NCBI GenBank assembly: GCA_017440065.1
Contig: JAFSHY010000109.1
Coordinates: forward strand, 1-33,081
Reading direction: 5' to 3'
From: Oscillospiraceae bacterium
GTDB taxonomy: Bacteria; Bacillota; Clostridia; Oscillospirales; Oscillospiraceae
Length of the DNA: 33,081 bases
The notes beneath the pieces were generated by a model. That model made no database searches. It saw only the letters and a program-made list of their open reading frames with translations, and had not been told where the DNA came from. How positions within the stretch are numbered: the stretch's first letter is position 1; the number at the start of each line of letters is the position of its first letter. Of this stretch, positions 1-33,081 are shown in pieces. A program made the position numbers and the translations under genes.

Positions 1-125
1 CCGATCGCCCGTGATATCCGTTCTGCCATGTGTCATTCAAGGACAAAAAACCGACCATTGAACCGGCATCAATCGGTACGCGGGATTCCTCGCGTCCGCT
101 TGGAATGACAGTGTTGAGGCAGAAA
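1..125. other. Non-coding left end with imperfect inverted repeat
   Basis: No convincing gene is visible here. TGTCATTCAAG at about 31-41 is matched by the inverse CTTGGAATGACA at 100-111, one base off perfect. The stretch between contains GGGATTCCTCGCGTCCGC, which has the look of dispersed intergenic repeats seen in gut Clostridia. Whether it is really repeated in this genome cannot be judged from one copy. Confidence 0.35.
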
Positions 126-155
126 AAAGACGCATTGCGTTGGCAATGCGTCTTT
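126..155 (-). terminator. Rho-independent terminator of the DUF6062 gene
   Basis: AAAGACGCATTGC (126-138) pairs perfectly with GCAATGCGTCTTT (143-155) around a four-base loop. On the minus strand the stem is followed by a run of T (complement of the A-run at 123-128). It lies 17 bases after the minus-strand stop at 172. Confidence 0.85.
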
Positions 156-171
156 CTGTATGTTCGCTGTT

Positions 172-933
172 TTATTTCTCCTTCACGAAGGGCGGATCGG
201 CGGGGTGGAGACCCTGCAGCTTTTCCATGGTGCGCGGAACGGCATCGCGGGAATTCTTCCAGTCCGCACCGGCCTGACGATAGTCGAACATGCCGACAAA
301 CCAGTCGAGGTCTTCCTTTACGCGGACAAGGTTCTCTTTCATCAGCGAAAATACCTCGCCGTAGAACCAGTCCCGCTGGGAATTGGGCAGGCGGTCCTCC
401 GCCTGTTCCACCAGCGCCGCAAAGTGCCGCAGGCAGAAGCCCTTGCTCTTTAAGACTTTCTCGCGGAATTCGGCATCCTTGCTCATGGTGAAAAAGGTGT
501 GGTAATACCCTTCCATGCTGTAATCGATCTTATTGCAGAGGTAGCAGGAATCCTGCCTCTTCCTTGCCCAATCCAGCAGAGAAACGGGAGCGGCGTCCTG
601 CGGCTTTTTCCGCGGCAGCAGACCGCGCTTGGCGGGCGGCACAAAGTCATCCATCTCCGCTTCCAGATCCTTCAATATGCCCGCGAACCACGTCTGCAGC
701 ATCAGCGCGTTGCCGAGGGCATTGCCGTAGTCATAGAGCTTTTTGAGATGCTCGCGGCAGAAGCCCTCGCGGTCGGTGACGGCGCGGACATCCGGCTCCA
801 TATAGCTGGCGCCGTTGCCGGCGGCGAAGCGAATCGCGCGCTGCTCTGCCTGCCGTTCCAGCCAACAGAAGGGGCATTCATCTCCGGAATCGAAGGCCTC
901 ATTGACGGGTATGGTATGGATCTGTTCTTTCAT
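172..933 (-). CDS. DUF6062 family protein with two CxxC/FCxxH repeats
   Basis: The 253-residue protein has no signal peptide or membrane segment. It contains two similar cysteine units: CPFC (20-23) followed by FCREH (58-62), and CYLC (130-133) followed by GFCLRH (166-170). This is the pattern of the DUF6062 family of Clostridia, for which I know no established function; the paired Cys and His residues suggest metal or Fe-S binding, which is inference. The start is supported by GGGAG about 10 bases upstream. The gene is transcribed alone on the minus strand and ends in a strong terminator. Nothing ties it to the sulfosugar genes. Confidence 0.8.
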   Translation of the reverse strand: MKEQIHTIPVNEAFDSGDECPFCWLERQAEQRAIRFAAGNGASYMEPDVRAVTDREGFCREHLKKLYDYGNALGNALMLQTWFAGILKDLEAEMDDFVPPAKRGLLPRKKPQDAAPVSLLDWARKRQDSCYLCNKIDYSMEGYYHTFFTMSKDAEFREKVLKSKGFCLRHFAALVEQAEDRLPNSQRDWFYGEVFSLMKENLVRVKEDLDWFVGMFDYRQAGADWKNSRDAVPRTMEKLQGLHPADPPFVKEK

Positions 934-999
934 CGTATCAGCTCCCGTGTCATTTTCTTCAGTTTATCATATTTCCCGAGGAAGGGCAACGAACAAAAC

Positions 1000-1027
1000 A
1001 AGGCCGCCGGAAAGATCCGGCGGCCTT
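1000..1027 (-). terminator. Hairpin terminator of the fucose-isomerase-like gene
   Basis: AAGGCCGCCGGA (1000-1011) pairs perfectly with TCCGGCGGCCTT (1016-1027) around the loop AAGA. On the minus strand it is followed by GTTTTGTTC. It sits 17 bases past the stop at 1045. Confidence 0.8.
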
Positions 1028-1044
1028 TGAAAACCGAAGGAAGC

Positions 1045-2382
1045 TTAGAAGCTGCAGACCTCCATGCCCAGCATGTTGGCCAGGGCGGTGAGGGCTTCGC
1101 GGTGGTTGCCGCGGATGACGGCGAAGTGAGGCTCGAAGCTGGCCTTGACGCTCTCTTCCACGACTTCACGGCTGTTGCGCGCGGTCTTGACCACGACGGA
1201 GGTGCCGGTGAACTGCTTGGGCTTGTCGAGGATCTCGCCGTTCAGCAGGAAGAAGCGGAAGGTGCCGTCGGGCTTGCGGCCGATGCGGAACACGGTGGCT
1301 TCGGGAGCGGACTTGCAGCCGAAGTCCATGGCGGGGCCGATCTTGCGGTTGGGATGCACGCCGACGGTAGCGCCGGTATCCTCGCGGGCGAGGGAACAGG
1401 CAGCGGCGCCGCAATGCCAGAAGGTGATGGTGCTTTCCTCTTCATTGAGGGAAACGGGGTCGCCGAAGTAGACAGGCTCACCGGAGAGCTTCATGCCCAA
1501 CCACATGGAGAGGGCGCCGTACATATCGGCTTCGCAGGCGGCGGCAACGCCCTTGTCGTTCAGCATGCTCAGCACGGTGCAGACGGGCGTGCCGAAGGAG
1601 GTGAAGAAATCGGGCCAGCAGCGGGAGGCCAGAGCGCCGATGCGGTTCTTTTCCACATAGTCGGAATAGGCCTTCAGCAGACGGGCATGGTCGGTGACGT
1701 TCTTTTCGGGGGTCTTGTCCAGACCGACGGTGCAGCAGCGGGTCTTTTCCACGAAGGGCAGCACTTCTTCATCGGTATAGCTCTTGGCGATGTCGATAAG
1801 TTCGCGGGCTTCGATGGATTCCAGCGTCACGCCGAAGACAGACAGCAGCTCGGAGTCCAGCGCGCGGCCGAAGCCGAAGCCCTGAGGCGTATGGCCGATG
1901 GCAGCCATGCGCAGGGAGCGCATCTCGTGCAGCAGCTTGCCGGCAGCGATGTAGGAAGAAAGCGTCTTGCCCACGCGCTCACATTCGGGAGCGCCGAAGA
2001 CATACTGGAAGGGACGGCCGAAAGCAGCCAGCGCGTTGGCGGCGGAGTAGGCGCCGGTCAGGGAGTTGAGGCGCAGACGGCCGCCGTCGATGACGGGCTC
2101 TGCCAGCGTCCAGAGGATGACGGGGCAGCTGAAGCGGCGCAGCACTTCGGAAATGTAGGCGGAGTTGGCGAAGGTGATGTTCTGGAAGATGACGAGGTCG
2201 GGGGAGAGGGGCTCGAGGAAAGCTTCCAGCTTATCGATGGTGAGCAGCATCTCATCGGGAACGATCACGTTTTCGTCGATGCTCCTGAGGAGGGCAATGC
2301 TCTTTTCGAACTCTTTACCGGCACTTTCCAGATGGAAGGTGGGGGCGCCTGCGGGGACATATACGGTCTTGAATGCAGCCAT
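1045..2382 (-). CDS. L-fucose/L-arabinose isomerase family protein
   Basis: This 445-residue protein resembles the sugar-isomerase superfamily of FucI and AraA. The metal-site signature is visible: Glu284 in ACEAD, Asp308 in FGDP and His323 in WHCGAA; a further His-rich stretch near the C terminus (EPHFAVIRGNH) fits the family's C-terminal domain. An upstream in-frame ATG at 2460 exists, but AGGAG lies 9 bases before the ATG at 2382, so the shorter form is chosen. It is divergent from the transketolase operon and shares its 277-base promoter region, which suggests co-regulation with sulfoquinovose genes. It could isomerise a sulfosugar or sulfotetrose, or an unrelated sugar; the sequence does not decide. 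A distant superfamily relative lies at 20803-22170. Confidence 0.75.
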   Translation of the reverse strand: MAAFKTVYVPAGAPTFHLESAGKEFEKSIALLRSIDENVIVPDEMLLTIDKLEAFLEPLSPDLVIFQNITFANSAYISEVLRRFSCPVILWTLAEPVIDGGRLRLNSLTGAYSAANALAAFGRPFQYVFGAPECERVGKTLSSYIAAGKLLHEMRSLRMAAIGHTPQGFGFGRALDSELLSVFGVTLESIEARELIDIAKSYTDEEVLPFVEKTRCCTVGLDKTPEKNVTDHARLLKAYSDYVEKNRIGALASRCWPDFFTSFGTPVCTVLSMLNDKGVAAACEADMYGALSMWLGMKLSGEPVYFGDPVSLNEEESTITFWHCGAAACSLAREDTGATVGVHPNRKIGPAMDFGCKSAPEATVFRIGRKPDGTFRFFLLNGEILDKPKQFTGTSVVVKTARNSREVVEESVKASFEPHFAVIRGNHREALTALANMLGMEVCSF

Positions 2383-2455
2383 GGTAAACATCTCCTGTAT
2401 CAGTAGTATTATTTCTTTCGTTTTTCGCGGAACGCTATATTCGTTTACGGAAGAA

Positions 2456-2485
2456 ATCATATCATATAAATATAAAAAATGTCAA
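2456..2485 (-). promoter_or_regulatory. Minus-strand promoter of the fucose-isomerase-like gene
   Basis: On the minus strand a perfect -35 TTGACA (2485-2480) is followed after 18 bases by -10 TATGAT (2461-2456). It points at the gene starting at 2382, leaving a leader of about 67 bases. Confidence 0.6.
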
Positions 2486-2558
2486 CAAAGTCCAAACATT
2501 TCCCACCACTTTGTACAAGATAGACAAAAAATTCCGAGAAATCTTATTCATATGAACA

Positions 2559-2588
2559 TTGACAAAGAAGGCCGGATTGTGGTATTAG
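2559..2588 (+). promoter_or_regulatory. Candidate promoter of the transketolase operon
   Basis: A perfect -35 TTGACA at 2559-2564 is followed after 18 bases by TATTAG (2583-2588), a poor -10. The region 2383-2659 is strikingly AT-rich and otherwise non-coding. A TTAATTAA palindrome near 2599 lies just downstream and could be part of an operator, but no repeated operator could be fixed by eye. Confidence 0.45.
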
Positions 2589-2659
2589 TTAGATAAGTTA
2601 ATTAAATTGAATAAAAGTTACACTACAACCAAAATTATGCCAAAAAAGGAGAGGGTATC

Positions 2660-3481
2660 TTGAAAGACATTAAGACTATCTGCAAAGAGATCAGATGCGA
2701 TCTGGTGAAGTGCATCGCACATCTGGGCGTCGGCCACATCGGCGGCTGCCTGTCCCTGGTCGATGCTCTGGCCGTCCTCTATTTTGAGGAAATGAACGTG
2801 GACCCCGCCAACCCCAAGATGGAAGGCCGTGACAGACTCGTCTGCTCCAAGGGCCATGCCGGTCCCGCTGTTTACGCAACTCTGGCCAACAAGGGCTACT
2901 TCCCCAAGGAAGAGCTGCTCACTCTGAATCAGAGCGGCACCAACCTGCCCAGCCACTGCGATATGAACCGTACCGTCGGTATCGATATGACCACCGGTTC
3001 TCTGGGTCAGGGCTTCAGCTGCGCCGCAGGCGTTGCTCTCGGCAGCAAGCTGCGTGAAGATGGCGCCACCATCTACACCATCATCGGCGACGGCGAAAGC
3101 CAGGAAGGTCAGATCTGGGAAGCTGCCATGTTCGCAGCCCATCAGAAGCTGGACAATCTGGTCGGCCTGACCGACTACAACAAGCTGCAGATCGACGGCA
3201 CCGTCAGCCAGGTCAACGAGCTGGCCGATCTCGGCGCCAAGTGGGCTGCCTTCGGCTGGAATGTCATCGACGTCAAGGACGGCAACGATCCCGCTGAGAT
3301 CAAGGCCGCCGTGCAGGCTGCCAAGGCAAACCGCGGTTCCGGCAAGCCGACGATGATCATCCTGAACACCGTCAAGGGCAAGGGTGTTTCCTTCATCGAA
3401 GCCCTCGGTGCTGCCAACCACAACACCACGATGAACGCGGAAGAATGCGCCCGCGCCATCGCCGAGATCATGGGGGAATAA
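2660..3481 (+). CDS. sqwG: Transketolase N-terminal subunit, probable 6-deoxy-6-sulfofructose transketolase
   Basis: This 273-residue protein is the thiamine-diphosphate-binding half of a split transketolase. It has the GDGE motif at 143-146, the partner Asn174 in DYNK, and His26 and His66 (KGH) at active-site positions. The start is a TTG preceded by AAGGAGAG at good spacing. It is followed by the C-terminal subunit four bases after its stop. Split transketolases are common in Clostridia for the pentose phosphate pathway. Here the gene neighbours (RpiB-like, Fe-ADH, exporter, DUF4867, sulfoquinovosidase) match the sulfo-TK pathway, in which SqwGH moves two-carbon units from sulfofructose and then sulfoerythrulose to glyceraldehyde 3-phosphate. 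Family is certain; substrate is inferred from context. Confidence 0.85.
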   Translation: MKDIKTICKEIRCDLVKCIAHLGVGHIGGCLSLVDALAVLYFEEMNVDPANPKMEGRDRLVCSKGHAGPAVYATLANKGYFPKEELLTLNQSGTNLPSHCDMNRTVGIDMTTGSLGQGFSCAAGVALGSKLREDGATIYTIIGDGESQEGQIWEAAMFAAHQKLDNLVGLTDYNKLQIDGTVSQVNELADLGAKWAAFGWNVIDVKDGNDPAEIKAAVQAAKANRGSGKPTMIILNTVKGKGVSFIEALGAANHNTTMNAEECARAIAEIMGE

Positions 3482-3485
3482 GCTT

Positions 3486-4409
3486 ATGGAAATGAGAGCT
3501 GTTTACGCTGAATGCATGGCCGAACTCATGAAGGCCGATCCCAATGTCTGCATCCTCGATGCCGACCTCGCCCGTGCCAACGGCACCCTGGGCATGTATC
3601 CCAAGTTCCCCAAGCAGATGTTCGACGTCGGCATTGCCGAGCAGAACATGGCTTCCATCGGTGCCGGTCTGGCCAGCTATGGCTTTAAGCCCTATGTCCA
3701 GTCCTTCACCGCTTTCGCGACCCGCCGCATCTGCGACCAGGTCGCCATCTCCATCGCCTATGCCAAGCAGAACGTCAAGGTCGTCGGCACCGACCCCGGC
3801 ATGTATGCCGAGCTGAACGGCGGCACCCATATGTCCTTTGAGGACATCGCTGTCCTGCGTTCCATCCCCGGCATCGTCATCTTCGAGCCCGTGGATGCCA
3901 CCCAGCTGCGCGCCGCGATGCCCATCATCAATGACTATGACGGCTGCGTCTATATCCGCCTGTTCCGTAAGGAAGCTCCCGATGTCTTCGGCGAAGGCTA
4001 CAAGTTCGACCTCTTCAAGGCCGACCAGCTGCGCGAAGGCGCCGATGTCTCCATCTTCGTTTCCGGCCAGCTGACCACCGAGGTCCTGACTGCTGCCGAC
4101 AAGCTGAAGGAAGAAGGCATCAACTGCGATGTTTACAACATCCACACCATCAAGCCCATCGACCGTGAAGCCGTCCTCGCTTCCGCTGCCAAGACCGGCG
4201 CTGTTCTGACCGTGGAAAACCACAATGTCATCGGCGGTCTGTACTCTGCCGTGGCAGAGGTTCTCGGCACCTCCAAGATCCCCGTTGTCGGTCTCGGCGT
4301 CAATGACCGCTGGGGCGAAGTGGGCAAGGTTCCCTATCTGCGCGAAGTCTTCGGCTTCACCGCGGAAAACATCATGGCAAAGGCCAAGGAAGCCATTGCC
4401 GCCAAGTAA
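3486..4409 (+). CDS. sqwH: Transketolase C-terminal subunit, probable 6-deoxy-6-sulfofructose transketolase
   Basis: This 307-residue protein holds the pyrimidine-binding and C-terminal domains of transketolase. Glu52 in GIAEQNM is the residue that activates the cofactor, followed by the usual aromatic-rich segment GFKPYVQSFTAF. Together with the preceding gene it makes a complete enzyme of normal size. The start ATG lies just after the upstream stop (3479-3481), with GGGGAATAAG as a modest ribosome site, implying coupled translation. In the sulfo-TK pathway this pair performs both transketolase cleavages and yields two xylulose 5-phosphates plus sulfoacetaldehyde. A role as an ordinary pentose-phosphate transketolase cannot be excluded from the protein alone. 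Confidence 0.85.
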   Translation: MEMRAVYAECMAELMKADPNVCILDADLARANGTLGMYPKFPKQMFDVGIAEQNMASIGAGLASYGFKPYVQSFTAFATRRICDQVAISIAYAKQNVKVVGTDPGMYAELNGGTHMSFEDIAVLRSIPGIVIFEPVDATQLRAAMPIINDYDGCVYIRLFRKEAPDVFGEGYKFDLFKADQLREGADVSIFVSGQLTTEVLTAADKLKEEGINCDVYNIHTIKPIDREAVLASAAKTGAVLTVENHNVIGGLYSAVAEVLGTSKIPVVGLGVNDRWGEVGKVPYLREVFGFTAENIMAKAKEAIAAK

Positions 4410-4433
4410 TTAGAATAAAGGAGACGATCACCT

Positions 4434-4907
4434 ATGAAAATCGCAATCGGCAGCGACAAGTCCGGCTTCAACGCCAAGGAAGCCATCAAGGCCTATCTGC
4501 TGGAAGCAGGCGTCGATTTTGATGATCTCGGCACGCTGGATGCCGATCAGCCCATGCCTTACTACGCAGTGGCCGACAAGGTCGCTCCTCTGGTTCAGAA
4601 CGGCACCTATGACCGTGCCATCCTGATCTGCGGCACCGGCGCCGGTATGGGCGTTGTGGCCAACAAGTACAAGGGTGTTTACGCTGTTGCCTGCGAAGGC
4701 GTTTACTCCGCCAGAATGGCCCGTGCCATCAATGGCGCCAACGTTCTCGCCATGGGCGGCTGGATCGTCGGCCCCGAAATGGCCGTTGACATGGTCAAGG
4801 CATTCCTCGCCACCGAATGGCTGGAAGGTCTGGAAGACTGGAGACAGGCCAACCTGAGAAGATTCAATGAGCAGGTCAAGGCCATTGAGGAAAAGATCTA
4901 TGGTTAA
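4434..4907 (+). CDS. sqwI: RpiB/LacAB-type isomerase, probable 4-deoxy-4-sulfoerythrose isomerase
   Basis: The 157-residue protein has the RpiB fold signature, with the catalytic Cys66 in ICGTGAGMG. Several positions that bind ribose 5-phosphate in classical RpiB are changed. The usual DHxG motif reads DKSG (Lys9), the usual HND stretch reads ING at 99-101, and the Arg after the FG/GG turn is Trp110. Catalytic machinery is therefore kept but the phosphate-sugar contacts are not. That fits an enzyme acting on a sulfonated, non-phosphorylated tetrose, as reported for SqwI of the sulfo-TK pathway. AAAGGAG precedes the ATG. The gene lies between the transketolase and the dehydrogenase and overlaps the latter by 8 bases. 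Confidence 0.8.
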   Translation: MKIAIGSDKSGFNAKEAIKAYLLEAGVDFDDLGTLDADQPMPYYAVADKVAPLVQNGTYDRAILICGTGAGMGVVANKYKGVYAVACEGVYSARMARAINGANVLAMGGWIVGPEMAVDMVKAFLATEWLEGLEDWRQANLRRFNEQVKAIEEKIYG

Positions 4908-5997
4908 GGATTTTCTGTTCTATCAGCCGGTGAAGATCTTCTTCGGCATGGGTAAGATGGCCGTTGTCAACGATGTGCTGGAAAGCCTCGGCATCGAACG
5001 CTGCGTCCTGGTCTGCGATACCTTCTTTGCGGCTAAGGGGCAGCAGCTGATGGAGAGCAATTCCCGCATCGTGGATCTCTTCGCCAAGGTCGAGCCCAAT
5101 CCCCAGCTGGCAGGCGCCAATGAAGTCGCGGAACTCTGCCGCAAGCACAACGCACAGGCCGTTATCGGCCTCGGCGGCGGCAGCTCCATCGATACCGCCA
5201 AGTTCGCCGCTGCCATTGCTCTCGGTGAGGAAGAGGCAGAGGTCTACTACCACGGCAGGAAGCCCTTCCCCGCAGACCGTCTGAAGATCATCGCCGTGCC
5301 CACCACCGCCGGTACCGGCAGTGAGGTCACGCAGGTCTCCGTTATGAACTGCGGCGAAGAGAAGATGACCATCAACAACCCCGTCTTCATGCCCACCGCT
5401 GCCGTTATCGATCCCGAACTGATGCTGACCGTTCCTCCCCGCGTGACCATGGTCACCGGCCTCGATGCCCTGTCCCATGCGCTGGAAGGCTACTGGAGCG
5501 TCAACCATCAGCCTCTGACCGACCTCTATGCCATCGAAGCCGTCCGCTTCGTGCTGAACAATCTGGAGAAGGCCTTCCTCGACGGTTCCGATAAGGAAGC
5601 CCGCTGCAATATGGCCTATGCCGCTCTGCTGGCCGGTCTGGCCTTTGGCCAGCCCAAGACCGCGGGCAGCCACGCCTGCAGCTATCCGCTCTCCATGGAT
5701 TATCATCTGCCTCACGGCGAAGCCTGCGCCTTCACCATGGACAGCTTCGTCCGCATCAATGCCGATGAGCGCCTCGAATACCTGGTCAAGCAGGTCGGCC
5801 TCGAAAGCACCGATGCCCTGGCAGAAGAGATCATCCGCCTCAAGAAGCTGGGCGGCCTGCGCTGCACGCTTTCCGATCTGGGCGAGGTGGATCTCGATAA
5901 GCTGGCGGAGGACTGCTCCAAGCAGGGCCTTATGAACAACAACCCCGTCAAGATGTCCGTCGCGGATCTGCGCGCGATGTTTGAGAAACTGGCATGA
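4900..5997 (+). CDS. sqwF: Iron-containing alcohol dehydrogenase, probable sulfoacetaldehyde reductase
   Basis: This is a 365-residue group III (Fe-type) alcohol dehydrogenase. It has the nucleotide loop GGGSSIDTAK (92-101), TTAGTGSE (135-142), and the four metal ligands Asp189, His193, His258 and His272. A longer frame opens at 4867, but GAGG about 10 bases upstream of the ATG at 4900 and the normal N terminus (beginning MVKDF) favour the shorter form. It overlaps the RpiB-like gene by 8 bases and is followed by an overlapping exporter gene. Relatives of this family reduce sulfoacetaldehyde to isethionate in anaerobes. That role would regenerate NAD+ as the last step of the pathway; the exact aldehyde is inferred from context. 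Confidence 0.8.
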   Translation: MVKDFLFYQPVKIFFGMGKMAVVNDVLESLGIERCVLVCDTFFAAKGQQLMESNSRIVDLFAKVEPNPQLAGANEVAELCRKHNAQAVIGLGGGSSIDTAKFAAAIALGEEEAEVYYHGRKPFPADRLKIIAVPTTAGTGSEVTQVSVMNCGEEKMTINNPVFMPTAAVIDPELMLTVPPRVTMVTGLDALSHALEGYWSVNHQPLTDLYAIEAVRFVLNNLEKAFLDGSDKEARCNMAYAALLAGLAFGQPKTAGSHACSYPLSMDYHLPHGEACAFTMDSFVRINADERLEYLVKQVGLESTDALAEEIIRLKKLGGLRCTLSDLGEVDLDKLAEDCSKQGLMNNNPVKMSVADLRAMFEKLA

Positions 5998-6911
5998 ATA
6001 AGAAAGCGCTCAATGCCGCAATGATCAGCGGCATGGTAGTTGTGTGGGCGATCTACTATGCTACCTCCAAATGGGCGGTGGGCGTGACCGGATCCCCCTT
6101 TGTAGCCGGATTTTTGCTGCGTGCCGCTGCGCTGGTGTTCCTTACCGCGCAGCTGGCCGTCCAGCATAAGCTGGGCGCTGTGCTCAAGCAGGGCAAAACT
6201 GCTCTGATCCTGCTGTCCATCGGCGTATTCGGTTACCTGCTGGATACCTTTGCCAACATGGGCCTGCAGTACGGTGATGTGGGCGCCGGTACGGCGCTGC
6301 TCAAGTCCGATGTGCTGATGGTCAACATCGCCACAGTTGTGATCTACAAAAAGCGGCTCTACATTTCCGACTGGATCGGAACAGTAATCATGCTGGTGGG
6401 CGTCCTGCTCGTCATGGGCATGAATTTCACATCTGTTTCCATCAGCTGGTACGATCTGTTCTTCATCGCCAGCGCTGTCTGCGTCACGATCAATGCCTTT
6501 ATCATCAAGGCTGCCCAGGAAAAGTACAAGGCGGATACGGACATCATCGGTTATTACAATAACTTTGTAGTGTTCCTGTTGTTCTTTGTCAGCACGATGG
6601 TCACCTGCAAAGGCATGCCGCAGCTTTCCGGCCACGGCGGCAGCTTCTGGCTGCTGGTTCTGCTGGGCGGTGCCGCGCAGACCATGATCTATTTCTTCTA
6701 TTACCGCAATCTCAAGCGGCATGAGGTATGGCTGGTCAAGCTGTATCTGCTGTTCATGCCCGTGGTCAGCTGCTTCATCGGCGTGCTGTTCCTCGGCGAG
6801 CAGCTTTCTGCCATGAAGATCCTCGGCATTGCCGTCGTTCTGGCGGGCGCTGCCGTGATCCTTTTGCGGGAAAAGCTTAATCTGTTGTTCCAAAAGAAGA
6901 AGGTTTCGTAA
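5994..6911 (+). CDS. DMT superfamily transporter (EamA), probable sulfonate exporter
   Basis: The 305-residue protein is strongly hydrophobic, with about ten membrane segments in two EamA-type halves. The second half ends in the typical stretch around GEQLSAMKILGIAVVLAG. Its ATG overlaps the stop of the dehydrogenase gene (ATGA), so it is translationally coupled to it. No gene here degrades a C2 sulfonate further, so export of the end product, most simply isethionate, is the natural reading. Uptake of a sulfosugar is the alternative. The family call is firm, the cargo is inference. Confidence 0.8.
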   Translation: MNKKALNAAMISGMVVVWAIYYATSKWAVGVTGSPFVAGFLLRAAALVFLTAQLAVQHKLGAVLKQGKTALILLSIGVFGYLLDTFANMGLQYGDVGAGTALLKSDVLMVNIATVVIYKKRLYISDWIGTVIMLVGVLLVMGMNFTSVSISWYDLFFIASAVCVTINAFIIKAAQEKYKADTDIIGYYNNFVVFLLFFVSTMVTCKGMPQLSGHGGSFWLLVLLGGAAQTMIYFFYYRNLKRHEVWLVKLYLLFMPVVSCFIGVLFLGEQLSAMKILGIAVVLAGAAVILLREKLNLLFQKKKVS

Positions 6912-6933
6912 TTTTCTGCGAAACCTTTCTTCT
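6895..6933 (+). terminator. Hairpin overlapping the end of the exporter gene
   Basis: AGAAGAAGGTTTCG (6895-6908) pairs with CGAAACCTTTCTTCT (6919-6933), with a single bulged T. The left arm lies inside the last codons. There is no long U tract after it, so termination may be partial and could let transcription reach the ROK operon. Confidence 0.55.
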
Positions 6934-6939
6934 GCATTC

Positions 6940-6969
6940 TTGACAGTCTGTTCCGCAGGGTGATATTTT
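6940..6969 (+). promoter_or_regulatory. Promoter of the ROK-sulfoquinovosidase operon
   Basis: A perfect -35 TTGACA (6940-6945) is followed after 18 bases by TATTTT (6964-6969). It lies about 30 bases upstream of the GTG start of the ROK gene. Confidence 0.5.
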
Positions 6970-7002
6970 AATGGATATTCGTATCGGAAAGGAGGCGCGC
7001 CC

Positions 7003-8235
7003 GTGAAACTGGAAGGCGATAATATGGCCAATGTGAAGCGGACGAACCGCAGCGCCGTGCTCCGCAACCTGCATGAGAACGGCAGTACATCCAGAAAACG
7101 GCTGTCCGAAGCGGTCAAACTGACCCCTGCGACGATCTCCAAGATCGTGGCGGATCTGATCGAGGAAGGACTGCTGACCACCGGCCCTGTCATCGAGACG
7201 GGGAAAAGTGTGGGAAGACGGGAGGTCCTGGTGGAACTCAATGCCCATGCCCGCTGCGCGCTGGGTATTCTGATCAACATCGGCGAAGCACGGCTGTCCG
7301 CCGTCTGGCTGGACGGCAGCACCGCGTTTTATGAAACCGTGTCCCTGCCCCGTAAGGCACCTGCGGATGAAACCGTGGAAATGCTCACGAAACGGCTGAT
7401 GGAGCTGGCGGAGGAGCATCACCTTGAACGCGAAAAGATCATCGGCGTCGGTGTGGCCATCCGCGGCATTACGGATACCAAAAACCGCGTCATCCGTCAT
7501 AGCTTCAGCGCGCTGGATCAGGAGGAATATCCGCTGGCGGAACGGGTGGAAATGCTCACCGGTCTGCCTGTGATCATGGAGAATAACGTCCGCTCGCTGT
7601 TTTTGGCGCAGATGTTTGAAGCCCGTGACAAGAGCAGCAAATCCCAGTATTTCCTCCGCTGCGAATACGGTATCGGCGCATCTCTCTCGCTGGATGACAA
7701 GATCTGGAGAGGAGAGACCGGACGCTGTTCCGAGATCGGCCACGTTCCCGTGATCCGTCGGGGCGGCAAGCCCTGCGCCTGCGGAAAAAGCGGCTGTCTG
7801 GAGACCATCGCCTCTCCTTCCGCCATCCGGGAGGATGCCATCGCCATCATGTCGCCCACGGAAACGCCCGTGCTCTGGAATATGCTGAAGCATACGAAGG
7901 ATGAGGAGGTCTCGCTGGACGCGATCCTGGAGGCGGCCCGCTGTGGCGATGAAAAGATCGCGCAGATCGTGGATCGGGCGGTCAATCTGCTTACCTCCAC
8001 GCTGAAAACCGTGATCTATACCATCAATCCCGCCAAGATCGTCCTCTACGGACAGCTGTTCGAAAACAGCTTCTATCTCAGCCGCTTCCTTGCCGAAATG
8101 GAGGAGGGGCTGGATTCCGAGGCGGGCCGTGTCACCATTGAAAAGAGTCCCTACAATCTGATGCTGGAGAAGAAAGCCGCCGGTATCCTGATGGTGGAAC
8201 ACTTTTATGAACTGGGAGGAATACCCGATGAATGA
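7003..8235 (+). CDS. ROK family transcriptional regulator
   Basis: This 410-residue protein combines an N-terminal winged helix (about residues 15-60, helix-turn-helix near TPATISKIVADL) with a ROK sugar-sensing domain. EIGH (244-247) and CACGKSGCLE (258-267) form the ROK zinc site. The segment that in ROK kinases reads ENDV or similar reads ENNV (193-196), so the catalytic Asp is missing and the protein should be a sensor, not a kinase. The GTG start has AAAGGAGG at good spacing; an internal ATG at 7024 is less well placed. It heads the operon with the DUF4867, YesL and GH31 genes, so it most likely represses this locus until a sulfosugar or pathway intermediate binds. Confidence 0.85.
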   Translation: MKLEGDNMANVKRTNRSAVLRNLHENGSTSRKRLSEAVKLTPATISKIVADLIEEGLLTTGPVIETGKSVGRREVLVELNAHARCALGILINIGEARLSAVWLDGSTAFYETVSLPRKAPADETVEMLTKRLMELAEEHHLEREKIIGVGVAIRGITDTKNRVIRHSFSALDQEEYPLAERVEMLTGLPVIMENNVRSLFLAQMFEARDKSSKSQYFLRCEYGIGASLSLDDKIWRGETGRCSEIGHVPVIRRGGKPCACGKSGCLETIASPSAIREDAIAIMSPTETPVLWNMLKHTKDEEVSLDAILEAARCGDEKIAQIVDRAVNLLTSTLKTVIYTINPAKIVLYGQLFENSFYLSRFLAEMEEGLDSEAGRVTIEKSPYNLMLEKKAAGILMVEHFYELGGIPDE

Positions 8236-8896
8236 AATGCTGAAAAAACTGCAGGAAAAGAACCCGCATATCCGTCTGCACTGCGTGACGGAGCCCTTGT
8301 TTGAAACCTATGGCCGCGTGCTTTCTGCCGATACGGCACAGCTGCATGCCGCGCTGGCAAAGACGCCCATTCCCGAAAGCGGCAATATGTACCGCGCCTC
8401 CGAACCTATCCTGGAGGAAACGGATCTGACCGCATGGATCAAGACCGTGGTATTCGGCGAAATGCCGGTGCAGATGGGCTTCTGCAACGGCCGCGGCTTT
8501 ACCATGAACGCCATGGAATACCATAAGTGCAGCGAGGTCAACTATTCCACCACCGGCTGCATCCTGCTGCTGGCAAGACCCTGTGATCTGAAGAACGGCC
8601 GCCTGCACAGCGACGATGTCGTGGGCTTCTATCTGCCTGCCGGTGTGCTGGTGGAGATCCATCCCGAGGTATTCCATTTTGCTCCCTGCCGCATCAGCGA
8701 GGACGGCTTCAACTGCCTCGTGGTGCTGGAAGAGGGCGTCAATGCCGAATTTAAGGAGCCCATTGCCCTCAAGGACGGCGAAGCTGCCCTCCTGTGGCGC
8801 GTCGGCAAATGGATGATCTGCCATGCGGAAAGTCCGCAGGCCGGATTCGGCGCCTTCGTCGGTATCGACGGAGAAAACCTGAAGGTTCAGATCTGA
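8228..8896 (+). CDS. sqvD: DUF4867 family protein, candidate sulfoquinovose isomerase
   Basis: The 222-residue protein matches DUF4867, a cupin-like family. Likely metal or catalytic residues are His99 and Glu103 (EYHKCSE) and the cluster Glu143, His145 and His150 (EIHPEVFHF). Its ATG overlaps the end of the ROK gene by 8 bases, with GGGAGG upstream. From memory, sulfoquinovose-sulfofructose isomerases (SqvD/SftI type) of Bacillota sulfoglycolysis belong to this family, which fits its position beside the sulfoquinovosidase. I am fairly but not fully sure of that assignment. DUF4867 members also occur in galactose/tagatose operons, so another aldose-ketose isomerisation is possible. Confidence 0.7.
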   Translation: MNEMLKKLQEKNPHIRLHCVTEPLFETYGRVLSADTAQLHAALAKTPIPESGNMYRASEPILEETDLTAWIKTVVFGEMPVQMGFCNGRGFTMNAMEYHKCSEVNYSTTGCILLLARPCDLKNGRLHSDDVVGFYLPAGVLVEIHPEVFHFAPCRISEDGFNCLVVLEEGVNAEFKEPIALKDGEAALLWRVGKWMICHAESPQAGFGAFVGIDGENLKVQI

Positions 8897-8933
8897 TGGG
8901 AAGACATCCTGCCGCGTCGGCGCTGTCGGCGGT

Positions 8934-9599
8934 ATGGCAAGGATAGAAAGAAGGAACGGTCATTTGCGCAAATCGCTGGAAGAATCCCCTGTTTACAATG
9001 GAATGTCCCTGATCATCGACGTGATCTTCGCGGGTATGATCTGGGTCGTGACGTCGCTGCCTGTGATCACCATCGGCGCGTCTTCTGCTGCCCTGTACTA
9101 TGCTGTAACCAAAACCATACGCAGAGGCCGCGGTAATCTGCTGAAATCTTATTTTTCCGCATTCCGCTCCAATTTTAAGCAAAGCACACTGATCTGGCTG
9201 ATCTACATCCTGTATGCGGCCGTAGGCATTGCGGATATGTATGCCATCGGGCTGATGGGACTGGCAGAGGGGAGTGTTCTGGATCACATCAGCAAGCTGT
9301 TTTTCGTACCCGCCGCAGCCACGCTTCCGTGGGTGTTCGCCTTTGTTTCCCGCTTTGAAAACACGGTGGGCGGTACGCTGAAATTCGTTGCTTATCTGAC
9401 GATGCGCCATATCGGCAGAACACTGCTGCTGGTGAGCCTTTTCCTGCTGTGCGCGGTGATCGCGTGGCTGCTGCCGCAGATCGGCTGGCTGCTGCCTGCG
9501 ATCTGCTGCCTGGCTATGAGCTATGTCATCGAGCCTGTATTCAAGGCACAGACGGAAAACCGAGAAGACGGCAACGCAGACCCCTGGTATAACGAATGA
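8934..9599 (+). CDS. YesL/DUF624 family membrane protein
   Basis: About 221 residues with several membrane segments. The N-terminal pattern (a Tyr-Asn stretch, then a long helix with TSLPVITIGASSAALYY) is typical of YesL proteins. These usually accompany ABC sugar importers and glycosidases in Bacillota; their role is not established. The ATG at 8934 has no good ribosome site; a TTG at 8964 preceded by AAGAAGGA is a plausible alternative start. It sits between the DUF4867 and GH31 genes in one operon, 37 bases after the former and 15 bases before the latter. Confidence 0.75.
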   Translation: MARIERRNGHLRKSLEESPVYNGMSLIIDVIFAGMIWVVTSLPVITIGASSAALYYAVTKTIRRGRGNLLKSYFSAFRSNFKQSTLIWLIYILYAAVGIADMYAIGLMGLAEGSVLDHISKLFFVPAAATLPWVFAFVSRFENTVGGTLKFVAYLTMRHIGRTLLLVSLFLLCAVIAWLLPQIGWLLPAICCLAMSYVIEPVFKAQTENREDGNADPWYNE

Positions 9600-9614
9600 G
9601 CATGGAGGGCTGAA

Positions 9615-11630
9615 ATGTATAATGTGAATCTGATCGAAGGCGGCTTCCGCCTGACGGCCGGTGAACGGCTGATCCTCGAGCATACACCTGCCGCACCCGC
9701 GATCTACGTGGGTCTTGGCAAAGAAAAAATCGAAATGTTCCGCGGCAACTTCCATATTTCGGACAGGATCTCCGAGCGCGTGGCGCTGCGTCTGGACGGC
9801 ATGGACAAATATGACGATGAGCTGACGCTCCATTTCTCCCATCCCGATGTCTACGGCGACTTCCGTCTGGTCATCTCGGAGCGGGACGGCTACATGACCC
9901 TTTCCACCTATACGGATGATCCCTGCTGCAACCGCATCTGGATCCGCTTCCATGCGGAAGCCGGCGAACATGTCATGGGCGGCGGCGAACAGTTCTCCTG
10001 CCTCGATCTGCGCGGCAGAATGTTCCCCATCTGGACCCGTGAGCAGGGCGTTGGCCGCAACAAGCTGACGGAGGTCACCCGTCTGGCCGATGAGCTGGAA
10101 GGCGCCGGCGGCGATTACCACACCACCTTCTTCCCGCAGCCTACCTTTGTTTCTTCCAGAATGTACTTTGTCCATCTGGAAAATTCCGAATACGCGGAAA
10201 TGGACTTCTGTGAGGACGATTTCCATGAGATCATGGTCTGGACGCCTGTGATCACCATGGTCATTGCCGCGGGCGGGTCCTATGAAGAACTGCTCTTCAA
10301 GCTGACGGAACTGCTGGGCCGTCAGCCCGAGCTGCCGGGCTGGGCCATGGAAGGCATCTGGCTGGGCATTCAGGGCGGCACGGAACGCACCACGGAGATC
10401 GTAAAGAAGTGCCAGGATGCCGGCATGGATGTTCCCGCCGTCTGGATCCAGGACTGGGAAGGCAAGCGTATCACCTCCTTCGGCAAGCGCCTGCAGTGGG
10501 ACTGGAGATGGAATCAGGAAATGTATCCCGGCCTCGATAAGGTCATCGAAGCCGATCCCGAGACCCGCTGGATGGGCTACATCAACCCCTATCTGGTGGA
10601 AGGCGGCGTTCTCTTTAAGGAAGCACAGGCAGCCGGCTACTTCGTCAAGAAGGCCGACGGCTCCGACTATCTCTTCGACTTCGGCGAATTCGACTGCGGC
10701 GTTGTGGACCTCACCATGCCGGAAGCCTTCGAATGGTACAAGAATGTCATCAAGAAGAATCTGATCGGCATGGGCTTCAAGGGCTGGATGGCCGACTTCG
10801 GCGAATATCTGCCCACGGATGCCGTCTGCGCCAACGGTGAGACCGGTATGACGGCGCACAACAAGTGGCCGATGCTTTGGGCCAAGTGCAACAGAGAGGC
10901 CGTGGAAGAAGCCGGTATGCTGGGCGACTGCGTGTTCTTCACCCGTTCCGGCTTTACGGGAACGCAGCGGTATTCCACGCTGATGTGGGCGGGCGACCAG
11001 TGCGTGGACTGGTCTGCCGATGACGGTCTTCCTTCCGTCGTCACCTCCGCGCTGGCGCTGGGTATGAGCGGCTTCGGTCTGCATACCTGCGATGCCGGCG
11101 GTTATACCACGCTCTTCCATCTGGCCAGAACCGAAGAACTGATGCGCCGCTGGCTGGAGTTCACCTGCTTCACGCCCGTTATGCGTACCCATGAGGGCAA
11201 CCGTCCCGATACCAATGTGCAGATCTATTCCAACGATGCCATGATCGCGGATGCCGCCCGCCTTTCCAAGCTGCATACGGCGCTGCGTCCCTATATGGAA
11301 GCCTGCGTGAAGGAAAATGCCGAAAAGGGCCTGCCTGTCATGCGTCCGCTGTTCTTTGCTGCACCGGATGTGGACAAGGCCTACGAGCGCGATCTGTTCT
11401 CCTATCTGCTGGGCGGCGATGTGCTGGTAGCTCCCGTGATCGAAGCGGGCGCGGAAAGCCGCAGCCTGTGGCTTCCCGAAGGCAAATGGGTACACCTCTG
11501 GACGAAGGAAGTCTATGAAGGCGGCGACGTCACCGTGGCATCGCCCGTCGGCCAGCCTCCCGTTTTCTACAGGGAAGGATCCGCATTTACTGCCCTTTTT
11601 GCCGAACTCGGTGAAAAATTCGCCCTGTAA
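9615..11630 (+). CDS. yihQ: GH31 sulfoquinovosidase (YihQ type)
   Basis: This 671-residue GH31 retaining glycosidase releases sulfoquinovose from its glycosides, such as sulfoquinovosyl glycerol. The nucleophile Asp394 lies in WMADFGEYLP and the acid/base Asp461 in WAGDQ. The residues that in E. coli YihQ hold the sulfonate are all present: Gln279 (QDW), Arg292 and Trp295 (KRLQW), and Tyr497 (GGYTTL). Their spacing to the catalytic Asp residues matches YihQ (offset 9 before, 11 after the insertion). Length is also that of YihQ (about 680). There is no signal peptide, so the substrate must be imported intact. GGAGG precedes the ATG. It ends the ROK operon, before a strong terminator. Confidence 0.9.
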   Translation: MYNVNLIEGGFRLTAGERLILEHTPAAPAIYVGLGKEKIEMFRGNFHISDRISERVALRLDGMDKYDDELTLHFSHPDVYGDFRLVISERDGYMTLSTYTDDPCCNRIWIRFHAEAGEHVMGGGEQFSCLDLRGRMFPIWTREQGVGRNKLTEVTRLADELEGAGGDYHTTFFPQPTFVSSRMYFVHLENSEYAEMDFCEDDFHEIMVWTPVITMVIAAGGSYEELLFKLTELLGRQPELPGWAMEGIWLGIQGGTERTTEIVKKCQDAGMDVPAVWIQDWEGKRITSFGKRLQWDWRWNQEMYPGLDKVIEADPETRWMGYINPYLVEGGVLFKEAQAAGYFVKKADGSDYLFDFGEFDCGVVDLTMPEAFEWYKNVIKKNLIGMGFKGWMADFGEYLPTDAVCANGETGMTAHNKWPMLWAKCNREAVEEAGMLGDCVFFTRSGFTGTQRYSTLMWAGDQCVDWSADDGLPSVVTSALALGMSGFGLHTCDAGGYTTLFHLARTEELMRRWLEFTCFTPVMRTHEGNRPDTNVQIYSNDAMIADAARLSKLHTALRPYMEACVKENAEKGLPVMRPLFFAAPDVDKAYERDLFSYLLGGDVLVAPVIEAGAESRSLWLPEGKWVHLWTKEVYEGGDVTVASPVGQPPVFYREGSAFTALFAELGEKFAL

Positions 11631-11665
11631 GAGAGCGGAGAAGCAATTATTTACTAATGTTAATC

Positions 11666-11709
11666 AATGTGCAAACGGAGAACATCCATCTCCGTTTGCA
11701 CATTATTTT
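11666..11709 (+). terminator. Strong terminator after the sulfoquinovosidase gene
   Basis: AATGTGCAAACGGAG (11666-11680) pairs perfectly with CTCCGTTTGCACATT (11690-11704) around a nine-base loop, followed by ATTTTT. It closes the ROK operon and separates it from the importer genes. Confidence 0.9.
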
Positions 11710-11767
11710 TAGTACAAATGCATAAATAATGACGGTAAAAATCTACAAAGCCAAGGTCGGCAAAAGC

Positions 11768-11796
11768 TTTACAAACCAGCGGCTTCATTCTATAAT
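11768..11796 (+). promoter_or_regulatory. Promoter of the ABC importer operon
   Basis: TTTACA (11768-11773) and a perfect TATAAT (11791-11796) are separated by 17 bases. The leader to the start codon at 11910 is about 107 bases. Confidence 0.75.
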
Positions 11797-11837
11797 TGGA
11801 ACTATCAAGGGAAAATATTTCGGTGGAATTCTGTATT

Positions 11838-11854
11838 GATTAATTCTGTTAATC
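11838..11854. promoter_or_regulatory. Palindrome in the importer leader, possible operator
   Basis: GATTAA and TTAATC form a perfect inverted repeat with a five-base spacer, about 40 bases downstream of the -10 element. The word TGTTAATCA within it recurs at 11658-11666. A downstream repressor site is one reading; it is not a known consensus to me. Confidence 0.35.
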
Positions 11855-11909
11855 ATATATTTTTTATCGAAATAAAAAGCCCCTAGATCATTGAAAAAGG
11901 AGATTGAAA

Positions 11910-13193
11910 ATGAAGAACATGAAAAAGCTTCTTGCTCTGGTTCTTGCCCTGCTGATGGTCGTTTCCATGGCCGCCTGCGGTGCCAAGAAGGAAGAGTCCA
12001 AGGAAATCGTTATCAACTTCCCCTGCATTTGGGTCGGTACCGACGCAAAGGCTCCCTACATGGCTAAGCTGGTTGAAGAATTCAACGCTGCCAATGCAGG
12101 CTCCATCAAGGTCGTGATCGAAGAACAGACCGATTATCAGGCATACCGTGACAAGATCCGTACCCTGATCACCACCGGCAATGCTCCCGACATCTTCTCC
12201 GTTGACAACCCTCAGGAACTGGCTAACTTCTCCGCCACCGGCAAGCTGATGGACTTCACCTCCGCTCTGGAAGGCGATTGGAAGGCCACCTTCAATGACG
12301 GCTGCATCGATCCTTACATCTATGAGAACGGTCAGATCAACTTCCTGCCCTTCGAAAGCGCTGTCATTCCCCTGGTTTACAACACCGAACTGCTGGCCGA
12401 AGTCGGCTACAACGAATTCCCCGCAACCTACTCCGAAATGATGGAAATGTTCGCCAAGCTGAAGGAAGCCGGCTACAACGCCTGCGGTCAGATGGCTGCT
12501 GAAAACGCATGGTCCTCCATGCTGTGGTACTCCCAGCTGGTCGCTTCCATCGGTGGCCCCGATGTCTACAAGAACGGTCTGGAAGATCCCGCTTTCGTTC
12601 AGGCTGCTGAAGTTCTGAGAGAAATGTACAACTACACCTTCGACGGTGCTGTTTCCGCTGCCGCTGCTGACGTCAACGGTCACTTCATCGCCCGCGACAC
12701 CGCCGTCTATATCAATGGCTGCTGGTGGATCGGCAACTTCTACAAGGAAGAAAATGCTGTCGACGGCAAGCTGCTGGCTGATGTCGTTGATGTTACCGGT
12801 GCTCCCACTTGGGAAGGCGGCAAGGGCGAAGGCGCTGTTGTTACTCAGGCTCAGGCTTTCCTGTGCGCTGCCAAGCAGGACGATCCTGCCAAGGAAGCTG
12901 CGATCATCAAGTTCCTGCAGTACATCACCGAACCCACCCGTATTTCTGAATGGGAAGCTTCCTCCGGTTCCATGTTCTTCATCGAGCATGAGCCCGCTGC
13001 TGACCTGAAGGAGATCTCCAAGAAGTTCGCTGCCGTTTCCAACGAAGCCAACTTCACTGTCTATACCTTCGCACAGTCTGTCCCCCTCGCAGTCACCAAC
13101 GAACTCCCCGCTGCCGTTTCCGCTCTCGCCAATGACGTTGTGGATGCTCAGGGCTTCGTGGATATGCTGATCGCTGCCCGCGACAACGCATAA
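11910..13193 (+). CDS. ABC transporter extracellular sugar-binding lipoprotein
   Basis: The 427-residue protein has a lipoprotein signal: MKNMKK, a hydrophobic stretch, then SMAAC with Cys23 as the lipidated residue. The mature part is a family 1 (MalE-like) solute-binding protein, with features such as ITTGNAPDIF and a Trp-rich C-terminal half (GCWW, GAPTWEGG). A TTG six bases upstream is in frame, but AAAGGAG favours the ATG at 11910. It begins an operon with two permeases. The ligand is unknown: it may be sulfoquinovosyl glycerol or another SQ glycoside, given the cytoplasmic sulfoquinovosidase next door. The following ChbG and NagA-like genes allow an amino-sugar oligosaccharide instead. 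Confidence 0.85.
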   Translation: MKNMKKLLALVLALLMVVSMAACGAKKEESKEIVINFPCIWVGTDAKAPYMAKLVEEFNAANAGSIKVVIEEQTDYQAYRDKIRTLITTGNAPDIFSVDNPQELANFSATGKLMDFTSALEGDWKATFNDGCIDPYIYENGQINFLPFESAVIPLVYNTELLAEVGYNEFPATYSEMMEMFAKLKEAGYNACGQMAAENAWSSMLWYSQLVASIGGPDVYKNGLEDPAFVQAAEVLREMYNYTFDGAVSAAAADVNGHFIARDTAVYINGCWWIGNFYKEENAVDGKLLADVVDVTGAPTWEGGKGEGAVVTQAQAFLCAAKQDDPAKEAAIIKFLQYITEPTRISEWEASSGSMFFIEHEPAADLKEISKKFAAVSNEANFTVYTFAQSVPLAVTNELPAAVSALANDVVDAQGFVDMLIAARDNA

Positions 13194-13237
13194 CTGCAAA
13201 ATGATTTACTCTAAAATTATCGCATAGTTTAGCAGGC

Positions 13238-13261
13238 AGGGTGTGGCCTATGCCACACCCT
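13238..13261 (+). other. Intercistronic hairpin between binding protein and permease
   Basis: AGGGTGTGGC (13238-13247) pairs perfectly with GCCACACCCT (13252-13261). No U tract follows, so it is more likely an mRNA-stabilising or attenuating hairpin that lets the binding protein be made in excess over the permeases. Confidence 0.7.
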
Positions 13262-13293
13262 ACTTGCCATTATATTAAAATGGAGGTGGATTG

Positions 13294-14199
13294 ATGAAGC
13301 CGACAAAGTCGGACCGTAAGGTTTTGATCGCGTTCCTGGCTCCTGCCGTTGCGCTGGTAGTTCTTTTCTTCGTCATTCCCGTAATCTATGTTGCGGTGGT
13401 CAGCTTGCTGAAATGGAACGGCCTGACCAGTGCTGAGTTTAAGGGAATCGATAATTTTGTGGCATTGTTCAAGGATAAGGCGTTCCTGCGCTCGATTCTG
13501 AACAATGTGATCTGGGCAGCTACTGCGGCTGCGATTCAGGTCCCTCTTGCCATGCTGATGGCAATCATTCTCTCCAGAAAACCCAAGGGCTGGAAGTTCT
13601 TCCGTACGGTTTATTTCTTCCCGCAGGTTATTTCCGGTATCGCACTTGCCACCATGTGGCGCCATATCTATAATGCGGAAAGCGGCCTTCTGAACGGTCT
13701 GCTACGCCTCGTCGGTCTCGGTCATCTGGCTACCGACTGGCTGGGTGGTATGGACACGGCTTTGCCTTCCGTGCTGATCTACTGGGTGTTCTATGTGGGC
13801 TACTACATGGTCATCATGATGGCGGATATCACCACCATCGATGAGAGCTACTATGAAGCCGCCACACTGGACGGTGCTACTCCCTTCCAGCAGGCCATCC
13901 ATATCACCATCCCGCTGATTAAGGGTACCTCTCTGCTGACCTGCGTTACCCTCGCCAGCGTTATGGGTCTGCGCCAGTTCGAACAGGTTTACCTGCTCAC
14001 CAACGGCCAGCCCGCCAACACCACTTCGACCATTGTTCTGTATCTCTATAAGCAGATGCAGACCGGTAACTACGGCCGTTCCAGTGCTGCCGCTATCGTC
14101 CTGATCATCGTCGGCGCGCTGTTTATTGTCACCATCCGGAAGCTCTTTGAGGATCATAAGAAGGATCCCAAGAGAGTGATTGAAAAGGAGGCGAAGTAA
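13294..14199 (+). CDS. ABC sugar permease, MalF/UgpA type
   Basis: 301 residues with six predicted membrane segments, the first near residues 12-35. The EAA loop that contacts the ATPase is present (EAATLDGATPF). GGAGGTGG lies seven bases before the ATG at 13294, which is preferred over the TTG immediately upstream. It pairs with the next gene, whose ribosome site lies in this gene's last codons. No ATPase gene is found in the window, so a shared MsmX/MsmK-type ATPase elsewhere must drive the importer, as is common in Bacillota. Confidence 0.9.
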   Translation: MKPTKSDRKVLIAFLAPAVALVVLFFVIPVIYVAVVSLLKWNGLTSAEFKGIDNFVALFKDKAFLRSILNNVIWAATAAAIQVPLAMLMAIILSRKPKGWKFFRTVYFFPQVISGIALATMWRHIYNAESGLLNGLLRLVGLGHLATDWLGGMDTALPSVLIYWVFYVGYYMVIMMADITTIDESYYEAATLDGATPFQQAIHITIPLIKGTSLLTCVTLASVMGLRQFEQVYLLTNGQPANTTSTIVLYLYKQMQTGNYGRSSAAAIVLIIVGALFIVTIRKLFEDHKKDPKRVIEKEAK

Positions 14200-14200
14200 T

Positions 14201-15067
14201 ATGGCATCCATGACCAAGCGTTTGGATAAGTCCGGCCAGATCAAGGATACGATCCTTGGCATCGGCAAGTGGATCCTCATTGTTTTCTTCGCAGCCTATA
14301 CACTTCTGCCTTTGATCTGGCTGACGATTTCGTCCTTCAAAACGAACTTTGAAGTCCTCGCCAAGAGTCCCTTTGCGCTCCCTGAGGTATGGCAGTTCAA
14401 GAACTACCATAATGCTCTTACCGTGGCAGGTCTGGGCCGCATGATGCTCAACTCTGTTTTCGTTGGTGTTACCTCCACGGTCATCAACGTTCTTGTGGCC
14501 AGCCTAGCGGCTTATACCATCTCCCGTTTCAAGTTCAAGGGCAAGGAAAAACTGTTCCTTCTCTTCACGGTCGGTATCCTCGTACCTCTGAACGCGCTGA
14601 TGGTTCCCTACTTCCTGATCATCTCCAAGATGGGTCTGTATAACACCTATGCCGGTATGATCATCCTCTACACCGCCATCGGTATCCCCATGTCCACGGT
14701 TATCATCCGCGGTCTGATGGACTCCATCCCCATGGAGATCGAAGAAGCTGCCTATATCGACGGCTGCGGCTCCTTCGGCAGATTCATTCACGTGATCCTG
14801 CCGCTGGCCCGTACCGGCATCGTGACTGCCGCTACCTTCCAGTTCCTGACCTGCTGGAATGAATTCGTATTCGCCAATCTGATCGTTTCCTCTGATAAGC
14901 TGCGTACGATCCAGGTTGGTATCCGCTACTTCACCAACCAGTTCTCCACGGACTATGTTTCCATGTATGCCGCCATCGTGATCTCCATCGTTCCTTCGAT
15001 CCTGGGCTATGTCATCTTCCAGGAGCAGATCATCAGCGGTATGACCAGCGGCGCCGTCAAGGGCTGA
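14201..15067 (+). CDS. ABC sugar permease, MalG/UgpE type
   Basis: 288 residues, with a first membrane segment at about 20-42 and the EAA loop EEAAYIDGCGSF near the C-terminal third. An upstream in-frame start at 14180 would precede its own ribosome site; AAAGGAGG seven bases before the ATG at 14201 fixes the start. The start lies one base after the previous stop. It completes the two-permease importer and is followed after 10 bases by the ChbG-like gene. Confidence 0.9.
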   Translation: MASMTKRLDKSGQIKDTILGIGKWILIVFFAAYTLLPLIWLTISSFKTNFEVLAKSPFALPEVWQFKNYHNALTVAGLGRMMLNSVFVGVTSTVINVLVASLAAYTISRFKFKGKEKLFLLFTVGILVPLNALMVPYFLIISKMGLYNTYAGMIILYTAIGIPMSTVIIRGLMDSIPMEIEEAAYIDGCGSFGRFIHVILPLARTGIVTAATFQFLTCWNEFVFANLIVSSDKLRTIQVGIRYFTNQFSTDYVSMYAAIVISIVPSILGYVIFQEQIISGMTSGAVKG

Positions 15068-15077
15068 GTCCGATCCT

Positions 15078-15845
15078 ATGGCACCTGTTTCTCTGATCAC
15101 CAGAGCCGATGACCTCGGCTCCTCCCATGCCGCCAACGAAGCGATCCTTCAGGTGGCGGAGGCGGGCTTTGTCAAAAACATTTCCGTGATGGCAGTCTGT
15201 CCGCATCTGGAGGAGGCTGCGGAGATGCTCAGCGGCAGGAAGGATGTTTCCTTCGGCCTCCATGCCTGTATCACGTCCGAATGGGACAGAGTCCTTTGGG
15301 GACCTTTGGCATCCCGTGAACGCGTGCCGCATCTCATCGACGCAAGAGGTGCGATGTATCAAACGGTCGATGCGCTGGCGGCTGCCAAGCCTGCCGTGGA
15401 GGAGATCATGCATGAATACCGCTGCCAGCTGGAAACGCTGCGCCGTGTGGGCTTCCATGTTACATATCTGGATTCCCATATGATGCCGGAATTGCAGATC
15501 CCCGGTCTGCGGGAAGCCATGAGCCGTATGGCGGAGGAAGAAGGACTTGTTGACCACTCGCCCTTCTACCGGATGTTCCCGACGGATCTCAAGCAGCTGG
15601 CAAAGCAGCCGGAGCTGTTCCGCAGAACACTTCAGAGCGGAATCGAAGGCACGTATCTGATGATCATACATCCTGCCTGCTACGGCGAGGAAATGCTGCT
15701 GACAGGCAACCGGAAAAACAGCGGCGAGACCGTTGCGTCCCAGCGGGAAGCCGACCGCCGTTTTATGACAGATCCTGCCATATTGGCTGCCTGTAAGGAT
15801 TTCGGTGTCCGTCTGCTGCGTTATGAAGAAGCAGCTATAAAATGA
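15078..15845 (+). CDS. chbG: ChbG/HpnK (YdjC) family carbohydrate deacetylase
   Basis: The 255-residue protein carries the YdjC-family metal and catalytic residues: Asp11 and Asp12 in TRADDLG, His62 in FGLHA, and His134 in YLDSH. Family members remove acetyl groups from chitooligosaccharides or related amino sugars. It begins 10 bases after the permease stop with no strong ribosome site, suggesting translational coupling, and is therefore in the importer operon. That association is the best argument that the importer carries an acetylated amino-sugar glycan and not an SQ glycoside. The true acyl-sugar substrate is unknown. Confidence 0.8.
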   Translation: MAPVSLITRADDLGSSHAANEAILQVAEAGFVKNISVMAVCPHLEEAAEMLSGRKDVSFGLHACITSEWDRVLWGPLASRERVPHLIDARGAMYQTVDALAAAKPAVEEIMHEYRCQLETLRRVGFHVTYLDSHMMPELQIPGLREAMSRMAEEEGLVDHSPFYRMFPTDLKQLAKQPELFRRTLQSGIEGTYLMIIHPACYGEEMLLTGNRKNSGETVASQREADRRFMTDPAILAACKDFGVRLLRYEEAAIK

Positions 15846-15867
15846 AATACCGCCTATGGCGGTGAAA

Positions 15868-15896
15868 GAAATGGCGCAGTAATACTGCGCTATTTC
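15868..15896 (+). terminator. Double hairpin ending the importer operon
   Basis: ACCGCC/GGCGGT (15849-15863) makes a small hairpin. It is followed by a 13-pair stem GAAATGGCGCAGT (15868-15880) with ACTGCGCTATTTC (15884-15896), with one G-T pair and a three-base loop. The U tract after it is short. Confidence 0.6.
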
Positions 15897-15982
15897 TGTA
15901 TCATGATGCGGGAAGACGATCGGAAAATCGGAATCCTGCGAAAGAAAACCGTAATTATCCGTATGATTCCGCGAGATACGAA

Positions 15983-15991
15983 TGCTATACT
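15983..15991 (+). promoter_or_regulatory. Extended -10 promoter of the NagA-like operon
   Basis: TGC followed by TATACT (15986-15991) is an extended -10 element about 35 bases before the NagA-like start. No good -35 is seen at the expected distance, which could mean activator dependence. Confidence 0.5.
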
Positions 15992-16026
15992 GAAATCAGA
16001 AATAAGCTGCAGGAAAGGAGATCCCT

Positions 16027-17208
16027 ATGGAGATCATTCATGCAAATGTCATATCGAACGGCGCCATGCTGGCGGATGCGTATGTCCGCGCCTCAGATGG
16101 CGTGATCCGTGAGATCGGCGCCATGGAGCAGTATGCCCCCGACGGCTCGAAGGTGCTGGACGCAGAAGGAAACGTCCTTTGCGCGGGCTATATCGATCAG
16201 CACACTCACGGCGCCATGGGCTATGATGTGATGGACGCCACAAAGGAAGCGCTGGATGAGATCTGCCGCCATCACTTCCGAAACGGCGTGACCACTATCC
16301 TGCCCACCACCATGACCGCATCTTTGGAGGAGACCACCAAGGTGTTGTCCTTCCTGCGGGATTATGCGCCTCCCGTACCTGTCAAGATCCCCGGCGTTCA
16401 TATGGAAGGGCCGTTCTTCTCCGTGAAAAACCGCGGCGCACATATCGAGCGGCTGCTGACCGCGCCCACGGATGCATGGCAGCAGATGATCCGCGAACAT
16501 GCAGAAGTCGTGAAGATGATCTCGCTTTCGCCTGAACTGGAGGGCATGGTATCCTTTATCCGTCTCTGCGGAGAACTGGGTATCGTGGTATCCGGCGGTC
16601 ATGACGACGGCTATGACGATCCCATCTATGCCGCCATCGAAGCGGGCATGAGGAATGTCACGCATATCTTCTGCTGCTCCTCCGGCATTACCAGAAGAGG
16701 CTCGCCGTGGAAGCGGCTGGGTCTGACCGAGATCGGTCTGACCGATAACCGCCTTTACGCGGATGCCATTGCCGACGGCAACGGCATTCCTTACGATCTG
16801 CTGCCGCTGCTCTTCCGCGCCAAGGGTCGGGATCGGCTGATCTTTATTTCGGACAGTATGCGCGCCACGGGTCTGCAGCCCGGCACCTATCGCCTGGGCA
16901 GCGACGAGGAGGGCGTTATAGTGGATGTGACGGAAACCGCCGCCATTCTGCACGGCGAAAACCTGTTTGCCGGCAGTATCGCCTGCGTTTCCAAAATGGT
17001 GGAGGACGCGGTGAAGAGATCCGGGATCCCGCTGGTGGATGCCGTGCTGGCTGCTACCCGCAATCCTGCTGCCCTGCTGGGCCTGGAAGATCGCGGCGAC
17101 CTGCTGCCCGGTATGGCTTCCGCCATGAATCTGATCACCAAAGAGGGCGAACTGCGAAAGACCGTTGTTTGGGAAACTGTATACGAAAAAGGGGAGGAGA
17201 TCCAATGA
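16027..17208 (+). CDS. nagA: NagA-like amidohydrolase (N-acetylglucosamine-6-phosphate deacetylase family)
   Basis: The 393-residue protein has the family's metal and catalytic residues: HTH (59-61), Glu127 in MEGPF, His192 in GGHDD, His213 in VTHIF, and Asp276 in ISDSM. Two substrate segments are unusual. The canonical HLYNAM/HLFNAM stretch reads HIFCCS (213-218), and the ADGLH stretch that supplies a substrate-binding His reads ADGNG (249-253). The catalytic centre is thus intact while sugar or phosphate contacts differ. AGGAAAGGAG precedes the ATG. Its stop overlaps the start of the NagB-like gene (ATGA). It likely deacetylates an amino sugar, but perhaps not N-acetylglucosamine 6-phosphate itself. 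Confidence 0.8.
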   Translation: MEIIHANVISNGAMLADAYVRASDGVIREIGAMEQYAPDGSKVLDAEGNVLCAGYIDQHTHGAMGYDVMDATKEALDEICRHHFRNGVTTILPTTMTASLEETTKVLSFLRDYAPPVPVKIPGVHMEGPFFSVKNRGAHIERLLTAPTDAWQQMIREHAEVVKMISLSPELEGMVSFIRLCGELGIVVSGGHDDGYDDPIYAAIEAGMRNVTHIFCCSSGITRRGSPWKRLGLTEIGLTDNRLYADAIADGNGIPYDLLPLLFRAKGRDRLIFISDSMRATGLQPGTYRLGSDEEGVIVDVTETAAILHGENLFAGSIACVSKMVEDAVKRSGIPLVDAVLAATRNPAALLGLEDRGDLLPGMASAMNLITKEGELRKTVVWETVYEKGEEIQ

Positions 17209-18029
17209 CTTTTGAAAATGTGACCCGTGAAGAACTGCTGAAGAATTCCAAGACGCCGCTGCGCATCGTGGAAACGGAAGCTGAGATGTATGAGGATATG
17301 GCGCAGGTCATGTTTGATGCCATCACTGAAAATAACGCGGCAGGCAAGAACACCGTGTTTATCGTTCCCGTCGGCCCCATCGGCCAGTACCGCATCCTCG
17401 CGGAGAAGGTCAATGCGGCCAAGACCGACCTTTCCCATGTCTACTTCATCAACATGGACGAGTATCTGGATGAAAACGATCAGCCCATTCCGCTGGAGCA
17501 TCCGCTGTCCTTTATCGGTTTTATGAACCGCGAGTGGTACGACCTCGTGGATATGCCGAAGGAAAACCGTATTTTCCCCGAGCCCGGTAAGGAAGAGCTG
17601 ATCGCCCGGCGCATCGAAGAGCTGGGCGGCGTGGATATTTCCTTTGGCGGCGTCGGCATCAACGGCCATATTGCCTTCAATGAACCGCCCGAACAGGACG
17701 AGGATATGACGGACGAAGAATTTGCCGCGCTTCCCACCCGCGTGCTTTCTCTGACCAGAGAGACCCGTACCATCAATTCCGTAACTGCGGCCAACGGCTA
17801 TATCGATTATATTCCCAAACGCTGCATCACCGTGGGCATGAAGGACATCCTGTCCGCCAAGAAGATCCGCTTCTATATGAACAGAACGTGGCAGAAGGGC
17901 ATCGCGAGAAAGATCACTCTCGGCCCCGTATCCCGTTTTGCGCCTGCGTCCTTCTTCCAGCAGCATCCCGATGCCAGCATCACACTGGTGTCCTATGTGG
18001 CAGAGCCTCCCGTGGGCGAACTGCATTAA
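17205..18029 (+). CDS. NagB-like sugar-phosphate isomerase/deaminase family protein
   Basis: This 274-residue protein belongs to the glucosamine-6-phosphate deaminase/6-phosphogluconolactonase superfamily. It has NMDEY with Asp85, and GVGINGHIAFNEP (149-161), the family signature. The phosphate loop, TGGTP or TGSTP in classical NagB, is replaced here by PVGPIG (55-60). The phosphate-contacting Arg and Lys further on appear kept (PTRV, ETRT, WQKG). The ATG at 17205 overlaps the NagA-like stop and has GGGGAGGA upstream; a longer frame from 17169 lacks such a site. It probably deaminates and isomerises the product of the NagA-like enzyme, with a variant substrate. Its molecular role is inferred. 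Confidence 0.75.
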   Translation: MTFENVTREELLKNSKTPLRIVETEAEMYEDMAQVMFDAITENNAAGKNTVFIVPVGPIGQYRILAEKVNAAKTDLSHVYFINMDEYLDENDQPIPLEHPLSFIGFMNREWYDLVDMPKENRIFPEPGKEELIARRIEELGGVDISFGGVGINGHIAFNEPPEQDEDMTDEEFAALPTRVLSLTRETRTINSVTAANGYIDYIPKRCITVGMKDILSAKKIRFYMNRTWQKGIARKITLGPVSRFAPASFFQQHPDASITLVSYVAEPPVGELH

Positions 18030-18059
18030 CAGAAGAAACCCGTGCGGGAGGATCTGCGG

Positions 18060-19145
18060 ATGAATCAGAAGAAAATCAAAACCGCCGTGATCGGCGTCGG
18101 CATGATGGGCAATTCTCAGATCAGAAACTGCCTGTGGAAGCTGCCGCAGTATGAGGTCGTGGCCATCTGCGACCCGTATCTGCCCAATCTGGAAGCCTGC
18201 AGAGCCATGTTTGAGGAACGCGGTCTGCCGGTTCATTGCTATACGGACCATCGCGACTTGCTGGCCCGGGAGGATTGCGAGCTGATCAACATCGTCAGCC
18301 CCGACTATACCCATGAGGAGATCGCCTGCGACTGCCTGAAGGCGGGCAAGCACGTGCGGCTGGAGAAGCCTTTGGCGATCACCCCCGAGGGCTGCGTCCG
18401 TATTCTGAAGTGTCTGGAAGAAAGCAAAACCGTATTCCAGATCGGTTTGGAGCTGCGCTATGCCGCTCCCACAAGGAAGATCCGCGAATGGCAGCAGCGG
18501 CTGGGCGAGGTCAAAATGCTGACCTGCTGCGAATTCCGCCCGCCGTTCCTTAAAAAGACCGGTGCCATCAACGATTGGATCGTGCAGAAGCGGTACAGCG
18601 GCGGCACGCTGCTGGAAAAGAACTGCCACCATTTTGACCTGTTCAACTGGATCGCGGACGCGAAGCCTGTCTGCGTCTATGCCTCCGGCGACGGAAAGAC
18701 GGAATATGCCCACACGGATATTCTGGACAGTGCTTTTGTCACCGTGGAGTATGAAAACGGCGTCCGCGCCATGCTTTCCCTCTGCCTGTTCGCACCGAAG
18801 AAGGAGCAGGGGTCTCATCTCAATGAGCTGGAGCTGGGAGTTTTGGGCAGTAAGGGCCGCATGGAGCTGCGCGGGGATGACGTTTATGTCTGGAACCGTG
18901 CCGACGGCGCGGAGGAGCATTGGCATTATGCCCGCGAGAACTTTGAAGCCCACAGTGACGATATCATTCCCTCCATGGAGGAACTGGCCCGCTGCATCCG
19001 CGAAGGCGGCACACCGCTGACGGATATCGGCGCCGCGGTCAACAGCGCGCTGGTCTCCTTTGCCGCGGAACTGTCGGCGGAGGAACACCGCATCGTGTAT
19101 ATCCGCGAACTGGAAGAGAAGTTCGGCCTCCGATATCACAACTAA
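18060..19145 (+). CDS. Gfo/Idh/MocA family NAD(P)-dependent oxidoreductase
   Basis: 361 residues with an N-terminal Rossmann fold (VIGVGMMG at 10-17), the catalytic EKP at 102-104, and His190/His191 with Asp193 in the C-terminal domain. GGGAGGA precedes the ATG at 18060; a GTG at 18042 overlaps that site and is less likely. It lies 30 bases after the NagB-like gene and closes the operon. It may oxidise a sugar or, since some Gfo/Idh relatives are NAD-dependent glycosidases (GH109, and the GH188 sulfoquinovosidases), act on a glycoside. The present sequence does not let me choose. Confidence 0.8.
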   Translation: MNQKKIKTAVIGVGMMGNSQIRNCLWKLPQYEVVAICDPYLPNLEACRAMFEERGLPVHCYTDHRDLLAREDCELINIVSPDYTHEEIACDCLKAGKHVRLEKPLAITPEGCVRILKCLEESKTVFQIGLELRYAAPTRKIREWQQRLGEVKMLTCCEFRPPFLKKTGAINDWIVQKRYSGGTLLEKNCHHFDLFNWIADAKPVCVYASGDGKTEYAHTDILDSAFVTVEYENGVRAMLSLCLFAPKKEQGSHLNELELGVLGSKGRMELRGDDVYVWNRADGAEEHWHYARENFEAHSDDIIPSMEELARCIREGGTPLTDIGAAVNSALVSFAAELSAEEHRIVYIRELEEKFGLRYHN

Positions 19146-19191
19146 ACAAAAAAGAACCACTCAAAGCGAGTTCCGAATCAGAAAACATAGA

Positions 19192-19225
19192 TCAGGAGCC
19201 ATAGACAGATGTCTATGGCTCCTGA
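19192..19225. terminator. Long perfect hairpin after the Gfo/Idh gene
   Basis: TCAGGAGCCATAGAC (19192-19206) pairs perfectly with GTCTATGGCTCCTGA (19211-19225) around a four-base loop. A short palindrome CTGATATCAG follows at 19226-19235. There is no U tract next to the stem; T runs appear only near 19250 and 19270. Confidence 0.6.
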
Positions 19226-19235
19226 CTGATATCAG

Positions 19236-19386
19236 CCATTCGCCTGTGATTTTTTCGACGATTCAAGGCGTTTTTTCGCAGCACTACTTGGTGTCATGCA
19301 AGGAAAAACAACACAGAAGCGGCGGAAAAGGTACGGCGAAGGGGCTATGTTTTCTTATGAGGAACGAGCAAATAAGTGGTTCTATT
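19236..19386. other. Non-coding stretch between convergent operons
   Basis: No coding potential with a recognisable start, ribosome site or family is seen between the hairpin and the minus-strand gene ending at 19387. Base composition is locally lower in GC than the flanking genes. A decayed gene fragment is possible but cannot be shown. Confidence 0.4.
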
Positions 19387-19677
19387 TTATTTCAGCCGCA
19401 GGAACGCCGCAACGGCGTCTTTGTCACAGGGCGGCAGGAAGCCTGCTTCAAAGCCGATGCGAAGGCGGCTTTGCCCTTCCAGCCCTTTGATCAGAAAGCT
19501 GCGTCCCGCAATGCGGTAAAAGGGCTGCTTCAGCCGGCGGAGATAGACAAGGTCTCCCAGCGTTTGCCATTTGAGGATCTGTTCTTCGGTCACCGCTTCG
19601 GAAAAGGTGACATCCACGGCCATCCAGCCGGCCTGCTGGCAGTCTTCCGCGGAGCGGAAAACGGATACAACGTTCAT
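19387..19677 (-). CDS. Small protein of unknown function
   Basis: A 96-residue soluble protein that I do not recognise. It has two Cys (13 and 84), no membrane segment, and a basic middle (LRRLKQPFYRI). Its ATG overlaps the stop of the cysteine-desulfurase-like gene (ATGA), so it is the last gene of that minus-strand operon and translationally coupled. The tight coupling suggests that it works with the enzyme upstream, for instance as a partner or sulfur acceptor, but that is inference. Confidence 0.65.
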   Translation of the reverse strand: MNVVSVFRSAEDCQQAGWMAVDVTFSEAVTEEQILKWQTLGDLVYLRRLKQPFYRIAGRSFLIKGLEGQSRLRIGFEAGFLPPCDKDAVAAFLRLK

Positions 19678-20798
19678 GCGATCCCCTCCATGATCTCCCG
19701 TACGGCCTCGGTCAGCCGTTCAAGGTCTTCTGTCGGCGTCAGCAGCGAAAAGCTGGCACGAGCCGTTCCCAAAGGCGCGTGCAGGCAGTCGGAAAGCAGC
19801 GGGCAGCAATGATAGCCGCTGCGCAGCGTGATCCCGTAGCTTTCTGCCAGAATATAGCTGAGATCCGAAGGCGTCAGTCCTTCGCAGAGAAAACTGACGA
19901 TCGGAGCGGCTGGTTCCTCCGCGGCGGGATGGAACACCCGTACCCCGCGGATGGCGGAAAGCGCGGAAACCAGCGCTTCACGGCGCTGCCGCAAGGATGC
20001 GCAAATCATATCCGTGCCAATGCCGCGGATATGGTCGACGCCTGCCGAAAGGCCGGCAAGACCGTGCAGATTCGGTGTGCCGGGCTCCCGACCGCGGTAG
20101 CCGTCGGGCAATTTGAGCCAAAGACTGTCGCTGCCGGTGCCGCCCGTCTTGGTGATCTTCAGCGGCATCCCGCCGCGAAGACAGAAACCGCCGATGCCGG
20201 TAGGGCCGAAGAGATTTTTGTGGCCGGCGAAAAACAGGATGTCGGCATCCCGCGCATCGATGGGGAAAATGCCGATCGATTGGGATACATCCGCGATCAG
20301 ACGGATCCCGTGCGCCCGAACAAGCCGCGAGATCTTCGGAAGATCCTGCAGGCAGCCCGTCACATTGGAGCAGTGGTTCAGAAAAAGGTAGCGGGTCTCG
20401 GGACGGATCAGCGCTTCCAGCTCGGAGAGGATCACGCGGCCGTCTTCATCACAAGGCGCGATGCTGACGGCAGGATGTGAGGGATGGTTGTAAAGCGGAC
20501 GCAGCACGCAGTTATGCTCTGATGCGGTGGCGATCACGTGGGCACCTTCCAGATCCAGACCGGAGATGATCAGATTGGCGCTTTCCGTGGCGCCGGAGGT
20601 AAAGAAGAGCTCTTCCTCCGCGCAGCCCAAAAGCGATGCCAGCCCGTGACGGCAGGCATCGGCAGGGGAGGCAGCGGAGCTGCTGCTGCGGGATGGCTCC
20701 GCGGGCGGCTGCGTCATGGCGCGCAGAACCGCCTCGGTAACCTGCTGCGGCCGCGGCCATACGGACGCGGCGCAGTTTAAGTAGCAATGCTGTTTCAA
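19674..20798 (-). CDS. Class V aminotransferase, probable cysteine desulfurase
   Basis: The 374-residue PLP enzyme has the pyridoxal lysine Lys194 in AGHKNLFGPTG, Asp170 and Gln173 in the cofactor pocket (ADVSQS), and His95. The loop RSGYHCCPLL places Cys331/Cys332 where cysteine desulfurases and selenocysteine lyases carry the catalytic Cys. It starts with TTG, with GGAAGG from the last codons of the preceding gene, four bases after that gene's stop, so translation is coupled. No IscU or Suf scaffold gene lies beside it, so a role in general Fe-S assembly is not obvious. It may mobilise sulfur for the small downstream protein or degrade a sulfur amino acid. Confidence 0.8.
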   Translation of the reverse strand: MKQHCYLNCAASVWPRPQQVTEAVLRAMTQPPAEPSRSSSSAASPADACRHGLASLLGCAEEELFFTSGATESANLIISGLDLEGAHVIATASEHNCVLRPLYNHPSHPAVSIAPCDEDGRVILSELEALIRPETRYLFLNHCSNVTGCLQDLPKISRLVRAHGIRLIADVSQSIGIFPIDARDADILFFAGHKNLFGPTGIGGFCLRGGMPLKITKTGGTGSDSLWLKLPDGYRGREPGTPNLHGLAGLSAGVDHIRGIGTDMICASLRQRREALVSALSAIRGVRVFHPAAEEPAAPIVSFLCEGLTPSDLSYILAESYGITLRSGYHCCPLLSDCLHAPLGTARASFSLLTPTEDLERLTEAVREIMEGIA

Positions 20799-20802
20799 AT
20801 GA

Positions 20803-22170
20803 TCAACCTTCCACGATCTCGAAGCCGAGAAGACGGCCGAGTTCCTTCAGTTCGTTTTTCCAGCTGCCAAAAACAAGAGCCTGATGATGACCGAAGTCCA
20901 TCAGCGTGTGCAGGAATCTTCTGGCATCCTCCACCTGAATGAAATAGTAGGGGCTGCAGTAGGCCATGGTGTATGTGGATTTCAGCACGGAGCCGGTGGT
21001 GAGGATCATCTTTTTGCCGGTGGGATCAAAGCGGCCGAAGGTCACATCTGTGGTCTCGTTCTGAGAGAAGTCGATCTGGATCTTGCCGCCGAAGCCCTGA
21101 CCTGTGAAGGGATAGATGCTGTAATCCATGTCGGGCTTGTCATAGCCGTTCATCTTCAGACAGGGAACGGAATGATGGATGGAGATCATCTCGTCGCTTT
21201 CATAGAGCGGATTGCCCATGAAGGCAGGTCTGCGGCCGGCATACATCAGCATGATCATGGCCATCAGCGCGTTGAGATCTTCTTCGCAGGCGCTGGGGAT
21301 GCCCTGATCCTTCAGCAGGGTATGGCAGATGCAGGGAACAAATTTCCGTTCCTGGGGGATCCTGCTGCGGCAAAGCTCCACGCAGGAGGTGGAGAAGGCA
21401 TTGCAGCCGTAGAACTCCATCATCTTGACAACGGCGAGATAGTATTTGATATCGCTCATCAGGAACTCCCGCTTGACGCGGTTTTCCTTCGCGTTGTCAT
21501 ACAGCTTTGCGGTGAGCGCTTCTGCCTCCTCGTCGGTGATCCCGTCCATATAGCGGAAAACGTCGGTAAAGGGCTTCTTCACGATCTCGATGCCATACTG
21601 GCTGCGGAGGAATTCGGTATCCTTGATGTTGCTGAGCAGACCCCAGGTGGGGATCTCACCGGCGGTCAGGATCAGTGCGCGGGTATTCCTTACCGCCTTG
21701 CGGACCCAAAGCAGGTGAAGGCGGTCATTGAGCTCCTTGGCATCGATGGCATACCATGCCTCCATGCCGATGCTGCGCAGATAGGCGCAGGTGTCCGCCG
21801 CGCTGACGGCATGGGTGTAGGAGATCAGAGGCTTTCCGAAACGCTCGATCTTGGGAATTCTCTGATTGAGGATAAGCAGGCAGTCCGTCTGCGGCAGATC
21901 CTCATTGATCTTCTCGATGATGGCCTCATCCACCACAAAGCTTTCGTTGTAAGGAACGAAAACAGGCTCCAGAATATTCACTTCCGGAATGATTTTCGTC
22001 AGAATCTCCTTGCAGGCTTCAAACTTCCTGAGGGCGGTTTTCATTTCCGCTTCGGGGGTCATTTCCTCGCGGATACCGCCGCGGCAGGGGCCTTCCCAGA
22101 AATCACTGTGGACAAGAATGCCCATCAGGGGCTTGAGATTCAGCTTGACATCGGTTGCTTTTTTGATCAT
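20803..22170 (-). CDS. L-fucose/arabinose isomerase-like protein
   Basis: A 455-residue member of the FucI/AraA-like superfamily, only distantly related to the protein at 1045-2382. The metal-site region is recognisable: Glu296 or Glu297 in ACEEDLNAL and His332/His333 in SIHHS. The position where the relative has FGDP reads MGNP (Asn320 in place of Asp), so metal binding may differ. GGAGGT lies eight bases before the ATG. It heads the minus-strand genes for a cysteine desulfurase and a small protein, downstream of an AraC regulator. No function can be assigned; sugar isomerase activity is a family-level inference only. Confidence 0.7.
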   Translation of the reverse strand: MIKKATDVKLNLKPLMGILVHSDFWEGPCRGGIREEMTPEAEMKTALRKFEACKEILTKIIPEVNILEPVFVPYNESFVVDEAIIEKINEDLPQTDCLLILNQRIPKIERFGKPLISYTHAVSAADTCAYLRSIGMEAWYAIDAKELNDRLHLLWVRKAVRNTRALILTAGEIPTWGLLSNIKDTEFLRSQYGIEIVKKPFTDVFRYMDGITDEEAEALTAKLYDNAKENRVKREFLMSDIKYYLAVVKMMEFYGCNAFSTSCVELCRSRIPQERKFVPCICHTLLKDQGIPSACEEDLNALMAMIMLMYAGRRPAFMGNPLYESDEMISIHHSVPCLKMNGYDKPDMDYSIYPFTGQGFGGKIQIDFSQNETTDVTFGRFDPTGKKMILTTGSVLKSTYTMAYCSPYYFIQVEDARRFLHTLMDFGHHQALVFGSWKNELKELGRLLGFEIVEG

Positions 22171-22202
22171 CGGTGCTTACCTCCGTTTGTTATTTCGCTT
22201 TC

Positions 22203-22208
22203 ATTATA
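22203..22208 (-). promoter_or_regulatory. -10 element upstream of the isomerase-like/desulfurase operon
   Basis: A perfect TATAAT on the minus strand lies about 33 bases before the start at 22170. The expected -35 position (TAGAAA) is poor. A promoter with a good -10 and a weak -35 is what an AraC-type activator would need, and such a regulator is encoded immediately upstream. Confidence 0.5.
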
Positions 22209-22261
22209 GCGTCGGAAACGGTGGATTTCTATGCGGGGCTTTGTGGAAAAACTTCGTCAAA

Positions 22262-23122
22262 TTACGATTCTGTCTGAGCGGTATGGCGGCGGCGGAACTG
22301 CCCCGGCGTCAGATCGCAGAGCTTGCGGAAGGCGGTATGGAAGCTGGAGATGCTGCGGTAGCCGCAGGCGTAGCACACCTCCGTTACCGGCATGGCGGTG
22401 GTGGTCAGCAGAAGCTGCGCCTTGCGGATGCGAACCTGTTCGATGTAGTCCGATACATTCATGGACATCGTTTGGCGGAAATAGCTGCAGAAATAGGTGC
22501 GGCTCATGCAGGCCAGCTCGGAAAGCTTCTGCAGGGTAAGCTCCTCTTCAGGGTTGCTCTGAATATAGCGAAGGGCGGGAAGCAGCTTTTCGTAGGCCTG
22601 ATAATCCTTGATGGCGGTGCAGTCAAACAGATCGTGGGTGGCGCGGTAAAGGAGCGCCAGAAGTTCGGTCAGTTTCGCCTTGAGAAACAGGCGGTAGCCG
22701 GGTGCTTTTTCGCAGTATTCCTGTTCCAACTGCGCCAGCAGCATGCAGACCTGTTCGTTCTCCCGCTCCGAAAGGCGGAGGCGGTTGCCGTCGGGGAGGT
22801 TTCTGCTGTAAAAGGCCTGTACGAGGGCATAGTTTTCCGGAGCGTGATCCCAGATAAAACCGGGATCAAAATACATGACCTTCATGCGAAGCCCGTTTTG
22901 CGCGCCTGCAAAATGATGCTCGTAATTGTTGATCAGGTAGAGGTCGCCGCGGGACATCTCGTAGCGTCTTCCGTCAATGTAGTTGATGCCGCTGCCGCCC
23001 AGCACGTAATTGACCTCAAGGCAGTCATGGTAGTGCAGATAACCGGAATCCAGGTTTCCGCGGGCATCGTGGATGCGGAAGGGGATCTCGCTGTCGCGGA
23101 ACATATCTTCTTTGGTATGCAT
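22262..23122 (-). CDS. AraC family transcriptional regulator
   Basis: 286 residues: an N-terminal cupin sensor domain (HYHDCLEVNYVLGG at 30-43, MSRGDLYLINNYEHHF) and a C-terminal pair of helix-turn-helix motifs (about 185-282, with GYRSISSFHTAFRK). The pattern is that of regulators of sugar use in Bacillota. GGAGA lies seven bases before the ATG. It starts 20 bases after the TlpA gene and ends 91 bases before the isomerase-like gene, so it may be read from the thioredoxin operon while controlling the following promoter. Confidence 0.85.
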   Translation of the reverse strand: MHTKEDMFRDSEIPFRIHDARGNLDSGYLHYHDCLEVNYVLGGSGINYIDGRRYEMSRGDLYLINNYEHHFAGAQNGLRMKVMYFDPGFIWDHAPENYALVQAFYSRNLPDGNRLRLSERENEQVCMLLAQLEQEYCEKAPGYRLFLKAKLTELLALLYRATHDLFDCTAIKDYQAYEKLLPALRYIQSNPEEELTLQKLSELACMSRTYFCSYFRQTMSMNVSDYIEQVRIRKAQLLLTTTAMPVTEVCYACGYRSISSFHTAFRKLCDLTPGQFRRRHTAQTES

Positions 23123-23141
23123 ATCGTTTCTCCGATGCGCG

Positions 23142-23765
23142 TTATTCCTGCGGCAGGATCAGGTCGATGCCCTTCTGAATGGATTCGAGGCTCAGCATGC
23201 CCTGTCCCTTGGCAATGGCCTCGCCTTCCGCGCTGATGAAGTAGGTGACAGGCACGGCAGACACCGCGTAGTTGGAGGCAGCCTCAAAGGAAAGATCATA
23301 GTAAACGGGGAAGGTATAGTCGGTGGAAGAAATAAAGGCAGAGGCGGTCTCCTGCGTTTCCTGATAGCCATCCGTCAGATTCACCATCAGAAAGACGATC
23401 TCATCGCCGTATTCCTCGTAGGCCTGCTGGAAATCGGGCATTTCCATTTTGCAGGGGCCGCACCAGCTGGCCCAGAAATTGAGGATCACGGGCTTGCCGA
23501 GATGATCGGAAAGCCGCACCTCATTGCCGTCCGCATCCGTCACGGTGAAGTCAGGCGCAAGGTTTTTTGGGGCGGACGGTGCTTCTTCCGCGGGCGTGTC
23601 TTCGGCGGGAGCTTCGGGTTCGGTTGCTGCCGTATCTTCGGCAGGCTCCGTTACCATGAGCCCCGGTTCGGCATTGCCGCCCAGACGGTCGTAGAGCACC
23701 ATGGCGGCAAGGATCAGAACGATGAAGATCAGAACGGTCAGCAGCAGGATCAGTTTGTTTCTCAT
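23142..23765 (-). CDS. TlpA/ResA-type membrane-anchored thioredoxin
   Basis: 207 residues. A single N-terminal membrane anchor (5-25) is followed by a low-complexity linker rich in Ala, Glu, Pro and Thr (about 33-66), then a thioredoxin domain of the TlpA/AhpC-TSA type. The redox motif is WCGPC with Cys102 and Cys105. It should face outwards and receive electrons from the CcdA protein encoded just upstream (9 bases away). This linker length and composition suggest it works at a distance from the membrane. Substrates could be oxidised extracytoplasmic thiols or peroxides. Confidence 0.85.
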   Translation of the reverse strand: MRNKLILLLTVLIFIVLILAAMVLYDRLGGNAEPGLMVTEPAEDTAATEPEAPAEDTPAEEAPSAPKNLAPDFTVTDADGNEVRLSDHLGKPVILNFWASWCGPCKMEMPDFQQAYEEYGDEIVFLMVNLTDGYQETQETASAFISSTDYTFPVYYDLSFEAASNYAVSAVPVTYFISAEGEAIAKGQGMLSLESIQKGIDLILPQE

Positions 23766-23774
23766 GGGGTCACC

Positions 23775-24437
23775 TCAGTTCAGAATGGTCAGCAGACGGC
23801 CGAGAAGACCGGTGGCCATCAGAAGGCCGATGGCGATCAGCAGGCAGCCGCAGACGGTGTTGATCACGGAATAATGGCGCTTGATAAAATCAAAGGCAGC
23901 CTTCAGACGGTCGATGAGAACGGCGCTGAAGAGGAAGGGGATGCCGAGCCCGAGGGAATAGCAGAGCAGCATTCCCATGCCGGTCAGCACGCTGCCCTGC
24001 TGGGATGCCAGCATCAGCGCGGAGCCGAGGAAGGTGCCCACGCAGGGCGTCCAGCCCACGGAAAAGACGATGCCGAAGAGAATGGCGGAGAAAAAGCCCA
24101 TATCCTTGGTGCGGACGGCAGTACCGCCGCCGCGGAACAGGTCGATGCGCAGCACGCCCAGATAACTGAGGCCGAAGAGGATGATGACGAGTCCGCAGAC
24201 GATGTTGACGGCGGTCTGATGGCGGGTCAGAAAGCTGCCCAGCGTGCCTGCCAGCGCGCCCATGGCCACAAAGACTGCTGTAAAGCCGCAGACAAAGCCG
24301 GAAGAATTCAGCAGCGTACGTCCGACGGTGCGTTCACCGCCGCCCGCAAAGTAGGAGAGGTAGATGGGCAGCATCGGAAGCAGACAGGGCGAGAGGAAGG
24401 TGACGATGCCTTCCAAAAAGGAGATCAGATATTGCAT
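23775..24437 (-). CDS. ccdA: CcdA family thiol-disulfide electron carrier
   Basis: A 220-residue protein with about six membrane segments. One redox Cys lies in FLSPCLLPMLP (Cys18) and the other in WTPCVGTFLG, the two conserved sites of CcdA/DsbD transmembrane domains. A longer frame to 24587 overlaps the thioredoxin gene; GAGGT seven bases before the ATG at 24437, and the family N terminus, fix the start. It transfers electrons from cytoplasmic thioredoxin across the membrane. Its neighbours, thioredoxin upstream and TlpA downstream, supply both ends of the chain. Confidence 0.9.
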   Translation of the reverse strand: MQYLISFLEGIVTFLSPCLLPMLPIYLSYFAGGGERTVGRTLLNSSGFVCGFTAVFVAMGALAGTLGSFLTRHQTAVNIVCGLVIILFGLSYLGVLRIDLFRGGGTAVRTKDMGFFSAILFGIVFSVGWTPCVGTFLGSALMLASQQGSVLTGMGMLLCYSLGLGIPFLFSAVLIDRLKAAFDFIKRHYSVINTVCGCLLIAIGLLMATGLLGRLLTILN

Positions 24438-24447
24438 CGGCAGTACC

Positions 24448-24750
24448 TCACGGCAGCATGTCCGCGATCTGCGCCTTGGAGCGCAGACCCACGGAACGGC
24501 GCACTTCTTTGCCGTTTTGCAGCAGCACCAGCGTGGGAATGCTGGAAACGCCGAAAGAGATGGCCAGCTGCGGGTCGGCATCCACATCGATCTTGCAGAA
24601 TTTCACATCGGGACGTTCGGCGGCCAGTTCTTCCAGAAGCGGAGTGATGCGCTGACAAGGGCCGCACCATGCCGCCCAAAAATCCAGCAGTACGGCGGAT
24701 CCGCATTCCTGCGCTTCCGCACGGAAGTTTTCTTTGTTCAGTATGAGCAT
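24448..24750 (-). CDS. trxA: Thioredoxin
   Basis: A 100-residue cytoplasmic thioredoxin with the active site WCGPC (Cys29 and Cys32) and the conserved cis-Pro region GVSSIPT. AAAGGAGGT precedes the ATG. It is the first gene of the minus-strand operon and 10 bases upstream of ccdA, so it is probably the electron donor for the CcdA-TlpA pathway encoded with it. No thioredoxin reductase is encoded in the window. Confidence 0.92.
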   Translation of the reverse strand: MLILNKENFRAEAQECGSAVLLDFWAAWCGPCQRITPLLEELAAERPDVKFCKIDVDADPQLAISFGVSSIPTLVLLQNGKEVRRSVGLRSKAQIADMLP

Positions 24751-24786
24751 GAAAGCTACCTCCTTTGAGGATCTTGGATTACCACC

Positions 24787-24815
24787 AGTTTACCAAAGAA
24801 ACGAAGAAATCACAA
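24787..24815 (-). promoter_or_regulatory. Promoter of the thioredoxin operon
   Basis: On the minus strand TTGTGA (24815-24810) and TAAACT (24792-24787) are 17 bases apart, about 37 bases before the start codon. Confidence 0.5.
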
Positions 24816-24860
24816 TATCCATTTGCAGCGGGAAAATACCTCTCGCGGGCGGACGGAATT

Positions 24861-24880
24861 TGTGCTATACTGATAGCACA
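24861..24880 (+). promoter_or_regulatory. patB promoter overlapped by an inverted repeat
   Basis: TGCTATACT is an extended -10 (TATACT at 24866-24871). The arms TGTGCTAT (24861-24868) and ATAGCACA (24873-24880) form a perfect inverted repeat with a four-base spacer across this element, a good position for a repressor operator. Confidence 0.6.
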
Positions 24881-24906
24881 TAACGAAAAACGCAGGAGGA
24901 GCGGAA

Positions 24907-26079
24907 ATGGAATTTGAAAAACTGATCCATCAGGAGCGCAGAGGTACCAACTGCATGAAATGGGACGGGATGCAGCGCAGCTTCGGTGACGGTGAACTGG
25001 AGGCCTTTTGGGTGGCGGATATGGACTTCCATGCGCCCGAATGCGTCCGAAATGCGCTCAGAAACTGGGCGGATACCGCCATCTACGGCTATTATCTTAC
25101 CCCGGACAGCTATCTTGAATCCTTTATTGACTGGGAAAAGCAGGAGCATGCCGTCGAGGTGCAGCGGGAATGGATCCGTTTCGCGCCCGGCATCGTCACA
25201 GGTCTTTACTGGGCGGTGGCAGCGCTGACCGAACCCGGCGATGCCGTGGCGGTGATCAAGCCTGTCTACTATCCCTTCTTCGGCGCGGTGCAGGATACGG
25301 GCAGACGGCTCGTCAGCTGCGAACTGCACAATGAGGGCGGCGTCTATACCGTGGACTTTGAGGCGCTGGAGCGGCTCTTCCGTGAGGAGCAGCCCAAGGT
25401 GCTGATCATGTCCTCGCCCCATAACCCCGTGGGCCGTGTGTTCCGCCGCGAGGAACTGGAACAAATTTGCGCCCTCTGCGAACAGTACGGCATTCTGATC
25501 TTCTCCGATGAGATCCATCAGGATCTGGTCTATGAGGGTTATACGCATATCCCCACCATGACCGTGAAGCCGCAGGGCGTGGTCACCTTTGCCTCCGCTT
25601 CCAAGACCTTCAATCTGGCAGGTCTGCAGAATTCCTTCATCGTGATCCCCGATGCGGAGCTGCGCGAACGGTTTGATTCCTATATGAAGGCGCATGTGGC
25701 CGTCCATGGTGGCTGTGTGGCCGGTGATCTGGCGGCAGAGGCTGCCTTCCGCGGCGGCAAGCCGTGGCTCAACAGTGTGCGCAAGCTGGTGCGGGAGAAC
25801 TTCACGGCCATCCGTGACATCCTCCGTCAGAAGGCGCCCAAGGCAATCGTGACCGAGCTGGAAGGTACTTATCTGATGTGGATCGACCTGCGGGCTTACC
25901 TCACCGAGCAGGAGAGAATCAAAGAATTGGTGCAGGATCGCTGCCGTCTGGCGGTGGACTTCGGCGACTGGTTCGGCGGCGATGCCTTCGTGGGCTTTAT
26001 CCGCATCAATCTGGCCACCGATCCCGAACGCTGCATCCGTGCCGCGGAGAGGCTGGGCGACGCACTGGCTTCCCTGTAA
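24907..26079 (+). CDS. patB: MalY/PatB family PLP-dependent C-S beta-lyase or aminotransferase
   Basis: A 390-residue fold-type I PLP enzyme: SPHNPVGR with Asn173, SDEIH with Asp201, and the pyridoxal Lys233 in SASKTFNLAG. The N-terminal WVADMDF and the overall pattern are those of MalY/PatB cystathionine beta-lyases, which split cysteine S-conjugates or cystathionine into pyruvate, ammonia and a thiol. CAGGAGGAG precedes the ATG. It is transcribed alone from a promoter with an overlapping inverted repeat and ends in a bidirectional terminator. Simple transamination is a possible alternative. Confidence 0.85.
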   Translation: MEFEKLIHQERRGTNCMKWDGMQRSFGDGELEAFWVADMDFHAPECVRNALRNWADTAIYGYYLTPDSYLESFIDWEKQEHAVEVQREWIRFAPGIVTGLYWAVAALTEPGDAVAVIKPVYYPFFGAVQDTGRRLVSCELHNEGGVYTVDFEALERLFREEQPKVLIMSSPHNPVGRVFRREELEQICALCEQYGILIFSDEIHQDLVYEGYTHIPTMTVKPQGVVTFASASKTFNLAGLQNSFIVIPDAELRERFDSYMKAHVAVHGGCVAGDLAAEAAFRGGKPWLNSVRKLVRENFTAIRDILRQKAPKAIVTELEGTYLMWIDLRAYLTEQERIKELVQDRCRLAVDFGDWFGGDAFVGFIRINLATDPERCIRAAERLGDALASL

Positions 26080-26094
26080 TTCCATACGAAAAGA

Positions 26095-26126
26095 ACCGGC
26101 ACGCAGCTGCGTGCCGGTCCTTTTTT
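26095..26126. terminator. Bidirectional terminator between patB and the MATE gene
   Basis: ACCGGCACGC (26095-26104) pairs perfectly with GCGTGCCGGT (26109-26118), followed by CCTTTTTT on the plus strand. The A-rich sequence before it gives a shorter U run on the minus strand. The minus-strand stop is at 26125. Confidence 0.9.
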
Positions 26127-27498
26127 ACGCGGTTTGCTGTTTTCCCAAGAGGCTGCCTGTCTGCTTTTTGAACAGGTGAAGGAACACGCTGATCTGGATC
26201 AGGAAGGTCACTGCCCAGCTGATGGGATAGGAGAGGTACAGGCAGTTCGGCGTGTGGAACTGCGGCAGCTGGAACACGGTCATGATCCAGCCGATGCGGA
26301 TGCCGCAGACGCCGAGGATGGAAATGACCATCGGCGCAAAGGAGGCTCCCATGCCGCGCAGCGCACCGGTGGAAACTTCCATGATCCCGCACAGTACGTA
26401 GGTCGAGCAGACGATGGAAAGCCGCAGCATGCCGTAGGAAACGGCCTCGGCGGAATCGGTGATGTAGATGGAAAGCAGAGAAGAGCTGAAGGTGCAGGCG
26501 AGGAAGCAGGCTGCACCGCCGATCACGATCTGGCAGCCAAGGCAGACGCCGATGATCTTCAGTACGCGGCGGAACTGACGCGCGCCCACGTTCTGACCGG
26601 TGAAATTGACCGTGGTCTGATAGAAGGCGTTCATGGTGGTGTAGACAAAGCCTTCGATGTTCTGCGCGGCGGCATTGCCGGACATGACGACCTGGCCGAA
26701 GGAGTTGATGGAAGACTGCACCAGCACATTGGAGATGGAGAAGAGAGAACCCTGAATGCCCGCGGGCAGACCGATGCGGACGATGCGGATCAGCTCCGAA
26801 CGGTGGAACCGTATTTTGGAGAACACCAGTCTGCAGGCATCGGTGCGGCGGCAAAGGGTGCGGAGCAGGAAGACGGCGGAGAAGGCCTGCGAAATGACGG
26901 TCGCCAGCGCAACGCCTGCCACATTCATATCAAATACCAGAACAAATATCAGATTCAGGATCACATTGATGATGCCCGCAAGGGTCAGATAGATCAGAGG
27001 ACTCCTGGTATCGCCGGCGGCGCGGAGAATGGAAGCGGCGAAATTATAGAGCATATTGAAGGTCATGCCGCAGAAATAGTACCGCATATACACGGTGGAA
27101 AGGGGCAGCACGTTTTCCGGTGTGCCCATCAGCCGCAGCATGGGTGCGGCGCAGGAAACGCCGATGACCGTCAGCACGATGCCGCAGACCAGTGCGGTGG
27201 GAATGGCCGTATGTACCACGCGATGCACCGTTTCCTGCATTTTGGCGCCGATGGCATGGGCCACATTGACGCCGACACCGACGGAGAAGCCGATGAACAA
27301 ATTGACGATCAGCGTGGTGATCGAGCCGGTGGCACCCACCGCAGCCAGAGAGATGCTGCCGCAGAAGCGGCCCACGACCACAAGGTCGGCCGCGTTGAAG
27401 AGCAGCTGCAGTACACTGGTCAGAATAATGGGGATCGTATAAAGGAGGATACCCGAAAGCAGAGGCCCCTGCAGCATCCGTTTGTTTTGTTCATTCAT
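26125..27498 (-). CDS. MATE family multidrug/metabolite efflux transporter
   Basis: About 457 residues with roughly twelve membrane segments in two halves, and MATE features such as ADLVVVGRFCG near the first helix pair, AGDTRSP, and GLPAGIQGSLFS at the start of the second half. These exporters use sodium or proton gradients. A GTG at 27510 lies inside the ribosome site AAAGGTGG, so the ATG at 27498 is preferred. Substrate unknown; no neighbour gives a clue. Confidence 0.88.
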   Translation of the reverse strand: MNEQNKRMLQGPLLSGILLYTIPIILTSVLQLLFNAADLVVVGRFCGSISLAAVGATGSITTLIVNLFIGFSVGVGVNVAHAIGAKMQETVHRVVHTAIPTALVCGIVLTVIGVSCAAPMLRLMGTPENVLPLSTVYMRYYFCGMTFNMLYNFAASILRAAGDTRSPLIYLTLAGIINVILNLIFVLVFDMNVAGVALATVISQAFSAVFLLRTLCRRTDACRLVFSKIRFHRSELIRIVRIGLPAGIQGSLFSISNVLVQSSINSFGQVVMSGNAAAQNIEGFVYTTMNAFYQTTVNFTGQNVGARQFRRVLKIIGVCLGCQIVIGGAACFLACTFSSSLLSIYITDSAEAVSYGMLRLSIVCSTYVLCGIMEVSTGALRGMGASFAPMVISILGVCGIRIGWIMTVFQLPQFHTPNCLYLSYPISWAVTFLIQISVFLHLFKKQTGSLLGKQQTA

Positions 27499-27548
27499 GG
27501 ACGGTACCACCTTTCCGGTTGCGGGAAACGAAAAATCCGTTATGAGTA

Positions 27549-27576
27549 ACTATAGCACTTTGGGAGGAAAGCGCAA
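27549..27576 (-). promoter_or_regulatory. Promoter of the MATE gene
   Basis: On the minus strand TTGCGC (27576-27571) and the extended -10 TGC-TATAGT (TATAGT at 27554-27549) are 16 bases apart, about 50 bases before the start. Confidence 0.45.
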
Positions 27577-27639
27577 GAGCAATTGTGCATAAGAATCGCC
27601 CTGCCGAATCGGGAAAGATAGCCAAACCCGCGCGGCAGA

Positions 27640-27668
27640 AAACCGGCAGACATCGGGTCTGCCGGTTT
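27640..27668 (-). terminator. Terminator of the DUF1653-to-PH-domain operon
   Basis: AAACCGGCAGAC (27640-27651) pairs perfectly with GTCTGCCGGTTT (27657-27668). It lies three bases after the minus-strand stop at 27672; the T run on the minus strand is short (TTTTCT). Confidence 0.75.
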
Positions 27669-27671
27669 CGC

Positions 27672-28049
27672 TTATTCGTGGGTATCGTCTTCGGTATCGA
27701 GATCGTCGTCCATCTGCTCCAGGTTGCGGACACGCTTTCTCTGCCGCTCTTCTTCGATCAGACGGGAGAGCAGGTCACGCACCTCGCGGGGCTTTTTGAT
27801 GTGCTTGATGTCAAATTCGCTCAAGGTTGCGTCGCTGCTGCAGCAGTGCAGTGTACCCAGACCGAGGATCCGCTGACCGAGGCTTTGCTTCAGCGTGATG
27901 TCCTTGATGCGGTAGAGGCGAACCTCATCTTCCGTGAGATTCAGCACACCGGTCTTGACATAGAGCTTTTCTTCGTCCAGCTTGTAGACGGTGAAGGACC
28001 AGGGCAGGCCGAGGAAGGGGCGTTTTCTGTCTTTCCATACGATTTCCAT
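27672..28049 (-). CDS. PH domain-containing protein (YdbS-like)
   Basis: 125 residues resembling a bacterial PH (bPH2) domain, with features such as WSFTVYKLDEEKLYVKTG and EDEVRLYRIKDI followed by a GLGTLH turn. The last 40 residues are charged and probably helical, ending in an acidic tail. Unlike many family members it has no membrane segments. AAAGGAG precedes the ATG. It is the last gene of a five-gene minus operon, 22 bases after the deoxyinosine glycosylase gene. Function unknown. Confidence 0.75.
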   Translation of the reverse strand: MEIVWKDRKRPFLGLPWSFTVYKLDEEKLYVKTGVLNLTEDEVRLYRIKDITLKQSLGQRILGLGTLHCCSSDATLSEFDIKHIKKPREVRDLLSRLIEEERQRKRVRNLEQMDDDLDTEDDTHE

Positions 28050-28071
28050 AGTGATTTCTCCTTTCAGGGGT

Positions 28072-28563
28072 TCAGAGGAACGAATCCAAAGCGGGCTTGA
28101 GAGCCGCCCGCCAGATCTCTGTCAGTTGTGCCTGCGAACGGGCGGCATTGGCGGGACTGGTGGAAGGAAGCGGGATCGCTTCTTTTCCTGTTACCGGCTG
28201 CAGGTGTTTTTTGTATAGCTTATGAGCCGTCTGACCGTTGCAGAAGACGGCGGCAACGGGCGCGCGGATCACGCTGAGGTCATTGGGGACGGCGTTGCGG
28301 ATGCTGCTGTCGCCGGAGCCTTGGATCTCGCAGGACGCGATCACATCCCAAAGGGCAATGCGGTTTCGCAGCAGCATGGCCTTCTTTTCTTCTACGGTTT
28401 CGGGCAGCGGCTCTTCCAGCACGGCGGCAAGCACCTTCCAGAAGCGGTTCTGCGGATGGTGGTAAAAGAACCGACCCTCGCGGGATTTGACGCTGGGAAA
28501 CGAGCCGAGGATCAGGATGTGGCTTTGTTCATCCCAAACGGGAGGAATGTTGTGCTGCTCCAT
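28072..28563 (-). CDS. DNA-deoxyinosine glycosylase (uracil-DNA glycosylase superfamily, family 6)
   Basis: A 163-residue member of the UDG superfamily. GSFPS (20-24), HHPQNRFW (35-42) and the C-terminal LPSTSPANA are the signature of the hypoxanthine/deoxyinosine glycosylase branch, which removes deaminated adenine from DNA. Its ATG overlaps the stop of the Smr gene by one base, so the two are translationally coupled. Length is normal for the family. Confidence 0.85.
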   Translation of the reverse strand: MEQHNIPPVWDEQSHILILGSFPSVKSREGRFFYHHPQNRFWKVLAAVLEEPLPETVEEKKAMLLRNRIALWDVIASCEIQGSGDSSIRNAVPNDLSVIRAPVAAVFCNGQTAHKLYKKHLQPVTGKEAIPLPSTSPANAARSQAQLTEIWRAALKPALDSFL

Positions 28564-28808
28564 CAGAATTCCCTCAAAACCAGGTCGGTCTCGCCGGGGT
28601 TCATGCCCAGCTCGATCCGCAAAATTTTGGGATGGGAGCGGTAGTTTTCCCGCACCAGATCCCGCAGCACGGTGCCGCCGCGGTAGCCGTGGATCAGACG
28701 GATGCGGTAGGTACCGCCCTTGGCTTTTTTCAGCGTACTGTCGATGGCGATCTTTGCCTGATAGGCATTCATGCCGTGAAGATCCAGTTCAAGAATTCCT
28801 GCCTGCAT
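28563..28808 (-). CDS. Smr domain protein
   Basis: An 81-residue stand-alone Smr (small MutS-related) domain, with LDLHG (8-12) and IHGYRGGTVLRD (39-50), the residues linked to nuclease or nucleic-acid binding in this family. GAAGGAGG precedes the ATG. Its start lies inside the end of the YaiI gene (20-base overlap) and its stop overlaps the glycosylase start. It probably acts on branched DNA or on RNA at stalled ribosomes, as family members do; which is not decidable here. Confidence 0.85.
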   Translation of the reverse strand: MQAGILELDLHGMNAYQAKIAIDSTLKKAKGGTYRIRLIHGYRGGTVLRDLVRENYRSHPKILRIELGMNPGETDLVLREF

Positions 28809-29244
28809 CGGAGGCCTCCTTCAGAAGCTGCGAAAGGCAGAGGGTAAAGGCTCTGTCCTGTGCTTCGGTACGTTTTTTGGGGCCCTTGAACCGCCCGCCG
28901 GAACGGCGCACCTTGCCGCTGAAAGCGCGTACTTCCAAAAGACCGCCGATATTCTCATCGGTATAGACGAAGCCGTCCTGATGGATGGGAACGGCCTTTC
29001 TGCTCAGGCACATGGCGGCAAGGCCGTAGTCCTGCGTCACTACCAGATCCCCGGGACGCACCAGATTGGCAAGACGGTAGTCCACGCTGTCCGCGCCCTT
29101 GTCGCAGATCAGCACCTCGGCATCTTCCGTGCGGAAGCTGTGGCTGGTATCGCAGAGGATGGTGCAGGGGATGCCGTACTGTTTGGCAAGGGAAACGGTC
29201 TGCCGCACCACGGGGCAGCCGTCGCCGTCGATCCAGATCTTCAT
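28789..29244 (-). CDS. yaiI: YaiI/YqxD family protein (DUF188)
   Basis: 151 residues with the PIN-like acidic signature of DUF188: IDGDGCPV near the N terminus (usually DADACPV), CDTSHSF, and VVTQDYGLA. The family resembles nucleases, but no function is established. The ATG overlaps the DUF1653 stop (ATGA), and the 3' end overlaps the Smr gene. Confidence 0.85.
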   Translation of the reverse strand: MKIWIDGDGCPVVRQTVSLAKQYGIPCTILCDTSHSFRTEDAEVLICDKGADSVDYRLANLVRPGDLVVTQDYGLAAMCLSRKAVPIHQDGFVYTDENIGGLLEVRAFSGKVRRSGGRFKGPKKRTEAQDRAFTLCLSQLLKEASDAGRNS

Positions 29245-29459
29245 GCTTCGTCACCGAGGTAGGTGAAGCGGGGAAATACTTTGCCGTCCCGTTCCACCGT
29301 TTCGTTCCACATGGCGGCGGGACGCACCCAAAGGCCGCCTTCGCCGTAAAGGGCACGGTAGACCACCATCGGCTCCATGGTTTCGGAATGGGAGGCAATG
29401 CCCAGCACTTCATATTCGCCGCCTTTAAAGTGGCGGTATTTCCCTGTTTTGATCTGCAT
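29241..29459 (-). CDS. DUF1653 domain protein
   Basis: 72 residues carrying the complete DUF1653 pattern: GKYRHFKGGEYEVLG, HSETMEPMVVYRALYGE, LWVRP and a closing PRFTYLG. Function unknown. A longer frame to 29567 runs through the promoter region and lacks a ribosome site, so the ATG at 29459 is preferred. It is the first gene of the five-gene minus operon. Its predicted transcript start leaves only about ten bases of leader. Confidence 0.8.
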   Translation of the reverse strand: MQIKTGKYRHFKGGEYEVLGIASHSETMEPMVVYRALYGEGGLWVRPAAMWNETVERDGKVFPRFTYLGDEA

Positions 29460-29475
29460 TTGTATCACCAAAACC

Positions 29476-29527
29476 AGTATAGCGGATTTTTCCCCGCCTT
29501 GCAAGAAAAAAGACTTTGTGCTATAAT
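29476..29527. promoter_or_regulatory. Back-to-back divergent promoters sharing one -35 hexamer
   Basis: The self-complementary hexamer TTGCAA (29499-29504) is 17 bases upstream of TATAAT (29522-29527) on the plus strand, and also 17 bases upstream of TATACT on the minus strand (29481-29476). One -35 could therefore serve tex on the plus strand and the DUF1653 operon on the minus strand, with mutually exclusive polymerase binding. Confidence 0.65.
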
Positions 29528-29557
29528 CCCTTGCATCCCCAAAAAAGGAGTACCGAT

Positions 29558-31711
29558 ATGGATGCAATGATCACACTTCTGGCCCGGGAACTGGGACAGA
29601 AGGAAGAATATGTGAATAACGTCGTCAGCCTGCTGGACGAGGGCAATACCATTCCCTTTATTGCCCGCTACCGCAAGGAGCTGCACGGCGCCATGGACGA
29701 TACCACGCTCCGCAAGCTGGAAGAGCGCCTGCAGTATCTGCGCAATCTGGAGCAGCGGCGGCAGGAGGTCAAAAAGTCCATTGACAATCAGGGCAAGCTG
29801 ACGGAGGAGCTTTCCGCCGCCATCGACGGCGCCTCCACGCTGGCGGAGGTGGAAGACCTCTACCGCCCCTACAAGCAGAAGCGCCGTACCCGCGCCACCG
29901 TGGCGAAGGAAAAGGGCCTGGAGCCTCTGGCAGCCGCCATCTTTGCCCAAAGCGCCGACCTGCCCGACCTGCAGGAGCTGGCGAAGGCTTACATCGATGA
30001 AGAGAAGGGCGTTCTGACCGCCGAAGAGGCGCTGCAGGGCGCGTCCGATATTATCGCCGAGCAGATCTCCGATGACGCGGAGATCCGCAAAACGCTCCGC
30101 ACCGCCATGCAGCAGCGGGCGGAAGCAGGCGCACAGGCGGCAGACGCGGAAGCCGATTCCGTTTACCGCACCTATTATCATTTCCGCCAGCCCGTATCCA
30201 GGCTGCAGAGCCATCAGGTGCTGGCCATGAACCGCGGTGAGCGGGAGGGCTTCCTCAAGATCAGCCTCGATGTGGATCGGGATGCCATGCTGCAGCTGGT
30301 GCGCCGTGCCGTGGTCATACCCGGCAGCCCCGCCATGGAATTCGTGAAGAATACCGCTGCGGACAGCTATGACCGCCTGATCGCGCCTTCACTGGAGCGG
30401 GAACTGCGCTCCATGCTGACGGAAAAGGCCAATGAGAGCGCCATCGGCAATTTCGCCCTCAATCTGCGCCCGCTGCTGATGCAGCCGCCCGTCAAGGGCA
30501 AGGTCACCATGGGTCTGGATCCCGGCTATCAGCACGGCTGCAAGGTGGCGGTGGTGGACGGCACCGGCAAGGTGCTGGATACTGCGGTGGTCTATCCCAC
30601 CTTCGGCGACCGCAAAAAGCAGGAGGCCATCCGCACGCTGCTGGGTCTGATCCGCCGCCACGGCGTGCAGCATATCGCCATCGGCAACGGCACGGCTTCC
30701 CGCGAGACCGAAGCCATGACGGTGGAACTGCTGAAGCAGGCGCCCGGCGTCAGCTATATGATCGTCAACGAGGCGGGCGCCTCCGTCTATTCCGCATCCA
30801 AGCTGGCGGCGGAGGAATTCCCCCAGTTCGATGTCAACCTCCGCAGCGCGGTGTCCATTGCCAGAAGAATGCAGGATCCGCTGGCGGAGCTGGTCAAGAT
30901 CGATCCCAAGGCCATCGGCGTGGGTCAGTATCAGCATGATGTGCCGGAAAAGCAGCTGGATGAGGCGCTGGGCGGCGTGGTCGAGGACTGCGTCAATGCC
31001 GTCGGCGTGGATGTCAATACGGCATCTCCCTCGCTGCTCAAGCAGGTCGCCGGTCTGACGGCGGTCACGGCAAAGAACATCGTGGCCTATCGCGAGGAAA
31101 ACGGCCCCTTCACCGCCAGAAAGCAGCTGTTAAAGGTCTCCAAGCTGGGACCCAAGGCCTATGAGCAGTGCGCGGGCTTTCTCCGCGTGCCGGAGAGTAA
31201 GCAGGTGCTGGACAATACCGGTGTCCATCCCGAAAGCTATGCCGCCGCGGAAAAGCTGCTGGAGCTCTGCGGCTACAGCCTCAAGGATGTGCAGGAGGGC
31301 AAGATCGGCCTGCTGCCTCAGAAATTCAAGCTGGTGGAAAGCAAGGCGGCCGAAGCCTGCGGTGCCGGTCTTCCCACCCTGCAGGACGTGGTCAAGGAAT
31401 TGATGAAGCCGGGCCGTGACCCCCGTGACGAACTGCCGCCTCCCATCCTCCGCACCGATGTGCTGGAGATGAAGGATCTCAAGGCGGGCATGGTGCTGAC
31501 CGGTACTGTCCGCAATGTCATCGATTTCGGTGTATTCGTGGACATCGGCGTCCATCAGGACGGCCTCGTGCATATTTCGCAGGTCTGCAATAAGTTTATC
31601 AAGCATCCCTCGGAGGTGGTCTCCGTCGGCGATATCGTCAAGGTCGCCGTGCTGGAGGTGGATGAGAAGCGCAAGCGCATCTCGCTGACCATGAAGGGCG
31701 TCAAGGAATAA
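29558..31711 (+). CDS. tex: Tex family RNA-binding transcription accessory protein
   Basis: A full-length 717-residue Tex protein: an N-terminal helical Tex domain, an RNase H-like YqgF domain from about 317 (GLDPGYQHGCKVAVVDG), helix-hairpin-helix motifs near 490-520, and a C-terminal S1 RNA-binding domain at about 641-712 (GTVRNVIDFGVFVDIG). Such proteins bind nucleic acid and influence transcription or RNA turnover. AAAAAAGGAG precedes the ATG at 29558. Transcription is from the TTGCAA/TATAAT promoter, and the gene ends in a strong terminator. Housekeeping gene with normal composition. Confidence 0.95.
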   Translation: MDAMITLLARELGQKEEYVNNVVSLLDEGNTIPFIARYRKELHGAMDDTTLRKLEERLQYLRNLEQRRQEVKKSIDNQGKLTEELSAAIDGASTLAEVEDLYRPYKQKRRTRATVAKEKGLEPLAAAIFAQSADLPDLQELAKAYIDEEKGVLTAEEALQGASDIIAEQISDDAEIRKTLRTAMQQRAEAGAQAADAEADSVYRTYYHFRQPVSRLQSHQVLAMNRGEREGFLKISLDVDRDAMLQLVRRAVVIPGSPAMEFVKNTAADSYDRLIAPSLERELRSMLTEKANESAIGNFALNLRPLLMQPPVKGKVTMGLDPGYQHGCKVAVVDGTGKVLDTAVVYPTFGDRKKQEAIRTLLGLIRRHGVQHIAIGNGTASRETEAMTVELLKQAPGVSYMIVNEAGASVYSASKLAAEEFPQFDVNLRSAVSIARRMQDPLAELVKIDPKAIGVGQYQHDVPEKQLDEALGGVVEDCVNAVGVDVNTASPSLLKQVAGLTAVTAKNIVAYREENGPFTARKQLLKVSKLGPKAYEQCAGFLRVPESKQVLDNTGVHPESYAAAEKLLELCGYSLKDVQEGKIGLLPQKFKLVESKAAEACGAGLPTLQDVVKELMKPGRDPRDELPPPILRTDVLEMKDLKAGMVLTGTVRNVIDFGVFVDIGVHQDGLVHISQVCNKFIKHPSEVVSVGDIVKVAVLEVDEKRKRISLTMKGVKE

Positions 31712-31712
31712 G

Positions 31713-31749
31713 AAAACGGGCAGAAGCGGCCGCCGCTTCTGCCTGTTTT
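31713..31749 (+). terminator. Terminator of tex
   Basis: AAAACGGGCAGAAGCGG (31713-31729) pairs with CCGCTTCTGCCTGTTTT (31733-31749) with one G-T pair and a three-base loop; the right arm ends in the U tract. Confidence 0.9.
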
Positions 31750-31754
31750 GTCTC

Positions 31755-31784
31755 TTGCGAAGGGTGAGGCGGCTATGGTATGAT
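31755..31784 (+). promoter_or_regulatory. Promoter of the second Gfo/Idh gene
   Basis: TTGCGA (31755-31760) and TATGAT (31779-31784) are 18 bases apart, about 28 bases before the start codon. Confidence 0.5.
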
Positions 31785-31811
31785 GGAAAAAAAGACAGGG
31801 AGGAACCACCT

Positions 31812-32762
31812 ATGATCCGTTACGGCATTTTGAGCACATCGTCCATCGCGCCGCGGTTTATTGCCGCCGTGCGGGAAAGCGGCACGGGCGAGATCGTGGC
31901 CGTGTCTTCCCGTACGATTGAAAAAGCGCGGGAAAAGGCCTCGGAATGGAATATTTCTTCCGCCTACGGCAGCCATGGGGAACTGCTGGAAGATGAAAAC
32001 GTCGAAGCGGTCTACATTTCCGCGGTCAATTCGCAGCATTACCGCTGGGCGAAGGAAGCGCTGCTGCATGGCAAGCATGTCATCTGCGAAAAGCCCTGCA
32101 CGATTCGGAAGGAGGATACCCGCGAGCTGTTTGCCATCGCAAAGGAGCGGGGACTTTTCCTAATGGAGGCGCAGAAGATGCTGTTCCTGCCTGCGATACT
32201 GGAAGCAAAAAAGCGCATCGCCTCCGGTGCGCTGGGCAGCATCCGTGTGGCGGAATTTACCCACTCCTTTGACGGCTCCTATAATGCGTGGATGTACGAT
32301 GAGGCGGCAGGCGGCGGCCCGCTGCTTTCCAGCGCCATCTATGTCATCGAGCTTTTGCAGTTCCTCTTTGAATGCCGCGTGGCAGACATCGGCGGTTACT
32401 GCACAAAGCACCCCGGTACCAATGTGGAGGAGCAGTACGTCCTCACGGGCAGAATGGAAAACGGCGTACTCTTTTCGCTGAAAAACAGTACCGTGGCGCT
32501 GATGAAGAACGGCGCCGCGCTCTACGGCGAGCAGGGCTGGGCAGAGCTGCCGGATTACTGGAAGGCGCGGCAGGTCACCTTCCGCCTTCGCAGCGGCGAA
32601 GAGGAAACGCTGCGATTCCCCTGCGAGCATGAGCTGATCTATGAAGCGAACCACATCGCGGACTGCATGGAGCGGGGTCTTTTGGAAAGTCCCGTGGTCA
32701 CGGGCGAGTTTTCCGCCGCTGCCATCGCGGTGCTGGAGAAGGTCAAAGCCCTTTGGAAATAA
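31812..32762 (+). CDS. Gfo/Idh/MocA family oxidoreductase
   Basis: 316 residues: an N-terminal Rossmann fold (YGILSTSSIA, as in trans-dihydrodiol dehydrogenase-like members) with the catalytic EKP at 93-95 and a C-terminal substrate domain. The helix that usually reads GGGALxDxGxY here reads GGGPLLSSAIY, so the conserved Asp is Ser. AGGGAGG precedes the ATG at 31812. It is a single gene between two terminators. Substrate unknown; it is not closely similar to the family member at 18060-19145. Confidence 0.8.
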   Translation: MIRYGILSTSSIAPRFIAAVRESGTGEIVAVSSRTIEKAREKASEWNISSAYGSHGELLEDENVEAVYISAVNSQHYRWAKEALLHGKHVICEKPCTIRKEDTRELFAIAKERGLFLMEAQKMLFLPAILEAKKRIASGALGSIRVAEFTHSFDGSYNAWMYDEAAGGGPLLSSAIYVIELLQFLFECRVADIGGYCTKHPGTNVEEQYVLTGRMENGVLFSLKNSTVALMKNGAALYGEQGWAELPDYWKARQVTFRLRSGEEETLRFPCEHELIYEANHIADCMERGLLESPVVTGEFSAAAIAVLEKVKALWK

Positions 32763-32804
32763 CGATCGCGGCGCACCAATGGCGGGTGCTCGTAAAACAG
32801 TTCC

Positions 32805-32832
32805 AGTCCCGGCAGGATTGTCTGCCGGGACT
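32805..32832 (+). terminator. Terminator of the second Gfo/Idh gene
   Basis: AGTCCCGGCAG (32805-32815) pairs perfectly with CTGCCGGGACT (32822-32832) around a six-base loop, followed by ATTCTTGTAT. Confidence 0.75.
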
Positions 32833-32836
32833 ATTC

Positions 32837-32865
32837 TTGTATCTATTGCAGCCGCATGATAAAAT
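32837..32865 (+). promoter_or_regulatory. Possible promoter of the nucleotidyltransferase gene
   Basis: TTGTAT (32837-32842) and TAAAAT (32860-32865) are 17 bases apart, about 45 bases before the start codon. Weak evidence. Confidence 0.3.
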
Positions 32866-32909
32866 AACTCATATGAACCGATAAATAAGAATTTGACGAG
32901 GTGATTAAA

Positions 32910-33081
32910 ATGATAGATGTTGCTACTTGGATGCATAACTTCTTGCAGTCATTAAATGAGACTTTCGCAAACCGTGTATGGTTTGTTGGCTTGCAAGGCA
33001 GTTATGGTCGTGGTGAAGCAACAGAAACGAGCGACATTGATATTGTTGTAATTCTGGATGAATTGTCTGCTATGGACATTC
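32910..33081 (+). CDS. Nucleotidyltransferase domain protein, 3' end outside window
   Basis: The first 57 residues are present, starting at an ATG with GAGGTG seven bases upstream. They contain GLQGSYGRGEA followed by SDIDIVV, the GSxxxG...DxD signature of the polymerase-beta-type nucleotidyltransferase fold (as in aminoglycoside nucleotidyltransferases and MNT-type antitoxins). Base composition is clearly more AT-rich than in the rest of the window, which suggests recent acquisition. The gene is cut by the window edge, so its function cannot be judged. Confidence 0.75.
   Translation, partial: MIDVATWMHNFLQSLNETFANRVWFVGLQGSYGRGEATETSDIDIVVILDELSAMDI

Follow-up and report, generated by a model that had tools for sequence, protein, structure and literature searches.

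The genes of the locus

The window, a 33,081-nt stretch of Oscillospiraceae DNA, carries a divergently transcribed sqvD homologue followed by sqwG, sqwH, sqwI and sqwF homologues, genes for an EamA permease, a ROK regulator, a DUF4867 protein and a DUF624 protein, a GH31 gene and an ABC importer, arranged as follows.

1045..2460, minus strand: SqvD/SftI-type sulfoquinovose isomerase (FucI-like; Fucose_iso_C); start probably nearer 2391 or 2382
2660..3481, plus strand: SqwG, sulfofructose transketolase N-terminal subunit (Transketolase_N; conserved order sqwG-sqwH-sqwI)
3486..4409, plus strand: SqwH, sulfofructose transketolase C-terminal subunit (Transket_pyr, Transketolase_C)
4434..4907, plus strand: SqwI (PF02502; position conserved)
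4867..5997, plus strand: SqwF, iron-type alcohol dehydrogenase, expected sulfoacetaldehyde reductase (Fe-ADH, conserved position); start probably 4900
5994..6911, plus strand: EamA/DMT permease, candidate isethionate exporter (PF00892)
7003..8235, plus strand: ROK-family regulator (PF00480; kept in relatives' clusters)
8207..8896, plus strand: SqvB/SftX (DUF4867), putative SQ mutarotase or ring-opening protein (PF16161; PDB 9gyy)
8934..9599, plus strand: DUF624/MusI-type membrane protein (PF04854; next to yihQ in relatives too)
9615..11630, plus strand: predicted GH31 sulfoquinovosidase, YihQ/SftG orthologue, 671 aa (PRK10426, PDB matches, residues)
10371..11105, plus strand: active-site residues Q253, Q279, R292, W295, D394, E397, D461 and Y497 (MG1655 YihQ alignment)
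11666..11704, plus strand: intrinsic terminator ending the yihQ unit, a 16-bp stem then ATTTTTAG
11768..11796, plus strand: promoter-like site TTTACA-17-TATAAT ahead of the importer (consensus match only)
11904..13193, plus strand: sugar-binding lipoprotein of the ABC importer (SBP_bac_1; 3′ of yihQ in relatives)
13291..14199, plus strand: ABC permease 1 (PF00528; 59-75% identical beside yihQ in relatives)
14180..15067, plus strand: ABC permease 2 (PF00528; 65-78% identical beside yihQ in relatives)

The full sulfo-transketolase gene set (SqvD, SqwG, SqwH, SqwI and SqwF homologues) is present in conserved order, with SqvD matching the NCBIfam SftI model (E 2e-121) at 406 bits, under its cut-off of 700, and SqvD orthologues of 65-73% identity adjoin sqwGHI in relatives. 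The locus is a complete sulfo-transketolase cluster, conserved in ruminant-gut Oscillospiraceae. A second FucI-like protein (20803-22170, minus strand) shows a trace SftI match of 23.7 bits. The DUF4867 protein, which matches PDB 9gyy (DUF4867) at E 6e-46, was considered as an SQ isomerase and rejected in that role; it is SqvB/SftX.

A sulfo-transketolase cluster has been described for Clostridium sp. MSTE9 (PMC9594981) and the same pathway occurs together with YihQ in rumen Ca. Limivicinus (Krasenbrink et al., 2026; PMC13219744). Both share SqvD, SqwGH, SqwI, SqwF, SqvB/SftX, YihQ and the ABC importer with the window, which differs in having an EamA/DMT permease instead of the described exporter SqwE, and an extra chbG-nagA-nagB-gfo block. 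Among the genes of the window no exporter of the SqwE type was recognized. The EamA/DMT permease is 58-63% identical to copies in close relatives' clusters, and a DMT permease is contained in the Faecalicatena SQ cluster (PMC11659671); its role as exporter is a guess.

From homology, key residues and conserved gene order we infer a pathway, with all of its reactions, the substrate taken up and the role of the exporter, in which the ABC system just downstream would import sulfoquinovosyl glycerol, from which the GH31 enzyme would most likely release α-sulfoquinovose and glycerol with retention. SqvB would then open the sulfoquinovose ring and SqvD convert sulfoquinovose to sulfofructose, from which SqwGH would carry out two C2 transfers onto glyceraldehyde-3-phosphate, SqwI acting between them. 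SqwF would reduce sulfoacetaldehyde to isethionate, to be exported by the EamA permease.

The GH31 enzyme

Escherichia coli YihQ releases sulfoquinovose, a sulfur-bearing sugar, from plant sulfolipids. The open reading frame at 9615-11630 (plus strand; 671 codons, no stop inside) encodes a protein about 50% identical to YihQ, which scores 898.9 bits against the NCBIfam YihQ model PRK10426 (cut-off 553). Its closest PDB chains include 5aed (YihQ; E 1e-223) and 6pnr (Eubacterium rectale SftG; E 6e-220), followed by 8r56, named only as GH31, and 5ohs/5ohy, named yihQ, and a wide gap separates these from other PDB GH31s. SftG is a proven sulfoquinovosidase that hydrolyses pNP-sulfoquinovoside, and 5ohy is cited as the A. 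tumefaciens enzyme AtSQase (both PMC11968277). In the tree the window protein falls inside a starred branch (100/99) of nine Arg301/Tyr508 rows, the root and deep branching being unsure. Oscillospiraceae assemblies from goat duodenum and roe deer omasum are among the named relatives of the GH31, and the Arg301-type gene is present in 11 family genomes, all 11 of which also carry SqvD.

The original prediction had stated that six residues face YihQ Q288, R301, W304, D405, D472 and Y508 with offsets of 9 for the first three and 11 for the rest. Alignment with the YihQ of E. coli MG1655 (NC_000913.3, b3878) reproduces these pairings and offsets exactly, for Q279 (codon 10449-10451), R292 (10488-10490), W295 (10497-10499), D394 (10794-10796), D461 (10995-10997) and Y497 (11103-11105), so that both the catalytic Asp pair (D394, D461) and the sulfonate-pocket residues (R292, W295, Y497) are present; Q253 and E397, equivalent to YihQ Q262 and E408, are conserved too. 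We take Arg292, Trp295 and Tyr497 to hold the sulfonate, Asp394 to be the nucleophile and Asp461 the acid/base, as in solved homologues; the pocket structures behind these roles are reportedly those of Speciale 2016 and Abayakoon 2018. Arg301 and Tyr508 (YihQ numbering) occur in every one of 20 YihQ-type sequences but neither in the GH31 α-xylosidase YicI of E. coli nor in a GH31 paralogue encoded by this genome (KQxxW ... GGF), and their match in the window enzyme is more than chance. The further claim that general GH31 α-glucosidases lack the KRxxW element holds for YicI and the paralogues, the sole sequences compared. An AlphaFold2 model built from four sequences is weak (pLDDT 60, pocket loops <50), and the pocket is therefore described from the alignment.

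The family score, the nearest PDB chains, the position in the tree, the key residues and the surrounding genes all support the assignment of the enzyme, very probably, as a retaining α-sulfoquinovosidase of the YihQ/SftG type, and the GH31 did serve, as had been proposed, to anchor the reading of the whole locus, which is a sulfo-transketolase cluster. That the enzyme is merely YihQ-like, with a plain α-glucoside or α-glucuronide as its main substrate, might be argued from the functional diversity of GH31 and from the same-genome paralogue, whose lack of Arg301 and Tyr508 shows that the pocket drifts within the family, but every sulfonate-pocket residue is conserved here, some of the nearest homologues are proven sulfoquinovosidases and the gene lies within a sulfo-transketolase cluster, which makes this reading highly improbable. 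As a sulfoquinovosidase, the enzyme resembles YihQ and SftG (5aed, 6pnr) in fold family by sequence, nucleophile, acid/base, the Q262/Q288/R301/W304/Y508 set and a sulfoglycolytic gene context, although the pathway served is sulfo-EMP in E. coli and sulfo-transaldolase in E. rectale. The window enzyme and its cluster are of an ordinary, already-known type.

The importer and the genes beyond it

The yihQ unit ends at the terminator at 11666-11704 (-25.1 kcal/mol, z -7.5); the promoter-like site that follows belongs to a class of matches no more numerous in total than in shuffles. The importer lies directly 3′ of yihQ in ten relatives, in one of which it ends at a contig edge, and no gene for an ATPase subunit adjoins the ABC genes.

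The importer is followed by chbG, nagA-like and nagB-like genes (15078-18029, plus strand), all below their NCBIfam cut-offs, and by a gene for a Gfo/Idh oxidoreductase (18042-19145, plus strand). The gap between permease 2 and chbG is only about 10 bases and the genes run along one strand, as would be expected if importer, ChbG, NagA, NagB and Gfo/Idh formed one amino-sugar system, the glycosidase then acting on a mixed glycan. This arrangement is nevertheless improbable, as relatives keep the yihQ-importer order without the chbG-nagA-nagB-gfo block, which recurs in none of the yihQ-importer clusters of the ten relatives, and a strong hairpin (z -6.2) separates chbG from nagA. Its absence from relatives also led us to set the block aside as a part of the sulfosugar system.

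The best PDB matches of the Gfo/Idh protein are the GH188 SqgA structures 8qc2 and 8qc3. Like the NAD-dependent sulfoquinovosidase SqgA (8qc2; PMC10755693), it retains in alignment the sulfonate triad R166, L170 and K172, together with E189 and H193, but Tyr136, located at the C2-OH in GH188, is replaced by Leu and the gene sits with nagA-nagB. For these two reasons the protein was not filed as GH188, and it probably belongs to a unit separate from the sulfosugar genes.

A sister lineage without Arg301

The same genome encodes a second YihQ-like GH31 (G000:C152:15782-17698; L037 3776-5746), in which Arg301 is replaced by Gln and Tyr508 by Phe, with a GPH symporter gene adjoining. It represents a sister group that shares about 35-41% identity with the window enzyme and carries Gln301, His474 and Phe508 (YihQ numbering); the one member scored reached 595 bits, above the YihQ cut-off. 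Phe367, Gly368 and Glu369 have been lost along with Arg301 in the lineage. The tree unites all Gln301 sequences (99/96) and places a single Arg301 sequence next to them (96/97), with uncertainty over its root and long branches. In some Ca. Limivicinus yihQ occurs twice (PMC13219744), a situation comparable to the window genome, where one of two YihQ-type GH31s lies in a distinct clade; the sections covered mention neither a loss of Arg301/Tyr508 nor its link to a GPH symporter.

The Gln301/Phe508 type was detected in 15 of 401 family genomes, and SqvD accompanies it in 14 of these against 9 of the 386 others (Fisher p 4.7e-19, which overstates independence because the genomes are related). In eight genomes no more than 20 kb separates the gene from sqvD, and in twelve a GPH symporter gene comes after it. 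In ten genomes, 78-100% complete (G036, G187, G217, G238, G252, G258, G289, G309, G322 and G328), SqvD is present and the Gln301/Phe508 enzyme is the only intact YihQ-type GH31; a search of these ten with the GH188-like Gfo/Idh protein of the window gave no match at E <= 1e-20. In G238 only part of the Arg301 gene is left (matches cover residues 1-279 and 410-476 and are followed by the end of permease 2), with a weak permease 1 match and no match to the binding protein, possibly through assembly error, and beside this yihQ-ABC remnant stands an intact pair of Gln301 GH31 and GPH genes (L110, G238:C64, 5123-6482).

In G306, G181 and G622, Gln301 enzymes that keep Tyr508 are encoded next to a homologue of sulfofructose transaldolase; G622 also has an SqvD orthologue of 65%. 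The G306 locus (L052, G306:C34, 6230-17504) comprises genes for a GPH symporter, the Gln301/Tyr508 GH31, the transaldolase homologue, a reductase and an SftI-like isomerase, and adjoins UxuA and a mannonate oxidoreductase. A further locus (L142, G509:C192, 6219-14544) holds a tandem pair of Gln301/Leu474/Phe508 GH31 genes flanking an ABC importer.

It is conceivable, at somewhat less than an even chance, that this lineage of the YihQ family, without Arg301, Phe367, Gly368 and Glu369 and in its largest branch also without Tyr508, stayed a sulfoglycolysis glycosidase. Such an enzyme would be a sulfoquinovosidase whose sulfonate pocket had been remodelled, usually with a GPH symporter in place of the ABC importer. 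The lineage may alternatively act on a related glycoside, for example an α-glucuronoside; a hexuronide substrate is conceivable given the uronate genes next to the clusters in G306 and G181, whose GPH symporter is 82% like the one adjoining the G290 Gln301/Phe508 gene. In the mostly open-access main texts covered, we found no report of GH31 sulfoquinovosidases lacking Arg301, nor an earlier one tying loss of sulfonate residues to sulfo-transketolase genomes. Because enzymes without Arg301 and Tyr508 are the sole YihQ-type GH31 in other sulfo-transketolase genomes of the family, the Arg/Tyr signature is no general test; it is a good predictor for the window enzyme and is not universal among GH31s linked to sulfoglycolysis.

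The GH31 finding fixes the function of the locus: it marks a ruminant-gut type anaerobe that could in principle convert plant sulfolipid head groups to isethionate, from which other gut bacteria form hydrogen sulfide. While the window enzyme itself is of a known type, the Gln301 sister lineage alongside it appears new and, if the proposed sulfosugar role holds, matters more. Surveys of YihQ that filter by signature residues (as in PMC8397734) would then overlook part of the sulfosugar-degrading community, and the sister lineage would make it possible to test directly how GH31 enzymes can remodel their recognition of the sulfonate.
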